From Altererythrobacter epoxidivorans (lineage in GTDB: Bacteria > Pseudomonadota > Alphaproteobacteria > Sphingomonadales > Sphingomonadaceae): a stretch of DNA of 64,000 nucleotides. Under the pieces are notes generated by a model. It saw only the letters and a program-made list of their open reading frames with translations. It was not told where the DNA came from and ran no database searches. Positions 1 to 64,000 of the stretch are shown one piece after another. The DNA is taken from the NCBI RefSeq assembly GCF_001281485.1, contig NZ_CP012669.1, positions 2,139,501-2,203,500 of the forward strand, given 5' to 3'. The translations under genes and the position numbers were made by a program. Position 1 is the first letter of the stretch, and each line of letters begins with the position of its first letter.

Positions 1-968
1 AGCACTTTCTTCGCTGCAGGGACCGGGGCGTTGAGCATAAGCGTCGGGCAATCGCCCTGGTTGGCATAGGCAACGATCCGGCCGCGCGGCTTGAGGCCAT
101 GCTCCTTGGCATAGTCTCCCGATGTAATCAGGAGTGCCGCAGCACCATCGACCACGCCCGAGCTGTTCCCGGCGTGATGGAAATGCTGGATCTCGAGATC
201 GGGATACTTGCGATTGATCTGCTTGCGGAAGGTAGTGCCACCGATATCGAAATCCGCCAGCTTGCCGAAGCTCGGATTCAGCGCAGCAAGCCCTTCGGCA
301 GTCGTTTCGGGGCGGGGAAATTCCTCGTGATCGAGCGCGACGGAGCCGTCCTCGTTGTACACGGTCACAACGGATTTTTCGAAGCGCCCTTCGTCGATCG
401 CACGCTTTGCACGCTGCTGGCTGACCAGCGCCAGGGCATCGAGATCTTCGCGGCTGATACCTTCCATCGAAGCGATGGCATCGCCGCACACGCCCTGGTG
501 GCTTTGCGGGTGAAGCACGTCGAGCGCTTCGTTACCCGCACCCATCAGACGTGGCGGAAGTCCGGCATTCGCCTGTTCTGCCGCATAGGCCGTGGTGTAG
601 CTCATCATCTCGGTACCGCCGGCGATGACGCAATCTTCCATGCCCGACATGACGGTTGCCGACGCGAGATTCACCGAGGTGATGCCGCCGCCGCAGAACC
701 GGTCGAGCGTCGTCCCGCTCGCCGAAATGTCATAGCCTGCTGCAAGTGCGGACATCCGGCCGAGGTCGCCGCCCTGCTTCCCGTTCTGGCTGCTGGTCGA
801 CCAGATGATGTCGTCCACGGACGAGGTGTCGAGATCGTTGCGATCCTTGAGCGCCGAAAGAACAGTGGCCGCCAGATGCTGCGGATGCAGGTGCGACAGC
901 GCGCCCTTGCCGGGCTTGCCAACGCCGCGCGGGGTCCTGACGGCATCGATGATATAGGCTTCGGCCAT
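1..968 (-). CDS. Acetyl-CoA C-acyltransferase (thiolase), 3' end outside the window
   Basis: Thiolase that cleaves 3-ketoacyl-CoA with CoA in the last step of beta-oxidation, or condenses acetyl-CoA in the reverse direction. The reading frame opens at ATG 966-968 after the ribosome-binding site GAGGAA and stays open to the window edge, so about 322 residues are visible and the C-terminal part is missing. The N-terminus MAEAYIIDAVRTPRG is typical of the family. The nucleophilic cysteine lies in LDRFCGGGITSVNLA, and a later HHAGNSSGVVDGAA block matches the thiolase fold. It is divergent from the enoyl-CoA hydratase at 1087, and together with the acyl-CoA dehydrogenase they make a beta-oxidation set. 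Chain-length preference cannot be read from the sequence. Confidence 0.93.
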   Translation of the reverse strand, partial: MAEAYIIDAVRTPRGVGKPGKGALSHLHPQHLAATVLSALKDRNDLDTSSVDDIIWSTSSQNGKQGGDLGRMSALAAGYDISASGTTLDRFCGGGITSVNLASATVMSGMEDCVIAGGTEMMSYTTAYAAEQANAGLPPRLMGAGNEALDVLHPQSHQGVCGDAIASMEGISREDLDALALVSQQRAKRAIDEGRFEKSVVTVYNEDGSVALDHEEFPRPETTAEGLAALNPSFGKLADFDIGGTTFRKQINRKYPDLEIQHFHHAGNSSGVVDGAAALLITSGDYAKEHGLKPRGRIVAYANQGDCPTLMLNAPVPAAKKV

Positions 969-1086
969 GTAGTGATTCCTCTTCCGTGTTCGTTATTGCA
1001 GTTGACGTAACCGTAAACCGCCTGCACCACTCGCACAAGAATTCAGTTTCAAAACGAAATGACAATTTTGAGAGGAGAGTGACCGC

Positions 1087-1848
1087 ATGAGCGACGATGT
1101 CCTGACGGAAGTCCGCGATGGCATACTGATCATCACCATCAACCGCCCCGAGGCGAAGAACGCGATGAACAAGGCCGCAGCCGAGGGAATCGCCGCCGCC
1201 ATCGACCGGCTCGATTCGGAAGATGACCTGCGCGTCGGAATCCTGACCGGGGCTGGCGGAACCTTCTGTTCGGGCATGGACCTCAAGGGTTTCCTGCGCG
1301 GCGAATCGCCCAGCGTCGAAGGCCGCGGTTTCGGTGGCATCACGCAGAAAGGCCCGGTCAAACCGCTGATCGCCGCAGTCGAAGGCTATGCCCTGGCAGG
1401 TGGCATGGAACTGATGATTTCGTGCGACCTGATCGTTGCCAACAAGGATTCGAAGTTCGGCATTCCCGAAGCGAAGCGCGGACTGGCTGCCGCCGCCGGC
1501 GGCCTGATGAAGCTGCCGCACCTGATCCCGCCGAAGATCGCGATGGAACTCGCACTGACCGGCGACTTCATCGACACAGCGCGCGCCTACGAACTCGGCC
1601 TGATCAACCGCGTCGTCGACGGATCGGCGCTCGACGCAGCGATCGAACTCGCCGGACGCATCACGGCCAACGGCCCGATCGCAGTCCGCGTCTCGAAGCA
1701 GATCGTTGTCGAATCGGCCGACTGGAGCTCGGAAGAGATGTGGGACAAGCAGGCCAAGCTGCTGCCGCAGGTATTCATGAGCGAAGATGCCCGCGAAGGC
1801 GCGGCAGCCTTTGCCGAAAAACGCGCGCCGAACTGGAAGGGAAAGTAA
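1087..1848 (+). CDS. Enoyl-CoA hydratase (crotonase family)
   Basis: Hydrates 2-enoyl-CoA to 3-hydroxyacyl-CoA in beta-oxidation. The 253-residue length is normal for a single-domain crotonase. The oxyanion-hole region is GGTFCSGMDLKG (about 58-68) together with ALAGGMELMISCDL (about 102-114). Both glutamates used by hydratases are present at the expected places: Glu108 in GGMEL and Glu128 in FGIPEAKRG. This favours a hydratase over an isomerase or thioesterase relative. The start is set by GGAGAG just upstream of ATG 1087. The acyl-CoA dehydrogenase follows 48 bases downstream on the same strand, so the two are probably one transcript. Confidence 0.93.
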   Translation: MSDDVLTEVRDGILIITINRPEAKNAMNKAAAEGIAAAIDRLDSEDDLRVGILTGAGGTFCSGMDLKGFLRGESPSVEGRGFGGITQKGPVKPLIAAVEGYALAGGMELMISCDLIVANKDSKFGIPEAKRGLAAAAGGLMKLPHLIPPKIAMELALTGDFIDTARAYELGLINRVVDGSALDAAIELAGRITANGPIAVRVSKQIVVESADWSSEEMWDKQAKLLPQVFMSEDAREGAAAFAEKRAPNWKGK

Positions 1849-1896
1849 GACCCGGCGCAATCAACCGAACGGAATTGGAGAGAGGAAAGACAGGCC

Positions 1897-3060
1897 ATGG
1901 CCGCAATCGACGTACCCCAGCCCGAATTCATGGACGACGAGGAGATTTCGATCTTCGCCGACGCCGTGGGAAAATTCTACCAGCAGCACGCACCGGAAAA
2001 GCGCGTCCTCAAATGGCGTGAAGAAGGCCAGGTCGAACGCGACTTCTGGCGTGAAGCGGGCCAGGCCGGGCTGCTCGGCGTGTCGGTGCCGGAGGAATAC
2101 GGCGGCCATGGCGGCGATTTCCGCCACGAGATGGTCGTGATCGACCAGCAGGCAAAACATGGCGTCGAAGGTTTTGCCGCCAGCCTGCACAATACGGTCA
2201 TCCTGCCTTACGTCGTCCGTCACGGTACCGAGGAGCAGAAGAAGAAATATCTTCCGAAGCTGGTTTCGGGCGAGCTGGTCAGCGCCATCGCAATGACCGA
2301 ACCGGGTGTCGGGTCAGACCTCCAGTCGATCACGACGACAGCGCTGAAGGACGGCAACGGCTATCGTATCAACGGGGCCAAGACCTACATCTCGAACGGG
2401 CAGACGGCCGACTTCATCATCGTTGTCGCCAAGACCGACCCGAACGAGCGCGCCAAGGGTATTTCCCTGATGCTGCTCGAAACCGACGGCGCCGAAGGTT
2501 TCCAGCGCGGCAAGAAGCTCGACAAGATCGGGCTTGATGCTGCCGACACCTCCGAACTGTTCTTCGACGACGTGTTCGTACCGTCCGAGAACGTCCTCGG
2601 CGGCGTAGAGGGCAAGGGCTTCTACCAGTTGATGGGCGAACTGCCGCAGGAACGCCTGATCATCGCCATGGGCGCAATGACCGGCATCGAGAAGGCACTG
2701 GAAACGACGCTCGACTACGTGAAGAGCCGCAAGGCCTTCGGTCAGACCATCTGGGACTTCCAGAACACGCAGTTCGTGCTGGCCGACCTGAAGGCACGCG
2801 GTACTGCAGCGCGGGTGTTCGTCAACGACTGCATCGCCCGTCACCTGAAGGGCGAACTCGACGTCGCAACCGCCTGCATGGCCAAGTACTGGGTCACCGA
2901 ATTGCAGGGCGAAGTCGTCGACAAGTGCCTGCAGTTCCACGGCGGCGCCGGCTACATCAATGATTATCCGATCGCCCGGATGTACCGCGACAGCCGCATC
3001 ACGCGGATCTTCGGCGGGTCGAACGAAGTCATGAAAATGGTCATTTCCCGCTCGATGTAA
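1897..3060 (+). CDS. Acyl-CoA dehydrogenase, long-chain (LCAD) type
   Basis: FAD enzyme that introduces the first trans-2 double bond into acyl-CoA. Its 387 residues are standard. Signature 1 is AMTEPGVGSDLQS (132-144). The C-terminal signature is QFHGGAGYINDYPIARMYRD followed by RIFGGSNEVMK. The position that holds the catalytic Glu in medium-chain enzymes (YEGT) is Gly here (FGGS). A Glu instead occurs at 252 in LPQERL, the helix-G position used by LCAD and isovaleryl-CoA dehydrogenase. The protein is therefore of LCAD architecture. It lies downstream of the hydratase, preceded by GGAGAGAGGAAAG, and is followed by a strong hairpin. Confidence 0.94.
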   Translation: MAAIDVPQPEFMDDEEISIFADAVGKFYQQHAPEKRVLKWREEGQVERDFWREAGQAGLLGVSVPEEYGGHGGDFRHEMVVIDQQAKHGVEGFAASLHNTVILPYVVRHGTEEQKKKYLPKLVSGELVSAIAMTEPGVGSDLQSITTTALKDGNGYRINGAKTYISNGQTADFIIVVAKTDPNERAKGISLMLLETDGAEGFQRGKKLDKIGLDAADTSELFFDDVFVPSENVLGGVEGKGFYQLMGELPQERLIIAMGAMTGIEKALETTLDYVKSRKAFGQTIWDFQNTQFVLADLKARGTAARVFVNDCIARHLKGELDVATACMAKYWVTELQGEVVDKCLQFHGGAGYINDYPIARMYRDSRITRIFGGSNEVMKMVISRSM

Positions 3061-3127
3061 CGGCAGGATGGGTGTTCCGCAGGGGCACCCGGCCGGCCTT
3101 CAGATCGCTCTAGAGCGACACAAGAAA

Positions 3128-3166
3128 GGGGCGGCCCGCCAACCGGCGAGCCGCCCCTCTTCTTTT
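3128..3166 (+). terminator. Rho-independent terminator after the acyl-CoA dehydrogenase
   Basis: GGGGCGGC (3128-3135) pairs perfectly with GCCGCCCC (3150-3157), with a short inner CCG/CGG stem, and is followed by TCTTCTTTT. It sits between the dehydrogenase (+) and the TonB receptor (-). The AAGAAA on the left side suggests it can serve both convergent genes. Confidence 0.8.
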
Positions 3167-3177
3167 GCGATCGCTGC

Positions 3178-5808
3178 TTAGAAGCGCGAGCGAACTGTCA
3201 CGCCATAGGTGCGCGGATCGTCGATGAAGGCGCTGCGACCGGTTCCGATCCCGCTGCCCGTAAGCGGCGTGTTGAAGGTGACGCCGCGAGTGATCTCGTT
3301 GAAGATGTTACGTCCCCAGAACTCGATCGACAGCGAATCGTCCGGCGTCTTGAAGCCGAGACGGGCGTTGACCTTCACATTGGCTTCCTGGACGTCGAAC
3401 GCGACCGGACCGGTGAGCACACCGTTTTCCGAAAGCAGGCCCTTGGTGCTTGTGCGACGGTCGCTTTCGTAACGCACGTTGACGTTCGCCAACATTTCCC
3501 AATTGGTGCCCGACGAGATCGGACCATCGTAGGTCATGCCGAAGACACCGACCCACTTGGGAGCATTAGTGAGCGAAGTGTCACACAGTTCGATGGCGGG
3601 GTTGGGACCACCTGCCTCGACATAGCGGCGATCGCAGTCGCTGCCGTATTTCGCATCGGTGTAGGTCACCGACAGCGAGTTGCTGACATACGGGTTCCAC
3701 TGCGAGAACAGTTCGGCTTCGACGCCCTTCGCCGTCACATCATCGACGTTGAAGGTCTGGAACTGCGTGCCGGTGAATTCCAAGACCTGGAAGTTCGACA
3801 GCTCGTTGTAGAAGAAGGCGAAGTTGGCACGGCCGCGGCCATCCAAGATCGTCGACTTCACACCGATTTCGTAAGAGTCGATTTCTTCCGACTGGAACCG
3901 CGGATCGCCGCCGCTGGCAGCAGCAGTCGAGTCGAGGTTGAAGCCGCCTGCCTTGTAGCCATGCGTGAAGCTGGCATAGGTCAGCAGGTCGGGGTTCGGT
4001 TCCCAACCGATCTGGCCGGTATAGATGAATTCGTCATCGCTGAAGTTGAGGTCGAATTCCTTAGGCAGGAAGCTGACGCCGAGCGCCGGTGCAGCGAACG
4101 GGAAGCAGTTGATGAACGCTGCCGGGCCGTTGAGCGCGGGAAGCGAAAGCACCCCTGCCAGCTGGGCACCGACCACCGGTTCGAGCGCCGCATAGGCATC
4201 TGCCTGCGGTGTCCCCGCCAGCGTCAGGCCGGCAAGGCAGGCCGGGTTGCTGGCGTCGAGCTGGTCGTAGCTGCCATCCTTGCTGTCATCGACGTAACGT
4301 GCGCCCAGCGTCACGCTGAAATTATCCGTCACGTTGATGATGTTGTGGGTGAAGACCGACCAGCTTTCGCCCTTCTGTTCATACCGGTTGTAACCGTATG
4401 CGTTGTCGGCACTGATCGGCGTCGCGAAGATCGCCGGATTGGGCGTGCCGGCAAGCACCGAGTTGAGGTAGGCACCCGCCTGGGCGACATATCCCAGATA
4501 GGCCGGGGCAAGCGCGCCCAGGACCGGGCCGAAGTTCGCCTGGCCGACATAGGCCTGGAAGTCCGGGCCGAGCGTCAGGCTGGCTTCTTCGACGATCTTT
4601 TCATCGGCGTAGTAAGCGCCGACCAGCCAGTCGAGCATGCCGGCAGTACCCTGCAGGCGGGCTTCCGCAGTGAAGGTCTTGATGTCGTCGAACGTCGGCG
4701 GAAGCACGTCTTCCGTGACACCGGCGACCGAATAGACCTGAACTCCCTGGAAGTCGTCCTGAATGCTCTTTGCATGGAAGTCGCGATAGGCGACCAGGGC
4801 AGTGAATTCGGCCGGACCGAAGTCGTAGGTCAGTTCACCCGAGATGCCCCACTGCTTGTTGCCGTTCACGAACTTTTCGGAGTTGCCGTAAAGATCGCTC
4901 TTGTCGATGCGGTTCAGCGTGACATTGCCGTCCGTTGCCGGAAGGAATGGCGCGACGAAGCCGTTCGGATAGGCAGCATCGATGTATGACTGCGTGTAAC
5001 CTGCGCCGGGCGACAGTGTGATCGCGTCGCAGCACAGTTCATCCGCCTTCTGGTAGTCGGCGATGATGCGCAGGCTCATGTCGGGCGAAGGCTCCCACAG
5101 GGCCTGGCCGCGCAGCATGTAGCGGTCCTTGTCGTTCACATCGTTGCCGCTGGCATCGATCAGGAAGCCGTCCCGCTTGCGATATGCACCGGTCAGGCGA
5201 ACACCGAAGGTTTCGCCGACAGGGGCGTTCACCGCACCCTTCACGTTGATAAAGTTGTAATTGCCGTAGGTCGCTTCGACGAAGCCGCCGAATTCGTTGA
5301 GATCCGGCGGATTGTTGCGGACCACGACTGCACCCGCTGTGGTATTGCGACCGAAGAGCGTGCCCTGCGGGCCGCGGAGGATTTCGACCTGCTGCACGTC
5401 GACCAGTTCGCCGAGTGCGACACCCGGGCGAGACTGATAGACGCCGTCGATGAAGACACCGACCGCGCTTTCGAGGCCGATGTTGTTACCGGTGGTGCCG
5501 ATGCCGCGGATACGGATCGAGGTACCTTGCGATTCCGTCTGCGAGGACTGGATGTTGAAGCTCGGTGCGACCGTGGACAATGTCTGGATGTTGTTGACGC
5601 CCTGACGGTTCAGTTCCTGCGGCGTCACCGCGGTCACGGCGATCGGAATATCCTGGACGTCGGAGGCGCGGCGCGTTGCCGTAACGATAATGACATTGTC
5701 GGCAGCCGGGGTCCGGGCCGACGCCTGGTCCTCATCCTGCGCAAAAGCCGGGGTGGCCAGGGAAGTACCGACGAGCAACCCAGCCGCATAAGCGAGCTTA
5801 CGATTCAT
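3178..5808 (-). CDS. TonB-dependent outer-membrane receptor
   Basis: A 22-strand beta-barrel importer in the outer membrane, driven by TonB. The 876-residue protein has a signal peptide with cleavage near ATPAFA|QDED, a TonB box (VIIVTATR, about 39-46), and a plug domain with IPIAVTAVTPQELN and VEILRGPQGTLFGRNTTAGA. It ends in an aromatic residue (VTVRSRF), as outer-membrane barrels do. The plug resembles the large sphingomonad receptors often linked to hydrophobic or aromatic substrates; the true substrate is unknown. The start is supported by GGAGAGG just upstream. It is divergent from the flavin monooxygenase at 6080, so the two may share a substrate or control region (inference). Confidence 0.93.
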   Translation of the reverse strand: MNRKLAYAAGLLVGTSLATPAFAQDEDQASARTPAADNVIIVTATRRASDVQDIPIAVTAVTPQELNRQGVNNIQTLSTVAPSFNIQSSQTESQGTSIRIRGIGTTGNNIGLESAVGVFIDGVYQSRPGVALGELVDVQQVEILRGPQGTLFGRNTTAGAVVVRNNPPDLNEFGGFVEATYGNYNFINVKGAVNAPVGETFGVRLTGAYRKRDGFLIDASGNDVNDKDRYMLRGQALWEPSPDMSLRIIADYQKADELCCDAITLSPGAGYTQSYIDAAYPNGFVAPFLPATDGNVTLNRIDKSDLYGNSEKFVNGNKQWGISGELTYDFGPAEFTALVAYRDFHAKSIQDDFQGVQVYSVAGVTEDVLPPTFDDIKTFTAEARLQGTAGMLDWLVGAYYADEKIVEEASLTLGPDFQAYVGQANFGPVLGALAPAYLGYVAQAGAYLNSVLAGTPNPAIFATPISADNAYGYNRYEQKGESWSVFTHNIINVTDNFSVTLGARYVDDSKDGSYDQLDASNPACLAGLTLAGTPQADAYAALEPVVGAQLAGVLSLPALNGPAAFINCFPFAAPALGVSFLPKEFDLNFSDDEFIYTGQIGWEPNPDLLTYASFTHGYKAGGFNLDSTAAASGGDPRFQSEEIDSYEIGVKSTILDGRGRANFAFFYNELSNFQVLEFTGTQFQTFNVDDVTAKGVEAELFSQWNPYVSNSLSVTYTDAKYGSDCDRRYVEAGGPNPAIELCDTSLTNAPKWVGVFGMTYDGPISSGTNWEMLANVNVRYESDRRTSTKGLLSENGVLTGPVAFDVQEANVKVNARLGFKTPDDSLSIEFWGRNIFNEITRGVTFNTPLTGSGIGTGRSAFIDDPRTYGVTVRSRF

Positions 5809-5847
5809 GATATCCTCTCCACAATAATGTTATTTTTGTGCGGCGAG

Positions 5848-5875
5848 ACTATCAGTGGCTTAGCACATCTAACAA
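5848..5875 (-). promoter_or_regulatory. Candidate promoter of the TonB receptor
   Basis: On the minus strand TTGTTA (5870-5875) is separated by 16 bases from GATAGT (5848-5853), a fair match to -35/-10 hexamers. It lies about 40 bases upstream of the receptor start. Found by eye only. Confidence 0.33.
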
Positions 5876-6079
5876 GAGGAAAACCGAAGCTTTGAACCGG
5901 CACGGTGCAAAAAAGTCACATCGCGCTTCTCGGGGGCAGGATGCCGTAGCGTCATATAGGCAACATCAAAGGGTGCGATGAACCGCAGCCTTCGCGGGAT
6001 ATTGGGTTTCAAATTGCAATGATGACTCGCTTTGCCCCTCATGCTGTGCTTTCTTCACCCTCTGGAGATGGAGAGTAGA

Positions 6080-7588
6080 ATGCTGGCGACACCCCCTGAT
6101 TTTGACATGTTGATCGTCGGAGCCGGAATTAGCGGCATCGGCATGGCAGCCCATATGCGGATGAAATCGCCCGGTCGCAGCTTCGCCATCGTCGAGCGCC
6201 GTGACCAGATCGGCGGGACCTGGGACCTGTTCCGCTATCCCGGCATCCGTTCCGACAGCGACATGCATACGCTGGGTTTCGACTTCGAACCCTGGAGACA
6301 TGAGAAGTCGATCGCCGACGGCCCTTCTATCCTCGACTACCTGAACCGGATCGCGGACGAGCGCGACATCCGCCGACACATCCATTTCGGCCAGAAGGTC
6401 GTTTCGGCGGACTTCCGCCCCGACGAAGCGCGCTGGCACGTCACCGTCGAAAGCGAAGATGGAGAGCGCAAGCTGATGACCGCCAACTTCCTCTATCTCG
6501 GTTCGGGCTATTACGACTACGACGATCCCTATGATGCCGGGTTCGATTTCAGCAAATTCGAAGGGAAGGTCGTCCATCCCCAGTTCTGGCCTGAAGACAT
6601 GGACTACAGCGGCAAGAACGTCGTCGTGATCGGTTCGGGAGCTACCGCAGTCACCATCGTCCCTTCGATGGCGGACAAGGCGGCCAAGGTCACCATGCTT
6701 CAGCGCACGCCGACCTGGATGTTCTCGCGCCCGGCGAAGGACGCGGTGGCGAACTTCCTGCGCAAGATCCTGCCGGAGAAGACCGCCTATGCGATCACCC
6801 GGTTCAAGAACATCAAGATGCAGGATTTCAGCTTCAAGATGGCTCGGAACAAGCCGGAGAAGGTGAAGGAAGGCCTGCACAAGCGGATCGAGAAGGCGCT
6901 GGGAAAGGATTTCGATCGCGAAGCCTTCACCCCGCCCTATGACCCATGGGACCAGCGCCTGTGTCTCGTGCCGGACAACGACCTGTTCGACGCGATGAAG
7001 GCGGGCAAGGCCGACATCGTGACAGGGAATATCGAGCGGTTCGAGAAAGAAGGCGTCCGCCTCAAATCGGGCGAACTCCTGCCGGCAGACATCATCGTGA
7101 CCGCCACCGGGTTGAAGCTGGCCGTTGCCGGCAAGATCGCGATCAGCGTCGCAGGAGAGCCGGTCGATTTCAGCCAGCGTTATTACTACAAGGGCTGCAT
7201 GTTCTCGAACCTGCCCAACCTTGCGGTGGTGTTCGGCTATCTCAACGCCAGCTGGACGCTCAGGGCCGATATCAATTCGGACTACATCTGCCGCGTGCTG
7301 AACCACATGGAGGCGACGGGGACTGACCTCGCCACGCCGGTGCTGACCGCAGAGGAAGAAGCGAAGATCGAAGACGACAACATCTTCGATTTCTCGTCCG
7401 GCTATATCCAGCGCGCCATGCATATCATGCCGAAGAGCGCAAAGGCCTATCCGTGGCGGCTCAACCAGGAATATGTCTTCGACCGTAAGATGCTGAAGGA
7501 CGGCCCGGTCGAAGATGGCCTGCTGACCTTCACCAAGGTCGGGGCCAATGCCGTGCAGCGGGACGAACAACTCGAAGCTGCGGAGTAG
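6080..7588 (+). CDS. Baeyer-Villiger-type flavin monooxygenase
   Basis: Class B flavoprotein monooxygenase, predicted to use FAD, NADPH and O2 to oxygenate ketones or related compounds in the cytoplasm. The first dinucleotide fold has GAGISG (14-19) and the second GSGATA (185-190). Between them FEGKVVHPQFWP (160-171) fits the Baeyer-Villiger fingerprint FxGxxxHxxxWP exactly. I chose ATG 6080 (502 residues), preceded by GGAGAG. ATG 6068 and 6032 are in frame but lack a good ribosome-binding site. The substrate is unknown. The neighbouring receptor and beta-oxidation genes hint at catabolism of a hydrophobic carbonyl compound (inference). Confidence 0.88.
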   Translation: MLATPPDFDMLIVGAGISGIGMAAHMRMKSPGRSFAIVERRDQIGGTWDLFRYPGIRSDSDMHTLGFDFEPWRHEKSIADGPSILDYLNRIADERDIRRHIHFGQKVVSADFRPDEARWHVTVESEDGERKLMTANFLYLGSGYYDYDDPYDAGFDFSKFEGKVVHPQFWPEDMDYSGKNVVVIGSGATAVTIVPSMADKAAKVTMLQRTPTWMFSRPAKDAVANFLRKILPEKTAYAITRFKNIKMQDFSFKMARNKPEKVKEGLHKRIEKALGKDFDREAFTPPYDPWDQRLCLVPDNDLFDAMKAGKADIVTGNIERFEKEGVRLKSGELLPADIIVTATGLKLAVAGKIAISVAGEPVDFSQRYYYKGCMFSNLPNLAVVFGYLNASWTLRADINSDYICRVLNHMEATGTDLATPVLTAEEEAKIEDDNIFDFSSGYIQRAMHIMPKSAKAYPWRLNQEYVFDRKMLKDGPVEDGLLTFTKVGANAVQRDEQLEAAE

Positions 7589-7620
7589 CGCAGGCTGGCA
7601 AGTTTGCATAAAGACCGGGC

Positions 7621-8379
7621 ATGAGCGATCGTATCTATACCGCCGGGCTCGTCATTATCGGTGACGAGATTCTTTCCGGCCGCACGCATGACAAGAACAT
7701 CGCGCAAATCGCGACCTGGCTGCAGGTGCAGGGCATTCGCCTTGCCGAGGTCCGCGTCGTTCCCGACGTCATCGCGCGGATCGTCGAAGCGGTAAACGCG
7801 CTGCGAGAGGCAAACGACTACCTCTTCACCACCGGCGGCATCGGCCCGACGCATGACGACATCACCGTCGATGCCGTTGCCGAAGCACTGGGCGTTCCGG
7901 TGATCGTCCATCCCGAAGCGAAGGCGATGCTCGAACGGTATTACAAGAGCATCGACAAGGAACTGACCGAGGCACGGCTTCGCATGGCGCGCGTGCCCGA
8001 GGGGGCCGAGCTCATCCCCAATCGCATGTCGGGCGCGCCCGGTATCAAGATCGGCAACATGCACCTGATGGCAGGCGTGCCGCACATCACTGCGGGCATG
8101 CTCGACGCCCTGACAGGGACGCTCGAAGGCGGCGCTCCGCTGCTGTCCGAAACCATCGGCTGCTGGACGCCCGAAAGCGAGGTTTCGGAGATCCTGCGCG
8201 AAGTCGAAAAGGCGCATGAGAACTGCCAGATCGGCAGCTATCCTTTCTTCCGCGAAGGGCGGGTGGGAGCGAACTTCGTCATCCGTTCGACCGATCGGGA
8301 TGCGCTGAATAGCTGCGTCGACACGCTGTGCGAGGCTCTCGGCGAAGAAGGCCTAGATTTCACGCCTGGCGGCATCTAA
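7621..8379 (+). CDS. MoCF/CinA N-terminal domain protein
   Basis: A stand-alone MoCF-like (molybdopterin-binding fold) domain of 252 residues. GDEILSGRTHDKN near residue 13 and TTGGIGPTHDDIT near residue 80 are the signatures shared by the N-terminal half of CinA and by MoeA/MogA. The C-terminal nicotinamide-nucleotide amidase half of full CinA is absent. Related domains hydrolyse ADP-ribose or bind nucleotides, so a housekeeping role in nucleotide-metabolite clean-up is possible but unproven. It follows the monooxygenase by 32 bases and starts at ATG 7621. Confidence 0.82.
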   Translation: MSDRIYTAGLVIIGDEILSGRTHDKNIAQIATWLQVQGIRLAEVRVVPDVIARIVEAVNALREANDYLFTTGGIGPTHDDITVDAVAEALGVPVIVHPEAKAMLERYYKSIDKELTEARLRMARVPEGAELIPNRMSGAPGIKIGNMHLMAGVPHITAGMLDALTGTLEGGAPLLSETIGCWTPESEVSEILREVEKAHENCQIGSYPFFREGRVGANFVIRSTDRDALNSCVDTLCEALGEEGLDFTPGGI

Positions 8380-8449
8380 CCCGCTGCCACACGGCGAAAA
8401 TTCAAGCAAAACGGTGCCTTAACCTTATCGCGCTATAGCCTCAGGCGCG

Positions 8450-9424
8450 ATGATGACCGTCTATCTGACTATCGACACCGAATATTCTTCGGGGCTGGTC
8501 GAAGGCACGCGCCTTTCCGACCGCGCGGAGAACTACGCGCGCTCGATCGCCTGCATCTCGCCGGAAGGGCCGATCGGCATCCCCCACAAGCTCAGGCTGC
8601 TGGAAGAATACGGACAGAAAGCCGTGTTCTTCGTCGATCCGATGCCGGCGCTGGTCTGGGGCGTCGCCGCGATCGAGGATGTCGTCGCGCCAATCCTGGA
8701 GGCCGGGCAGGACGTCCAGCTGCACTGCCACACCGAATGGCTCGAGATCGCCGGTGCCGACAATCCATTCGGCGGCAGGACAGGCACCAACATCGCAGAT
8801 TTCGCTTTCGAGGACCAATGCCGGATCCTCGAATATGCGCGCGATACCCTTGTTGCCGCCGGTGCCCCCATGCCGGTGGCATTTCGTGCCGGCAATTACG
8901 GCGCCAATGACGATACCTTGCGTGCGCTGGCAGAGATCGGGATTGCCTACGACACCAGCTTCTGCCCCGCGATACCCGATGGCGATTGCAAGATCTCGCT
9001 CACACAAGACGATCTTGTGCCGATCGCACATTGCAACGTGATCGAGGTGCCGATCGGCAGTATCGGCGCCGTTGGCGGCGGATTGCGCCATGCCCAGCTC
9101 ACTGCCCTCTCGCTAAGGGAGATGAGGGCCGCCGTGCGCCACGCTCGCGACGCAGGGCAACAGCAGTTCACCTTCGTCTCGCACAGCTTCGAGCTGTTCA
9201 ATCGCCGAACCCTGGCTGCGAACAAGATCGTGCGTCGCCGTTTCGACGGACTGTGCCGCGACCTTAAGAGCATGCGCCGAGTGCGCACAGGCAATTACCG
9301 TGACGATCCGCCTGCAATCGCTCCGCAGGCTCTCCAGGCAGAGCCCCTGCCCGCCGATCCGATCCGCACCGGGCTGCGCGTCGCCGAACAGCTGGTTTCG
9401 AACACGCTCTATGGTGCGCTGTGA
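8450..9424 (+). CDS. WalW-like polysaccharide deacetylase
   Basis: Predicted NodB-fold deacetylase acting on N-acetylated or O-acetylated glycan. The 324-residue protein begins MMTVYLTIDTEYSS, where TIDTE supplies the catalytic and metal Asp. The metal histidines lie in LHCHTEW (about residue 96), and FRAGNYG follows later. No signal peptide is visible, so it probably acts on a cytoplasmic or membrane-face precursor. Its stop overlaps the GTG of the next gene by four bases, so the two are co-translated. The pairing with a FemAB/BioF2-like acyltransferase recalls exopolysaccharide loci of sphingomonads. The substrate is unknown. Confidence 0.8.
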   Translation: MMTVYLTIDTEYSSGLVEGTRLSDRAENYARSIACISPEGPIGIPHKLRLLEEYGQKAVFFVDPMPALVWGVAAIEDVVAPILEAGQDVQLHCHTEWLEIAGADNPFGGRTGTNIADFAFEDQCRILEYARDTLVAAGAPMPVAFRAGNYGANDDTLRALAEIGIAYDTSFCPAIPDGDCKISLTQDDLVPIAHCNVIEVPIGSIGAVGGGLRHAQLTALSLREMRAAVRHARDAGQQQFTFVSHSFELFNRRTLAANKIVRRRFDGLCRDLKSMRRVRTGNYRDDPPAIAPQALQAEPLPADPIRTGLRVAEQLVSNTLYGAL

Positions 9425-10335
9425 GCGGGGCTGCAGCTTCGATTGATTTTACGATAGGTTCGCGCCGCTTGCTGAGCGTGCCGCGCAGGCTTGCGACATG
9501 GTCTTTCTGTCTCGATGACCTTTTGAGCGGACGAGTGCCGCCAGCACCTGACGATGCCGAAGCTGGCGACGGATACCGGGTTCTGTCTGCACCTGCTGGC
9601 CAGTTGGATGACATAGCGGGAAGGTTCCCCGATCATGCCATCGGCGGACGGCAGGATTACGCTCGGCACTACATCGACATGTCGGGTAGCTTAGATGACT
9701 ACATGGCGCAGTTTTCGGGCAAGACGCGCTCCACGCTCAGGCGGAAACAGCGCAAGCTCGCCGAAGAATGCGGCGGTGCGTACGAGCTGCGGGAATACCG
9801 GACACCCGGTGAGGTCGCCCGGTTTCTCGAGCAGGCCCTGCCCCTGTCGGCGATGACATACCAGGCCAGGTTGCTCGATGCCGGACTTCCTGAAGCACCC
9901 GAGGCGCATGCGGAGCTTTTCACGCTGGCAGAACAGGATCGCCTGCGCTGCTACCTGCTGGGCAAGGGCGATGAGGCGCTCGCCTATCTCGCCTTGCCGG
10001 TCGAGGGCGAGACGCTGGTCTATGCCTGGCTCGGCTATCATCCGGAGTGGGCACGGCTGTCGCCCGGCACTGTGCTGCAGATGGAGGCGCTGGAGCGCCT
10101 GTTTGCCGAGGATCGTTATCGCTGGTTCGATTTCACCGAGGGCGAAGGCGCGCACAAGGCAATGTTCGGCACCGGCAGCATCGATTGCGCAAGCTTCCTC
10201 CTGCTCCGGAAAACGCTTGCCAATCGTGCGCTCATGGGTGCCCGCGGCGGCTTCGATGCCGCTATCGTCGGGGCGAAGGCCATCGCCGCTAGGACCGGGG
10301 CCGAGGCGCTTTTGAGAAAAGCGCTGCGGGCATGA
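9421..10335 (+). CDS. FemAB/BioF2-like GNAT acyltransferase
   Basis: Acyltransferase of the BioF2-like (FemAB-related) GNAT group, 304 residues from a GTG overlapping the upstream stop (GTGA). The C-terminal half shows the family pattern: a basic segment KTRSTLRRKQRKL (about 100-112), then GYHPEWARLSPGTVL, and YRWFDFTEGEGAHKAMFGT as the last strand and helix. The group includes enzymes that aminoacylate or acylate cell-surface glycans and peptides; the donor and acceptor are unknown here. Co-translation with the deacetylase argues that both edit the same molecule. Confidence 0.78.
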   Translation: MSGAAASIDFTIGSRRLLSVPRRLATWSFCLDDLLSGRVPPAPDDAEAGDGYRVLSAPAGQLDDIAGRFPDHAIGGRQDYARHYIDMSGSLDDYMAQFSGKTRSTLRRKQRKLAEECGGAYELREYRTPGEVARFLEQALPLSAMTYQARLLDAGLPEAPEAHAELFTLAEQDRLRCYLLGKGDEALAYLALPVEGETLVYAWLGYHPEWARLSPGTVLQMEALERLFAEDRYRWFDFTEGEGAHKAMFGTGSIDCASFLLLRKTLANRALMGARGGFDAAIVGAKAIAARTGAEALLRKALRA

Positions 10336-10336
10336 G

Positions 10337-10414
10337 AAAGGGCCGGAGGTTTCCCCCCGGCCCCTTTCAAATCTCACCAAAGTAGGAAAGCGGTATCTTG
10401 CTTGCGCTACCGCT
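10337..10414. terminator. Paired hairpins between convergent acyltransferase and rplA
   Basis: AAAGGGCCGG (10337-10346) pairs with CCGGCCCCTTT (10357-10367) with one bulged C. A second hairpin, AGCGGTA (10389-10395) with TACCGCT (10408-10414), lies closer to the rplA stop. Neither has a long T run. The position between convergent genes supports bidirectional termination. Confidence 0.45.
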
Positions 10415-10433
10415 TCCGCTACTTGAGCGCGGC

Positions 10434-11126
10434 TTACGCGCCTTCGACTTCCGACAGGTCGACCTTGAGGCCCGGGCCCATCGACGAGGTCACGGTGACC
10501 TTGCGGACGTACTTGCCCTTGGCGCCCGAAGGCTTCGCCTTGACGATCGCGTCGGTCAGAGCCTTGAAGTTCGCCTTCAGGTCTTCGTCCTTGAACGACA
10601 GCTTGCCGATGCCCGAGTGGATGATGCCCATCTTCTCGACGCGGAATTCGACCTGGCCGCCCTTGGCGTCCTTGACGGCCTGTTCCACGTTCGGCGTGAC
10701 GGTGCCGAGCTTCGGGTTCGGCATCAGGCCCTTCGGACCCAGAACCTTACCGAGACGGCCGACGACACCCATCATGTCGGGGGTCGCGATCACGCGGTCG
10801 TAGTCGAGATTGCCGGCCTGCATGTCTTCCATGAGGTCTTCTGCACCGACCTTGTCGGCACCGGCGGCGAGAGCCTTCTCGGCGTTGTCGCCCTTGGCGA
10901 AGACGGCAACCTTGACGTCCTTGCCCGTGCCCGACGGCAGCGAAACCATGCCACGGACCATCTGGTCTGCGTGACGCGGATCGACGCCGAGGTTCATGGC
11001 GACTTCGACGGTCTCGTCGAACTTCGCCTTGTGCTCGCGCAGTACGGTCAGGGCTTCGTCGACAGTGTACAGCTTTTCGCTGTCCAGCTTGGCAACGGTC
11101 TGCTGCTTCTTGGTCTGCTTGGCCAT
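10434..11126 (-). CDS. rplA: 50S ribosomal protein L1
   Basis: L1 forms the mobile stalk beside the E site of the large subunit and in many bacteria represses its own operon. The 230-residue length is exact for bacterial L1. Hallmarks are LRVLREH-like helix 1, [28 protein letters not shown], and [22 protein letters not shown]. It starts four bases after the rplK stop, preceded by GAGGG, so the two are one unit. rplJ and rplL do not follow; a deacetylase/acyltransferase pair on the opposite strand lies downstream instead. Confidence 0.99.
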
Positions 11127-11130
11127 GTTC

Positions 11131-11562
11131 TTAGCCCTCCACCACGTCGAGACCCATCGAACGCGCGGAGCCTTCGATGATCTTGGTTGCCTGTTCGATA
11201 TCGTTTGCGTTCAGGTCGGCCATCTTGGTCTGGGCGATTTCAGCAAGGGCCGAACGCTTGATCGTTCCGGCCGAAACCTTGCCTGGTTCCTTCGAACCCG
11301 ACTTCAGCTTTGCAGCCTTCTTGATCAGGAAGCTCGCTGGCGGGCTCTTGGTGACGAAGCTGAACGAACGGTCGGCATAGACCGTGATCGTGGTCGGAAT
11401 CGGCATGCCCTTTTCAAGGCTGTCGGTCGCAGCATTGAAGGCCTTGCAGAATTCCATGATGTTCACGCCGCGCTGACCCAGTGCAGGGCCGATAGGCGGC
11501 GAGGGATTGGCGGTGCCGGCAGGCACCTGCAGCTTGATATAGCCGTCGATTTTCTTGGCCAT
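11131..11562 (-). CDS. rplK: 50S ribosomal protein L11
   Basis: L11 binds the GTPase centre of 23S rRNA and is needed for RelA stringent control. The 143-residue protein starts [16 protein letters not shown], carries the conserved [16 protein letters not shown] (proline hinge) and ends in the RNA-binding helix region with [14 protein letters not shown] very strong ribosome-binding site AAAAGGAGG precedes ATG 11560-11562. In most bacteria nusG lies directly upstream. Here nusG is 9 kb away at 20562, so rplK must rely on its own promoter or on read-through. Confidence 0.99.
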
Positions 11563-11586
11563 CGTTGGCCTCCTTTTCTCACTTTC

Positions 11587-11610
11587 GCCACGCCTCTTTC
11601 GAACCGTGGC
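11587..11610 (-). promoter_or_regulatory. Stem-loop in the rplK-rplA leader
   Basis: GCCACG (11587-11592) and CGTGGC (11605-11610) make a six-base-pair stem with a 12-base loop, about 25 bases upstream of the L11 start. L1 commonly autoregulates the L11-L1 operon by binding a leader structure. Whether this hairpin is that site cannot be told without a structural comparison. Confidence 0.3.
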
Positions 11611-11992
11611 TCATGGTAAGCGGTCAAGCGGCCCGCCCAACTGGGTTGGAGCGAACCTCCCGCGCGGATTTCCCGATCGGTGATTGGGAAGGCGCGCACA
11701 TAGCGTCCTGTGCGCCAAATGCAAGCGATTCGAGCCTGCAGCACCGAGGGCAAATCCTATTGGATGGAACACATGGAACACAGTCCTGTTCGCAGAAAAG
11801 CTCGCCCTGGAATGCGCGAATTTCTTCTGACGCGAGAGGCAGAGCGAGAGGAGCAAGGGTCACTTCGCCTGCCTACGATCCGGTAACGCTGTAGGAAAAC
11901 GCGGCAATTTGAACTGTTTGTTATTGCCGGAGATTTGCTCTTCGCATAGCCACCAAGGGGACTGGATCAGTCGAAACGCGCGAGGGATGCCA
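11611..11992. other. Intergenic region between divergent rplK and the Sel1-like gene
   Basis: About 380 bases between two divergent genes with no convincing coding frame on either strand. It holds the candidate rplK promoter (11697-11727) and must hold the promoter for the Sel1-like gene, which I cannot place. It also marks one edge of the insertion that separates rplK-rplA from secE-nusG. Confidence 0.6.
11697..11727 (-). promoter_or_regulatory. Candidate rplK promoter
   Basis: The minus strand reads CGCTTGCATTTGGC, then after a 15-17 base spacer CTATGTG. The same CGCTTGCWTTTG motif occurs upstream of secE (21505-21534) at a similar distance from a TTTAAA box. The recurrence in two translation operons is the main support; the -10 match is weak. 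Confidence 0.3.
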
Positions 11993-12751
11993 ATGAAAAT
12001 CCGGAAACTTCGTCTTGCAATCATGGTCGGCTTGGGCGCGATGATCGCGGCTCCGATGTCGATCGCCTCAGCGCAAGATGACCCACGGATAGCAAAGGCT
12101 GCGCAGCACGCGAAAGCGTGCGAGGGCGGAAACGCAGAGGCATGTTACCAGCGCGGGCTGCTCGCCTACATGTTCCCGAACAGACTGTCGGAGCAATTGC
12201 GCTATTTCGAGCGCGCCTGCGCCGCAGACCATGCAACGGCCTGCCTCCAAGCGGCGGAGGGCTGGGAACATGGGCCTAACCGCAATCCCGACAAGGCGAA
12301 GTTTCGCGCACTGATGCGCAAGGCCTGCAACCTTGGCAACAAGTCCGGCTGTTCAAGATACGCCATGATGGCGACGTACGGGTGGAATGGTCCGGTCGAT
12401 TTTGCAGACGCGAAGTGGGCCTTCGACAAGGACTGCGAGCTTTCCAAGGGCAGTCAGTTCGAGAGTTGCGACGGCGACAAGATCATCGCCGATGCTCGGG
12501 GCAAGTACGAAGCCCGCCAGGATTTGTACAAGCGCGCTGCAGCCTTGCCGCCGAGCAGCGCCCCGAAACCAGCAAAGGTCGACACGACCATCACCGAGGA
12601 CATGTATGTGAAACAGTCCGGCAGTCGCAGCAATGCGCGGGACACCAGCCGGTCGGGCTATACCTCTTGCACCAAGAGCGACGGCAGCCGGGGCCAGCGG
12701 TACTGGTATTACGGCTTCGACAACAAGCGCAAAGAGGGACCCTGCCTCTAA
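11993..12751 (+). CDS. Secreted Sel1/Hcp-like cysteine-rich repeat protein
   Basis: Secreted protein of 252 residues with Sel1-type helical repeats. The signal peptide ends near SIASA|QDDP. Three repeats carry a paired-cysteine signature with seven residues between (CEGGNAEAC, CAADHATAC, CNLGNKSGC), as in disulfide-stapled Hcp proteins such as those of Helicobacter. The C-terminal 70 residues are a basic Ser/Arg/Tyr-rich tail with two more cysteines. ATG 11993 follows GAGGG at good spacing, while the nearby in-frame ATG 11987 does not. Function is unknown; Sel1 repeats are protein-interaction scaffolds, here probably periplasmic. Confidence 0.75.
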   Translation: MKIRKLRLAIMVGLGAMIAAPMSIASAQDDPRIAKAAQHAKACEGGNAEACYQRGLLAYMFPNRLSEQLRYFERACAADHATACLQAAEGWEHGPNRNPDKAKFRALMRKACNLGNKSGCSRYAMMATYGWNGPVDFADAKWAFDKDCELSKGSQFESCDGDKIIADARGKYEARQDLYKRAAALPPSSAPKPAKVDTTITEDMYVKQSGSRSNARDTSRSGYTSCTKSDGSRGQRYWYYGFDNKRKEGPCL

Positions 12752-12795
12752 GCCAGGACTGCCGGTCCGGCCCCTTCCGGGTTTATCCGAAACGA

Positions 12796-12847
12796 CCTGC
12801 CGCGCGGCGCCTTTGGTCACTGGCGTAGCGCGGCAGGCTAGGATTGC
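12796..12847. terminator. Long hairpin between convergent genes
   Basis: CCTGCCGCGC (12796-12805) pairs perfectly with GCGCGGCAGG (12838-12847), with a further short stem inside. It lies between the Sel1-like gene and the TonB receptor, which converge. No U-tract follows, so termination strength is uncertain. Confidence 0.45.
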
Positions 12848-12856
12848 GGATGCAAG

Positions 12857-14971
12857 CTAGAACCCGGCTGTCAGCCTGACCCATACCCCGCGGCCCGCGC
12901 CGGGCAGCTTTTCTCCCAAAGCTACGTCGGAAGCGCCGACACGGTTCACCCCGGCAAGGTGCGGCTGGTACCAAGTGTCGAACAGGTTCTCGACCCCTGC
13001 CCCCAGCGCAAGATTGTGGCCAAGCGCATACTGGCCGAACAGTCCGACAACGGCATAACCATCGCTCGGCAACTCGCCATTGGTGGCCGAAACCTTGTCC
13101 TGCTTCGCCACTGCGGTCAGTTCGGTGCCGAAGGTCAGGCGGTCGCCGCGCCACGCAGCCGAAACCGTCAGGTTGGGCGGAGCCACGCGGTAGAGGTTGT
13201 CGTCCACGTCGCGCCGCTTCGCACGCACCCAGCTTGCCGTACCGGCGATCTCGATCCTGCCGACCGGTCGTAGCCGGAAATCGAGGTCCACTCCGTAAAG
13301 CTCGGCATCGGTATTGCGGAACATCAGCGGGGTCGGATCGCCGTTCATCGCCGCCACCATCTCGACCGGGCTATCGACCACGCCGACAGTCGCATCGAAC
13401 GGCGTCCCCTGGATGTAATCGTCGACGCGGCGATAGAATATCGTGGGGCGCAGCATGACCGCATCGCTCTCGTAATCGACGCCCAACTCGGCGATCCATG
13501 CAGTCTCCGGGCGCAGGTCCCGGTTGCCGACGTAGATATTGCCGTCGGCAAGACCATAGCTCGCCTCGGTCGGAAGCCATGCGAAGCGTTCGAGCAGGCT
13601 CGGTACGCGGGTCTTGCGGGCCAAGGTCAGTCGCGGCGTCAGCGCGCCCATCGGCATCCAGGCGCGAACGACGACATCGGCCACCGTGTCGGAAAGGCTG
13701 CGGTCGCTGGCGATGAAGGCATTGGCGAGACCGCGTGGCCCCATCGGCACCGCTGCGCCGAGTTGCGGAATGCCGGCAGACTGGTCGTAGCGGTCGACCC
13801 TCGCGCCGATCTGGAACTCGGCAACCCCTATGCCGCCGCGCCACTCGGCAAAGGCACCCAGCCGCTCCGACACCAGCCCCGGCTGCGCATCGAGGAAGAA
13901 GGCTGCATTGGCGGGATTGGTGATCCGCACCTGCTTGTCGGTAAATTCGAGATCGCCGCCGATCGTGAGGTTGCGGTTATCCTGGCCGATCCGCAGCTTG
14001 ACCTCGCCCGTCATGGTGTCCGCATCGGCGAAGGTCGCCCGGGCATTGGGCGCGGGAGGATTGCGCAGCGTCTGGTTGTCCATCAGGTGACGGACCGAGA
14101 CCTGTCCCAGCCGCACTTCCAGGCCGAGATCGTCGGCGATCTCTCCGCGAAAGCCGCCCTGCACGAAATCGGTGTTGAAATAGATGATGTCCATCGCGAA
14201 GGGCGGATTGCCCGTCGGGTCGGTTTCGTTGCGGCGATATTCGACGAACAATTCGCCCGGACCGGTGCGAAACCCTGCATGCAAGCCATATTGCGTCCGC
14301 TCGTAGCCTGTGCCCCCCGCACGGGCGCCCGGGATCTCGTAGTCATCGCCCTCTTCGCGGCTGGCGATCACGCCCAATCGCCAGCGCTCATTGGCGATGC
14401 CGATAGTGCCGCCTGCGGCATAGCTGTCGTCTACGCTGCGGTACTGGGCCGCGACATGGCCATGCGCCTCGAAATCGCTGCCCTTGCCAAAGCCCGTTTC
14501 GACCAGCACGGCATTGATCGCACCGGCGAGCCCCGGCCCTTCCGATACGGGCGCGACCCCGCGGGCGAGCTCGATCCGTTCGAGCAGGACCGATGGAGCA
14601 TAGTGCATCGGCGGGTCCATCGCATTGGGACCGCCGCTGGCAAAGCGCTGACCGTTGACCTTGCCGACCACGCGCTCTCCCGAAAGGCCGCGATATGATA
14701 GCTGGCCGGAAATCGGGCCGTTGCCGACCAGCGCGCCGCCCGGTGCACGAGCGGCAATCGCAGCAGCATCGGCAGGCAGCGCGATCTCTGCTGGCGGGTC
14801 GAGCCTGTCGACCTGCTCGCTACGGTATCGGGTGGCACTGACCACGATGGTATCGGTCAGGACCGCGTCGGCACGGTCCGTTGTGCCCGTCTCCTGCGCA
14901 GAGACGGTGGATGACATTGCAATGGTGCAGCCTGCAAGAAGGGCTGCCTTGAACTTCAATTCGAAAGACAT
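12857..14971 (-). CDS. TonB-dependent receptor, probable copper type
   Basis: Outer-membrane TonB-dependent receptor of 704 residues from ATG 14969-14971; a TTG 18 bases upstream is in frame but less likely. The signal peptide ends near STVSAQ, the TonB box is DTIVVSATR (40-48), and the protein ends in an aromatic residue (RLTAGF). The plug contains GPNAMDPPMHYAP with an MDPP motif at 118-121, reminiscent of the Met-containing metal site of OprC/NosA copper receptors. A DUF2946 gene lies 85 bases upstream on the same strand, a pairing seen with copper receptors. Copper uptake is therefore a reasonable but unproven role. Confidence 0.82.
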   Translation of the reverse strand: MSFELKFKAALLAGCTIAMSSTVSAQETGTTDRADAVLTDTIVVSATRYRSEQVDRLDPPAEIALPADAAAIAARAPGGALVGNGPISGQLSYRGLSGERVVGKVNGQRFASGGPNAMDPPMHYAPSVLLERIELARGVAPVSEGPGLAGAINAVLVETGFGKGSDFEAHGHVAAQYRSVDDSYAAGGTIGIANERWRLGVIASREEGDDYEIPGARAGGTGYERTQYGLHAGFRTGPGELFVEYRRNETDPTGNPPFAMDIIYFNTDFVQGGFRGEIADDLGLEVRLGQVSVRHLMDNQTLRNPPAPNARATFADADTMTGEVKLRIGQDNRNLTIGGDLEFTDKQVRITNPANAAFFLDAQPGLVSERLGAFAEWRGGIGVAEFQIGARVDRYDQSAGIPQLGAAVPMGPRGLANAFIASDRSLSDTVADVVVRAWMPMGALTPRLTLARKTRVPSLLERFAWLPTEASYGLADGNIYVGNRDLRPETAWIAELGVDYESDAVMLRPTIFYRRVDDYIQGTPFDATVGVVDSPVEMVAAMNGDPTPLMFRNTDAELYGVDLDFRLRPVGRIEIAGTASWVRAKRRDVDDNLYRVAPPNLTVSAAWRGDRLTFGTELTAVAKQDKVSATNGELPSDGYAVVGLFGQYALGHNLALGAGVENLFDTWYQPHLAGVNRVGASDVALGEKLPGAGRGVWVRLTAGF

Positions 14972-15056
14972 GGGAAATTCCGCTGACAAGTGTCGCTGCG
15001 CGGGCGGACACTCGGGTCACACCACGCCAGGCGACGGATAAATTAAGGGTGGCTTG

Positions 15057-15470
15057 TCAGGCAGTGAGAGGCGGCGCGCGCAAGGGCGGCCGCAAGCGCT
15101 CGATAGGCGCAATTGCCGGTGCGTCGACTGCGGCATCCGGATTTACGGTGAAGACCGGCGGTTCGGGAACCCAGATGCCAGCATCCGTGCCGAGAGCGGC
15201 CTGGGCCAGCGAGGCAAAGTCGCAATGCCGTTCGCCCGACGCATCGTCAGATTGCCGCGTTTCACTGTCCTTCAGCGGGATTTTGATCCGCAGGTCGGCG
15301 CCGGTCGCATTGCAGACCTTCACCGAGAGGGTGGCCGCTCCGGCATCGCTATCGGGCATATACCCTTGCGGAACGATTGCGCGCACGCCCAGCATCAGCA
15401 CGAGTGCCAGCAGCATCGCGAGCCTGTTGTCCCGGGTAAGGTTGCGCCATCCGTCCACTGCGCGCCTCAT
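15057..15470 (-). CDS. DUF2946-like membrane-anchored protein
   Basis: A 137-residue protein with one N-terminal membrane segment (AMLLALVLMLGVRAIVPQGY, about 18-37), followed by the VPQGYMP motif and a conserved-looking HCDFASLAQAAL. This is the pattern of DUF2946 proteins, small envelope proteins of unknown function often encoded next to copper-related receptors. The C-terminus is proline-rich. It is the first gene of a two-gene unit with the receptor downstream and is divergent from the Dlt-like operon at 15754. Confidence 0.65.
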   Translation of the reverse strand: MRRAVDGWRNLTRDNRLAMLLALVLMLGVRAIVPQGYMPDSDAGAATLSVKVCNATGADLRIKIPLKDSETRQSDDASGERHCDFASLAQAALGTDAGIWVPEPPVFTVNPDAAVDAPAIAPIERLRPPLRAPPLTA

Positions 15471-15753
15471 AGCCGAAAGCGGCAGCGGGAAAAGCCGAAT
15501 AGATCAAATTCGCACCGCAACGGCCCAACGCCTTCCCGTTCATGGCAAAATTGCACCGTCGCACCCGCTCCGGTGGGAATTTGTTAACCAATCTTTCCTA
15601 GGAAACTCGGGCATCAACCAGGGGGTATGCATGCTGGACCGGGATACGCATTAACTCTGATTCTTGTCGTTAGCCTTTTACCGGGCGACGACGCGATCGG
15701 CAGGACAATGCGACCGGGCAAGCACCGCATGACTTCGGAAGCTGGAGTTCGAA

Positions 15754-16578
15754 GTGTCGTTTCACGTGATCGCAAGTACCGGCAGAACCGCGACGACGTT
15801 TCTCGCACGTGCGCTCGACAGCCTTTCTGGCGTGGCCGCCTGTCACGAGGGCTATCGCGGTTCCGACAAGGATAGCGAACCACTCCTCCCCTTGGTGAAC
15901 CTCGAAAACCGCCAGGCATATCTGAGCGCGGAAGCCGCCGAACGCGTCGTCAGCGCCAAACGCAGCCCGACCGTCATTGCCGAAAAAATGGCCCAGGCCG
16001 GATGCGAAACGCTGGTCGATGTCGCCTATTACAACCCTACAATCGCCGATGCCCTGCTGAAGGCGCATCCCGAAATGCGCATGGTCGCGATCATTCGCGA
16101 GCTGGAGCCCTTCGTCCGGTCATCGACCGCAATGAGCGGCGAAGACCTGCTTCCGGTCGGCTGGCCCGACCCGGGCAAGCAGTTGTCCCCGCGCGAACGC
16201 TTCATCGAGATGGGCCGGATCCGCCCTGCCAAGGGGACGCCGGAAGACGCCGCGTGGAACGACTGGTCCGCCATCAAGCGCAATATCTGGCTGTGGCGCG
16301 AAACCAACGACCTGCTGCTGAAGGCTCGCAGCGCTTTCGGCGCGCGCGTCCTCGTGCTGCCATTCGAAGAATTGAAAGCCGGTCCCGAGGCCTACCTCGC
16401 CCGGATCGCCCGGCACTTCGGCATCGATGCCGCAGGAATTCCCGCCGCCATTGCCGGCGCAGAGAACCACAAGAACCGCAAATCAACCGGATACCAGATC
16501 GGCCCGATGGCTGAATGGACCGATGATGAGAAAACCTACGCCCGCGAGGCGCAAGAAATGATCGGAATGATGATATGA
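15754..16578 (+). CDS. Sulfotransferase-like protein, first gene of Dlt-like operon
   Basis: A 274-residue protein with a sulfotransferase-type phosphate loop, STGRTATTFLARAL (8-21), corresponding to the 5'-phosphosulfate-binding loop of PAPS-dependent enzymes, and a candidate 3'-phosphate site around IIRELEPFVRSS (about 113). It starts at GTG 15754 after GGAG. The stop overlaps the carrier-protein ATG by four bases, tying it to the operon at 15754-20467. Possible roles are sulfation of the same envelope polymer that the operon aminoacylates, or another use of the fold. The family call is sound; the substrate is unknown. Confidence 0.65.
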   Translation: MSFHVIASTGRTATTFLARALDSLSGVAACHEGYRGSDKDSEPLLPLVNLENRQAYLSAEAAERVVSAKRSPTVIAEKMAQAGCETLVDVAYYNPTIADALLKAHPEMRMVAIIRELEPFVRSSTAMSGEDLLPVGWPDPGKQLSPRERFIEMGRIRPAKGTPEDAAWNDWSAIKRNIWLWRETNDLLLKARSAFGARVLVLPFEELKAGPEAYLARIARHFGIDAAGIPAAIAGAENHKNRKSTGYQIGPMAEWTDDEKTYAREAQEMIGMMI

Positions 16579-16829
16579 AACACGTCAGCGTCGAAGAACT
16601 CGTATCCCTGATCGACACCACGCTTTGCGAAGTCAGCGGCACCGGCAGCCTGTCGAGCCCGGTCCTGCCCGATTCCCAGATGGGTGAACCGGCTGAATGG
16701 GATTCGCTGGCCTTCATCGCGGTCTTCACCGCGGTTGCGCAGAAGTACCAGGTCGACCTCGCCGACGACGATGCATTCCACTTCACCTCCGTGCCGACGA
16801 TGCACGCTTTCCTCAACGAGGTGCTCTGA
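16575..16829 (+). CDS. Stand-alone acyl/aminoacyl carrier protein (DltC-like)
   Basis: An 84-residue carrier protein. The phosphopantetheine attachment serine is Ser44 in EWDSLAFIAVF, the usual DSL motif at the start of helix 2. It overlaps the sulfotransferase stop by four bases (ATGA) and ends two bases before the GTG of the adenylation enzyme. In Dlt pathways the carrier DltC receives D-alanine from DltA and hands it to the MBOAT DltB. The gene order here, with the same partners, supports an equivalent role. It could carry another amino acid or acyl group. Confidence 0.87.
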   Translation: MKHVSVEELVSLIDTTLCEVSGTGSLSSPVLPDSQMGEPAEWDSLAFIAVFTAVAQKYQVDLADDDAFHFTSVPTMHAFLNEVL

Positions 16830-16831
16830 AC

Positions 16832-18271
16832 GTGACGCGCCTGTGGGATGCGATCGAGCAGCGGCTCGAAACCGAAGGTGACCGCGCCGCATTCGATTCG
16901 GCCTGGTCGCAGCCGATGAGCTATGCGCGGCTGCGCGAACTGACCGCAGCTATCGCCGGGGCATCCGACGCAGACGGCCCGGTGGCGATCGTCGCCAACC
17001 GGTCATTCGAAGCCTATGTCGCGGTGCTTGCCTGCTTTCGCTTCGGCAGGACGTTCGTGCCCTGCAATCCCACTTTCCCGGTCGAGCGTCTGAAGAAGAT
17101 CATCGACCGTTCCGGCGCGGTCGAGTGCCTGTTCGATCCGGCACATGCCGACATCGCTGCGCAGTTCGACATTCCGTCGCGGCCGATCGACCTGATGGTC
17201 GATGGTGCCGACAGGAAACCTGCCCAGCCAGCCGATGGCGATGTCGTGTACCAGCTGTTCACTTCGGGCAGCACGGGCGAACCCAAGGGCGTTCCGATCG
17301 TCCATTCGAACCTGTCGCATTACGTCACCAACATCATCGAAACCGTCGGGATCGAGGATCACTGGCGGGCGACGCAATTCTTCGATCTCAGCTTCGATCT
17401 TTCGATGCATGACATCTTCGTCAGCATGATGTCGGGCGGAACGCTGGTTCCGGCCAAGGACATGGATTTGATGATGCCCCACCGCTTCATCGCATCGAAC
17501 GCCATCGATATCTGGTTCTCCGTCCCCCTTCTCGCGATTGCTGCCTCGCGCGGTCAGGCTGCCATGCCGACCGATGCGCGCGTGAAGAAAGCGATGTTCT
17601 GCGGCGAGGCGCTTCCCGGCGGATATGCCGAGGCCATGTCTGCACTGGTCGAGGACGGCGGCGAGATCTGGAACCTATACGGTCCGACGGAAGCCACCAT
17701 CGCCTTTACCGCCCACAAGCTGTCCGAAAGCGATTACGCGATGGGTGCGGTTTCGCTCGGCGCACCGTTCGGTGACAACAGGGTCGCGCTCCTCGCGAAC
17801 GGCGAAGTTGTCCCGGTCGAGCCGGGGCGCGACGGCGAACTGCTGCTGGGTGGTCCGCAGGTCTTCGACGGGTACCAGCCCGCAATCGACAAAGATCCCT
17901 TCGTAAGCTCGGATGACGGAACGCGGTTCTATCGCACCGGCGACCTCGTTCGTATCAGCGACTGCAACATCGACTATGTCGGCCGGATGGACAGCCAGGT
18001 AAAAATCCGCGGCCACCGGGTCGAACTCGGCGAAATCGAAAGCATCTGCAAGAAAGTCGCCGGGGTCGACGCGGCAGCAGCCGTGGTCATGGGCGATGCA
18101 GCGAATCCGGTGATCGTCATCGCGTTCCAGGGCAATAGCGAGGCGGATTTCTCCGGCCTGTCGAGCACGCTGCCATCCTACATGATGCCGAAGCAATTCC
18201 TGCATTTTTCCCAGCTGCCGACCAACGACAACGGCAAGATCGACCGGAAAGCGATCAAGGAACAGCTATGA
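16832..18271 (+). CDS. Amino-acid adenylation enzyme (DltA-like)
   Basis: A stand-alone AMP-forming adenylation domain of 479 residues with no condensation or carrier domain. Core motifs are A3 TSGSTGEPKGV (144-154), A5 LYGPTEATI (282-290), A7 YRTGDL (367-372), A8 VKIRGHRVELGEIE (390-403) and the A10 lysine 469 in NGKIDRK. FDLSMHDIF (188-196) contains Asp189 where PheA and DltA have the Asp that binds the amino group of the substrate, so an alpha-amino acid substrate is predicted. The start is GTG 16832, two bases after the carrier stop; later ATGs would cut into the fold. Confidence 0.88.
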   Translation: MTRLWDAIEQRLETEGDRAAFDSAWSQPMSYARLRELTAAIAGASDADGPVAIVANRSFEAYVAVLACFRFGRTFVPCNPTFPVERLKKIIDRSGAVECLFDPAHADIAAQFDIPSRPIDLMVDGADRKPAQPADGDVVYQLFTSGSTGEPKGVPIVHSNLSHYVTNIIETVGIEDHWRATQFFDLSFDLSMHDIFVSMMSGGTLVPAKDMDLMMPHRFIASNAIDIWFSVPLLAIAASRGQAAMPTDARVKKAMFCGEALPGGYAEAMSALVEDGGEIWNLYGPTEATIAFTAHKLSESDYAMGAVSLGAPFGDNRVALLANGEVVPVEPGRDGELLLGGPQVFDGYQPAIDKDPFVSSDDGTRFYRTGDLVRISDCNIDYVGRMDSQVKIRGHRVELGEIESICKKVAGVDAAAAVVMGDAANPVIVIAFQGNSEADFSGLSSTLPSYMMPKQFLHFSQLPTNDNGKIDRKAIKEQL

Positions 18272-19314
18272 TCAAGTTCCTGATCGCGCCGCTTCTTGCG
18301 GCGGGCACCGCCGCGGCGATGATCTGGGTTGGTGCCGAAGAACAAACATACGATCTCAACGTCGCATTCCATTGCAGCCACGAGGTTGCCAATGCCGACC
18401 TGCCTGCCGCGGACATTCTCGTCATCGGCAATAGCCAGACCGGGGCCTCGATCGACCAGGCCTATCTGCAGCAACTGATCGCGCCCGAAGGCGGCGTAAC
18501 CGTCGAAAAGTTGGCCGTGGTTCAGGCGAACATCGTGACGCTGCGCATGATCGTGGACGAATATATCGAGAATCGCGGCGCTCCGAAGCTGGTGGTTTAC
18601 CAGCCGATGGTCGTGCTGGCCGAACACTGGCAGCAGCCGGCCGGCCACCCGATCCATCCGCGTGCGACCGTCGCCTACCAGGACTGGGACAAGCTCGTCG
18701 CGCTGCAAAAGGACGCCAGATCGAGCCCGACGGGATCGTGGCTGCCGCATTGGGCTGAAAAAGGTTTCCGCACGATCCCCGCCATGTGGGTCGACCGCCA
18801 GGTGGAACGCATCACCGCCACGCTCAGCATTCCGCGCATGGCCGAACCCAAGGAAGCCTGCCGCACAGAGGCCAAGTTCCAGCTTGCCGGCAACTGGCCC
18901 TACGGCACCCTTCCTCTCAAGAAAGGCGATAATCCGGGCGAAGTGATGGACGCTGCCAAGCGGCAGGAATGGCAACACGATATCGAACAGCGCAAGGCGG
19001 CAGATGTGTTCTCCGACAGCCGCGTTTTCGAGATCGACCAGAACCGCAAGCTGCTCGCCGATATCAGGGCTGCGGGTAGCGAGGTCGTGATGGTCGGATA
19101 TCCGAGCATGGGCCGGAGCGCTGCCGACGCGCAGGATTTCGCCGACTTCGGCAAGGCCCTGGGCGGGGAAGTAATCGACATTCGTTCGCGCCTGACGCCT
19201 GAGCAGCAGGGGCGGATCGAGGAAATCTACCGCGATCCGATCCACCTCAATTTCGAAGGTGCGCAGATCATCACCGAGTACATGGCCGGCGAACTGAAGG
19301 GGCGCATCAAGTGA
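18268..19314 (+). CDS. Membrane-anchored SGNH-like transferase (DltD-like)
   Basis: A 348-residue protein with one N-terminal membrane anchor (about 3-21) and a large extracytoplasmic domain. LVIGNSQTG puts a candidate nucleophile at Ser56, and DPIHLNFEG near the end gives Asp323 and His326, the Asp-x-x-His block of SGNH hydrolases. Topology and catalytic layout match DltD and AlgJ/AlgX-like proteins, which finish the extracytoplasmic transfer step. It overlaps the adenylation gene by four bases and the MBOAT gene by four bases. Sequence similarity to DltD is not obvious by eye, so the role rests on architecture and context. Confidence 0.72.
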   Translation: MIKFLIAPLLAAGTAAAMIWVGAEEQTYDLNVAFHCSHEVANADLPAADILVIGNSQTGASIDQAYLQQLIAPEGGVTVEKLAVVQANIVTLRMIVDEYIENRGAPKLVVYQPMVVLAEHWQQPAGHPIHPRATVAYQDWDKLVALQKDARSSPTGSWLPHWAEKGFRTIPAMWVDRQVERITATLSIPRMAEPKEACRTEAKFQLAGNWPYGTLPLKKGDNPGEVMDAAKRQEWQHDIEQRKAADVFSDSRVFEIDQNRKLLADIRAAGSEVVMVGYPSMGRSAADAQDFADFGKALGGEVIDIRSRLTPEQQGRIEEIYRDPIHLNFEGAQIITEYMAGELKGRIK

Positions 19315-20360
19315 TCAATCCGCTTACGCACCTGCTGTTTCTGGTCGCCGCATGGCTTGTGTTCGGGCTTGCCGGGCAACGCCGTCCGGCGCTGATCCTG
19401 TCGCTGTTCGGCATTGCTTTCCTGGCGCTCTATGCGCCGATCTCGCTGCTCTGGATTGCCTTCACCGCTGCAGAGGCCAGCCTGCTGGTGCTGTGGCTGG
19501 AGAAGAAGGACCGCACCAGCGACCTCAGGCAATACCTGCCCTACATCCTGCTGCTGAACCTGCTGTTCGTGGAACTGCATCCCGATATCCTGCTGATCTC
19601 TGTCGAGACGCTGGCAATATCGTTCTCGACGATCCGCATCTTCATGACCGCAAAGCAATTGCTGGCCCTGCGATCGGGTTTCGAGCGCAGCGAACTGAAG
19701 TGGATCTGGGCTGCCGCCTATTACTTGCCCGCGCTGATCGTGGGTCCTGTGTTTTCCGGGATGGAACTGCGCAAGCAGGCCGAAGCCGATGAGCGCCCGA
19801 TCCTGACCGCTCAGAACTTCCGCTTCCTGCTGACCGGCATCGTGACGGTCGTGCTGATCAATCCGTTCCTGATGAAGGTCGCGCGCGAGATCAGCGGATC
19901 GCCGCGCACGGTCGATCTCGGCTTCGAAGGCGCACCGCTGTTCTTCTTGGTGCTGTTCACCGGCTTCTATGGCCAGAGTCTGATCGCGGAATACAGCTCG
20001 CGCCTGTTCGGGCGGACGCTGCCCTACAACTTCGACCGTCCCTGGCAGGCGACCAATATCCGCGATTTCTGGCAGCGCTGGCACCGTTCGATGGCGAATT
20101 TCGTCATGCAGTATATCTTCCTGCCGCTGAACATGCGCGGGATGAATGCCCGCTACGCCACGATTGCCGCCTTCGTCTTCATGGGCCTGTGGCACAATCT
20201 TTCGGCTGGCTACTTGCTCTGGGGCTTCGCCCACGGGTCGCTGCTCGCCTTCTGGCCCAAGAAGATCGAGAGCGATCTGGGCAAGACGCTCGAACGGATC
20301 GTCACATGGGCCGCGGTAATCGGCCTTTCCTACGTCGCAAACTATAGCTGGCTGGCATGA
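19311..20360 (+). CDS. MBOAT-family membrane O-acyltransferase (DltB-like)
   Basis: Polytopic MBOAT protein, 349 residues from GTG 19311, which overlaps the previous stop. Family motifs are RPWQATNIRDFWQRWHRS (243-260, with His258) and the essential-histidine motif FMGLWHNLSAGYLLWG (His295 at GLWH). These match the AlgI/DltB branch. In the Dlt pathway the MBOAT takes the acyl group from the carrier protein in the cytoplasm and passes it across the membrane to a tyrosine on DltX. The C-terminus (YSWLA) carries no fused shuttle motif, in keeping with a separate microprotein gene right after it. Confidence 0.88.
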   Translation: MINPLTHLLFLVAAWLVFGLAGQRRPALILSLFGIAFLALYAPISLLWIAFTAAEASLLVLWLEKKDRTSDLRQYLPYILLLNLLFVELHPDILLISVETLAISFSTIRIFMTAKQLLALRSGFERSELKWIWAAAYYLPALIVGPVFSGMELRKQAEADERPILTAQNFRFLLTGIVTVVLINPFLMKVAREISGSPRTVDLGFEGAPLFFLVLFTGFYGQSLIAEYSSRLFGRTLPYNFDRPWQATNIRDFWQRWHRSMANFVMQYIFLPLNMRGMNARYATIAAFVFMGLWHNLSAGYLLWGFAHGSLLAFWPKKIESDLGKTLERIVTWAAVIGLSYVANYSWLA

Positions 20361-20467
20361 AGAACTCGCGCGAATACCTCCTGATCGCCATGTGGCTGGT
20401 CATTGGCCTCGTCCTCTTGGGCTATGTCTCGCCGGGCGACGTCGAAATTCCCTACGCCGAATATTGA
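20357..20467 (+). CDS. DltX-like membrane microprotein (36 residues)
   Basis: A 36-residue frame whose ATG overlaps the MBOAT stop (ATGA, four bases), the same coupling seen at most joints of the operon. It has a short basic N-terminus (MKNSRE), one membrane segment (about residues 8-24) and a C-terminal tail ending IPYAEY. In DltX the last six residues form an acyl-shuttle motif whose tyrosine carries D-alanine. As I recall that motif, the tyrosine is third of the six and the last residue is aromatic, which fits here (Tyr33, Glu35, Tyr36). The tail would face the periplasm by the positive-inside rule. It is short enough to be missed by gene finders. Confidence 0.72.
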   Translation: MKNSREYLLIAMWLVIGLVLLGYVSPGDVEIPYAEY

Positions 20468-20479
20468 GCGCGCAAAGGA

Positions 20480-20503
20480 AACGGGCAGCTTTCGCCGCCC
20501 GTT
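20480..20503. terminator. Hairpin between the Dlt-like operon and nusG
   Basis: AACGGGC (20480-20486) pairs with GCCCGTT (20497-20503). It lies just past the microprotein stop and before the convergent nusG stop. It lacks a clear T run on either side; the minus-strand side continues TCCTTTG. Confidence 0.5.
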
Positions 20504-20561
20504 CGTGATGCGATCGCAAGGCCGTGACCGGGCGCACTTTCGTGCACACTAAGCCTGAAGG

Positions 20562-21098
20562 TTACTTGACCAGTTCGACCTGTTCGAAGTCGAGTTCGAC
20601 CGGGGTCGCACGACCGAAGATCGAAACCGAAACCTTGACCTTGGCCTTGTCGAAATCGAGCTCTTCCACCACGCCGTTGAAGCTGGCGAAGGGACCGTCG
20701 AGCACCTTGACCTGGTCGCCGATTTCATAATCGACATGAATGTCGCGCTTGGGCGCAGCCTTCGCTTCTTCGACACCGCCGAAGTAACGCGCCGCTTCCT
20801 TTTCGCTGATCGGCTGCGGCTTGTTGCCCGAGCCAAGGAAGCCGGTGACCTTGGGCGTGTTCTTCACGAGGTGGTACACGTCGTCGGTCATCTTGAGCTT
20901 TGCGAGGACGTAGCCCGGCATGAACTTGCGTTCGACCTGGACCTTCTTGCCGCGCTTGACCTCGGTGATGGTCTCGGTCGGGACCTGAACGTCCTCTACC
21001 GCTTCCGACAGGCCCAGGCGTTCAGCCTCGGAGATGATCGCGTCGCGCACCTTGTTCTCGAAGCCGGAATAAGCGTGGATGATGTACCAGCGAGCCAT
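20562..21098 (-). CDS. nusG: Transcription termination/antitermination factor NusG
   Basis: NusG binds RNA polymerase and links it to Rho or the ribosome. The 178 residues include the NGN domain beginning MARWYIIHAYSGFE, with FMPGYVLAKL and VTGFLG, and a KOW domain (about 120-178) with GDQVKVLDGPFASFNGVVEE. It follows secE by 67 bases on the same strand. The usual next genes, rplK-rplA, are not adjacent: 9 kb of other DNA intervenes. Confidence 0.99.
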   Translation of the reverse strand: MARWYIIHAYSGFENKVRDAIISEAERLGLSEAVEDVQVPTETITEVKRGKKVQVERKFMPGYVLAKLKMTDDVYHLVKNTPKVTGFLGSGNKPQPISEKEAARYFGGVEEAKAAPKRDIHVDYEIGDQVKVLDGPFASFNGVVEELDFDKAKVKVSVSIFGRATPVELDFEQVELVK

Positions 21099-21165
21099 GG
21101 ATTGTCCTTGTGTCCTGTAGGTCTCTTGCGCCCTGCGGCGCCGGAAAATTCGGGTTTTGCGGCGA

Positions 21166-21375
21166 TCAGGCCAGCGTAAGCAGCCAGTTCACCAGGGCAT
21201 TGAAGATCGAATCGACGCCCAGGAAGAAGAGCGAGAGGATGATCATCATGATGAAAACGAAGATCGCCGTACGCACGGTTTCCTCGCGCGTCGGCCACAC
21301 CACCTTGCCGGCTTCCGCACGGACCTGGTTGACGAATTCCGCCGGGCTCGTCTTGCGCTTCTTTTCTTCGGCCAT
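21166..21375 (-). CDS. secE: Preprotein translocase subunit SecE
   Basis: SecE clamps the SecYEG protein-conducting channel in the inner membrane. The 69-residue single-membrane-span form is typical of alphaproteobacteria. FVNQVRAEAGKVVWPTREET (about 14-33) is the amphipathic helix with the conserved KVVWPT motif, followed by one membrane segment (about 36-66). It is the first gene of the secE-nusG pair. Confidence 0.97.
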   Translation of the reverse strand: MAEEKKRKTSPAEFVNQVRAEAGKVVWPTREETVRTAIFVFIMMIILSLFFLGVDSIFNALVNWLLTLA

Positions 21376-21504
21376 TGCCTGAACTCTCGTCCTTCAAAAT
21401 TACTTTCGCCTCGCGGCACCGGCTTTCAGGTAGGGCTCCGCGCCGCCCCGAACAAGGTCCGGGAGGGGCTGCCACTGATTCCAATGTCGGAAGACGCCGC
21501 AGCG

Positions 21505-21534
21505 TTTAAATCGTGGCCGAGGCAAAAGCAAGCG
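21505..21534 (-). promoter_or_regulatory. Candidate secE-nusG promoter
   Basis: The minus strand reads CGCTTGCTTTTGCC (21521-21534), then TTTAAA (21505-21510). The first part is nearly identical to the element upstream of rplK (11697-11727). It lies about 130 bases upstream of secE. Confidence 0.3.
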
Positions 21535-21664
21535 TCACGCCAGCCTTCGGGGCCCGGTCATTGCAACCCGGTTGCTGTTGAAACTTTTGCGCTGGCCATG
21601 CGGCATCCTCCTCTCTAGCTTGCCCGCTTTACTAAATACGGGACGTTTGAGGGGAATACCAACG

Positions 21665-23188
21665 ATGGCAAATGCCACACCGCCAAGCCTTGGCGAACGG
21701 ATGATCGAACCGGTCACCAACCTTTCCGATTTCATCTGGGTGGGAACCTGGAACGGCCAAGAGGTCATCCCTTTCCCCCCCATGACCATCTTCCTCCTGG
21801 GCATGGGCCTGTGGATCATGGTCGGCCTGAAATTCTATCCGATCGTCAAACTGGGCACCGCCATCAAGGGCCTGTTCGCTGGCCGCAAGAGCACCGGTGA
21901 AGGCGAGATTTCGCCCTTCGCGGCGCTTTCGACCGCGCTGTCCGGGCAGGTCGGCACGGGCAATCTGGCCGGTGTCGCCACCGCCATTGCGCTCGGCGGA
22001 CCCGGCGCCATCTTCTGGATGTGGATCACGGCATTGTTCGGCATGGCGCTGGCCTTTGCCGAAGGTTCGCTGGCGATCCGTTATCGCGAGCGTACCAGCG
22101 ACGGCGTGCTGCGCGGCGGCCCGATGACCTACATCATGATGGGCCTTGGCAAGAAATGGACATGGCTCGCCGTGGTCTTCTGTCTCGGCACGTTGTTCTC
22201 GGCGCTGGTCACGGGGAACTCGATCCAGGCCAATGCAATGGCCGACGGCATGAACGAACTGTTCGGCATGCCCGAATGGCTCGGCGGGCTGATCACTGCG
22301 GCGCTGGTTTTCATCGTCATCATCGGTGGCATCAAGTCGATCGGTAACGTCGCGGAAAAGGTCGTGCCCTTCATGGCAGCGGCCTACATCGTCATGGCGG
22401 TGATCGCGCTGATCCTGAACTTCGGGGACCTCGGTGAAACCTTCGCGCTGATCTTCCACGGGGCGTTCAACCCGCAGGCAGCGAGCGGCGGCTTCGTCGG
22501 CGCGGCCATGATCATCGCGATCCGTGCCGGTGTCGCGCGCGGGCTGTTCTCGAACGAAGCAGGCCAGGGTTCGACCGCCATCGCCCACGCGGTGGCGCAG
22601 ACCAACGATCCCGAACAACAGGGCCGCATGGCCATGCTCGGCACCTTCATCGACACCATCGTGATCTGCACCATGACGGCGCTCGTGATCCTCACCGTGC
22701 GCGGCGACTTCACCGCCGGCGGTGAAGCGGTGCTGCACGCCTGGCAGTCCGACAAGGTCGGCTTCGAGATGACCAGCGGTGCCTTTGCCGCGGCTTTTCC
22801 GATGATGCTGGGCGGTGTGCCGATCGGTACGCTGGTCGCTTCGATCGCGCTGATCCTGTTCGTCTTCACCACGCTGCTGACGTGGTCCTATTACGGCGAG
22901 CGGGCGATCACCTTCCTCTACGACCGGATGAAGGGCTCCAACCGTTCGGGCGAGAAGAAGCTGCACATGGCATGGCGCGTGTTGTGGTGCGTGGTGATCT
23001 TCCTCGGCGCTGCGCAGCCTTCGGAACTTGTTTGGCGCCTTGGCGACATTTCCAACGCTGCAATGGCCCTGCCCAACCTGCTGGCGCTGGCCCTTCTTTC
23101 GGGCGTCGTCTTCAAACTTGCCAAGGGTGACCGCACCGCAGGCAAGGACCACTTCGAAGATACGCCGGAAGAGCCCGAGGAGTACTGA
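21665..23188 (+). CDS. Sodium:alanine/glycine symporter (AGCS family)
   Basis: Inner-membrane sodium-coupled transporter for small amino acids, 507 residues with about 10-11 membrane spans. SGQVGTGNLAGVATAIALGG and ARGLFSNEAGQGSTAIAHA are the AGCS core motifs around the substrate and sodium sites. ATG 21665 is preceded by GAGGGG; an upstream in-frame ATG at 21572 would add 31 unrelated residues. The C-terminus is acidic. It is divergent from secE and sits between tRNA-Trp and secE. Alanine or glycine is the usual substrate; exact specificity is not readable. Confidence 0.92.
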   Translation: MANATPPSLGERMIEPVTNLSDFIWVGTWNGQEVIPFPPMTIFLLGMGLWIMVGLKFYPIVKLGTAIKGLFAGRKSTGEGEISPFAALSTALSGQVGTGNLAGVATAIALGGPGAIFWMWITALFGMALAFAEGSLAIRYRERTSDGVLRGGPMTYIMMGLGKKWTWLAVVFCLGTLFSALVTGNSIQANAMADGMNELFGMPEWLGGLITAALVFIVIIGGIKSIGNVAEKVVPFMAAAYIVMAVIALILNFGDLGETFALIFHGAFNPQAASGGFVGAAMIIAIRAGVARGLFSNEAGQGSTAIAHAVAQTNDPEQQGRMAMLGTFIDTIVICTMTALVILTVRGDFTAGGEAVLHAWQSDKVGFEMTSGAFAAAFPMMLGGVPIGTLVASIALILFVFTTLLTWSYYGERAITFLYDRMKGSNRSGEKKLHMAWRVLWCVVIFLGAAQPSELVWRLGDISNAAMALPNLLALALLSGVVFKLAKGDRTAGKDHFEDTPEEPEEY

Positions 23189-23215
23189 TTACCTCGCGCA
23201 CTTCCACTGCGGACA

Positions 23216-23259
23216 ATAGAAAGGGCCGGGTCGCATCAGCGCTCCGGCCCTTGTTCTAT
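23216..23259 (+). terminator. Terminator after the AGCS symporter
   Basis: AAGGGCCGG (23221-23229) pairs with CCGGCCCTT (23244-23252), and the stem extends to ATAGA/TCTAT after a small bulge. It stands 27 bases after the symporter stop and before the convergent small gene at 23280. Confidence 0.65.
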
Positions 23260-23279
23260 CTGTCGGTCAGTGCGTTCGT

Positions 23280-23429
23280 TCAGCGACCGCCCAGAAGCCT
23301 CGCGAAAAATCCCGGCTGCTCCATCGGCTGGATCGGCCCGTGCTTCATGCGACGCAGGCTGGCGTCGACATGGGGGCGTGGCTGGACCCAACCATCGGGG
23401 CGGCTACTGCGGTAGGACAGGCTCGACAT
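23280..23429 (-). CDS. Small hypothetical protein (49 residues)
   Basis: A 49-residue frame starting at ATG 23427-23429 with GGAG upstream at good spacing. It begins MSSLSYRSSRPDGWVQPRP and ends in GFFARLLGGR. It is basic, proline-rich and has no membrane segment; the C-terminal RRMKHGPIQPMEQPGFF could be a short docking helix. It lies upstream of nothing on its own strand until the AGCS terminator. I do not recognise a family. The clean ribosome-binding site and the coding-like composition are the evidence that it is real. Confidence 0.55.
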   Translation of the reverse strand: MSSLSYRSSRPDGWVQPRPHVDASLRRMKHGPIQPMEQPGFFARLLGGR

Positions 23430-23487
23430 CGCTAATTCTCCAACGCCAAAAGTGCCCTCCGTCCACCGCTGATAATGAACGACCTGC

Positions 23488-24654
23488 CTAAGTGGTTCCC
23501 GCAGGATTCTTCCGCCCGCGCTGCCAGATCATCCACACCATGAGCGCGCTGAAAGCAGGCATCAGGTTCAGCGCCAACGGAAGGGAGGCGGCGCGCGTCG
23601 CGAAAGGAGAGACGTAAAGCGCCAGCAGCAACAATTTGTCCCACGGCCTGAAACCGCTCCGCCGCGCTTCCATGGCGAGCCAAAGCGTCGGCAGGATCAG
23701 GAACGGCAGGTCGTAATTGAACAGGTAGGGCGAGGCGAGCGGGGTCGCTGCCACAGCCAACGCACCTGTTGCAGCCATGTCTCCGCCAAAGCGCGACCAC
23801 GACCGCCACACCATCACGATCATCGCCAGCGCGAGCACGGCGTTGACGGCAAGAGCGACCTCGTGCCCCGCGTAAATCCTCAACTGCCCGTACAGCGTCG
23901 CCATCCGCAGGTAGAAGCCGGGATCGTCGTTCTGCATGATCTGCGCGCTGACCGCCCAGCTTTCGGTATAGGCGAGCATCGTCTCGGTCCCGAAGGCGAG
24001 CCATGATACCAATAGCAGGCCCACCGACGACACTCCGGCAGCGAAAAAGGCACCCCATTGCCGGCCAGCGGCGAGCCAGAATGGCATCAGCAGCGCCAGG
24101 TGCGGCTTGATCACCAGTGCCCCGATCAATACCCCGCCCAGCCATGGCCTCCGCTGCGCGAATGCAACGCCGCCGACCAGCAGCGCGCCTGTAAGCAACC
24201 CGTTCTGAGCATGGCCGGCAGCGATCAGCGCACCGGGATAGGCGAGGATCAGCGGCCAGTATTTCGGCCAAATCTTCCAGCACACGGCAGCCCATATCGC
24301 GAAGGTTCCCGCCACCCAGGCGATCCACGCCAGCGGGTAAGGCAGGCCGCCGACAGGCATGACCGCGAACAGGAACGGCGGCGGATTGACGAAAGCGAAA
24401 ACGCCATCAAAACCGGTCGCTTCCTGCACCGGCTTCAACAATTCGGGGTCGAACACGTCGGCAAACCGGCCGGCGAGGGCAACCTTGCCCGCGCTCCAAA
24501 AAGCCAGGAAATCGCTGCCCCCCTCGCCCATCGCCTTGATGAAACTGTTGACCATCATTGCCAGCGATCCGAGCAGCAGGATCAGGCTGTAGGAGCGGAC
24601 CCGCTCCTTGCCGAGCCAGTCGGCCTGGCGAATGAAATCGAGCTTTTCCCCCAT
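23488..24654 (-). CDS. GT87/DUF2029-like polytopic membrane protein
   Basis: A 388-residue membrane protein with about ten hydrophobic segments. GGSDFLAFWSAGKVALAGRF near residue 38, then DVFDPE, is the N-terminal pattern of DUF2029/GT87 proteins, polyprenyl-phosphate-mannose-dependent mannosyltransferases or relatives that act on the periplasmic face. I start it at ATG 24652-24654 (MGEKLDFIRQ); the open frame extends much further upstream but only as low-quality sequence overlapping the FkbM gene. The ribosome-binding site is weak. The donor and acceptor are unknown. Confidence 0.72.
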   Translation of the reverse strand: MGEKLDFIRQADWLGKERVRSYSLILLLGSLAMMVNSFIKAMGEGGSDFLAFWSAGKVALAGRFADVFDPELLKPVQEATGFDGVFAFVNPPPFLFAVMPVGGLPYPLAWIAWVAGTFAIWAAVCWKIWPKYWPLILAYPGALIAAGHAQNGLLTGALLVGGVAFAQRRPWLGGVLIGALVIKPHLALLMPFWLAAGRQWGAFFAAGVSSVGLLLVSWLAFGTETMLAYTESWAVSAQIMQNDDPGFYLRMATLYGQLRIYAGHEVALAVNAVLALAMIVMVWRSWSRFGGDMAATGALAVAATPLASPYLFNYDLPFLILPTLWLAMEARRSGFRPWDKLLLLALYVSPFATRAASLPLALNLMPAFSALMVWMIWQRGRKNPAGTT

Positions 24655-24719
24655 GCCGCGACGCTTAGCAGCATGTGATTCGCGTGTGAATCGGCTTTCT
24701 TTGCGCGGGTTAACGCGGC

Positions 24720-25421
24720 TCAGTGCCAGTCGAGGTAAAGACGCGGCGCAGCGATCTGCGTGGCTCGCCGGCGCAAATCGGCAATCGTCCGCCGCAGTTC
24801 GCGGATCTGGCATTCGTGGGTTTCGGCAAAGATCGCGCCTATGCGTTCCGCCGACGGGCTGCCCAGCAGTGCCTCCAGAATTGCGACTTCGCCGCCCTCG
24901 ATATCCATCTTTATCAGCGCGACGTCGCGATCGAGGCTGCTCAGGAAGGCCTCGATACCGACAACTTCCACTTCCAAGGGTTCGCCCTTCCCCCGCCACA
25001 GGATCGAGTGGAAGGCCGACGTGCCTTGCGAGCGCATGCCGGGTGCCTCGTCGAATTTCGGATCGCGGAAGAATGTAGCCGTTCCAGCCGCAGCGCCCAT
25101 CGCCTTGCGATGCAGGGTGACATTGTCCCACGACCGTGCCCGTCGTTCGAGTTGATCGAACGCCCAGGGGTCCGGTTCGAAAGCATGTACATGGCCCGCG
25201 ACAGCCGCCAGGCGCTCTGTCACGTCACCGACATTGGCGCCGAGGTCGATGCAGATCGAATTGCGGTCGAGCAGCGCCAGTTCGCCCTCGAAATCCGCTT
25301 CGGATGACCGGCCGCGCAATTCGCGTTCCTGCCACAGGCGCCGCGTTTCGGCGTCATTGGCGCGCCATGCGGCAATCCTGCCGGACACGCGGCGTGCAAG
25401 GCTGCTGAAAGAAAGCGACAT
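24720..25421 (-). CDS. FkbM-family SAM-dependent methyltransferase
   Basis: Methyltransferase of 233 residues. SAM-binding motif I is CIDLGANVGDVTE (about 57-69), with HAFEPDP as the following acidic strand end, and IKMDIEGGEVAILEAL (about 167-182) is the FkbM signature. FkbM enzymes O-methylate sugars or natural products and are common in polysaccharide loci. It lies just upstream of the GT87-like gene on the same strand and downstream of tRNA-Trp. The two may act on the same glycan (inference). Confidence 0.86.
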   Translation of the reverse strand: MSLSFSSLARRVSGRIAAWRANDAETRRLWQERELRGRSSEADFEGELALLDRNSICIDLGANVGDVTERLAAVAGHVHAFEPDPWAFDQLERRARSWDNVTLHRKAMGAAAGTATFFRDPKFDEAPGMRSQGTSAFHSILWRGKGEPLEVEVVGIEAFLSSLDRDVALIKMDIEGGEVAILEALLGSPSAERIGAIFAETHECQIRELRRTIADLRRRATQIAAPRLYLDWH

Positions 25422-25460
25422 GCGCGAAATTTTTTGTGGCTGCGACCAAGAACAAAAAAA

Positions 25461-25536
25461 TGGCAGGGGTGACAGGATTCGAACCCGTGGCCCTCGGTTT
25501 TGGAGACCGATGCTCTACCAGCTGAGCTACACCCCT
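25461..25536 (-). tRNA. trpT: tRNA-Trp (CCA anticodon)
   Basis: The minus strand gives a full cloverleaf: acceptor AGGGGTG with CACCCCT, anticodon loop CTCCAAA (CCA reads UGG), T arm ACGGG-TTCGAAT-CCTGT, discriminator G, and encoded CCA at 25461-25463. In many bacteria this tRNA gene lies just upstream of secE-nusG. Here it is 4 kb away on the same strand. Confidence 0.97.
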
Positions 25537-25644
25537 GCAGCGCCGCCGCCCTCTATAGGCAAGATCGCGGCAAGGCAACATGCGATAATCGCTTTGCGCA
25601 TCTCTCGTGGCGATTTCCCTCTTCCGCCTGCTATGGAAGGCGCG

Positions 25645-26340
25645 ATGCATTCGCCCCGCCTGCCCGCAATTCCTGTCGAAGTCCTCCTGCTCGCCTATCG
25701 CAGCGGGATCTTCCCCATGTCCGACAGCCGCGACGATCCGGAGATTTTCTGGGTCGAGCCACGCGAACGTGCGATCCTGCCGCTCGATGGTTTCCGCATG
25801 TCGCGCAGCCTCGCCAAGGTAGTACGCAAGGACCGGTTCCGCATAACGCTCGACACTGCTTTTGGAGATGTCATGCGCGCATGCGCCGCGCCGCGACCCG
25901 GGCATCCCGAAAGCTGGATCAGCGAGCGTATCCACGAAAGCTATTCACACCTGCACGAGGCCGGGCACGCACACTCAATCGAGTGCTGGGACGGCGAAGA
26001 GCTGGTCGGCGGGCTTTACGGTGTCAGTTTCGACATGGTGTTCTGCGGGGAAAGCATGTTCAGCCGCCGCACCGATTCGAGCAAGGTTGCGCTGGCATGG
26101 CTCGTCGCGCTGATGAAACGCGCCGGCTACGTGCTGCTCGACTGCCAGTTTATGACCGATCACCTCGCCTCGATGGGCGCGACCGAGTTGCCTCAGGCGA
26201 AATATCTCGAATTGCTGGCTGGTGCCGAAGGCGAAACGACGATGACGCTGGCGCAGGCGATGGCCCAGGTACTTGAGGAAGGCTCTGCCTATTCCTCGCC
26301 CGGGAAAGTCATCGCGCAGTCTTTCACCCAGACATCATAG
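25645..26340 (+). CDS. aat: Leucyl/phenylalanyl-tRNA--protein transferase
   Basis: N-end-rule enzyme that adds Leu or Phe from tRNA to N-terminal Arg/Lys of proteins, marking them for ClpAP. The 231-residue protein has LLAYRSGIFPMSDSRDDPEI and FWVEPRERAILPL near the N-terminus and the core GGLYGVSFDMVFCGESMFSR (about 124-143). ATG 25645 is preceded by GGAAGG at proper spacing. The last 52 bases overlap the 3' end of the convergent DUF2155 gene. Confidence 0.96.
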   Translation: MHSPRLPAIPVEVLLLAYRSGIFPMSDSRDDPEIFWVEPRERAILPLDGFRMSRSLAKVVRKDRFRITLDTAFGDVMRACAAPRPGHPESWISERIHESYSHLHEAGHAHSIECWDGEELVGGLYGVSFDMVFCGESMFSRRTDSSKVALAWLVALMKRAGYVLLDCQFMTDHLASMGATELPQAKYLELLAGAEGETTMTLAQAMAQVLEEGSAYSSPGKVIAQSFTQTS

Positions 26341-26789
26341 ATGGGGTGTTCGACGACATTCAGGCTCGGCGAATTCTTGAACAGCCATCCCGAAAAGATG
26401 CGGCGGAAATCGTTCGATCCGCGATCTTTCACCGAAACCTGAACGAAGGCGCCGACTTCCTGCGGCATTTCCCATGGCGCGGTCTTCTCGCAGGCCGAAA
26501 GGCGAATCACTACATCGCCAACACGGCGAGCATCGCCCGGCTTCATCTCGAAGTCCTGCGAAAGGTTGTTGCGCTTGTTCAGCAGCCCGATCGTCGCAAC
26601 GCGTTCTTCCATCTGCGTTGCGGAAGCGGAATCGGTGAGGTCGGCCGCGACCGGCGCAGAACCCTTCAGCTCATCGGGGACTTCGGTTTCGACCGGCTTG
26701 GGCGCAGGCGGATCGTCCGAACATGCGGACAGCACGAGTGCGCCGCACGCCAACAGTGGCAGGGCCGCCGCGATCCTGGCGCGACGCAT
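26289..26789 (-). CDS. DUF2155 lipoprotein-like protein
   Basis: A 166-residue exported protein of the DUF2155 family, found next to the NDUFA12-like gene and aat in alphaproteobacteria. The N-terminus MRRARIAAALPLL with ALVLSACSDD looks like a lipoprotein signal with a lipobox cysteine. The conserved C-terminal part has RIFSGWLFKNSPSLNVVEHP followed by IYDVWVKDC. ATG 26787-26789 follows GGAAGG at six bases; an upstream in-frame ATG at 26810 overlaps the NDUFA12 gene. Function is unknown; neighbours suggest respiratory complex I or the envelope. Its 3' end overlaps aat by 52 bases. Confidence 0.88.
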   Translation of the reverse strand: MRRARIAAALPLLACGALVLSACSDDPPAPKPVETEVPDELKGSAPVAADLTDSASATQMEERVATIGLLNKRNNLSQDFEMKPGDARRVGDVVIRLSACEKTAPWEMPQEVGAFVQVSVKDRGSNDFRRIFSGWLFKNSPSLNVVEHPIYDVWVKDCAMTFPGEE

Positions 26790-26791
26790 GC

Positions 26792-27190
26792 TCAGCCTTC
26801 CGGGCTCCATGCCTCGTAATCGCCGACCGCAGCCGCACGTTTGCCGCCCATTTCGAGCGCGCCCTGCGGGCGATAGGCTGTCGCGGTGCCGGTTGCGTTG
26901 GGCGTGTAGTCCGCTTCCCAGATCCTGGCCGGGGGCAGATTGCTTTCGGGTACGTCATCGCCTGCACCGTGCAGCCAGCCGTGCCATTCCGAAGGAACGC
27001 GGCTTGCGTCATTGGCACCTTCGTAGATGACCCAGCGACGTTCGCGCTTGCCTTCTACCCGCTTCTTCGAGCGATAATACTTGTTGCCCTGCGCATCGGT
27101 GCCGACGTGTTCGCCATTACGCGAACTCCACAGCATCGTGCCGATGGTCGCGCCATCCCACCAGGTGAAGATTTTCGAAAGGATTCCCAT
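26792..27190 (-). CDS. NDUFA12-like NADH dehydrogenase subunit
   Basis: Accessory subunit of respiratory complex I related to the mitochondrial 17.2-kDa (B17.2) protein, found only in alphaproteobacteria and mitochondria. The 132 residues show GILSKIFTWWDGATIGTMLW, GTDAQGNKYYRSKK, RRWVIYEGANDASRVPSEWH and GWLHGAGDD, all typical. The start at ATG 27188-27190 matches the family; the frame extends 23 residues upstream without likeness. It precedes DUF2155 by two bases in the same operon. It is soluble and peripheral on the matrix/cytoplasmic arm. Confidence 0.94.
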   Translation of the reverse strand: MGILSKIFTWWDGATIGTMLWSSRNGEHVGTDAQGNKYYRSKKRVEGKRERRWVIYEGANDASRVPSEWHGWLHGAGDDVPESNLPPARIWEADYTPNATGTATAYRPQGALEMGGKRAAAVGDYEAWSPEG

Positions 27191-27240
27191 GGCCAGCGCG
27201 CCTAGCGGATTTGAATTGCCTCGCCAAGCATCAACAGGTG

Positions 27241-27753
27241 CTATTCGACCGCATCCCATGTCACTTTGTCGCCCGCCGCGATGCCGAGCTCTGCCGCCCG
27301 TCCGCCGCGCAGTTCGAGGACCGCGCTCGCGAGGCCGACGGAAGATACCGGATCGAGCGAATAGGGGACCGTGTTGGCTTCGATATTGCTGATCCGCCCG
27401 TCGACCCCGACGAAGATGATGTCGAGCGGGATCGGCGTGTTGCGCATCCAGAAACTGCGCGCCGCGATCGGTTCGGAAGGAAAGACCATCCCTTCGTCAT
27501 CGCCAAGCTCGGTGCGGAACATCAGTCCGCGGGCCTGAGCCTCGGGCGTGTTGGCGACTTCGACCACGAACCGATGCGTTTTCTTGCCGCTTTCGACGGT
27601 CAGCATGGTTAGCGGGAGGCGGGACAGGGGATGACGGTCAGGAATCGCCGCCTGCGTGCCTGCTACCGGGGCAGGGCTCGATGCCGATTGCCCCTGCGGC
27701 GAACAGGCTGCCAGCATTGCTGCTGCTGCCATGGCGCACATCCATGTTTTCAT
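27241..27753 (-). CDS. DUF192 lipoprotein
   Basis: A 170-residue exported DUF192 protein. The N-terminal signal ends in a lipobox (MLAACSPQ), giving a periplasmic lipoprotein, then a Ser/Pro/Ala linker and the DUF192 barrel with EVANTPEAQARGLMFRTEL and SFWMRNTPIPLDIIFV, the family hallmarks. ATG 27751-27753 overlaps the recX stop by four bases and has GAGGA upstream. Function is unknown. Confidence 0.9.
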   Translation of the reverse strand: MKTWMCAMAAAAMLAACSPQGQSASSPAPVAGTQAAIPDRHPLSRLPLTMLTVESGKKTHRFVVEVANTPEAQARGLMFRTELGDDEGMVFPSEPIAARSFWMRNTPIPLDIIFVGVDGRISNIEANTVPYSLDPVSSVGLASAVLELRGGRAAELGIAAGDKVTWDAVE

Positions 27754-28322
27754 TCGTATTCGTCCTCTGCCTCTTCGACCCATTGCTCGACAGCCTCGAC
27801 CGTTTCCGCCTCGATGATCTGCCGCGCAGTGTCGAACCCATGGCCTGCGCGGATCATTGCCGCAATCTGCTTTTCGCGTTTATCCCGCTCGGGCAATTCT
27901 GTCGCGAACGGTCCGAAGCGGCGGCGGCTGGCAAGCGCATAGGCGGCCTGCCGCGCAGATGACTCGGCTGGACGCATTTCTTCGCGCAGGTCCTCATCGA
28001 CCCCTGCCTCCCGCAACGCCTGCTCGACGCGCCGTCCGCCATATCCCTTCCGCAGCAGGCTGCCTGCCTTCGCCTTGGCATAGACTTCGTCGTCCACGTA
28101 TCGCAGTTCGATCATGCGTTCGACGATGCGGCGCACATCGGGAACAGGCTCACCCTCCACCGATCCGCGCTCGCGCAATTTACGCGCGAGATAGGCTTCC
28201 AGCTTGGCCCCGGTGGTCGCAAAACGGGCGACATAGGCCAGCGCAAGGTCCTTCAGCCGCGTCTCGTCGAGCGGCTTCGGCATACGTTTTCGACGCCGGG
28301 GGGCTGTTTCATCTGAAACCAT
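27750..28322 (-). CDS. recX: Regulatory protein RecX
   Basis: RecX binds RecA filaments and moderates recombination and the SOS response. The 190-residue protein is mostly helical with the three-helix repeats of the family, including ARKLRERG, RIVERMIELRYVDDEVYAKA and LLRKGYGGRRVEQALREAGV. The start is uncertain: ATG 28320-28322 is chosen, a GTG at 28343 is the alternative and the AAGGA signal fits neither perfectly. It is coupled to the DUF192 gene by a four-base overlap; recA is not in the window. Confidence 0.85.
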   Translation of the reverse strand: MVSDETAPRRRKRMPKPLDETRLKDLALAYVARFATTGAKLEAYLARKLRERGSVEGEPVPDVRRIVERMIELRYVDDEVYAKAKAGSLLRKGYGGRRVEQALREAGVDEDLREEMRPAESSARQAAYALASRRRFGPFATELPERDKREKQIAAMIRAGHGFDTARQIIEAETVEAVEQWVEEAEDEYE

Positions 28323-28455
28323 TCTGCCATAATGGTGCCACACTCCTTATCGAATGGGAAAGATCGAACGCATGCGGGGAGCTTCTTTCCTGTTTTTTGG
28401 GGGATGAGAAGGTGCAGCAATACGCATCGCAACTCACGGGTATCGCTTAAGAATT

Positions 28456-30210
28456 ATGACCGACGCCGCACTGACGCCGACGCCGAACGACTGCCCCCTG
28501 CCACGCCGCAGGGCTGACTTCGCGACGTTCAACGAGGCCATCGATTACGCTGCCAGAAGCGAAAAGGGCCTCAATTTTCACGATATGCGCGGGACTTTGG
28601 AGCGGGTTTATCCCTTCTCCGAGATGCGCGAAGACGCCCTGACGATGGCGCGCCGCATGGTCGCTGCCGGTATCGGCAAGGGCGACCGGATCGCACTGAT
28701 CGCGGAAACCGGACCCGATTTCGCAGCGCTGTTCTGCGCCTGCACCTATGTCGGTGCATGGCCGGTTCCGCTGCCGCTGCCGACTACTTTCGGGGGCAAG
28801 GAAAGCTATATCGACCAGCTTTCGGTCCAGCTGCAAAGCTCTGACCCGAAGATGCTGATCTATCCTGGCGAGATTGCCGAGATGGCGAAGGCCGCTGCCG
28901 ACAAGCAGGGCTGCGCGGGAGAGGCTTGGGAAGATTTCGCCCAGCGCGAAGCACCCGAATGCGACCTGCCTCAGGCGAACCCCGACGACATCTGCTATCT
29001 CCAGTATTCTTCCGGTTCGACCCGTTTCCCGACCGGCGTTGCCGTCACGCACCGCGCGCTGCTGCACAACCTGTTCGGCCATGCGACCGCGACCGACCTG
29101 GGCGAGAACGACCGCGTCGTCAGCTGGCTGCCATGGTATCACGACATGGGACTGGTCGGCTGCTTCCTGTCGCCGATCGCCAACCAGGCAAGCTGCGACT
29201 ACATCAAGACCGAGCATTTCGCCCGCCGTCCGCTGGCATGGCTCGACCTCATCAGCCGCAACCAGGGCAACACGCTCTCCTATTCGCCGACCTTCGGTTA
29301 CGACATCTGCGCCCGCCGCATCTCGAGCCAGAGCCATGTCGGCGACCGCTTCGACCTGTCGCGCTGGCGCACCGCCGGCAATGGCGCGGACATGATCCGT
29401 CCCGACGTCATGCAGAGCTTCGTCAACGCCTTTGCCGAAGCAGGCTTCAAGGCGCAGGCTTTCACTCCCAGCTACGGCCTTGCCGAAGCGACGCTGGCGG
29501 TCACCGTCATGCCTCCGGGAGAGGGTATCCGCGTCGAACTGGTCGAGGAAGAGCGCCTGTCGGGCACCCCCCGCGACCTGTCGCGACCGGCCCGCTATCG
29601 CGCCATCGTCAATTGCGGCAAGGCGCTGCCCGGCATGGAAATCGAGATCCGCGGTGAAAACGGCCAGGCCAAGGGCGATCATCAGATCGGCAAGGTCTGG
29701 TGCCGCGGTGAAAGCGTCATGCACTCTTACTTCCGCAACGAGGAAGCGACCGAGGAATGCCTCGTCGCCAAGGAGAACGGCGACGTCTGGCTCGACACCG
29801 GCGACATGGGTTACATGGCCGATGGCTACCTGTTCATCGTCGGCCGGGCGAAGGACATGATCATCATCAACGGCAAGAACCACTGGCCGCAGGACATCGA
29901 GTGGGCCGTGGAGCAGCTTCCCGGTTTCAACCACGGCGATATCGCTGCCTTCTCGGTCGAAACCGAGAACGGCGAAGAAGCTCCCGCCGTACTGGTGCAT
30001 TGCCGCGTTTCCGATCCCGAAGAGCGGGTGCGCCTGCGCGACCAGATCGCCGACAAGGTGCGTTCGGTTACCGGCATGAGCTGCGTGGTCGAACTGGTTC
30101 CGCCGCGCACGCTGCCGCGCACCAGCTCGGGCAAGCTGAGCCGCGCCAAGGCGAAGCGGCAGTATCTGGCGGGTGAAATCAAGCCGATCGATCTGCTCGA
30201 AGCGGCCTGA
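28456..30210 (+). CDS. Fatty-acyl-AMP ligase (FAAL)
   Basis: Activates a fatty acid as acyl-AMP and normally hands it to a carrier protein rather than to CoA. The 584 residues show the FAAL pattern: YSSGSTRFPTGVAVTHRAL (184-202), WLPWYHDMGLVG (224-235), SYGLAEATLAVT, and PRTSSGKLSRAKAKRQYLAG near the C-terminus, as in the FadD32-like group. It starts at ATG 28456, with only a weak ribosome-binding site. It stands alone between divergent recX and the convergent DUF389 gene. The carrier and lipid product are unknown; no carrier or polyketide synthase gene is adjacent. Confidence 0.9.
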   Translation: MTDAALTPTPNDCPLPRRRADFATFNEAIDYAARSEKGLNFHDMRGTLERVYPFSEMREDALTMARRMVAAGIGKGDRIALIAETGPDFAALFCACTYVGAWPVPLPLPTTFGGKESYIDQLSVQLQSSDPKMLIYPGEIAEMAKAAADKQGCAGEAWEDFAQREAPECDLPQANPDDICYLQYSSGSTRFPTGVAVTHRALLHNLFGHATATDLGENDRVVSWLPWYHDMGLVGCFLSPIANQASCDYIKTEHFARRPLAWLDLISRNQGNTLSYSPTFGYDICARRISSQSHVGDRFDLSRWRTAGNGADMIRPDVMQSFVNAFAEAGFKAQAFTPSYGLAEATLAVTVMPPGEGIRVELVEEERLSGTPRDLSRPARYRAIVNCGKALPGMEIEIRGENGQAKGDHQIGKVWCRGESVMHSYFRNEEATEECLVAKENGDVWLDTGDMGYMADGYLFIVGRAKDMIIINGKNHWPQDIEWAVEQLPGFNHGDIAAFSVETENGEEAPAVLVHCRVSDPEERVRLRDQIADKVRSVTGMSCVVELVPPRTLPRTSSGKLSRAKAKRQYLAGEIKPIDLLEAA

Positions 30211-30219
30211 TCCCCAATA

Positions 30220-31782
30220 TCAGTCGAGGTCGTTCCAGCGCGGCGATACCACGATCCCATTCTGGGTGATCGTACCGTCGGTCGCGCTGACACCTTCGGC
30301 TTCCAGATCCCGGCGGACGATATCGACCAGCTCACGCGGGCCTGAAACCACGACAGGCATGCCGGTGCGCTCGGCCGCCCAGACCAGGGTTTGCAGGTCA
30401 CGTGTGCCTGCAGCAGTGGTTCTCATCGTGCTGCCGTCTTCCTCTTCGGACTGCTTGCGTTCGAAGGCAATCGGCGGCAGCGGTCGGAGCGGCGGGATCA
30501 CTTCGATGACCCAGTCGGGCTCTGTCGCGGCAATCCGCTCTTCCAGCGTGCGATAGGCGGTCAGGCTGGCACCATCCAGCACCTTGGCCCGCACCACGGC
30601 GCGGCGGCGCAAGCGGTCGATCGTCACATCGGCATCCTTCACACCAGCCACGAGCGCAAGCCGGTTTGCGAGGTCTTCGGCGCGGCGCTGGGCGGCGGCC
30701 TCTTCCTTGGCCCGCGCAGCAGCGATCTGGGCGCGTTCGGCGGCGGTAGCGCTGGTTCCGACCTGATACTGCGTCAGGACCAGCTGGATATCCCGGTCGA
30801 GCCTGCGCGACAGTGCCTGCTTCACCTGTTCTTCTGCATCCAGCCGTAGTTCCGGCGTCAACACGGTTGCGTCGATCGTGATCGGGCGCGCAGCGAAGTT
30901 GATGTCGACCTGGCTCACGCGGGACTTGGCATCGAAGGCATCCTGCAGCTCGCTTTTCACGACGCGCTGCGCGCTATATTCCCAGCCGATCTGGCGCAGG
31001 GAGAGCGCCAGCGGCACTGCGAGAGCGATGAAGACGGCAATAACCACGAAGTTCTGGAATTGGCTTTGCCGTTCAGTCAGCGTCGAACGGAAGCCGTAGA
31101 GCCGCACCATCCCCCATGCCGTCAGCGCGATCGTCAGCAGGTTGGTGACATAGAGCAGCAGCGCGCCGGAAAAGACCGTCCAGTTGAGTGTGGCAAGGCC
31201 GAAGCCGACCACGGCGAGCGGCGGCATCAATGCGGTAGCGATGGCCACGCCGACGATAGTGCCTTCGCGTCCACGGATCATGGCATAGGCACCGGCTAGC
31301 GCGGAGAAGAAGGCGACCAGCAGGTCGAACAGGTTGGGCCGCGTCCGGGCGGCGATCTCGGGCGTCACCGTCTGGATCGGCGAGAGGAATACGACAAGGG
31401 CGCAAAGGAAAACCGCCATCGCGGTGCCCCATGCGAGGCTGCGCGCCGATTTCCTGAGCCAGTTGTAGTCACCGATCGCGAGCGCGAAACCCAACCCGAT
31501 GATCGGCCCCATCAGAGGCGACAGCAACATGGCGCCGATGACGACGGCAGGCGAGGAAAGCAGCAGGCCGAGGATCGCGATGCCACCCGACATGGCGGTC
31601 ATGAACAGGTAGCGTTCGGACAACAGCGCATCTTCGCGGCGCTTTTCGATCACCGCCTGCTGGTCGACGGTCCCGATCACCTCGGTCCGCCACCATGTCC
31701 TGATATTGAAAAGCGTTGCCGCCACCGGATTGCTGGTGTCGTCAGCCTTGCTGTCGATGCTGTCTGCCAATTGTCGTCCCAC
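30220..31782 (-). CDS. DUF389 membrane protein
   Basis: A 520-residue membrane protein of the DUF389 (TIGR00341-type) family. About six membrane segments lie between residues 55 and 270, including the family motif SSPAVVIGAMLLSPLMGPI and ATALMPPLAVVGFGLATLNW. A soluble C-terminal half follows with a coiled-coil segment (AAERAQIAAARAKEEAAAQR) and a BON-like alpha/beta part. Function is unknown. It begins with GTG 31780-31782; a TTG 12 bases later is possible. It is divergent from telA and converges with the acyl-AMP ligase, ending nine bases from it. Confidence 0.85.
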   Translation of the reverse strand: MGRQLADSIDSKADDTSNPVAATLFNIRTWWRTEVIGTVDQQAVIEKRREDALLSERYLFMTAMSGGIAILGLLLSSPAVVIGAMLLSPLMGPIIGLGFALAIGDYNWLRKSARSLAWGTAMAVFLCALVVFLSPIQTVTPEIAARTRPNLFDLLVAFFSALAGAYAMIRGREGTIVGVAIATALMPPLAVVGFGLATLNWTVFSGALLLYVTNLLTIALTAWGMVRLYGFRSTLTERQSQFQNFVVIAVFIALAVPLALSLRQIGWEYSAQRVVKSELQDAFDAKSRVSQVDINFAARPITIDATVLTPELRLDAEEQVKQALSRRLDRDIQLVLTQYQVGTSATAAERAQIAAARAKEEAAAQRRAEDLANRLALVAGVKDADVTIDRLRRRAVVRAKVLDGASLTAYRTLEERIAATEPDWVIEVIPPLRPLPPIAFERKQSEEEDGSTMRTTAAGTRDLQTLVWAAERTGMPVVVSGPRELVDIVRRDLEAEGVSATDGTITQNGIVVSPRWNDLD

Positions 31783-31869
31783 CGAAAAATTACCCGTGTC
31801 GCATGGTGATAGAGCGCCCGCGCGCCAAACGAAAGCATGGACGCATCACGCGATATTCGTCACAATTTC

Positions 31870-31904
31870 TTGAAGTCCCTGTCTTAGCATACTAATACAG
31901 TATT
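31870..31904 (+). promoter_or_regulatory. Candidate promoter and palindrome upstream of telA
   Basis: TTGAAG (31870-31875), a 17-base spacer and TAATAC (31893-31898) give a plausible promoter about 45 bases before telA. AATACAGTATT (31894-31904) is a near-perfect palindrome over the -10 region and could be an operator. By eye only. Confidence 0.38.
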
Positions 31905-31947
31905 GTCAGGCGGAGACCGCCACGGAACAGAAGTACGAAGGGCAGCT

Positions 31948-33168
31948 ATGAGCACCGAAGCAAATGCGAACCAGACGGCGACGAAAACGGCGACCGATTT
32001 CGATCTGACCCCGCCCGATCCCGTGCCCACGGTTGCCCCGGAAAAGGCATCGGGCCTGGTCCCGGTCGATGCGGAAAAGCGCAGCAAGCTCGACGAGAAG
32101 GTGGACGGCTTCGTTGCCGACCTCGTTGCGCAAGACGCCAATTCGCCCGAATTCGGCGAGAAGGTCGACCAGATCACGCGCATGGGGCAGGAACAGATCC
32201 GCGCCGCTGCCGCGATGTCCAACCGCTTCCTCGACCGCCCCGTCCGCGCGATGGACAGCGACAACAGCGTCGGTGCCGACCTCGCCGAACTTCGCCGCAC
32301 GGTCGAAGACCTCGATCCCGGCCGTAAGGGCAAGGTGCGCGGTCGCAAGCTGTTCGGCATCATCCCCTTCGGCAACAAGCTGCAGCGCTATTTCGACAGC
32401 TACACCAGCGCACAGGGGCACATCCAGGCGATCCTCGACCGCCTCGCTTCGGGCAAGCGTGAACTGCACGAAGACAATGCCGCGATCGACGTCGAGCGCC
32501 AGAAGCTGTGGGAAGCCATGGGCGAGCTGGAACAGATGATCCACATCGCCAAGACGCTCGACCAGCGGCTCGAAGACAAGGCTGACGAACTCGATGCCAG
32601 CGATCCGGCAAAGGCCAAGGCGCTGCGTGAAAGCGCGCTGTTCTACGTCCGCCAGCGAACGCAGGACCTGCTCACCCAGATGGCGGTCAGCGTGCAGGGC
32701 TATCTCGCGCTCGACCTGGTCAAGAAGAACAATGTCGAACTGGTGAAGGGTGTCGACCGCGCCAGCACCACCACGGTCGGTGCCCTGCGCACCGCGGTAA
32801 CGGTGGCGCAGGCGATGACGAACCAGCGCCTGGTGCTGAAGCAGATCACCTCGCTCAACGAGACGACATCGAACATCATCGATTCGACCAGCACCATGCT
32901 GCGCCAACAGACCGGCCAGATCCACGAGCAGGCCGCATCGAGCACCATCCCGCTCGAGACGCTGCAGCGCGCTTTCCAGAATATCTATGATACGATGGAC
33001 GAGGTCGACAACTTCAAGGTCCGTGCGCTCCAGAGCATGAAACAGACGGTCGATGTACTGTCGAGCGAGGTCGAGAAGTCGAAAGGCTATATCGCCCGTG
33101 CCGAAGGACAGGCGCAGGCCCAGGCCAAGATCGCTTCCGAACCTTCGCTGCTGGCACTGGATCGCTGA
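31948..33168 (+). CDS. telA: Toxic anion resistance protein, TelA family
   Basis: A 406-residue soluble, mostly helical protein of the TelA/KlaA/YaaN family, first linked to tellurite resistance and more widely to envelope stress. Visible landmarks are FGIIPFGNKLQRYFDSYTSA (about 130-149), the long helical QAILDRLASGKRELHEDN region, and TTVGALRTAVTVAQAMTNQR (about 273-292). ATG 31948 follows GAAGGG. It overlaps xpaC by one base (TGATG). The pair telA-xpaC is widely conserved, and the proteins probably act together at the membrane. Confidence 0.9.
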   Translation: MSTEANANQTATKTATDFDLTPPDPVPTVAPEKASGLVPVDAEKRSKLDEKVDGFVADLVAQDANSPEFGEKVDQITRMGQEQIRAAAAMSNRFLDRPVRAMDSDNSVGADLAELRRTVEDLDPGRKGKVRGRKLFGIIPFGNKLQRYFDSYTSAQGHIQAILDRLASGKRELHEDNAAIDVERQKLWEAMGELEQMIHIAKTLDQRLEDKADELDASDPAKAKALRESALFYVRQRTQDLLTQMAVSVQGYLALDLVKKNNVELVKGVDRASTTTVGALRTAVTVAQAMTNQRLVLKQITSLNETTSNIIDSTSTMLRQQTGQIHEQAASSTIPLETLQRAFQNIYDTMDEVDNFKVRALQSMKQTVDVLSSEVEKSKGYIARAEGQAQAQAKIASEPSLLALDR

Positions 33169-33920
33169 TGAGCGACACGACCCCCGCATCGCAACAGATT
33201 ATCGAGGCTGCAGGACGGTCCCTCCAAGTTCAACGGGAAGGCGGAACTCATCGCCGGGTCGGGAAATCCATCGGGCGCGGCTCGGCCGATCTGAAGGCCA
33301 GCCACTGGAAGAAGAAGGTGACGCGCATCCTCGTCGCGTTTGGTGCAATCTGGGCGACGGCTGTCGTCGCCGGCCTGATCATCGACGGCATCGGCTTTGC
33401 CGGCGTGATGCTTACCGTGCTGGCGGCCATCGTCGCCGTCGGGGTCTTTTCCAAATACCCGAAGATGAAAGTGCCGAAGCGCGAAGACCTCAAGAAGGGT
33501 GATGCACGGCAGATGGTCGGCCGCACCGAGCTGTGGCTCGAGATGCAACGACCGGCCCTGCCCGCGCCAGCGGTCCAGGTCGTGGACCAGCTGGGCGTCC
33601 AGCTCGATGCGCTTGGCCTGCAGCTCGAAACCATCGATGCGAACAATCCCGCGGTGAACGAAGTCCGCGAACTGGTAGGCGAATACATCCCCGAAACGAT
33701 CGAAAATTACCGCCGTATCCCGGCGCACCTGCGCGGCGAGAAGCACGCGGGAAAGACCGCCGACGAGAGGTTGACCGAAAGCCTCGGAAAGATCAGCGGC
33801 GAGGTTGACCGCGTAACCCGGCGTCTGGCGGAAGGCGCGCTCGACGATCTTGCCGTGAAAAGCCGCTATCTCGATTACCGCTTCGGCACCGCGGAAGAGC
33901 TGGAGAACCACACCCGATGA
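33168..33920 (+). CDS. XpaC-like membrane protein
   Basis: A 250-residue protein matching the 5-bromo-4-chloroindolyl phosphate hydrolysis (XpaC) family by context and layout. Two adjacent membrane segments (about 52-95) are flanked by a basic N-terminal arm, with a long helical C-terminal domain (about 120-250) containing VNEVRELVGEYIPETIENYR. XpaC-family proteins are usually encoded beside TelA. Its start overlaps the telA stop by one base and its end overlaps the next gene by four, so translation is coupled. The biochemical role is unknown. Confidence 0.8.
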   Translation: MSDTTPASQQIIEAAGRSLQVQREGGTHRRVGKSIGRGSADLKASHWKKKVTRILVAFGAIWATAVVAGLIIDGIGFAGVMLTVLAAIVAVGVFSKYPKMKVPKREDLKKGDARQMVGRTELWLEMQRPALPAPAVQVVDQLGVQLDALGLQLETIDANNPAVNEVRELVGEYIPETIENYRRIPAHLRGEKHAGKTADERLTESLGKISGEVDRVTRRLAEGALDDLAVKSRYLDYRFGTAEELENHTR

Positions 33921-34219
33921 GGATCGCCCTTCCCCATGACCTCGGCAAGGACGAGGTCCGTCGCCGCCTCAAAGAACGCAGCCACGAAATCGCCGATCAT
34001 ATTCCAGGCGGAATGGCGAGCGTCGATACCGAGTGGCAGGGCGATGACCTCATGCGATTGAGCGTCAATGCAATGGGCCAGTCGATCACCGGCGACATCG
34101 AGGTTTTCGACAGCGAACTCGTCTTCCAGATCGCGCTGCCACCGGCACTCTCCTTCGTCCGCCCTATGATCGAGGGAGCGATCCGGTCGAGCGGCCAGAA
34201 GATGCTAACAAAGAGCTGA
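33917..34219 (+). CDS. Polyhydroxyalkanoic acid system family protein
   Basis: A 100-residue protein of the PHA-granule-region family (small proteins encoded near polyhydroxyalkanoate genes). MRIALPHDLGKDEVRRRLKE resembles the family N-terminus (basic, with an H-x-LG pattern), followed by beta-strands GDDLMRLSVNAMGQSITGDI and a C-terminal helix. ATG 33917 overlaps the xpaC stop. No PHA synthase or phasin gene is in the window, so a direct PHA role is doubtful; the operon suggests a link to envelope or membrane homeostasis. Confidence 0.75.
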   Translation: MRIALPHDLGKDEVRRRLKERSHEIADHIPGGMASVDTEWQGDDLMRLSVNAMGQSITGDIEVFDSELVFQIALPPALSFVRPMIEGAIRSSGQKMLTKS

Positions 34220-34280
34220 AAACGCAGCGTAAAGTGGCTGCAGCCGACCTTTACTTTTAACATATGTTGTTGCAAATGCC

Positions 34281-34389
34281 CCTCAGTCGAAGGCGATTTC
34301 GACTGGGGAGGCAATGGCGTTCGATCTTTGTGGAACCATCGTCACAATTGGTAATTTTAGACCCTATGGGGGCCCTCCGGTTCCGGAGG
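34281..34389 (+). promoter_or_regulatory. Two inverted repeats upstream of bphO
   Basis: CAGTCGAA (34284-34291) pairs with TTCGACTG (34298-34305), extended by three more pairs to 34281-34308. A second repeat CCTCCGG-TT-CCGGAGG lies at 34374-34389. They occupy the 220-base gap before the heme oxygenase gene. The first could end the telA operon transcript, though no U-tract follows; the second contains a GGAGG that could act as a ribosome-binding site. Role uncertain. Confidence 0.4.
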
Positions 34390-34440
34390 TGAGAGTGATC
34401 GGGAGCAAACAGAATCGCCGTTGAATGCCATGTCGAGAGC

Positions 34441-34974
34441 TTGCGGCTATCTCTTCGTGCGTCCACGCGCGAGAGGCATGACATGCTGGACGCGATCATG
34501 CGTAACGCGGATTGGTCCTCTCGCGAAGGATACCGGAGTTTTCTCCAGATCCAGCACGCTGCCCGTCAGCCGATCGAACGATGGATCGACGAAAATGGTG
34601 CGGGCGATATGGGGCCACCGCCGCAATCCGGTCTCATAGAACGGGACCTTGCGACGCTTGGCTGCCGCCCGATCGAGGCACGGCTGAATTTCGAGCTTCC
34701 GGCAGGGGCAGACCAGATCGGCCTTGCCTGGGCAATTGCCGGATCATCGCTTGGAAACAAGGCGATCCTTCGCGAAGTCAGCGCTGCCAGCGCTGGTGAA
34801 TGGCCAGCGGATTTCCTGTCGGATGACAGGATGACGGACTTCTGGAAACGGATCCGGCCGATACTCGATAGTCCTTGCGAGCGTGCAAGGCTTGCTGCCG
34901 CCGAAACAGCGGCTATGAGCGTGTTCGACCACTTCATCGCGGTCGCCGAAACTTTCGTCTGCGAGCAGGTGTGA
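34441..34974 (+). CDS. bphO: Heme oxygenase (biliverdin-forming), BphO-like
   Basis: Cleaves heme to biliverdin, the chromophore of the bacteriophytochrome encoded next. The 177-residue protein starts with RLSLRASTRERHDML, where His13 fits the proximal heme ligand, and contains AGSSLGNKAILREV, corresponding to the distal-helix GGxxxG-like glycine region. No ATG precedes the ligand: an in-frame stop lies at 34396-34398, and the first usable codon is TTG 34441. ATG 34483 has a better ribosome-binding site but would remove the ligand. The stop overlaps the bphP start by one base (TGATG). Confidence 0.85.
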   Translation: MRLSLRASTRERHDMLDAIMRNADWSSREGYRSFLQIQHAARQPIERWIDENGAGDMGPPPQSGLIERDLATLGCRPIEARLNFELPAGADQIGLAWAIAGSSLGNKAILREVSAASAGEWPADFLSDDRMTDFWKRIRPILDSPCERARLAAAETAAMSVFDHFIAVAETFVCEQV

Positions 34975-37532
34975 TGTCGCTGGGTCCCAGAAAATATGAT
35001 CTGACTGAGTGCGATCGCGAGCCGATCCACCAGCTTGGCTATATCCAGCCCTTCGGCGCCATGATCGCCGTCAATGGCGACTGGAACATCGCCCATGCCT
35101 CCGCCAACGTAGCCGAAATCCTCGGCACAGGTGCGGCGGTCGAGCCCGGTGCTCCGCTGTCCGACGTCTTCATCCAGCCAGCTGTCGAAAGGTTGCGCGA
35201 TACAGTAAGGCGCCTGCAGGAAATCGACCAGGTCGAGCGCATGTTCGCCTCGCGCCTGCTCCGCGACGGAGCCCTGTTCGACCTCGCCGTCCACCAGGCG
35301 GGGCCGCTGGTGATCATTGAATTCGAACGGCACCAGGAACAGGATTCGAGCCACCACCTCGACCATCTCCGGCCGCTCATCCGCACGCTCGACCGGATCG
35401 ACAACGTCGATGCGCTGTGTGACCGTGCCGCCGGCCTGATCAAGGACCTGCTCGGCTTCGACCGGGTCATGGTCTACAAATTCCATCCCGATGGCAGCGG
35501 CGAGGTCGTGTCCGAAGCGAGGGAAGAACACCTCGAAAGCTTTCACGGACTGCGTTATCCGCGCACCGATATTCCCGAACAGGCGCGCGAGCTTTACCTG
35601 CGCAACCGGTTCCGCATCATCAGCGACATCAACGCTGCACCTGTGCCGATCGAGCCGCAGGAATCTGTACTCGGAGAACCCGTCGACCTGAGCATGAGCA
35701 TGCTCCGCGCAGTGTCGCCGATCCACATCGAATATCTGCAGAACATGGGCGTAGGCGCATCCCTGTCGATTTCGATCGTCATCGGCGGCAAGCTCTGGGG
35801 CCTGTTCGCGTGCCACCATTATTCCGCACGGGTCCTGCCCTTCCCGCTTCGCACCGTGGCAGAGCTTTTCTCGCAGCTTTTCTCGCTTACCCTCGAACGG
35901 AGCCTGCAATCGGCGAAAGAGGGCCTGCTCGAACGCGGGCGGCGGATGCACGACCAGCTGATGATGCAGCTCGCCGGAGGCAATTCGCTTGCCGACAGCC
36001 TGCCTCAGCTTGTCAGCATCCTGAAGGACGTGATCGTACATGACGGCATGTCGATCTATCTTGACGGCACCTATCGCAGCCAGGGCTCGGCGCCCGATGC
36101 AGAAGAATTCAAGGCTCTCATCCCCGCCTTGAACGGCGCCCCGACGAGCAAGGTCATCGCCACCAGCGCGCTGGCCGACCAGCTCAAATCGGCGAAACCC
36201 TTCGTCGAACGGGCGGCAGGGGCGTTGATCGTGCCGATCTCTCGCAGTCCGCGCGACTACCTCGTCCTGTGGCGCAAGGAAGAAGCGCAGACTGTTCGCT
36301 GGGCAGGCAATCCGGAAAAGGTGGTTGAGGAAACCGAAAACGGAATCCGCCTTTCGCCGCGCAAGAGCTTTGCCCAATGGGAAGAGACCGTCAGCGGCCG
36401 GAGTTCACCCTGGACGCCGGACGAACTGCAAATCGCGGAAAGCCTGCGCAACACGCTGATCGAGGTGGTCTTGCGCCTGACCGACGCCGCGGTTCGCGAT
36501 CGCAGCCGGGCGCAGGAACAGCAAGAGCTGTTGATCGCAGAGCTCAACCACCGCGTCCGCAATATCCTCAATCTGATCCGCAGCCTCGTCGCGCAATCTC
36601 AGCACGATGCCGCCAACATAGAGGACTACAGCCAGATCATCGGCGGGCGCATCAGCGCACTGGCGAGCGCACATGACAATATCACCCGCCAGAACTGGTC
36701 GCCGGCCCCGCTAAGCGCATTGATCGAGGCCGAAGTAGAAGCCTATCTCCAGGAGAAGGCGGAGCGCCTGCTGATCCAGGGCGAAGACGTGTTGATCGCG
36801 CCGGAGGCCTACACGGTGTTGGCGCTGGTGATGCACGAGCTGGTCACGAATTCGGCAAAATACGGCAGCCTGTGCGATCGTCGCGGGCACTTGCAGGTCA
36901 ATCTTCGCCGCGACCACGAAGGCGACCTGCACATAGAATGGCGCGAAATTGGCGGACCCGAGGTCAAGGAACCGACCCGCCGCGGATTCGGATCGACCAT
37001 CATTGAACGTTCGATCCCGTTCGACCTGAAGGGTGAGGCGACGGTCCGCTACGAGCCCGATGGCCTGCAGGCGGATTTCCTCGTCCCGGCACAATATGTG
37101 TTCGACATGGACGAACAAATGGTCGGCGAGAAGGCACTCAATGGCGAGACCCGCCAGGTTTCGGCTCCCACCCCGACCGGTTCGCTCCCCCAGCGTGTGC
37201 TGATCGTCGAGGATTCGATAATCATCGCGCTCGACACACAGGAATGCCTGAAACAGCTCGGGGTCCCCAATGTCGAGGTGGCGGCGAGCGTCGCAGCGGC
37301 ACTGGACGAGATCGAGAAGCACCGTCCGGATTTTGCCATCGTGGACTTCAACCTCGGCGCAGAGACCAGCGAACCGGTTCAGGAAAAACTGCGCGAATTG
37401 AACATCCCGCACGTCCTAGCGACCGGTTACGGCGAGCAGACGCTCGACACGAGCCACGATTCGAACAAGGGCGTGATCATCAAGCCCTATGGCAAGGCGG
37501 AAATCGAGAAGGTTATCGGCGGCCGGGGCTGA
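34974..37532 (+). CDS. bphP: Bacteriophytochrome histidine kinase with C-terminal receiver
   Basis: Red/far-red photoreceptor of 852 residues. The biliverdin cysteine is Cys13 in LTECDREPIHQLG. The PAS-GAF core has PRTDIP (196-201, Asp199) and ACHHYSAR (His281/282). The PHY domain has its tongue motifs WAG (443-445) and PRKSF (462-466). The output is an HWE-type kinase with His526 in ELNHRVRN, HELVTNSAKYG (ATP site) and the family WxE. A receiver domain with phospho-acceptor Asp791 in IVDFNLG closes the protein. It is co-translated with bphO and converges with manC four bases later. The photocycle direction cannot be predicted. Confidence 0.95.
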   Translation: MSLGPRKYDLTECDREPIHQLGYIQPFGAMIAVNGDWNIAHASANVAEILGTGAAVEPGAPLSDVFIQPAVERLRDTVRRLQEIDQVERMFASRLLRDGALFDLAVHQAGPLVIIEFERHQEQDSSHHLDHLRPLIRTLDRIDNVDALCDRAAGLIKDLLGFDRVMVYKFHPDGSGEVVSEAREEHLESFHGLRYPRTDIPEQARELYLRNRFRIISDINAAPVPIEPQESVLGEPVDLSMSMLRAVSPIHIEYLQNMGVGASLSISIVIGGKLWGLFACHHYSARVLPFPLRTVAELFSQLFSLTLERSLQSAKEGLLERGRRMHDQLMMQLAGGNSLADSLPQLVSILKDVIVHDGMSIYLDGTYRSQGSAPDAEEFKALIPALNGAPTSKVIATSALADQLKSAKPFVERAAGALIVPISRSPRDYLVLWRKEEAQTVRWAGNPEKVVEETENGIRLSPRKSFAQWEETVSGRSSPWTPDELQIAESLRNTLIEVVLRLTDAAVRDRSRAQEQQELLIAELNHRVRNILNLIRSLVAQSQHDAANIEDYSQIIGGRISALASAHDNITRQNWSPAPLSALIEAEVEAYLQEKAERLLIQGEDVLIAPEAYTVLALVMHELVTNSAKYGSLCDRRGHLQVNLRRDHEGDLHIEWREIGGPEVKEPTRRGFGSTIIERSIPFDLKGEATVRYEPDGLQADFLVPAQYVFDMDEQMVGEKALNGETRQVSAPTPTGSLPQRVLIVEDSIIIALDTQECLKQLGVPNVEVAASVAAALDEIEKHRPDFAIVDFNLGAETSEPVQEKLRELNIPHVLATGYGEQTLDTSHDSNKGVIIKPYGKAEIEKVIGGRG

Positions 37533-37536
37533 CCGC

Positions 37537-38571
37537 TTACTGATTGGCCGCGCCGTCCAGTTTCCCGACCAGTTGCGCACCATCGCGCGAAGTCACCAGG
37601 ACTTCGTCGCCATCGACGACAATGCACAGGTCTTTTACTCCGACAGCGGAGATGCGAGGTCCGTCGCTGATCGACAGGACATTCTCACAATCTAGCAATT
37701 GTGCGGGCCCTTCCACACTGTTTCCATCTTCGTCGGTTTCCAGCGCATCGTGCAAGGCGGCCCAGCTGCCGATGTCCGACCAGCCCATCGACACAGGCAC
37801 GACGGCGGCGTCCTTCGCGCCTTCCATTACCGCATAGTCGATCGATTCACCGGCGATCCCGGCAAAGCTTTCGGCATCGGGATGGAACAGGGTGCCGCTT
37901 TCCGAACCGTTTGCAACGGCCGCTGCAACCAGTTCGGCCATGTCCGGCCGTTGGCGTCGCAACTCGCTCAATACCGCGCAGGCACGAAAAACGAAGATGC
38001 CGCCATTCCATGCGTACTCGCCACTGGCGAGGAATTGCATCGCTCGCCCGGCATCGGGCTTCTCGACGAATTCCGCGACCGAATAGCCACCCGACAGCGG
38101 CTTGCCCCGGCGGATGTAACCATATCCTGTTTCCGGTCGATCCGCGGTAATCCCGAAAGCGACCAGCTTGTCCTCGCGGGCTAGCTGGAAGGCAGCGCGT
38201 GCGGCATCGCGAAAGGCATCTTCGTCGGCGATGAAATGATCGCTCGGACACACCAGCATGACGTCGCCGGGATCGAGCCTGGCCGCCGCAAGCGCAATGG
38301 CCGGTGCGGTGTTGCGCGCGCAAGGCTCGACAACGATCTGCAGATCATGTCCACGCGCCTGGGCTTCAATGAGATCGACGTGCTGCGGCCCAGCGACGAT
38401 CGTCGCTGGCGCAAATTCGTCACCCTTCACCCGCGAAAGTGCCGCCTGGAACAGCGTCTTGTCGCCGATCAGCGGAATGAAGGGCTTGGGACGGGCCTTG
38501 CGGCTTTTCGGCCAGAGACGCGTGCCGCTGCCCCCGCAGAGGATGACCGGATGAATGCGCATAGTGTTCAT
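37537..38571 (-). CDS. manC: Mannose-1-phosphate guanylyltransferase
   Basis: Makes GDP-mannose from mannose-1-phosphate and GTP for polysaccharides and glycolipids. The 344-residue protein is the single-domain form without the fused phosphomannose isomerase. The nucleotide loop is CGGSGTRLWPKSRK (12-25), followed by PKPFIPL, the EPCARNTAPAIALAA motif, CPSDHFI and EFVEKPD. The start at ATG 38569-38571 has an excellent AGGAGGGAG. It lies 47 bases downstream of the TonB-like gene on the same strand. Confidence 0.95.
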   Translation of the reverse strand: MNTMRIHPVILCGGSGTRLWPKSRKARPKPFIPLIGDKTLFQAALSRVKGDEFAPATIVAGPQHVDLIEAQARGHDLQIVVEPCARNTAPAIALAAARLDPGDVMLVCPSDHFIADEDAFRDAARAAFQLAREDKLVAFGITADRPETGYGYIRRGKPLSGGYSVAEFVEKPDAGRAMQFLASGEYAWNGGIFVFRACAVLSELRRQRPDMAELVAAAVANGSESGTLFHPDAESFAGIAGESIDYAVMEGAKDAAVVPVSMGWSDIGSWAALHDALETDEDGNSVEGPAQLLDCENVLSISDGPRISAVGVKDLCIVVDGDEVLVTSRDGAQLVGKLDGAANQ

Positions 38572-38618
38572 GACGCTCCCTCCTTAAACTCAAGGCCTTG
38601 CCACGAGGTTACGTCCCC

Positions 38619-39356
38619 TCAGAACCAGCGTTGCCGCCAGTAGAATGGTGCTGCAACCGGATTGCCTTGTGCATCTTGCGCCGGTTTGAAGCCCAACCGG
38701 TCAACGACCAGCTGGCAGGTGATACGATCGGCCTCCGGATCGGGACTCGGTTTGTAAACGGAGCAGTTCGATGCCCGCCCGTTGACCCCGACGATCACCC
38801 GCACGATCACCTCCGTACCTCGCCGCGCGTCCCGGCCACCGGGCGGTACCGGATAATCGCGCGCGTTGTTGATCCTGCCCGAAACATGCTGCGGCTTGGT
38901 CGCAGCGACGCCGCCCGTGCCGCCACCGTCGCGGCCGCTGCCTGTGCCCAGTCCCGAACCGTCTGCCCCGGTGCCATCCCCTTGGTCCCTTGCGCCTGAA
39001 GTATTGGCCGCCCCGGTCGAAGAGGCACGGGGAGCCGGGGTTTCCCTGGTCTTGATCGGCGAGGTTGGTGCGGTCACAGGCTTGGGCGTAGCCTTCAGCC
39101 CCGGATCGCCCTGTGCTCCCTCGTCCGGTTCGGGCTCGGTCACCGGCGTTTCTTCTTCGGGAGCCGTGACCGTGACGGTGAATGCGCTCACGACGGTGCG
39201 TTCGACCGTGGCGGTCATGTCCGGCGCGAATGCCTTGGCCAAGCCGTAGAGCCCGAGAATATGCAGCGCGACGATCAGCAAGATCGTCCCGACACGAGGC
39301 TTGCGCTTGCGGTTGACGAAGCCCGTTGAGGCAACTGACTGTTTGTCCGAATTCAC
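38619..39356 (-). CDS. tonB: TonB-family energy transducer
   Basis: Inner-membrane protein that powers TonB-dependent receptors, of which three lie in this window. The 245 residues show an N-terminal membrane anchor (about 23-43), a long Pro/Glu/Gly/Thr-rich periplasmic spacer including GADGSGLGTGSGRDGGGTGG, and a C-terminal TonB domain with RRGTEVIVRVIVGVNGRASN and RLGFKPAQDAQGNP. The start is GTG 39354-39356 with GGAG upstream. No exbB/exbD is adjacent. Confidence 0.88.
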   Translation of the reverse strand: MNSDKQSVASTGFVNRKRKPRVGTILLIVALHILGLYGLAKAFAPDMTATVERTVVSAFTVTVTAPEEETPVTEPEPDEGAQGDPGLKATPKPVTAPTSPIKTRETPAPRASSTGAANTSGARDQGDGTGADGSGLGTGSGRDGGGTGGVAATKPQHVSGRINNARDYPVPPGGRDARRGTEVIVRVIVGVNGRASNCSVYKPSPDPEADRITCQLVVDRLGFKPAQDAQGNPVAAPFYWRQRWF

Positions 39357-39422
39357 CCTGCGCTCCAGCTGCCGCCCGCAAACCTTGCCGGCTCTCTATA
39401 ACCTTGTCGGAAGGGATTCAGG

Positions 39423-42224
39423 ATGAACAGCATAAACTTGCCGGATACCCGTGCCGCCATTGCAGGTCCAGGATTGCAGCGGGAGGTATCGATCGGTTTG
39501 GCCGCTGCATTGGCGTTCGGGATCGTCGCCTTTGCCAGCATTGAGCTCACCCGCGGGGACGGTCGCATCGCTGCGGTATGGATACCCAATGCACTGGCGG
39601 TGGTGTTCATGCTCAGGGTGCGCCTCGCCCGCGAGTGGCTGTTCCTGGGATCGCTGTTTGCCGGGAATGTCCTTGCGAACGTTTTTGCAGGCGACGATGC
39701 CTGGCACGCTATCGGCCTTGCCGCCTGCAACCTTGCCGAGATCCTGATCGCGGTTCACCTGTCGCGACGCTTCTGCGGGATGCGGCCTGACATGGAGGAT
39801 ATCGGCCAGTTGTCGCGCTTCGTGGGCGCGGCTGCGATTGCCGCCCCCTTCGCCTCGGCCACCCTCGCAATGGCAATTCTTGGCGGCGATGGCCCCGCCT
39901 CCCTAGTCTTGTGGCTGAAATGGGCGGTCACCGACGGCCTCGGCATGATCATAATCGCGCCCGCGTCACTCATCATCGTCGATTCTTGGCGGCGACGACG
40001 CTGGCCCTCCCGCCGCGAGGCGATCGAATGGTCGATCCTGACCATTGCCGGCACGACCATGACGGTAGCGGTTTTTGCGCAGACCGAATTTCCCTTGCTG
40101 TTCCTGACCGGCCTGGTCGTGCTTTCCCATGCGTTCCGGCTCGGCGCGTTGGGGACTGCTTTTTCGGTGACCAAGGTCGCGAGCATCGCGACGGTCTTCA
40201 CTTCGCTGGAGCTAGGACCGATCAACCTGATCCAGCATTCCGACAGCGCGGAAATCGTCGTGCTGCAAGGCTTCATTGCCGCAGCCTTCCTGATGGGACT
40301 TCCGGTCGCGGCAATCCTGTCGGGGCGCAATCGCCTCATACAGGAGATCGAACAGAGCCGCCGCGAACTTGCCCTGCTCGCAGACAACATCACCGACGCC
40401 GTTCTGCGGTTCGATCTCGACGGGGTCTGCACCTATGCGTCTCCGTCAGTCGGCGAGGTGCTGGGCGAACCGGCCGCGGCGTTTCGGGGAACGCGTGCGA
40501 GCGATCGCGCGCATCCCGATGCCATCGACAGGATAAGCGAAGCGGAAGAGAGGCTGCTGTCCGGTGAAGCGGAAAAGCAACGCTTCACCTATCGCCGCCT
40601 GCTCGACGATCCGCATGGAAAACCGGTCTATATCGAGGCCGATTGCGCCATCGCGCGCGCACCCGCGACCGGCGAAGCCGAGGGTATCGTGGTATCGGCC
40701 CGCGATGTGACTGCCCGGGTCGAGCTGGAACTGCAGCTTGTTCGGGCCCGCAGGCACGCGGAAGACGCCGCGCATGCAAAATCGCAATTCCTCGCCAATA
40801 TGAGCCACGAGATACGCACGCCCATGAACGGCGTGCTCGGATTTGCCGAACTGCTCCTGCAGGAGCCGCTGGAGGGAAAGCAGAGGCGGCATGCCGAGCT
40901 GATCGTGCAGTCGGGCCGTTCGATGATGCTGCTGCTCAACGACATTCTCGACTTGTCGAAGATCGAGGCAGGCCAGATCGTGATCGAGCAGTCGCCAGTC
41001 GATATCGTCCGGTTGATCGATGAGTGCGTGGCGCTGCAAATGGCTGCTGCCGAGGGCAAGGGACTTGAGCTCGAAGTAGACGCCGGTTCGGACGAATGCT
41101 GGAGCGTCACCGATGCGCTTCGCCTGCGCCAGATCGTGCTCAACCTGATCGGCAATGCGATCAAGTTCACCATGCAGGGTTCGATCCAGGTTTCCATAGA
41201 GACCGGCGACGGGCGGCTCGAAATTTCGGTCCGGGACACCGGCATCGGCATCCCGGAAGACCGGCTGGAGGATATTTTCACCCCGTTCGAACAGGGCGAC
41301 AGCAACACTGACCGGAAATACGGCGGGACGGGGCTTGGCCTTTCGATCAGCCGACAGCTCGCGGAATTGCTCGGCGGAAGCCTTGGAGTGACATCGAGGG
41401 AAGGGATCGGCACGGAATTCACCATCTGCCTCCCGCTGGTCGAAACGGCCGCACCCGCCATCGACAGCGTGCCAAAGGGAGAACCGGAGAGCACGGACTT
41501 GCCGGAAAAGGCCCGGATTCTATTGGTCGAGGACCACGACGTGAACCGTCTGCTGGTTACCGAAATGCTCGAGCGGTGCGATCAGCAGGTGAATGTCGCG
41601 CATGACGGCAATGCGGCCATTTCGATGGTGCTGGACGCCCATGCGAGGGGCGAACCCTTTGCCCTAGTGCTGATGGATGTTCAGATGCCCGATTGCGACG
41701 GGTACTCCGCGACGCGCGCCATTCGCGCGGAAGGCATCGGCCCTGCGACCCTTCCCATAATAGCGCTCACGGCAAACGCCTTCCCGGAAGACATTGCAGC
41801 AGCGCGGGATTCTGGGATGCAGGGGCACCTGGCAAAGCCGCTGGTGTTCGCGGAACTGGTTGCAACTTTGCAGCGCTGGTTGCCCACGACAATCGTGGAG
41901 GACGACAGGTCAGCGGCCACAGTTTTACCTGACGATCTGCCGCGTGCCGTGCCGCGCAGGCATTCGGACAAGATCCTCGCGACATGGCAGGAACGCCGCC
42001 GCGAAGCGATCGATGCCGTCGCGCAGGCGCTGCGCAGCGGCAGCCTGACCGGTGTCGATGGTGAGGATCTGGCACGGCTGGTCCACAAGCTGGCCGGAAC
42101 CGCAGGGATGTTTGGCGAAGACAGGCTGGGCGAATGCGCCGCGGCGTTCGAGCGTGCCCTGCGCAGCGAGGTCGATCCCGAAGTCAGGGAAGAACTGGCC
42201 CGCGACCTGCTCGAGGCTGCCTGA
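39423..42224 (+). CDS. MASE1-PAS hybrid histidine kinase with receiver and Hpt
   Basis: A 933-residue membrane phosphorelay kinase. A MASE1-like sensor with about eight membrane spans (about 20-300, including VWIPNALAVVFMLR) is followed by a PAS domain (about 315-435). HisKA carries His462 in ANMSHEIRTPMNG and the ATPase domain has NAIKF, DTGIGI and GGTGLGLSIS. The receiver has Asp752 in VLMDVQMPDCDG, and a C-terminal Hpt domain has His888 in LVHKLAGTAGMFG. All parts of a His-Asp-His relay are thus in one chain, and the output would be a separate response regulator, not adjacent. The ligand is unknown. Confidence 0.92.
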   Translation: MNSINLPDTRAAIAGPGLQREVSIGLAAALAFGIVAFASIELTRGDGRIAAVWIPNALAVVFMLRVRLAREWLFLGSLFAGNVLANVFAGDDAWHAIGLAACNLAEILIAVHLSRRFCGMRPDMEDIGQLSRFVGAAAIAAPFASATLAMAILGGDGPASLVLWLKWAVTDGLGMIIIAPASLIIVDSWRRRRWPSRREAIEWSILTIAGTTMTVAVFAQTEFPLLFLTGLVVLSHAFRLGALGTAFSVTKVASIATVFTSLELGPINLIQHSDSAEIVVLQGFIAAAFLMGLPVAAILSGRNRLIQEIEQSRRELALLADNITDAVLRFDLDGVCTYASPSVGEVLGEPAAAFRGTRASDRAHPDAIDRISEAEERLLSGEAEKQRFTYRRLLDDPHGKPVYIEADCAIARAPATGEAEGIVVSARDVTARVELELQLVRARRHAEDAAHAKSQFLANMSHEIRTPMNGVLGFAELLLQEPLEGKQRRHAELIVQSGRSMMLLLNDILDLSKIEAGQIVIEQSPVDIVRLIDECVALQMAAAEGKGLELEVDAGSDECWSVTDALRLRQIVLNLIGNAIKFTMQGSIQVSIETGDGRLEISVRDTGIGIPEDRLEDIFTPFEQGDSNTDRKYGGTGLGLSISRQLAELLGGSLGVTSREGIGTEFTICLPLVETAAPAIDSVPKGEPESTDLPEKARILLVEDHDVNRLLVTEMLERCDQQVNVAHDGNAAISMVLDAHARGEPFALVLMDVQMPDCDGYSATRAIRAEGIGPATLPIIALTANAFPEDIAAARDSGMQGHLAKPLVFAELVATLQRWLPTTIVEDDRSAATVLPDDLPRAVPRRHSDKILATWQERRREAIDAVAQALRSGSLTGVDGEDLARLVHKLAGTAGMFGEDRLGECAAAFERALRSEVDPEVREELARDLLEAA

Positions 42225-42250
42225 GAAAATCCCGCCTGCACAAAAAGAAA

Positions 42251-42284
42251 CGGCGGAGCCCGAAGGCCCCGCCGCTCATTTTCG
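42251..42284. terminator. Bidirectional terminator
   Basis: CGGCGGAGCC (42251-42260) pairs with GGCCCCGCCG (42265-42274) with one A-C mismatch and a CGAA loop, followed by CTCATTTT. The minus-strand side continues into TTTCTTTTTG. It separates the hybrid kinase and the convergent Oar-like receptor. Confidence 0.75.
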
Positions 42285-42299
42285 TCAAATCCGCTTGGA

Positions 42300-45200
42300 T
42301 TAGAACTTGTAGCTCACGCCCAGCTTGATGCGCCACACCGAAGCGGGGATGTACAGCTGGTTGTCGGCTTCGAAGTTCTCTTCACCGATGAAGTCGGTGA
42401 TGATGTAGCGGCCTTCGCTGTCGACACCGTCGATGTCGGCAACCGGCTGCTGACCGGCATACTGGCGCGAACGAAGCACGTTCCAGTCCTTGTCGAGCAA
42501 GTTCAGGAAGTTGTCGATCATGCCGTAGACCTGGATCGAGTCGTCGAGGCCGAAGAAGCTACCCGGTCCGGGCAGGTCCTGCGACAGCTTGAGATCGAGG
42601 TCGTAGTACCAGTCGTTTTCACAGGTGTTACGAGCGATGCTCTGTCCGATGTAGTCCTTCGCACAGTCGAGACCGGCTGCGAAATCGGCCAGGTCCTGAA
42701 CCGCACCCATGTCGGACAGCGGCGAGATGTTCGGGTCGCTGACACCGGTCGGGAGGTAGACAACAGCGTTGTCCGAACCCGACGACGAGTCGTTGAACAC
42801 ACCGCCACCGGCGAAGGCCAGACCGTAGTGACGGCCCGAACGTGCGGTGAAGGTTGCCGTCAGACGCGTCTTGTGATCGGCGAAGAATTCTTCCGCCAGC
42901 GACACGCGAGCCGTGATGTTGTGGGTGTTCGAGTAGATCGAGTCCGCAGCAGCAGGGTTCTGAAGGTCGAATGCGAGCGTACGGTCGTAGTTCGAACCTG
43001 CAGTCGAGCTGGTCATCGCACGACGGTCCTGGGCATCGGTGTAAGCATAGCCCAGCGAGAAGTCGATCCGGCCGCCTTCGGTGAAGATGCCGCGATATGC
43101 GCTCTTCGACAGAAGGAACGAAGCCGTCCAGCTGTTGAAGCTGCCAGCATTGGTCAGGACCAGCTCGTCGTCACGGCTCGTGGCAAAGCACGGGTCGTTC
43201 ACGTTCGAGAAGATCGGGCCCGGATTGTTGCCCTGGAATACAGCGGTACAACCGGCGTTCGTCGGGTCGATCGCTGCGTAGATCGGACGACCATCGATGG
43301 TGTAGCCGTTGAGGCCTTCACGATAGTCGATGACCTGCGACAGGTCGGCAACGGTGAACGGATCACGGAAATGGCTGTAGATGAAGTCGGTCTTCAGGTT
43401 CCAGTCGCTGAAGAAGCCGCTGCTTGCCAGGTCAAGACCGCTTTCGAAGCCGGCGTTGAAACGCACGACGCTCGGCGTCTTGATGTCCGGATCGATCGAC
43501 TGCGTGTCGCCGCGACCCTGTGCGGCGATGTTCTGACCGGCCTGGAAGACACAGTCAGGAACGCCGGTGAAGGTACCGCCCTGAAGGACGTTGTACGGCG
43601 AAGAGAGACCCGAACAGGTCGACGAGTTCAGGCGACCTTCTGCGTAGGTGATGCCGTTGTTCTGGAAGGCGTTGCCGAACCAGACCAGCGGGTCACCGCC
43701 CGAGAAGATGCCGGCGCCGAGGCGAACGGTCGGACGGCTGAACGGACCGAAATCGTCAGCTTCGTAGGTGAAGGCTGCGCGCGGCAGGAACGACACCGGA
43801 AGGTTGCTGAAGCTGATCGAGTTCGAACGCTCGTTGTAACGGTCTGCGAACAGCGGGTTGAAGCCCGGACGATCGCCGTCGTACATGTCGACACGGACGC
43901 CGATGATCGCGCTGAGGCGGTCGGTCATCTGCCAGTCGTCCTGGGCGAAGAAGCTCCAGGTGGTGCGCTTGAACTGAGCAGCTGCGTCGTTCACGTCGCC
44001 GGTTGCCGAAGCTGCGCCGACAGCGCCAACGACACGGTTGTTCACCAGGTTGCTGCCGAAGAAGCCCGAGGTGCTGCTGCCGTTGGTCAGGATGCCTGCT
44101 TCGAGATCGTCGAGCGAAGCGAAGTTGAGCGTGCCGCTCGAACCCGGAACGAAGAGGTTGAAGATTTCAACCTGGTTCCACGTCGTGCCGATCTTGAAGG
44201 TGTGGTCGCCTGCCTTGATGCGGGCGATCGCGGTTGCGTAATCGACCGTCGTGTTCAGCTGGTTGGCCATGCGGAAGGTGCCCGGGCCAGCCTGGAACGA
44301 ACCACGGATGCCGTTCTGCTCGATACCGACGTTGATCTGCGGGATCGGGTTGCCCGACTGTGCTTCACCGCCACCGACGGGATCCTGAATATCGTCGATC
44401 TGCGAGTGAGCGTAACGCAGTTCGGTCGAGAACTGGTCCGACCAATCCGAGTACAGGCGAGCCGAGTAGTATTCCGACTTGGTGCCCGAATTGTAGAAGT
44501 TGTTGAGACCGGTCAGCGTCGGCGAAGTGATCGACGTGAAGATACCGTCACGCTTCACAGTGCTTTCGTCGAGACGCTGGTAGGTCGCTTCGAGGCGGTG
44601 ATCGTCGTTGATCTGGAAGTCGAGGCGACCGAAGTAACGGTCGTTTTCGTACGGAAGGTTGTAAACCAGCGGGCCGGTTTCGATGCCGTACTTGGTCGAC
44701 AGGATGCTCGAGAAACGCTCGAAGTCGGCAACGGTGATGCCGGGCGTTTCGTTGGCGAAACCGCCACCCTGCGGGCCGAAGTCGAATGCTTCGCCGCTTT
44801 CCTGGTGCGAGTATGCGCCGAAGAAGAACAGGCGGTCCTTGATGATCGGGCCACCGAGCGATGCGCCCCAGTTCTTCTGCGGCTCGACCGGAGTGGTGCG
44901 AACGTCTGCAACGTCGCCACCGCGAAGGCCGTCGTCCGAATATTCGTAGAAGGCGCTGCCGTGGAATTCATTGCTGCCCGAGCGGGTGATCACGTTGATC
45001 GCACAGCCGGTGAACTGGCCGTATTCGACATCGAACGGAGCGAATTCAACCGAGGTTTCACGGATCGCCGCATACGGGATCGGGGTCGAGCTGCGCGATG
45101 CGAAGCCGTTGCCGTTCAGGCCGTAAAGGTCGCCCTGGCTGATGGCGTCGACGGTGAATGCGTTCGAACGGTCGTTACCACCAAGGCACGAAATGCGGTT

Positions 45201-45737
45201 CTGGCCCGAGCTGGTGTCGGGGTCGAGCGTTACGCGCGGGTCGATACGGATGATGTCGCGAACGTCGCGGTCGAACGAAGGAGCGGTTTCGAGAACCACT
45301 TCGCTGAAGCCGCTGCCCGGACCGACGGCCAGCTGCGTCACGTTCACGCGCGATGCGCTGACGACGATGACGTTTTCGCTGCCGACTGCAGCCGAGCTGA
45401 GCGCGAAGGTGTACTGAGTGGTGCCCTGGACGCTGATGAACTGGTCTTCGATGCTCTGGCCTTCAAAGCCCGGAGCCGAAGCGGTCACGGTGTAGGGGCC
45501 GCCCGAGGTCAGCGTGTCGATGCGGAACTGGCCGTCGTTGCTGGCGGTGACCGTGCGGGTCGCGCCGGTACGGGTGTCGGTGACGGTAACGGTCGCGCCG
45601 GAGATCGGTGCACCGGCTTCGTCGGTTACCTGGCCGGAAACGCCCGAGGTAATCTGCTGCGCCGCGGCGGGCGCTACGAAAGTCGCAGCCGCCGACAGCG
45701 AAACGACGCTGGCAGCCAAGAGATACTTGAGTTTCAT
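42300..45737 (-). CDS. Oar-like TonB-dependent receptor with carboxypeptidase-regulatory domain
   Basis: An 1145-residue outer-membrane protein. A signal peptide ends near APAAAQ. Residues about 33-115 form a carboxypeptidase-regulatory-like beta domain (SGQVTDEAGAPISGATVTVT). A plug with SRSGSNEFHG-like motif and a large barrel follow, and the protein ends in an aromatic residue (GVSYKF). This is the Oar / OmpA-related TonB receptor type known from Myxococcus and common in sphingomonads, often linked to peptide or protein-derived substrates. It is highly expressed by look: codon use is strongly biased, which also leaves a very long open frame on the opposite strand. The substrate is unknown. 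Confidence 0.9.
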   Translation of the reverse strand: MKLKYLLAASVVSLSAAATFVAPAAAQQITSGVSGQVTDEAGAPISGATVTVTDTRTGATRTVTASNDGQFRIDTLTSGGPYTVTASAPGFEGQSIEDQFISVQGTTQYTFALSSAAVGSENVIVVSASRVNVTQLAVGPGSGFSEVVLETAPSFDRDVRDIIRIDPRVTLDPDTSSGQNRISCLGGNDRSNAFTVDAISQGDLYGLNGNGFASRSSTPIPYAAIRETSVEFAPFDVEYGQFTGCAINVITRSGSNEFHGSAFYEYSDDGLRGGDVADVRTTPVEPQKNWGASLGGPIIKDRLFFFGAYSHQESGEAFDFGPQGGGFANETPGITVADFERFSSILSTKYGIETGPLVYNLPYENDRYFGRLDFQINDDHRLEATYQRLDESTVKRDGIFTSITSPTLTGLNNFYNSGTKSEYYSARLYSDWSDQFSTELRYAHSQIDDIQDPVGGGEAQSGNPIPQINVGIEQNGIRGSFQAGPGTFRMANQLNTTVDYATAIARIKAGDHTFKIGTTWNQVEIFNLFVPGSSGTLNFASLDDLEAGILTNGSSTSGFFGSNLVNNRVVGAVGAASATGDVNDAAAQFKRTTWSFFAQDDWQMTDRLSAIIGVRVDMYDGDRPGFNPLFADRYNERSNSISFSNLPVSFLPRAAFTYEADDFGPFSRPTVRLGAGIFSGGDPLVWFGNAFQNNGITYAEGRLNSSTCSGLSSPYNVLQGGTFTGVPDCVFQAGQNIAAQGRGDTQSIDPDIKTPSVVRFNAGFESGLDLASSGFFSDWNLKTDFIYSHFRDPFTVADLSQVIDYREGLNGYTIDGRPIYAAIDPTNAGCTAVFQGNNPGPIFSNVNDPCFATSRDDELVLTNAGSFNSWTASFLLSKSAYRGIFTEGGRIDFSLGYAYTDAQDRRAMTSSTAGSNYDRTLAFDLQNPAAADSIYSNTHNITARVSLAEEFFADHKTRLTATFTARSGRHYGLAFAGGGVFNDSSSGSDNAVVYLPTGVSDPNISPLSDMGAVQDLADFAAGLDCAKDYIGQSIARNTCENDWYYDLDLKLSQDLPGPGSFFGLDDSIQVYGMIDNFLNLLDKDWNVLRSRQYAGQQPVADIDGVDSEGRYIITDFIGEENFEADNQLYIPASVWRIKLGVSYKF

Positions 45738-45780
45738 GGTTGGTTAGCCCCTGAATGGATTTTGCGCGGGAGAAAACTTG

Positions 45781-45932
45781 CGATGGCGGCCCGATAAAGG
45801 GCCATCGCTGCGCTAAAAAGACCGTTTTGTGTCAATTCTGTGAAAGGATCGGCGGTAATTCCGCAACGCCCCCGTTGCGAGCGGGCGACACCCCCCTCAA
45901 ACCCTCGGATTCCGTAGGGTTTCAAAGGGGTG
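45781..45932 (-). promoter_or_regulatory. Hairpin-rich leader of the Oar-like receptor
   Basis: Three inverted repeats lie upstream of the receptor: CGATGGC/GCCATCG (45781-45807), CGCAACG/CGTTGCG with a CCCC loop (45862-45879), and a long imperfect pair ACACCCCCCTCAAACCCT / AGGGTTTCAAAGGGGTGT (45888-45933). A perfect TTGACA on the minus strand at about 45829-45834 could be a -35 box, with no convincing -10. The outer repeats may end the dioxygenase transcript; the inner one would lie in the receptor mRNA leader. Confidence 0.45.
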
Positions 45933-45990
45933 TTGCCGCACTGCAACATAGATTGGCGAATCCGCCCGAGCGGGCGCCGATCGCCGCCAA

Positions 45991-46932
45991 TCAGGCGAGA
46001 TTGATTTCCCGTAGGCGCTGGAGAAGGAATTCGTGGCTCGAAATCGGGGCCGGAGCCTCCGACTCGTGGCCTTCCTCAATACACTCGGGAAGCGTCTCGA
46101 TGACGTAGTCCGGGCGGAAATGGAGGAAGAACGGCATCGAGAAACGCGCGCGGCGCACGGCCTCGCCCTTCGGGTTGACCACGCGGTGTGTGGTCGAACG
46201 CAGCTTCGAATTGGTCAGGCGGTCGAGCATGTCGCCGACATTGATGACCAGCGCGCCTTCCGGCACGTCGACAGCCTTCCAGGTGCCTTCCTTGGTAAGC
46301 AGTTCGAGGCCGGCCTCTTCAGCGCCAAGCAGCAGGGTAATGGTGTTGATGTCACCATGCGCCGCAGCGCGGATTGCACCGTCGGGCGCATCTTCGGGCA
46401 GGGGCGGATAGTGCAACAGTCGCATAACCGAATTGCCGTCCTCGACTGTCGGGACGAAGAATTTCGGGTCGCGGCCAAGGTGGATCGCGATCGCTTCGAG
46501 CACGCGCCCGCCAGCGGTCTCGAACGCCGAATACAGTTCGCTGAAAGTATCGCGGAAACCGTCGACTTCTTCCGGCCAGATGTTCGGCGCCATGAATTCG
46601 GCAAGCTCGTGCCCTGCGGGCAGCGAACGCCCGATGTGCCAGAACTCCTTGAGGTCGAAGATCTCTGCATCCTTGGCCTTTTCGACGCCGAAAGGCGTGT
46701 AGCCCCGGGCACCGCCGCCGCCTTCGATCTTGTACTTCATCTTGGCTTCGGTCGGCAGGGCGAAGAATTCCTTCGACTTGGCTTCAGCCCGGTCGATCAG
46801 TTCCTGCGGGATGCCGTGGTCACGAATGACGGCAAAGCCATATTCGGAGAAGCTGCGGCCAAGATCGTCGGCAATGTTTTCGAGCGGCTGGTCGAGTGAG
46901 ACCACCGCGATATCGTTTGATGAGTCGGTCAT
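45991..46932 (-). CDS. Isopenicillin-N-synthase-like 2-oxoglutarate/Fe(II) dioxygenase
   Basis: A 313-residue dioxygenase of the IPNS/2OG-Fe(II) superfamily. The N-terminal DIOX_N part has GFAVIRDHGIPQELID. The iron triad is His192 and Asp194 (AAHGDIN) with His249 (STTHRVVNP), and Arg263-x-Ser265 (ARFSMP) is the 2-oxoglutarate anchor. The enzyme oxidises a small cytoplasmic molecule. It lies 13 bases downstream of a concentrative nucleoside transporter gene on the same strand, so a nucleoside- or base-derived substrate is a reasonable guess. Relatives act on many compounds, and no substrate is proven. Confidence 0.88.
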   Translation of the reverse strand: MTDSSNDIAVVSLDQPLENIADDLGRSFSEYGFAVIRDHGIPQELIDRAEAKSKEFFALPTEAKMKYKIEGGGGARGYTPFGVEKAKDAEIFDLKEFWHIGRSLPAGHELAEFMAPNIWPEEVDGFRDTFSELYSAFETAGGRVLEAIAIHLGRDPKFFVPTVEDGNSVMRLLHYPPLPEDAPDGAIRAAAHGDINTITLLLGAEEAGLELLTKEGTWKAVDVPEGALVINVGDMLDRLTNSKLRSTTHRVVNPKGEAVRRARFSMPFFLHFRPDYVIETLPECIEEGHESEAPAPISSHEFLLQRLREINLA

Positions 46933-46945
46933 AATGGGTGCGCCC

Positions 46946-48253
46946 TTAATACGGTAGGAAGAGTCCCGCCAGAGCCGCGCTCATCAAATTGGCGAGGCTG
47001 CCGGCAGCGAGCGCGCGGATACCGAGCTTTGCGATCACAGGTCTTTGATTTGGCGCAAGCCCGCCGGTGACCGCCATCTGGATCGCGATGGAGGAGAAAT
47101 TGGCGAAACCGCACAGCGCAAAGGTAACGATGGCACGGCTGCGATCGGTCAGCGTTTCGAGCGCGCCCAGTTCGATGAAAGCGACGAATTCGTTGAGCAC
47201 GATCTTGGTTCCGAACAGGCCGCCGGCTGCGCCTGCTTCCTCCCACGGAATGCCGATCAGGAACATGACCGGGGCAAAAACCCAGCCGAGCATCTGCTGG
47301 AAGCTGAGATCGGCATAGCCGAACAAGCCGCCCGCCCAGCCAAGCAAACCGTTGGCAAGCGCGACGAGCGCTACGAAAGCGAGCACCATGGCGCCGACTG
47401 CAACGGCCAGCTTCACGCCGGTCTGTGCGCCCTGAGCCGCAGCTTCGATCACGTTGGCAGGCTTGGTCCCTTCCTCGAAGGTTTCGGCAACCTCGACTTC
47501 GTGCGGGCGGTCGCCTTCGGTGAGCGCGGCCGGCCCGTCGCCGCTGATGCGCGCCCTGGGCAAGGCAATCTCGCCTTCCGCTGCCGGGTTATCCTCTTCC
47601 TCGTCTGGCATGATGATCTTTGCCATCAGGATGCCGCCCGGTGCCGACATGAAGGCAGCAGCAAGCAGGAAGGGCAGGTATTCATTGCCGAGCAGCCCGG
47701 CATAAGCCGCGAGGATCGTGCCTGCGACACCGGCCATGCCAACGCTCATCAGCGTGAACAGGCGGCTGGGCGCGAGCGCAGCGAGATATGGCCTGACGAC
47801 CAGTGGGCTTTCCGACTGGCCGACGAAGATATTGGCCGCCGCACCTAGGCTTTCGACCTTGCTGATGCCAGTGACGAAGGCGATCGCCCCGCCGACCCAG
47901 CGGACCACGCGTTGCATGATGCCGAGATAATAGAGGATCGAGACGAGCGAGGCGAAGAACACGATTACCGGCAGCGCACCGAGCGCAAACGTGTTCTGCA
48001 GCGGGTTGTCGGCACCAAACAGGAACGCGGTCCCTGCATCGGCATATGAAAGGAGTGCCGCCACGCCATTCGACATTCCCTGGATCACCGCCCTGCCCCA
48101 GCTTGTCGCCAGGACGAGGAACGCCATCAGCGCCTGCAACAGGAATGCCGCACCCACGATGCGAAGCTTGATCCGCCTCTTGCCGGTCGAAAGGAGGAAG
48201 GCGATCAGCAGGATCACCGCGATACCGGCGATGTTGATAAGGATTGGCGGCAT
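46946..48253 (-). CDS. Concentrative nucleoside transporter (CNT/NupC family)
   Basis: Cation-coupled nucleoside uptake protein in the inner membrane, 435 residues. Motifs include [40 protein letters not shown] (about 142-161), the central nucleoside- and sodium-site motif, and [16 protein letters not shown] with [15 protein letters not shown] near the end. A hydrophilic acidic insert (about 228-275) is longer than in E. coli NupC. ATG 48251-48253 is preceded by AAAGGG. It is the first gene of a pair with the dioxygenase. Confidence 0.93.
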
Positions 48254-48395
48254 GGGACCCTTTCGCCCAAAGGCAGACAAGTTGCGGATGAAATTATCCG
48301 TTCTCTTGCGCGCACAATCCCGTTAGTCAATTTTCATGGAGATCGGGCTGCATGTCCGTGCACAGCTCATTCAGCCTTCAAGGACGAAATTCCGC

Positions 48396-49076
48396 ATGAC
48401 CGAACCCGGCAATTCGAACGCACTCGCCGCAGCAGCCACCCCGCGCGGCCTGTTCGTTTACCTGATGCTTTATGGCGGCATGACGGTGCTCGCAGGAGTC
48501 CTCGCGTTCAAGCAGGTCCAGCTCGTGCCGACCGAACTTTCGGTCGAGGCGGGCATTTTTCCCTACCTCGTCCTGGTCGTGATCTCGAGCACGGTAGCGC
48601 AGCTTTACGGGCAGAAAACCGCCAATACGATCGTGTGGTGGGGCTTCATCCCGCTGGGCATTTCGGCATTGCTGATGCAGTTGGTGCTGGGCCTGCCGGC
48701 CTCTGTCGAGATGATCGATTTCCGTCCCGATGACCTTGCCGCCTTCGAACAGGTGCATCGTTCGACATGGCGCGTGTGGATGGCCGGCCCTGCCGCCTAC
48801 ATCACCTCGCTGCTGCTCAATGTCTGGATCTTTTCGAAGCTGCGCGGCAGCGGAGAAGCCAATACGCTGGGACTGATGGTGCGCGGTGCCATCGCCTCTG
48901 CCATCAGCCAGGCCATCGATTCGGTGATCTTCATCACCCTCGCCTTCTATGGCGAATTCGACATCACCAACCTGATGATCGGCCAGGTATTGGCCAAGGT
49001 CGTTCTCAGCATCGTACTGGTGCCCTTCCTCATTACCGGCGGCGTCGCCCTCGCGAAGAAGCTGGACGGCGACTGA
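48396..49076 (+). CDS. Queuosine-precursor transporter (YhhQ/DUF165, VUT family)
   Basis: Predicted inner-membrane importer of queuine precursors such as preQ0/preQ1 for tRNA modification. The 226 residues contain about six membrane segments. SVEAGIFPYLVLVVISSTVA, AQLYGQKTAN and RGAIASAISQAIDSVIFITL with AFYGEFD match DUF165 landmarks. An unusual hydrophilic stretch (about 103-125) splits the middle. ATG 48396 follows AAGGA. The APC permease starts three bases after it. Confidence 0.82.
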   Translation: MTEPGNSNALAAAATPRGLFVYLMLYGGMTVLAGVLAFKQVQLVPTELSVEAGIFPYLVLVVISSTVAQLYGQKTANTIVWWGFIPLGISALLMQLVLGLPASVEMIDFRPDDLAAFEQVHRSTWRVWMAGPAAYITSLLLNVWIFSKLRGSGEANTLGLMVRGAIASAISQAIDSVIFITLAFYGEFDITNLMIGQVLAKVVLSIVLVPFLITGGVALAKKLDGD

Positions 49077-49079
49077 GAA

Positions 49080-50408
49080 TTGGCTGGGCCTGAAACCGCA
49101 GGCCCAAGGGGCATCGCCGGCGCGGACAAGCGCAAGCTCGGGCTGATCGGCGCCATCGCGCTGGTGATGGGCAACATGATCGGTTCGGGCGTGTTCCTGC
49201 TTCCGGCCAGCCTTGCCCCCTATGGCTGGAACGCGGTTCTTGCATGGGTTGTGGTCACCGCCGGCACGCTGGTGCTGGCTTGGGTATTCGCGGCCCTGAC
49301 CAAGGCGAAGCCGGAAGCACGCGACCCGGCAGGCTTCGTCACGGCAGCTTTCGGCGACCTCCCAGCTTTCTTTGTCAACTGGGCCTATTGGGTGTCGGTC
49401 TGGACCGCCAATGTCTCTATCGCGGTCGCCGCCGTCAGCTATACCTCCGCCTTTGTGCCCGCGATCGGCGAAACGGCATTCATGCCGGCGCTGAGCGCGA
49501 TCGTCCTGCTTTGGGCGATGACGCTGATAAACCTGCGCGGCGTGCGGGCGGCTGGCAATTTCCAGATCGTGACCGTCCTGCTCAAGGTCATACCGTTGAT
49601 AGCCATCGTCGTGATCGCCGCCATCGTCCTTGGTGACGGAAGGGGCGAAGTCCGGGCCTTCGAAATGGCAGAGCTTAACGGGGTAGACCTGCGCGCCGCA
49701 GCCGCCTTCACCCTGTTTGCCCTGCTCGGCTTCGAATGTGCGAGCGTGGCCGCAGCCCGCGTCGAAAACCCGGACGTCAATGTCCCGCGCGCGACCATGT
49801 GGGGTACCGCTCTTACAGGCTTGCTCTACCTCCTCGTCTGTTCTGCCGTCGCCCTGATGCTGCCGCAGGACATCGTCGCGCAATCACCTGCGCCGCTGGC
49901 CTTGTTCGTGGAGGAATTCTGGGCCGCCGGTCCGGCAGCGCTGGTTTCCCTGTTCGCCATCATCAGCTGCGTCGGCGCGCTCAACGGATGGGTGCTGATG
50001 CAGGGAGAACTTCCCCGCGCCATGGCGGAGCGCGGGACCCTGCCCGCATGGTATGGAAGGACAGACAGTCGCGGCACTCCGGTGAGGGCGCTGATCGCAT
50101 CGAGCCTGATTGCAACCGTCTGCCTGGCGCTCAACGCCAGCCGGAGCATGCAGGGCATTTTCGAATTCGTGTTGCTGCTGTCCACCAGCGCCGCGCTGTG
50201 GCTTTATCTGGTGGTCGCACTTGCCGCCTGGCGTCTGAAGATCGTTCGCCCCTTTGCCCTCGTCGGCGCCATCTATGCGGTATGGACTTTGTGGGGTGCA
50301 GGGATCGAGGCCAGCGGTTGGAGCCTGGTGCTGATGCTGGCCGGATATCCGCTCTATTGGTGGGCGAGGCAAAAGGCATCGCGCGGTCCGGTCGCCAGCG
50401 CGGAATAG
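49080..50408 (+). CDS. APC-family amino-acid permease
   Basis: Inner-membrane amino-acid transporter or exchanger of the APC superfamily, 442 residues with about twelve membrane segments. GLIGAIALVMGNMIGSGVFL (about 21-40) is the helix-1 GSG motif for substrate carboxylate binding, and FTLFALLGFECASVAAARVE is the helix-6 FEC/FES motif of the AdiC/PotE branch. The start is TTG 49080, three bases after the previous gene; the next in-frame ATG would cut helix 1. The arginine/agmatine branch is suggested by form only. Confidence 0.87.
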   Translation: MAGPETAGPRGIAGADKRKLGLIGAIALVMGNMIGSGVFLLPASLAPYGWNAVLAWVVVTAGTLVLAWVFAALTKAKPEARDPAGFVTAAFGDLPAFFVNWAYWVSVWTANVSIAVAAVSYTSAFVPAIGETAFMPALSAIVLLWAMTLINLRGVRAAGNFQIVTVLLKVIPLIAIVVIAAIVLGDGRGEVRAFEMAELNGVDLRAAAAFTLFALLGFECASVAAARVENPDVNVPRATMWGTALTGLLYLLVCSAVALMLPQDIVAQSPAPLALFVEEFWAAGPAALVSLFAIISCVGALNGWVLMQGELPRAMAERGTLPAWYGRTDSRGTPVRALIASSLIATVCLALNASRSMQGIFEFVLLLSTSAALWLYLVVALAAWRLKIVRPFALVGAIYAVWTLWGAGIEASGWSLVLMLAGYPLYWWARQKASRGPVASAE

Positions 50409-50426
50409 CACTGCTAAACACACGTC

Positions 50427-51599
50427 ATGGCAACGAAGATCGAACCGGCAAACGATGGCGCCTCCGACACGCTCGACGGGTGGAGCCTGCCCGCCTGGAC
50501 CTATCACGACGAGGAATTCCACCGCCTCGAACTGGATCGCGTCTTTCGCCCGAGCTGGCAGGTCGTCTGCCACGAAAGCGACATTCCCGCCCTAGGCGAC
50601 TGGCACACGCTCGATTATTGCGGCGAAAGCGTAATCGTGGTGCGCGGCAAGGACGACGTACTGCGCGCCTTCACCAATGTCTGCCGCCATCGCGGATCGC
50701 GGCTGGTCGACGGCGCGGTCGGCTGCGCGAAGAAGCTGGTTTGCCCCTATCACGCCTGGACCTACGACCTCGACGGTCGGCTGACGGGCGTGCCCGACAG
50801 CGCCAGTTACCCGACGCTCGACAAGGATCGCGCTGGGCTCGTCCCGGTCGACATGGAGAGATGGCGCGGCTTCATCTTCGTCAGGCTGGAGGACGATGGT
50901 GGACCTTCGGTGGCGCAGATGATGGCGCCCTATGAAGCCATGATCGAACCCTATCGCTTCGAGGAACTCGGCGCGCTGGGCCGTGTCACGCTGCGCCCGC
51001 GCGAGGTGAACTGGAAGAACGTCGGCGACAATTACTCCGACGGGCTACACATCCCCGTCGCGCATCCCGGCCTCACCCGCCTGTTCGGCAAGAGCTACGG
51101 CGTCGAAGCCGAGGCCAACGTCGACCGCATGTGGGGCGACATGGTGGACCGTGAAAGCGCCAACTGGTCCGAACGGATGTACCAGAAATTGCTGCCTTCC
51201 GTGCCGCACCTGCCCGAGGCAAGCCAGCGCCACTGGCTCTACTTCAAGTTGTGGCCCAATGTCGCCTTCGACATCTATCCCGATCAGGTCGACTTCATGC
51301 AGTGGCTACCGACCGGCCCGACCAGCTGCATCATCCGAGAGATCAGCTACGTCCTGCCCGATGACCGCCGCGAGATGCGCGCCGCGCGCTATCTCAACTG
51401 GCGGATCAACCGTCAGGTCAATGCCGAGGACACCGTGCTGATCACCCGTGTGCAGGAAGGCATGGGTTCGCGCAGCTTCTCGATGGGGCCATTGAGCGAC
51501 ACGGAAGTCTGTCTCAAGCATTTCTGCAAGCGGATGCGTGAAATCATTCCCGAGGCCCGCCTCGAACACCAACCCCCTTCCGGCTGGAGCCGTAAATGA
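50427..51599 (+). CDS. Rieske non-heme iron oxygenase, alpha subunit
   Basis: Oxygenase component of an aromatic-ring or related hydroxylase, 390 residues. The Rieske [2Fe-2S] site is Cys86-x-His88 and Cys106-x2-His109 (VCRHRG and CPYHAW). The mononuclear iron site is in DNYSDGLHIPVAHPGL with His208 and His213. It overlaps the next gene by four bases. No ferredoxin, reductase or beta subunit is adjacent, so electrons must come from elsewhere or from the CrtI-like partner. The substrate is unknown. Confidence 0.9.
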   Translation: MATKIEPANDGASDTLDGWSLPAWTYHDEEFHRLELDRVFRPSWQVVCHESDIPALGDWHTLDYCGESVIVVRGKDDVLRAFTNVCRHRGSRLVDGAVGCAKKLVCPYHAWTYDLDGRLTGVPDSASYPTLDKDRAGLVPVDMERWRGFIFVRLEDDGGPSVAQMMAPYEAMIEPYRFEELGALGRVTLRPREVNWKNVGDNYSDGLHIPVAHPGLTRLFGKSYGVEAEANVDRMWGDMVDRESANWSERMYQKLLPSVPHLPEASQRHWLYFKLWPNVAFDIYPDQVDFMQWLPTGPTSCIIREISYVLPDDRREMRAARYLNWRINRQVNAEDTVLITRVQEGMGSRSFSMGPLSDTEVCLKHFCKRMREIIPEARLEHQPPSGWSRK

Positions 51600-53197
51600 C
51601 CAAGCAATACGACGCCGTGATCATCGGCGCAGGACACAACGGGCTCGTCTGCGCCTTCTACCTCGCGCAGGCAGGCCTCAAAGTCCGCATAGTCGAGCGG
51701 CGCGATGTCGTGGGCGGCGCTGCTGTGACCGAGGAATTCCATCCCGGATTCCGCAACTCGGTGGCGAGCTACACGGTCAGCCTGCTGCAGCCCAAGGTCA
51801 TTCGCGATATGCGGCTGCATGATCATGGCTATCGCGTGATCGAACGCCCGATTTCCAATTTCCTGCCGCAGGAAGATGGCGGGTACCTCAAGCTAGGTGG
51901 CGGACTCGAGCGCACTCAGGCTGAGTTCCGCAAGTTCTCGAACGCCGATGCCGAAGCGCTGCCGGCCTATTACGACGCGCTGGAAGGCGTCGCGGAGGTT
52001 CTGCGCGATCTTGCGCTTAAGTCACCACCCAATGTCGGCGAGGGCCTGCGCACGCTGCTGGCGGGCGCATCGCAAGGCTGGGGCATGGCCAAGCTGAGCC
52101 TGGAGGCGAAGCGCGACATCCTCGACCTCTTCACCAAGTCTGCCACCAGCTTCCTCGGCCAGTGGTTCGAGAGCGAGGCGGTCAAGGCCGCTTTCGGCTT
52201 CGACGCGGTGGTCGGCAATTACGCCAGCCCCGATACGCCCGGCAGCGCCTACGTCCTGCTCCACCACGTCTTCGGCGAGGTGAACGGCAAGAAGGGTGCA
52301 TGGGGCCATAGCGTCGGCGGCATGGGCACGATCACGCAGATCATGGCCAAGGTTTGCGAGCAGGCCGGTGTCGAGATCAGCCTCGAAGCGGCGGTCGCCG
52401 AGGTGCTGGTTGATGGCGACACGGTCGCAGGTGTCCGCCTCGATAGCGGCGAGGATATTGCGGCCAAGCGGGTCATCGCCAATGTCGGCCCGAAACTGCT
52501 TTACGGCAAGATGCTCGACGAAAGCCACCAGCCTGAAGATTTCCGCCGTCGGATGCGCGGCTTCAAGGCTGGCGGCGGCACCTTCCGCATGAACGTCGCC
52601 CTGTCCGAGTTGCCAAAGTTCACCTGCCTCCCCGAGCCAGGCGAACATCACCAGTCGGGCATCATCATTGCCCCGACGCTCGACTACATGGACAAGGCCT
52701 TCCTCGACGCAAAGGCGCATGGCTGGTCGAAGAAGCCGATCGTGGAAATGCTGATCCCGAGCACGGTGGACGACAGTCTCGCCCCTCCGGGCCAGCACGT
52801 CGCCAGCCTGTTCTGCCAGCAGTTCGCGCCCGAACTGCCAGACGGACGCGATTGGGACGACGAGGAAGACGCAGCCGCAGATACCATCATCGACACGGTG
52901 GAAGCGCAGGCGCCCGGCTTCCGCGCATCGATCCTCGGGCGGCAGGTGCTCAGCCCCAAGGGCCTCTACAAGAAGTTCGGCCTCGTCGGCGGAGACATCA
53001 TGCACGGGCACATGAGCCTCGACCAGCTGTGGTCGGCGCGTCCCGTGCTCGGCAACGGCGCCTATCGCGGGCCGGTAAAGGGTCTCTACATGTGCGGCGC
53101 AGGTACCCATCCGGGCGGCGGCGTCACCGGCGCGCCGGGCCACAATTGTGCTCACGAGGTCATTGCAGACGGGGGCTCGACCAGGCGCTTTCAATAG
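51596..53197 (+). CDS. CrtI/PYROXD2-like FAD oxidoreductase
   Basis: A 533-residue flavoprotein of the phytoene-desaturase-like group. The FAD dinucleotide fold is AVIIGAGHNGLVCAFYLAQA (8-27), with VERRDVVGGAAVTEE completing it, and the C-terminal FAD motif is GLYMCGAGTHPGGGVTGAPG. This subgroup (NAD(P)/FAD proteins like PYROXD2) is distinct from carotenoid desaturases, and no carotenoid genes are near. Co-translation with the Rieske oxygenase (ATGA overlap) suggests the two enzymes act on the same compound. Confidence 0.88.
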   Translation: MTKQYDAVIIGAGHNGLVCAFYLAQAGLKVRIVERRDVVGGAAVTEEFHPGFRNSVASYTVSLLQPKVIRDMRLHDHGYRVIERPISNFLPQEDGGYLKLGGGLERTQAEFRKFSNADAEALPAYYDALEGVAEVLRDLALKSPPNVGEGLRTLLAGASQGWGMAKLSLEAKRDILDLFTKSATSFLGQWFESEAVKAAFGFDAVVGNYASPDTPGSAYVLLHHVFGEVNGKKGAWGHSVGGMGTITQIMAKVCEQAGVEISLEAAVAEVLVDGDTVAGVRLDSGEDIAAKRVIANVGPKLLYGKMLDESHQPEDFRRRMRGFKAGGGTFRMNVALSELPKFTCLPEPGEHHQSGIIIAPTLDYMDKAFLDAKAHGWSKKPIVEMLIPSTVDDSLAPPGQHVASLFCQQFAPELPDGRDWDDEEDAAADTIIDTVEAQAPGFRASILGRQVLSPKGLYKKFGLVGGDIMHGHMSLDQLWSARPVLGNGAYRGPVKGLYMCGAGTHPGGGVTGAPGHNCAHEVIADGGSTRRFQ

Positions 53198-53263
53198 CAA
53201 GAAAGCCCGGCTCCCACGCCAATTGAGATTCGCACGAAATCGAATAATCGCTATGGTCAAATC

Positions 53264-53812
53264 ATGGCGTCGCAGCGGGACATGGCTTCCATATTGCAGC
53301 AGATGTTCGACCGGAGTTCGGTCGCGCTCACTCTTGCCGATGAAAATCAGGAAGACTGCCCGCTGATCGCGATCAACAATCGCTTTACTGAAGTCACCGG
53401 ATATCCGGCCGAAGATGTCATCGGGCGAAATTGCCGCTTCCTGCAACCGACTGGCGGTGCCGGGCCTGTACGCGACGACATCCGCGCATTCATAGACACA
53501 CCGGACCGGTCCGAAGGACGTTTCCTGATTGCGAATGTCACGCGCGATGGCACGCCATTCCTCAACATCGTCTATCTCGCTCGCCTGCACGGCCCGAGCG
53601 GAGAGAGGTTCATCCTCGGATCGCAATTCAATGTTGATCTGGATCAATCGCGTGTGTTCATTTATGAGCGTTCACTTCGGGAAAGTCTGAACGATATTAG
53701 GAACTTGTTCAGCGATCATGATTGGACCATGTTGGGAAGCATGAGTGCCATTGCCAATTCGGCTGCATTGATCGCGCAATTCCGGCTCGACAGGGAGGGG
53801 GCATCGGAATGA
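53264..53812 (+). CDS. LOV-domain blue-light sensor protein
   Basis: A 182-residue flavin photoreceptor. The LOV core has the adduct cysteine Cys57 in GRNCRFLQ, with NNRFTEVTGYPAEDVIG before it and FLNIVYLARLHGPSG after it. About 45 C-terminal residues form helices (SLRESLNDIRNLFSDHD and beyond), but there is no output domain. Its stop overlaps the ATG of the CheB-CheR-HWE kinase gene by four bases. The LOV protein may therefore control that kinase in trans, by binding or by flavin-dependent dimer change (inference). Confidence 0.92.
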   Translation: MASQRDMASILQQMFDRSSVALTLADENQEDCPLIAINNRFTEVTGYPAEDVIGRNCRFLQPTGGAGPVRDDIRAFIDTPDRSEGRFLIANVTRDGTPFLNIVYLARLHGPSGERFILGSQFNVDLDQSRVFIYERSLRESLNDIRNLFSDHDWTMLGSMSAIANSAALIAQFRLDREGASE

Positions 53813-56800
53813 ACGACACTCAAGTAAGCCCCGTGCCGATCGTCGCGGTCGGGGCATCGGCTGGCGGGCTCGAGGCCCTGCGCGAGGTATTCCAGGCCAA
53901 TGTCCGCAATTGCGGCATGGCCTTTGTCGTAATCCAGCACCTCGATCCGACCCATGAATCGCTCATGGCTCAGTTGCTCGAACGCTATACCGACATGAAG
54001 GTTACCCAAGCGGCTGGCGGCGAGCAGATCGAAGCCGACCATATCTACGTCATTCCCCCGGCACATGGGCTTGCAGTCAAGAATCAGGTGCTGGAACTGA
54101 CCGAATTCCGCGACCCTCGCGGGATGCGCCGGCCGATCGATGATTTCTTCGAAAGCCTTGCCGAAGATGCCAAGTCGAACGCGGCTTGCGTTATCCTTTC
54201 GGGCACAGGTGGTGACGGCAGCCGTGGCCTTCGCGCGATAAAGGAACATGGCGGTCTAGCCATCGTGCAGGATCCGTCGAGCGCGCGATATGACGGCATG
54301 CCTGTTTCCGCCATCGGTACAGGACTGGTCGATATCGTGGCGAGGCCGGGCGAAATCATCGAGGCATTGCGCAACTTCTTCGACCGGGCCGACGACATCG
54401 CCCTGAATGAAGATGAATCGGAAGAGCTCGACCAGATCCCGCAGATCTGCTCCACGCTGCAGTCGGTCGTCGGTCACGATTTCTCGGGCTACAAGCGATC
54501 CACCCTTGCGCGCAGGATCGCCCGGCGGATCCAGGTCATCGGCGCTGCCGATGCAAAGGAATATCTCGCCCGTTTGCGGTCCGATGAAACCGAATGCGAG
54601 GCGCTGTTTCGCGACCTCCTGATCAATGTCACGCGCTTCTTCCGCGATGCCGAGGAATTCGATCGACTTACTCAGGACGTGATCGACCCGCTCGTGAGGA
54701 ACGTCCGCAATTCGGACGAACTGAGAGTCTGGGTCGCGGGCTGCTCGTCTGGCGAGGAAGCCTATACGTTGGCGATGATCATCGCCGATTCCATGCGGCG
54801 ACAGGATCGCAGCCCTTACGTCCAGATCTTCGCCACCGACATCGACGACAAGATGCTCGATATCGCGCGTGGCGCGACCTATCCAATCGCTGCCCTGTCC
54901 GACATACCTGCCGAAATGCAGAGCGAGTTCGTGCTCGTCGGACCCGATCATTTCACCATCGCTCCGCGTATCCGCGACATGGTCCGTTTCAGCCTGCACA
55001 ACGTGCTTCGCGATCCGCCATTTTCGAAGATCGATCTCGTATCCTGCCGCAACCTCCTGATCTATTTCGACGAGGAACTGCAACGTCAGGTGATCCCGAT
55101 GTTGCACTTCTCGCTGCGAGAAGGCGGCAAGCTGTTCCTCGGATCGTCGGAGACGGTTGGCAGGTTCGATGACCTTTTCTCCGTCGCCGACCAGCGCGCC
55201 AAGATTTACGACCGCAAGCCCGCAATGGGCAGGTATTCGCTCGTCTTCGGGAAAAGCGGGTCCACCCCGCCACGCGCCATCAGCACCATGCGACAGCCGC
55301 CGCGTCCGTCGAATTCGGTGGAGATGCGTGCGCTCAAGAAGATTGCAGAAACCTTTGCGCCGGTATCCATGCTGGTGGATGCCGAGGGGATCCTGCTCGA
55401 TCATTGGGGCCCCGTCGGTCGTTATCTCAATTTTCCCGACCGCAGCGACAAACAAGTCGAGGTTGCTCGCCAATCGAAGGGCGGGTTGAGCGAGATCGTC
55501 GGCCCCCTGCTTCGCGAAACCATCAAGCACCAGAAGCCGCGGATCGCTCGCGACGTCTCGATCCAGACCGATTTCGGGAACCAGGTCGCTGACGTGATGA
55601 CCGAAGACGTCGGGTCCGGCGCTTACCTGATCGTGATCCGCGAAAAAGGCGCACTTCAATCGCAGGAATACGACAAGTTCGAGGACTTCGAACGTGGCGG
55701 TAGCGAGCTCCAGTTCCTGCAGGACGAACTGCAGAATACACGCCAGCGCCTGCGTACGACTGTCGAGGAACTCGAGACGACGAACGAGGAGCTGAAGAGC
55801 TCCAACGAAGAAATGATGTCGATGAACGAGGAGCTTCAGTCGACAAACGAGGAACTGACGACCGTCAATGACGAGCTCAAGGCGAAGGTCGATCAGCTGA
55901 CCACCGCCAATGCCGACATGAAGAACTTCGTCGATTCGACGGAGCTTGCCGTGTTGGTCGTCGATAACAAGCTCGGTCTGCGCATGTTCACGGAGGCGGC
56001 CGCCGGGATCTTCGAGATCGGATCGGTCAACATGGGCCAGCCCATCGCCGACCTTCTCAGCAGACTACGAACCGATGAATACATCGACATGGCGCGGCGA
56101 GCGGCGTTCGAGGGCCGTGTCGGCGAACAACGCGTCGAAACGGTTGGCGACCAGCGCCGCTTCATCCTGCGTGCCCTGCCCTATCGCCAGCTCGACGGTA
56201 CGCTCGACGGTGCAACTCTCGTCTTCACCGACGTCACCGAATCGCTTTCGCTCGAGAAGGAACTCGCCGAGCAAAGTGCGCGCCTTCAGATGGCGCTCAA
56301 TGTGGCGAAGATCGGCGTGTGGGAATACGAACCCTCGACCGGACGGACGGAACTCGACGATACCGAACGCGAACTGCTAGGTATCGAAACCATCGAGGAC
56401 GGCGAGTTCATGGAGCCAATTCTCGCCCGGCTGCCGAACGAGGACCGTGACCGCGTCAACAGTGCCTTGCGCAAGGCGATGGACGGTCAGCATGTCTTCG
56501 ACGAGGTTTTCCGAATTACCGACAAGGATGGTGAGCCGCGATGGCTACACGGCCTGGGTCGCAAGTTCGAAGTAGGCGAGGTCAACAAGTTCGTCGGAGT
56601 CAGTTTCGACGTGACAGCTGAGCATCAGCAGCTGGCCCAGCGCGAACTGATGATCCGCGAGATGAATCACCGCGTGAAGAACCTGTTTGCGATCATTTCC
56701 TCGCTCGTTTCTATCAGCGCACGGCATGCCGACAGCATCCCGGATTTCGCGACAGACCTGCGCGAACGCATCGGCGCTCTGGGCCGTTCGCACGCACTCA

Positions 56801-57198
56801 CCGCCGACCGGGCGGAAGGCGAGGCGCAACTGCGGGACATCATCGAAACGGTAATGCGGTCCCAGTTCGATCGTCAGGAAGTCGAAGTCGCAGGAGAGGC
56901 AATCACCCTGCCCAACCGCATGGTCACCCCGCTTGCGCTGATAATGCACGAATGGGTGACAAACTCGGTCAAATACGGGGCGTTGAGCGTGCCTGACGGG
57001 CGCCTGAGCGTGACCTGGGCGCGCAAGGGGGACGCTGTCGATCTCGAATGGACCGAACGCGGCGGCAATGGCGGCGATCCGGGACACACCGGTTTCGGCA
57101 CGCGATTGGTAGAAGTGACGGCAAAGCAGTTGGGCGGCGAAATCAGCGCAGCCGCAAACGACGGCGGTTATGATCGAAAGCTGAGCTTTTCAGTCTGA
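53809..57198 (+). CDS. CheB-CheR-PAS-HWE histidine kinase fusion
   Basis: An 1129-residue soluble multidomain protein. The CheB-like methylesterase (1-190) has Ser17 in VGASAGG, His44 in IQHLDP and Asp136 in GTGGDG. The CheR-like methyltransferase (about 210-470) has VAGCSSGEEAYT and VSCRNLLIYF. A long coiled coil (about 630-705) is rich in NEEL repeats, two PAS-like domains follow (about 706-815 and 825-940), and an HWE kinase has His954 in REMNHRVKNLF. No receiver precedes CheB. No chemoreceptor or che genes are near, so it is a signalling protein rather than a chemotaxis enzyme. ATG 53809 has GGAGGGG upstream. Confidence 0.93.
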   Translation: MNDTQVSPVPIVAVGASAGGLEALREVFQANVRNCGMAFVVIQHLDPTHESLMAQLLERYTDMKVTQAAGGEQIEADHIYVIPPAHGLAVKNQVLELTEFRDPRGMRRPIDDFFESLAEDAKSNAACVILSGTGGDGSRGLRAIKEHGGLAIVQDPSSARYDGMPVSAIGTGLVDIVARPGEIIEALRNFFDRADDIALNEDESEELDQIPQICSTLQSVVGHDFSGYKRSTLARRIARRIQVIGAADAKEYLARLRSDETECEALFRDLLINVTRFFRDAEEFDRLTQDVIDPLVRNVRNSDELRVWVAGCSSGEEAYTLAMIIADSMRRQDRSPYVQIFATDIDDKMLDIARGATYPIAALSDIPAEMQSEFVLVGPDHFTIAPRIRDMVRFSLHNVLRDPPFSKIDLVSCRNLLIYFDEELQRQVIPMLHFSLREGGKLFLGSSETVGRFDDLFSVADQRAKIYDRKPAMGRYSLVFGKSGSTPPRAISTMRQPPRPSNSVEMRALKKIAETFAPVSMLVDAEGILLDHWGPVGRYLNFPDRSDKQVEVARQSKGGLSEIVGPLLRETIKHQKPRIARDVSIQTDFGNQVADVMTEDVGSGAYLIVIREKGALQSQEYDKFEDFERGGSELQFLQDELQNTRQRLRTTVEELETTNEELKSSNEEMMSMNEELQSTNEELTTVNDELKAKVDQLTTANADMKNFVDSTELAVLVVDNKLGLRMFTEAAAGIFEIGSVNMGQPIADLLSRLRTDEYIDMARRAAFEGRVGEQRVETVGDQRRFILRALPYRQLDGTLDGATLVFTDVTESLSLEKELAEQSARLQMALNVAKIGVWEYEPSTGRTELDDTERELLGIETIEDGEFMEPILARLPNEDRDRVNSALRKAMDGQHVFDEVFRITDKDGEPRWLHGLGRKFEVGEVNKFVGVSFDVTAEHQQLAQRELMIREMNHRVKNLFAIISSLVSISARHADSIPDFATDLRERIGALGRSHALTADRAEGEAQLRDIIETVMRSQFDRQEVEVAGEAITLPNRMVTPLALIMHEWVTNSVKYGALSVPDGRLSVTWARKGDAVDLEWTERGGNGGDPGHTGFGTRLVEVTAKQLGGEISAAANDGGYDRKLSFSV

Positions 57199-57210
57199 AA
57201 ATGACTGCCG

Positions 57211-57246
57211 GACCGGCCCGCCTCTATTGGCGGGTTCCGACCGGTC
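57211..57246. terminator. Hairpin between convergent kinase and receiver genes
   Basis: CCCGCC (57217-57222) pairs with GGCGGG (57229-57234) around a TCTATT loop, and GACCGG/CCGGTC extends the stem outward. It reaches the stop codon of the receiver gene. No long T run follows. Confidence 0.55.
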
Positions 57247-57595
57247 AGAGTGACTGGACGAAAGGGGCCAGCTGTTCGGGCGACACTGGCTTGTCCAGCA
57301 ACCGCGCCTTGGGAAAATCGTTGCGAATGCGCTCGCGATCCGCATCTGCGCTGATGAAGAGGATCGGGCAGCCGTTCTGATATAGATGCTCGGCTAGTGG
57401 CCAAACCTGCGTGCCCTGCAGGTTGATGTCGAGCACTGCTGCGTCAGGGATGGCGCTGGCCGAAGCTTCCAATGCACTGTTGAGGCAGTGGTACGGGCCC
57501 TCGATAGCGACACCGTAGTCCTCGAGCTGATAGGCAAGGTCCCACGCGACCAAAGCCTCGTCATCCACCACCATGACTTTGCGTTTATCCACCAT
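57245..57595 (-). CDS. Single-domain response regulator (receiver only)
   Basis: A 116-residue receiver. The acidic pair is in VMVVDDEALVAWDL, the phospho-acceptor aspartate in DAAVLDINLQG, and the conserved lysine in LLDKPVSPEQL. It has no DNA-binding domain. Such receivers serve as phosphate shuttles or sinks for HWE kinases; the location next to the LOV/HWE genes makes those the likely partners. A start at ATG 57650-57652 would add 19 residues; ATG 57593-57595 fits the domain edge better. Neither has a strong ribosome-binding site. Confidence 0.87.
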   Translation of the reverse strand: MVDKRKVMVVDDEALVAWDLAYQLEDYGVAIEGPYHCLNSALEASASAIPDAAVLDINLQGTQVWPLAEHLYQNGCPILFISADADRERIRNDFPKARLLDKPVSPEQLAPFVQSL

Positions 57596-57709
57596 GAGAC
57601 CCAAACTACGCAGGAAGGTATTAGTTTCCGCTAAAGCAGCACGAAACATCATGCGTGCGGCGAATTTACCACACGCGTGGGAAACCCACTGATTTTGCGA
57701 TGGAAAAGG

Positions 57710-57785
57710 TGGTGAGCCCTGCTGGGTTCGAACCAGCGACCTACTGATTAAAAGTCAGTTGCTCTACCGACTGAGCTAAGGGCCC
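57710..57785 (-). tRNA. tRNA-Lys (UUU anticodon)
   Basis: The minus strand gives acceptor GGGCCCT with AGGGCTC, anticodon stem ACTGA/TCAGT with loop CTTTTAA (anticodon TTT), T arm GCTGG-TTCGAAC-CCAGC, discriminator A and an encoded CCA at 57710-57712. No integrase or direct repeat is seen near it. Confidence 0.97.
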
Positions 57786-57821
57786 CCTGACCGGGAACGC
57801 TGCGGATGGCAGCGCGGTCGC

Positions 57822-58325
57822 TCACCTAGGCACGGCGCGCGGCTTGGTCAAGCGCGCATATATCTGCGCCAGCGTCAGCCCGGTGACGGGATCTCTCCAG
57901 TCGGCTGCAAGCTGCAGCGCGGGTTCGAGGACGAAGCTCCGTTCGCGGAAATGCGGGTGCGGGATCGACAGGCCGCTATCGTGCCATGACCCGCCGCTCC
58001 ACAGCACTATATCGAGGTCGAGCACGCGGTCGCCCCAGCTTTGCCCGCCGTTCTTCCTGCCGAATTCGCGTTCGATATGCTGGAGCCCGGCAAGCATGGC
58101 GAGGGGGTCGTAATCGCTGTCGATGAGCACTGCGGCATTGGCGAAGCGCCGTTTCGCCGGGCCGAGCGGCTCGGTCGATATTATCGAGGAACGGTCGGTC
58201 ACGGTGCCGAGGGCGGCAAGTTCCTCCATCGCAGCGCCGACGACGCTGCGGGGCTGGCCGTAGAGGTGGTGACGCCGGTTAGATCCCAGTGCGACGAGGT
58301 AGAATTGCGCGCTTGCTCTGCTCAT
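57822..58325 (-). CDS. folK: 7,8-dihydro-6-hydroxymethylpterin pyrophosphokinase
   Basis: Transfers pyrophosphate to hydroxymethyl-dihydropterin in folate synthesis. The 167-residue protein has YLVALGSNRRHHLYG near the N-terminus, FANAAVLIDSDYDP, and the signature GDRVLDLDIVLW (about 97-108), followed by IPHPHFRERSFVLEPALQLA. It starts at ATG 58323-58325 and lies just downstream of tRNA-Lys in genome order, divergent from the peptidase at 58360. Other folate genes are not nearby. Confidence 0.95.
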   Translation of the reverse strand: MSRASAQFYLVALGSNRRHHLYGQPRSVVGAAMEELAALGTVTDRSSIISTEPLGPAKRRFANAAVLIDSDYDPLAMLAGLQHIEREFGRKNGGQSWGDRVLDLDIVLWSGGSWHDSGLSIPHPHFRERSFVLEPALQLAADWRDPVTGLTLAQIYARLTKPRAVPR

Positions 58326-58359
58326 GGCGCAGCCCTAGCCTCGCGCAGAGGATGTGCCA

Positions 58360-59799
58360 ATGAGAGGAAGTTCGACCGTGCGTTTCAAAGCAATTTTTCT
58401 GGCAGGTGCCCTGGCGGTGACAGGACAGGCCGTGGCGCAGGAAAGCCAGCCGCGCGAACTGACCGAACACGAACAGCGCATGCGCGAGATCTATCGCAAC
58501 GTCATTTCCTTTCGTTCGGCGCGCGGTCATCAGCAGGTCGACGACCTTGTCGCCTATCTCACGTCGCAGCTATCGGCTGCGGGCTTTGCGCCCGAAGACC
58601 TGATGGTCACCGATTACGACAGCGATGGCGAACCGACACAGGGCCTTGTCGTGCGCTATCGCGGCGATGGCAGTTCCAGCAAGAAGCCGATCGTGATGCT
58701 GGGCCATATGGACGTGGTCGATGCCCTGCCGCAGGACTGGGAGCGCGATCCATTCAGCCTGACCGAGGAGGACGGGTATTTCTTCGGTCGCGGAACGCTC
58801 GACAACAAATACGGCATCACCAACCTCACCGGCACCTTCATCCGGTTGAAGGAAGAAGGGTGGACGCCCGGCCGCGATCTCTACCTCGTCTTTTCCGGAG
58901 ACGAGGAAACCGGGATGATCTCGACGCGCGCACAGGCACGCTGGGTTGCCGATAATGTGGACCCTGAATTCATTCTCAACTCCGATGCCGGCGGGATCGG
59001 CCTGACGGACGACTTCACCCCGCTCGTTCAGCGCGTGCAGGCGGCGGAAAAGACATTCGCAACGTGGGAACTGACGGTGACCAATCCCGGCGGGCATTCA
59101 TCGCGCCCGCGCAGCGACAATGCGATCTATGAACTGGCCGACGCGCTGACGAAGATCCGCGACTATCGTTTCCCCGTGCAGGCGACGCCGCTGACCCGCA
59201 GCTATTTCGGCGCGCTCGGCCAGAGCATGCCGGGTGAACTCGGCGCAGCCATGCTGGCTTTCGCCAAGGATCCGACCGATGAAAAGGCGATCGCGGCGTT
59301 GCAGGCGAACCCGGAGACGGTCGGCACTCTGGGCACGACCTGCGTCGCCACGATGCTACGTGCGGGTCATGCCGAAAACGCCCTGCCGCAAAGCGCGACC
59401 GCAACGGTCAATTGCCGGATTTTCCCCGGTGTCGGCGCCGCTGCAACGGAACAGGCGCTGCGCGACGTGATCGGCATCGGCAACGTCGCTTTCAAGCTGA
59501 TGACCAATGTCACCGAAAGCCCCGAGAGCACGCTGCGCGACGATGTGAAGGCATCGCTCGCATCATCGCTTTCGAACAGGTTCGGCAAGGCGATCCCGAT
59601 CCTGCCCTACATGGAATCGGGCGGAACCGACGGCATGCACTATCGCACGCTCGGCTATGACACGGTGGCGATTTCCGGCGCGGGCAGCAGGTCGCAGGAC
59701 ATGTATGCGCACGGGCTGAATGAACGCATGCGGGTCGATGCCTTCTACAACGGGCTCGACCACTGGTATGTCATCCTGAAGGAGCTTGCCGGCAGCTAG
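58360..59799 (+). CDS. Exported M20-family zinc peptidase
   Basis: Periplasmic di-zinc peptidase or deacylase, 479 residues with a signal peptide ending near QAVAQ|ESQ. Metal and catalytic residues are visible: His116 and Asp118 (GHMDVVDA), the bridging Asp148 (GRGTLDNKYG), Glu182/Glu183 (SGDEETG), Asp209, and a dimerisation domain with NPGGHSSRPRSDNA. The C-terminal HGLNERM contains the last zinc histidine. ATG 58360 has AGAGGA upstream; GTG 58378 is an alternative that keeps the signal peptide. The substrate is probably small peptides. Confidence 0.9.
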   Translation: MRGSSTVRFKAIFLAGALAVTGQAVAQESQPRELTEHEQRMREIYRNVISFRSARGHQQVDDLVAYLTSQLSAAGFAPEDLMVTDYDSDGEPTQGLVVRYRGDGSSSKKPIVMLGHMDVVDALPQDWERDPFSLTEEDGYFFGRGTLDNKYGITNLTGTFIRLKEEGWTPGRDLYLVFSGDEETGMISTRAQARWVADNVDPEFILNSDAGGIGLTDDFTPLVQRVQAAEKTFATWELTVTNPGGHSSRPRSDNAIYELADALTKIRDYRFPVQATPLTRSYFGALGQSMPGELGAAMLAFAKDPTDEKAIAALQANPETVGTLGTTCVATMLRAGHAENALPQSATATVNCRIFPGVGAAATEQALRDVIGIGNVAFKLMTNVTESPESTLRDDVKASLASSLSNRFGKAIPILPYMESGGTDGMHYRTLGYDTVAISGAGSRSQDMYAHGLNERMRVDAFYNGLDHWYVILKELAGS

Positions 59800-59810
59800 A
59801 ACGCCGGAGC

Positions 59811-60662
59811 TCAGATATCTTCGCAGATGCGCCCGTAAAGCTGCGGGCGGCGATCCCGGAAAAAACCCATCCCGGCGCGGTGTTCGGCCGCCTGGTCGAG
59901 ATCGAGTGTGGCAACCAGCACGCCATCTTCGGTCTTGCCGAATTCGACCAGCATGTCGCCCCATTCATTGGTGATGAAGCTGTGACCGTAGAATGCCTGG
60001 CCCTCTTCCACGCCGATCCGGTTGGCGGCGATAACCGGCATGCAGTTCGACACCGAGTGCCCCTGCATCGCACGTTGCCACATGCGGCTGGTGTCGAGTT
60101 CGGCGTCATAGGGTTCGGAACCGATTGCGGTCGGATAGAACAAGAGTTCGGCCCCCATCAGGGCCATGACACGCGCGGTTTCAGGATACCATTGGTCCCA
60201 GCAGATACCGACGCCGATGCGCGTTCCGAACAGGTCCCACACCTTGAACCCGTCGTTCCCCGGGCGAAAATAGTACTTTTCCTCGTAACCCGGCCCATCA
60301 GGAATATGGCTCTTGCGATAGGTGCCCATGATCTCGCCATCGGCGCCGATCATGGCGAGCGTGTTGTAATAGTGATGCCCGTCGCGCTCGAAAAAGCTGG
60401 TCGGGATCGCAACCTTCAATTTGGCCGCAAGCTTGCGCATCGCGATGACCGATGGATGGTCGAGCGTCGGGCGCGCCAGGGCGAAAAGCGCCTCGTCCTC
60501 CTGCTTGCAGAAGTAGGGGCCGGAAAACAGTTCGGGCGGCAGGACGATCTGCGCACCCCTCGCCGCGGCCTGTTCGACCATTTCGGAAACGGCTGCGATG
60601 TTGGTCGCTTCGTCCTCGCTGCCGAGTGCGAGTTGAAGGGCGGCGACAGTGATTTCTCTCAT
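59811..60662 (-). CDS. aguB: N-carbamoylputrescine amidase
   Basis: Nitrilase-superfamily amidase that hydrolyses N-carbamoylputrescine to putrescine, CO2 and ammonia. The 283-residue protein has the Glu-Lys-Cys triad: Glu44 in LPPELFSGPYFC, Lys117 in TYRKSHIPDGPGYEEKYYF, and Cys154 in GVGICWDQWYPE. The surrounding sequence matches AguB closely. Agmatine deiminase (aguA), its usual partner, is not in the window. It follows the periplasmic methyltransferase gene by 16 bases and has AAAGGGCGG before its ATG. Confidence 0.92.
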   Translation of the reverse strand: MREITVAALQLALGSEDEATNIAAVSEMVEQAAARGAQIVLPPELFSGPYFCKQEDEALFALARPTLDHPSVIAMRKLAAKLKVAIPTSFFERDGHHYYNTLAMIGADGEIMGTYRKSHIPDGPGYEEKYYFRPGNDGFKVWDLFGTRIGVGICWDQWYPETARVMALMGAELLFYPTAIGSEPYDAELDTSRMWQRAMQGHSVSNCMPVIAANRIGVEEGQAFYGHSFITNEWGDMLVEFGKTEDGVLVATLDLDQAAEHRAGMGFFRDRRPQLYGRICEDI

Positions 60663-60678
60663 GCGCCGCCCTTTAATG

Positions 60679-61539
60679 CTAACCGGCCTTCTTGAACAGG
60701 AGCGTCATGCGATCGCTCTCGCCGATCGCCTTCTTCGCTTCGTCTTTCGATGACCAGATCGGCGGGATCTGCCAGACGCCGCCATCGTGATCGGCGGTGT
60801 CGCGGGGATTGGCGTTGATCTCGCTCATTCCGACCAGCTTGAAACCGTGGGCTTCGACGAGCTTTATGACATCGTCCTGCCGGAGGTAGCCATTGTCGCC
60901 ATTGGCATAATCGTACGGCGCGTCATCCTTCGCGCGGTGCTGGACGATACCCAGCATGCCATCATCCTTCAGCAAGGAACGGATGTTGCCGAGCTCCTCG
61001 TGGGCGAGGTTCCAGCGCTTCATATTGTGCATCATGCGGAAGACCAGGACGCGGTCTGCCGTCCCCTTCATCTCTTCGGGGATCGCATTGGTATTCAATC
61101 CCAGGAAACGCGCACGCCCTGTGACGCCCGCCGCATCCATTTCCGCGCCAAGGTCGCGCGGGAAGGTTTTGGCGAAGGCATCCTGCGTCGCGCGCGCTTT
61201 TTCGGACGCGAAGCTCAGCGTCTTGATCGCGCCGATGTAGGTGCCTTCCTCGCCGAGATAGGGAACGAGGATCTTCGCGTACCAGCCGGGCGATGCGAAA
61301 TAATCGACCACGGTCATGCCCGGCTTCACGCCGAAGAACATCAGCGTTTCGACCGGATGCCGATGCTGGTCACGCGCGCGATCGTCGCCGCGCCATTCGG
61401 CAGCGGCTGCCTGCATCAGGGCATGGCGGGCGGCGTGATCCGTGCCGGCGGCCATGTGGCTGTTGTGATCTTCTGCCATCGCCGGGCTCGCAGCCAGCAT
61501 CGGAAGCGCGGCGGCCGCGGCAAAAACCAGTCTCTTCAT
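60679..61539 (-). CDS. Exported predicted SAM-dependent methyltransferase
   Basis: A 286-residue protein with a clear signal peptide (MKRLVFAAAAALPMLAASPA, cleaved near MAE) followed by a methyltransferase-like fold: GMTVVDYFASPGWYAKILVP as motif I and RVLVFRMMHNMKRWN as a later strand. This is the COG4798-type group, predicted methyltransferases that are oddly exported although SAM is cytoplasmic. The glycine-rich loop is degenerate, so catalytic activity is doubtful. The chosen ATG 61537-61539 begins the signal peptide; the longer frame adds 20 residues. It is co-transcribed with aguB. Confidence 0.82.
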   Translation of the reverse strand: MKRLVFAAAAALPMLAASPAMAEDHNSHMAAGTDHAARHALMQAAAAEWRGDDRARDQHRHPVETLMFFGVKPGMTVVDYFASPGWYAKILVPYLGEEGTYIGAIKTLSFASEKARATQDAFAKTFPRDLGAEMDAAGVTGRARFLGLNTNAIPEEMKGTADRVLVFRMMHNMKRWNLAHEELGNIRSLLKDDGMLGIVQHRAKDDAPYDYANGDNGYLRQDDVIKLVEAHGFKLVGMSEINANPRDTADHDGGVWQIPPIWSSKDEAKKAIGESDRMTLLFKKAG

Positions 61540-61645
61540 CCCTGTAAACTCCCATTTTTCAAGCCGAACCTGTCTGGCCAATCGGCTTGTCGATGACAAC
61601 CGGCCCGTCCGTACCTATCTGCCAACCTCAAAGGAGATTCTACGA

Positions 61646-62176
61646 ATGGAACAGGCAATCGTCGCCGGCGGGTGTTTCTGGTGCACCGAAGCAGTGTTTC
61701 GCGATGTGATCGGCGTAAGCGAGGTCGAAAGCGGCTATATCGGCGGTTCGACCGAGAACCCGACCTACAAGGAGGTCTGCAGCGGGGCGACCGGTCATGC
61801 AGAGGCCATCCGCATCACCTACGACCCTGCAGTCCTCTCCTATGGCGACCTGCTCGATGTTTTCATGGGCACGCATGACCCGACGCAGCTCAACCGCCAG
61901 GGGAACGATGTCGGCACCCAGTATCGCAGCGCCATCTTCCCGCTCGACGATACCCAGCGCGAAGAAGCGCAGGCCGCCATCGCCCGCTGGAACGCGGAAC
62001 ACGATGGCCAGAGCGCTGTCACGACCATCGAAGGCCCGGCGACTTGGTATTCGGCAGAAGGGTACCACCAGGAATATTGGGAAGGCGAAGGCCAGCGAAA
62101 TCCCTATTGCCTCGCGGTAATTCCGCCCAAGCTGATGAAGCTCAGGAAAAGCTTCGCCGCGCGCGTGAAGGACTGA
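61646..62176 (+). CDS. msrA: Peptide-methionine (S)-S-oxide reductase
   Basis: Repairs oxidised methionine (S-epimer) in proteins. The 176-residue cytoplasmic protein has the catalytic Cys10 in AGGCFWCTEAVF, SGYIGGSTENPTYKEVCSG, FWGTHDP-like FMGTHDPTQLNRQGNDVG and GYHQEYW near the C-terminus. Cys173-type resolving cysteines are not obvious, though Cys154 in NPYC may serve. ATG 61646 is preceded by AAGGAGA. It stands alone, divergent from the exported methyltransferase. Confidence 0.96.
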   Translation: MEQAIVAGGCFWCTEAVFRDVIGVSEVESGYIGGSTENPTYKEVCSGATGHAEAIRITYDPAVLSYGDLLDVFMGTHDPTQLNRQGNDVGTQYRSAIFPLDDTQREEAQAAIARWNAEHDGQSAVTTIEGPATWYSAEGYHQEYWEGEGQRNPYCLAVIPPKLMKLRKSFAARVKD

Positions 62177-62255
62177 TCCAGGCGCGACGTTCCGCATGAC
62201 GTATTGAATTGCGGTCGGGCAGTATGGCTGGCACAGTTATGCGGTGCCCGGACCG

Positions 62256-63080
62256 ATGGACGCCCAGCCTGAAAGTTTCACCCATGGCCATGTCATGGAC
62301 GGGGACGGTCGCATCCATTTTCAATGTTCGCAGGATGTCTTGGTGTGGCCGTGGCTTGCGCTGCCGCCGTGCCACCCGGTCGTGGTTCAGGTCGCGAACT
62401 ACTGGATCAGCGTTGAGTGCTCGACCTTTCGCGGCACCTTCGATCCGACAAAGTGGAGCGCGCTGGTGTGGACGGAATGGCACTGCGGTGACGAGGGCGC
62501 GGGCCATCCTGTACGCGGCACCATGGCCCCGCATGGCGAGGAAGAAAAACTCGGCTTCGCGATCGAACTGTTTGACGCGCAGGACCGCCCGGCTTTCGCG
62601 ATGAAGGGACGCGGCGTGGTCTTCCGCACGCGCAATTTCGAAGGTTGGCGCGGTGAAACGAAATCGAAGCTGGCGCGCAAGGACGCGGCAGCCGGATTTA
62701 CCTATGCGAGCCGTGAGGCGGTGGGCGCGGGACCGCGCGAATTCGCTTTCCTTGCTCCGATCGATACTGCCGCCACACCGTCTGCCCGCGGTCTCATCAC
62801 CGCTGCCAACGGCCTGCCGCCCGCGCATCCTTTCATCAGCGCTTCGGGCGACCACGTGAACGCCGCGCATATAGCCGAGGCGGGGCGCCAGTTCGTCGCT
62901 CTGCTGAAGGATGATCCCGGCGTCCGCATCACCGCTGGCGAGATCACCTTCAAACACTATGTGGAGATCGGCGTACCCTTTGTGGTCGATTTGGAGACGG
63001 ATTCGGATAATTCGGCGGCGATGGTGCTCTCGCAGAACGATCGCGAGTGCTCGAAGATCAGGCTCGAATACGCCGGCTGA
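62256..63080 (+). CDS. Hypothetical protein with AfsA-like (hotdog) C-terminal half
   Basis: A 274-residue cytoplasmic protein I do not recognise outright. The C-terminal half has HPFISASGDHVNAAHIAEAG with RQF following, then ITFKHYVEIGVPFVVDLE, which resembles the DHV...EAxRQ helix and following strands of AfsA-type hotdog domains. The N-terminal half has a strand-rich region with AFAMKGRGVVFRTR that could be a first hotdog. If the likeness is real, acyl-CoA or acyl-carrier binding is expected. ATG 62256 is used; a GTG four codons upstream is possible. It converges with the rRNA methyltransferase, three bases apart. Confidence 0.6.
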   Translation: MDAQPESFTHGHVMDGDGRIHFQCSQDVLVWPWLALPPCHPVVVQVANYWISVECSTFRGTFDPTKWSALVWTEWHCGDEGAGHPVRGTMAPHGEEEKLGFAIELFDAQDRPAFAMKGRGVVFRTRNFEGWRGETKSKLARKDAAAGFTYASREAVGAGPREFAFLAPIDTAATPSARGLITAANGLPPAHPFISASGDHVNAAHIAEAGRQFVALLKDDPGVRITAGEITFKHYVEIGVPFVVDLETDSDNSAAMVLSQNDRECSKIRLEYAG

Positions 63081-63083
63081 CAG

Positions 63084-64000
63084 TCAGCGCTTTCGCCAGC
63101 GCGCGACGAAAAACCCGTCGAGCCCGCCGTCCTGTTCCAGCATTCCCGGATCGGTCCTGACCCAGCCTTCAGCGGTCGGTTCGATCCCCTGCGGCAGTTC
63201 GGCGGAGGTCACGGGCAGCCTTTCGAGGTCGAATTGCTGTTCGATCCACATTGCCTGTTCTTCGCCCTCTTCGCTCTCCAATGAACAGACGGCATAGACC
63301 AGCACATTGCCGCTGCGCATCCAGCCGATCGCACGTTCGGCGAGGGCCCGCTGGATTTCGACCATCTCCTCGATCTGGCGTGGCCCGACCCGGTGCAGGA
63401 CATCGGGGTGGCGCCGGCAGGTGCCGGTCGCGGAGCACGGCGCATCGATCAGGATGGCGTCGAACGCCTTGCCCGGCGTGTAGGACAAGGCATCGGCGCA
63501 GACGATCTCGGCTGCAAGGCCGGTGCGGGAGAGATTTTCGCGCAACATGTCGAGCCGCCGCTCGCTGATATCGAGCGCGGTGACCTGCCACCCGCGGCTC
63601 GCGAGCTGCATCGTCTTGCCGCCGGGCGCTGCACAAAGGTCTAGCGCGCGTTTCCCGGAACCATCGCCCAGCAGGCTCGCAGGTATCTGCGCGGCAAGAT
63701 CCTGCACCCACCATGCGCCCTCGTCGAAACTCGGCAAGCGGTCGATCGGCGTTCCGCGCGGAAGCCGGATATTGCCCGGGCCCAGTGTCTCACCGCCCAT
63801 TGCTACGGCGCGCGCGGACGTTTCGGATATGTCCCTGAGGCACAGGTCGAGCGGCGGCGGATCGCCGAGCCCCTTTGCAATCTCGCTTGCCCGCTCTCCC
63901 CAACGCATCTGCACCGCGTCGGGCAGGGTCGGCACTTCAGGTAGCGTAACCTCGCGCTTGGTCAGGGTGGAGAATACGCCATGCGCCAGTCGGCGCGGAC
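63084..64000 (-). CDS. RsmB/NOP-family RNA cytosine-C5 methyltransferase, 5' end outside the window
   Basis: SAM-dependent RNA m5C methyltransferase, probably acting on 16S rRNA. Visible are the C-terminal about 305 residues; the frame is open to the window edge. The SAM loop is ALDLCAAPGGKTMQLASRG, and the two family cysteines are in DAPCSATGTCRRHPDV and AVCSLESEEGEEQ. The latter is the nucleophile/general-acid pair of RsmB/RsmF enzymes. The N-terminal NusB-like domain that would identify RsmB lies beyond the window. It converges with the AfsA-like gene. Confidence 0.92.
   Translation of the reverse strand, partial: PRRLAHGVFSTLTKREVTLPEVPTLPDAVQMRWGERASEIAKGLGDPPPLDLCLRDISETSARAVAMGGETLGPGNIRLPRGTPIDRLPSFDEGAWWVQDLAAQIPASLLGDGSGKRALDLCAAPGGKTMQLASRGWQVTALDISERRLDMLRENLSRTGLAAEIVCADALSYTPGKAFDAILIDAPCSATGTCRRHPDVLHRVGPRQIEEMVEIQRALAERAIGWMRSGNVLVYAVCSLESEEGEEQAMWIEQQFDLERLPVTSAELPQGIEPTAEGWVRTDPGMLEQDGGLDGFFVARWRKR

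Follow-up and report, generated by a model that had tools for sequence, protein, structure and literature searches.

The Gram-positive dltXABCD operon couples an adenylation enzyme and a carrier protein to a short MBOAT acyltransferase without the shuttle motif, a tyrosine-motif microprotein and an anchored SGNH protein, parts which are all shared by the six-gene cassette described here. Among Gram-negative bacteria, the dra locus of Bordetella pertussis is reportedly dlt-like, and AlmEFG of Vibrio cholerae, the lipid A glycylation system, employs an adenylation enzyme and a carrier to modify the outer membrane; unlike the cassette, it is not known to use an MBOAT/SGNH pair for the final transfer. 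Dickeya possesses a Gram-negative dltBAC plus dltD locus, which resembles the cassette in that a Gram-negative host activates and transfers the group by means of DltA/B/C-type proteins, and differs from it in that, within the available portion of the source, no sulfotransferase is described; the term "dltX" does not occur in that text (PMC3544676). PatA/PatB and AlgI/J/X also represent an MBOAT and SGNH pair with an acyl-tyrosine shuttle motif, as in the cassette, the reported chemistry of this motif being common to DltX and PatA and similar to that expected of the cassette microprotein tip, and the available part of the source for this chemistry states that non-Dlt MBOAT-SGNH pathways have neither a carrier protein nor a microprotein like DltX (PMC12148441). 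In contrast to the cassette, PatA/PatB and AlgI/J/X use an acyl-CoA donor, lack a carrier protein and have the motif fused to the MBOAT C-terminus.

In the current work, a stretch of 64,000 nucleotides from Altererythrobacter epoxidivorans was analysed (hereafter named the window), of which positions 15754-20467 contain six densely packed genes, all on the + strand. This arrangement represents a rare cassette of scattered Gram-negatives that looks built for inner-membrane export of an activated amino acid by a tyrosine-tipped microprotein. The ORF coordinates bear out the tight packing proposed in the initial annotation, the junctions being (from 5' to 3') a 4-nt overlap, a 2-nt gap and three 4-nt overlaps, and the residues named there (the carrier DSL, SGNH Ser56/Asp323/His326 and MBOAT His258/His295) are all present, as is the 36-residue microprotein. 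Considering which genes are present and linked, how they are conserved, and the motifs and predicted folds of their products, the cassette probably encodes a Dlt-like transmembrane aminoacylation relay in which the sulfotransferase is a working part.

The complete cassette was retrieved at seven loci, corresponding to the window and six other genomes (five Pseudomonadota and one MAG labelled Acidobacteria), with an altered gene order at one of them (L013). This number is a lower bound: the scan of genome contigs, in which 80 of 595 stretches were kept, yielded at least two close loci. Because the same six genes recur at six further loci, the set is more than a chance assembly, and no homologous flanking ORF common to the loci was detected among the 279 flanking ORFs compared. 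Pairwise divergence of the parts is correlated over the seven loci for all 15 part pairs (Spearman 0.63-0.92; permutation counts of 0-49 of 5040, to be taken as approximate since the ranking of ties differed). As to neighbourhood conservation through the Sphingomonadales, which had been proposed as a check, the distribution is sporadic: among 114 genomes from the genus, 1 has the cassette, and a Sphingomonadales-wide operon was rejected.

On its right, the cassette is flanked by nusG (20562-21098, - strand; Pfam NusG, 94 bits), while rplK, encoding L11 (11131-11562, - strand), forms the left edge of a stretch of ~9 kb that separates the two genes here, as opposed to a spacing of ~115-2955 bp in 10 of the 11 retrieved relatives; neither gene belongs to the cassette. 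For rplK, relatives were present in 16 of 17 genomes, its own genome counted. A foreign base composition was not seen, with a GC content of 0.60-0.63 across the cassette and 0.58-0.65 in its surroundings. The sodium:alanine symporter gene adjoining nusG (21572-23188) was rejected as an alanine supplier, being located beside nusG in 5 of the 11 fetched relatives, none of which has the cassette MBOAT. Matches to the MBOAT were present in 135 plasmid records (20 of them listed), all below 60% identity and none spanning 80% of it; viral contigs contained distant MBOATs only (≤31% identity, except for two short pieces at 34-37%).

The third gene (16832-18271, + strand, GTG start) specifies a stand-alone amino-acid adenylation enzyme of 479 aa, which was compared directly, as were the other parts, with the dlt operon of Niallia taxi (L213) as a true Dlt control. 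It matches AMP-binding (Pfam, 178 bits), and amino-acid adenylation models outscore acyl-CoA ligases, though all remain below cut-off (TIGR01733 AA-adenyl-dom, 286 bits; DltA, 222-226 bits); for the DltA family TIGR01734 the score was 222 bits versus a cut-off of 559.85 and 680 for the control. Asp189 and Lys469 are invariant in 7/7 sequences, which also retain the amino-group Asp of the pocket. The pocket code DLHFMCLIAK has D, L, C, A and K in common with DLMTLCTVAK of true DltA, out of 10 positions; by reference codes such a code cannot tell apart D-Ala, Gly, Ser and Cys. The best single-domain PDB matches were 4oxi (187 bits), presumably AlmE, and, within 9 bits, DltA (178.6), so that AlmEFG resembles the cassette both in possessing an adenylation enzyme with a carrier and in its place among these top matches.

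The carrier protein (84 aa; 16575-16829, + strand, ATG start), with the DSL phosphopantetheine serine at Ser44, has an invariant W-D-S-L in 7/7 sequences. Its profile matches are sub-threshold only (Pfam PP-binding, E 0.018; NCBIfam ACP, E 0.0028), the ortholog at L184 had no Pfam match, and for phosphopantetheinyl transferase (PF01648) the host genome contains one match. Being weak, the carrier profile missed even dltC of the control operon, and therefore its failure to report a carrier must be read with caution for L021 and L081. Adenylation and carrier genes accompany the MBOAT and SGNH genes at all seven loci, so that the lack of co-occurrence which the initial annotation had regarded as contrary evidence was not found.

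The short MBOAT (349 aa; 19311-20360, + strand, GTG start) scores 72.8 bits with Pfam, and its His258 and His295 are invariant in 35/35 alignment rows (the query plus 34 homologs taken from the 120 listed, out of a total of 281). Its PDB sequence matches are DltB only, and hhalign against true DltB gave 99.1%; the DltB family model TIGR04091, on the other hand, returned 80.5 bits versus a cut-off of 375 and 519 for the true DltB control. In an unrooted phylogeny with long branches, the cassette MBOATs form their own deep clade (support 100/99), apparently apart from DltB of dltXABCD, and upon removal of L015, L021 and L185 a split sets them and the two DltB-type rows off from the 26 rows of AlgI type (96/96), with the same reservation as to root and branch lengths. 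The C-terminal shuttle motif was found in 0 of 108 members of the short MBOAT family (those of ≥330 aa out of 121 proteins, including P0007, a near-copy of the window MBOAT), whereas among 108 other MBOATs encoded at the fetched loci it is part of the protein itself in 104, taking the strict form FxYxxF in 102. It may be argued that the cassette performs an AlgI/PatAB-type acyl or O-acetyl transfer (using acetyl-CoA or a fatty acyl group), with the adenylation and carrier genes as incidental neighbours, yet this is very unlikely in view of the presence of both genes with the MBOAT at 7/7 loci, their co-divergence, the missing C-terminal motif and the top scores of the adenylation enzyme, which are obtained with amino-acid adenylation models.

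Instead of such a fused motif, the cassette encodes, as its last gene (20357-20467, + strand, ATG start), a single-pass membrane microprotein of 36 aa ending in IPYAEY, a predicted acyl shuttle with Tyr33 as its nucleophile. The C-terminus PYxx[FY] is present at 7/7 loci, which were located via the MBOAT and hence carry no word-search bias, and in 43/43 database relatives, a count that is partly built in because the database search picks candidates by shared 5-residue words and favours the tip. Each of the seven microproteins has a single hydrophobic segment with 1-4 basic residues ahead of it. Among the six ORFs this one is the most doubtful a priori; comparison with the nearest relative (L184) placed 17 of 31 base changes at third codon positions. 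No Pfam match was obtained, including to the DltX family PF12459 (control, 58 bits), and the motif is xPYxx[FY], with S, A, I or L at its first position, versus FxYxxF of dltXABCD, where the microprotein gene is first rather than last. The case for the microprotein being a DltX equivalent is nevertheless convincing. The separate shuttle microprotein emphasised in the initial annotation is present at 7/7 loci but is not unique to the cassette, since it also occurs outside classic dlt at L021, L081 and L015.

The SGNH/DltD-like transferase (348 aa; 18268-19314, + strand, ATG start) has a Ser56/Asp323/His326 triad that is invariant in 15/15 rows (the query, 9 of 14 matches and 5 locus proteins), in addition to invariant Cys36 and Cys198. 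The DltD families PF04914 and TIGR04092 were not matched (controls, 366 and 419 bits), and PDB searches gave 0 matches with the protein alone and a best E of 0.035 with its profile. Its AF2 model (pLDDT 88) has an N-terminal helix at residues 3-25 and a sole Foldseek match at E≤0.001, DltD 6o93; with a second aligner, plain SGNH esterases rank as high as DltD. DltD rows align over 259-269 residues versus 156-200 for the remaining rows of the VIA list, and the absence of AlgJ/AlgX rows from the VIA lists carries no evidential weight. Clustering of the SGNH and MBOAT proteins with O-acetylation families, another anticipated piece of counter-evidence, was not observed, given the DltD match of the former and the DltB-only PDB matches of the latter. 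A different destination of the product appears unlikely, in which the adenylation enzyme, carrier and sulfotransferase would make a sulfated aminoacyl compound, a small secreted metabolite, and the MBOAT/SGNH pair would attach it not to an envelope polymer but to a lipid or a small molecule: genes for condensation, reduction or export are missing from the cassette, the model of the SGNH protein has a membrane anchor, as in envelope modification, and both NRPS-annotated plasmid relatives inspected sit among glycan genes.

The first gene (15754-16578, + strand, GTG start) encodes a predicted cytoplasmic sulfotransferase of 274 aa, a part that dltXABCD does not have. A PAPS site is recognised by a 5'-phosphosulfate loop and a 3'-phosphate R-x7-S signature; TGRTAT and R115/S123, respectively, are invariant in 7/7 sequences, and the protein is predicted to be a PAPS-dependent sulfotransferase. 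It is present at all seven loci, and of 179 genomes from the family it was detected in 2, both of them cassette carriers and the only ones in that sample. By fold it is closest to tyrosylprotein sulfotransferases and to the sulfotransferase domains of polyketide synthases (curacin CurM and olefin synthase). In the PDB search with its profile the best E was 0.027, TRPV2 and CurM/olefin synthase being at chance level. The CurM and olefin synthase domains act on carrier-bound substrates; they are domains of polyketide synthases rather than stand-alone proteins and are not known to be linked to MBOAT/SGNH. These modelled fold matches suggest that a carrier-bound amino acid may be sulfated. The resemblance to tyrosylprotein sulfotransferases would also fit sulfation of the microprotein tyrosine, turning the shuttle off, an idea to which we assign very little probability: the model begins with a strand at residue 2 and has no N-terminal signal or anchor helix, while the basic residues ahead of the hydrophobic segment predict a periplasmic location for the tyrosine; moreover, a sulfated tyrosine could not accept the acyl group, and a single sulfotransferase fold serves many substrates.

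For the favoured aminoacylation relay, we infer the chemical steps, amino acid, acceptor and sulfotransferase substrate as follows. A small alpha-amino acid would be activated with ATP by the adenylation enzyme and loaded onto the phosphopantetheine of the carrier, from which the MBOAT would take the aminoacyl group at the cytoplasmic face and transfer it to the microprotein, whose Tyr33, at the periplasmic end, would receive it. From this tip the group would move on to the anchored SGNH protein and its Ser56, and that protein would form an ester on an extracytoplasmic acceptor, so that an amino-acid ester on an envelope polymer would be expected; to our knowledge, the cassette hosts are without teichoic acid. 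The sulfotransferase, using cytoplasmic PAPS, would most likely sulfate the carrier-bound amino acid prior to export, or else a precursor of the acceptor. Tentatively, a sulfated aminoacyl group might be made on the carrier and exported to give a zwitterionic ester on an envelope component common to unrelated Gram-negatives, the MBOATs being their own lineage beside the DltB and AlgI types.

The proposed Dlt-like logic holds for the mode of working, in that carrier, adenylation enzyme, SGNH protein, MBOAT and microprotein occur together at 7/7 loci. It does not extend to curated family membership, as the Dlt models miss the cassette proteins or score them far below the cut-offs when set against the true dlt operon; the cassette functions like Dlt without belonging to the Dlt families.

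The cassette brings together a carrier and a DltX-like microprotein in diderm bacteria, on an MBOAT branch of its own, and therefore would widen the range of the acyl-tyrosine shuttle by a further lineage, in which it could be tested independently. Being compact and self-contained, it could be deleted, moved to a laboratory strain and reconstituted, and its constant sulfotransferase hints at an unfamiliar chemical group at the cell surface.

The six plus-strand genes reported in the initial annotation (15754..20467), encoding a sulfotransferase, a carrier, an adenylation enzyme, an SGNH protein, an MBOAT and a microprotein, were all recovered at their positions; neighbouring genes overlap by 4 nt at four of the five junctions, and a 2-nt gap separates them at the fifth. 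The sulfotransferase, the AMP-binding enzyme and the MBOAT scored above cut-off in Pfam, the carrier and the SGNH protein were sub-threshold, and the microprotein had no Pfam match. In NCBIfam the adenylation enzyme came closest to models of amino-acid adenylation domains and of DltA, and the MBOAT to that of DltB, none of these matches reaching its cut-off; a PDB sequence search with the MBOAT returned DltB only (1.6e-8). As a control, a Niallia taxi plasmid (L213) carrying a true dltX-A-B-C-D run (dltC being read by eye) was used, the proteins of which pass the DltX, DltD, DltA and DltB models that the cassette proteins fail.

The association of carrier and adenylation genes with the MBOAT and SGNH genes recurs elsewhere, all six genes being adjacent on one strand in each of six other loci, namely L150 (genome G360), L151 (G152), L152 (G606), L184 (G1450), and L012 and L013 from an Alcanivoracaceae MAG and a MAG labelled Acidobacteria, respectively (MAG assignments which could be wrong). 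In L013 the order is MBOAT-SGNH rather than SGNH-MBOAT, the microprotein gene being last there too. Identity to the window proteins ranges from 74% (MBOAT, L184) down to 18% (SGNH, L152). None of 279 mechanically called flanking ORFs of at least 100 aa has a homolog at another of the seven loci (E<=1e-4), and across these loci the six parts diverge in step, their pairwise identities being correlated (Spearman 0.63-0.92), as would be seen for genes passed on together.

The adenylation enzymes of all seven loci retain the amino-group Asp189 and Lys469 of motif A10. At what we take to be the signature positions of its pocket, the window enzyme reads DLHFMCLIAK and five of the seven read DLHF[L/M/Q]CLIAK (true DltA: DLMTLCTVAK), the pockets of L184 and L152 being without the Cys; the substrate is likely to be a small amino acid. 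Among PDB entries, linear gramicidin synthase A ranks first by total score, but its 318 bits are spread over two domains, of which the better reaches 165.5; the best single-domain matches are 4oxi, presumably AlmE (187 bits), a further two with 184 bits, and DltA with 178.6. Phaeobacter and Leisingera plasmids (L214 and L215) encode, close to sulfotransferase genes and in glycan biosynthesis neighbourhoods, a protein annotated as NRPS whose adenylation domain shares 37-39% identity with that of the cassette.

The seven microproteins (36-47 aa) each possess one hydrophobic segment preceded by 1-4 basic residues, and all end in [S/I/L/A]-P-Y-x-x-[F/Y]; a profile search retrieved 43 database proteins, 43 of which end in PYxx[FY], a proportion partly built in as such a search favours shared words. 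In DltX and PatA-type MBOATs the acyl group is borne by the Tyr of a C-terminal FXYXXF motif (PMC12148441). Neither FxYxxF, a conservative variant nor PYxx[FY] terminates any of 108 cassette-type MBOATs (at least 330 aa), and of 108 other MBOATs from the fetched loci 104 carry the C-terminal motif, 102 of them in its strict form. With a far more permissive pattern, 56 of the 108 cassette-type tails do match, via an ANYxxL ending whose Tyr varies (kept in 31 of 35 rows). Because the motif is absent from these MBOATs and present on the microproteins, the shuttle Tyr is placed, as in Dlt, on a separate microprotein instead of the MBOAT, in agreement with the separate shuttle originally proposed.

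Other arrangements were encountered among the fetched loci. In Actibacterium sp. (L021:6661-9086), a 365-aa ORF in SGNH position and a 392-aa MBOAT without the shuttle motif accompany a microprotein of its own gene (49 aa, ending LPAYAEF), so that this may be a further split shuttle in a Gram-negative; cassette profiles, of which that for the carrier is weak, found no adenylation or carrier gene nearby. In Streptococcus peroris (L081:7737-10219), a 384-aa MBOAT that lacks the motif is grouped with an ORF of 390 aa in SGNH position and a small one whose product ends in FIYSEF; no adenylation gene was found next to these three, and a carrier could escape the weak carrier profile. In a Planctomycetota MAG (L015:4222-5554), the MBOAT (400 aa) again lacks the motif and a small ORF has the ending FRYANI; ~0.9 kb upstream lies an adenylation-like match of 87 bits. 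A Metabacillus plasmid (L185:2742-7088) encodes a carrier, an AMP-binding enzyme, a long MBOAT that itself bears FIYGGF at its C-terminus, and one further ORF; this MBOAT is possibly carrier-dependent with the motif fused, contrary to the published generalisation.

Twelve cassette-type MBOATs form one clade on a long branch (support 100/99). In the full 43-row tree, L213 and L081, both DltB-type, group with AlgI-type rows (fork support 87/38); with L015, L021 and L185 left out, cassette and DltB-type rows stand together against 26 AlgI-type rows (96/96). From this unrooted tree we conclude only that cassette-type MBOATs are a distinct deep lineage. Close relatives are rare and scattered: counting strong scores only (>230 bits with profile A1, built from the window MBOAT and 34 of 120 listed homologs), matches occur in 1 of 114 genomes of the own genus and in 3/397, 2/246, 2/385 and 2/398 genomes of the family, order, class and phylum samples, which overlap and each take in the window's own genome. 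The cassette-bearing genome itself is the sole positive in the genus of G360 (1/10), the family of G606 (1/120) and the genus of G152 (1/1). At E<=1e-20, 86 of 397 family-sample and 109 of 385 class-sample genomes match, those beyond the strong ones being other MBOATs at no more than 115 bits.

The window cassette sits within ~9 kb separating nusG from rplK, a distance of ~115-2955 bp in 10 of 11 fetched relatives (in the eleventh, nusG falls outside the fetched stretch), and this interval is a possible insertion hotspot. Within the genus it spans ~0.4-3 kb in seven of eight fetched members, L206 being >9 kb or rearranged, and ~9 kb in the window (11562-20562). The rest of the insert includes a TonB-dependent receptor and ORFs at 11909-12751 (no Pfam match over cut-off) and 15049-15654; no foreign base composition was seen. 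Elsewhere in the window are a 1158-aa protein uniting CheB, CheR, PAS and HWE histidine kinase domains (53722-57198) and a polysaccharide-deacetylase-like protein (8450-10335; sub-threshold) sharing a four-base overlap with a GNAT (Acetyltransf_6) protein.

A dlt locus in a Gram-negative is reportedly found in Bordetella. Among the open-access titles and abstracts listed by our literature search, none describes an MBOAT/SGNH/carrier cassette with a sulfotransferase, which is weak evidence of absence. A dlt locus is described for the Gram-negative Dickeya (PMC3544676). The original designation of the cassette as Dlt-like is retained for its way of working, which is probably that of Dlt, but not for family membership: judged by the curated Dlt models, which the L213 control passes, the cassette falls outside the Dlt families. 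It carries the sulfotransferase as a conserved extra enzyme.
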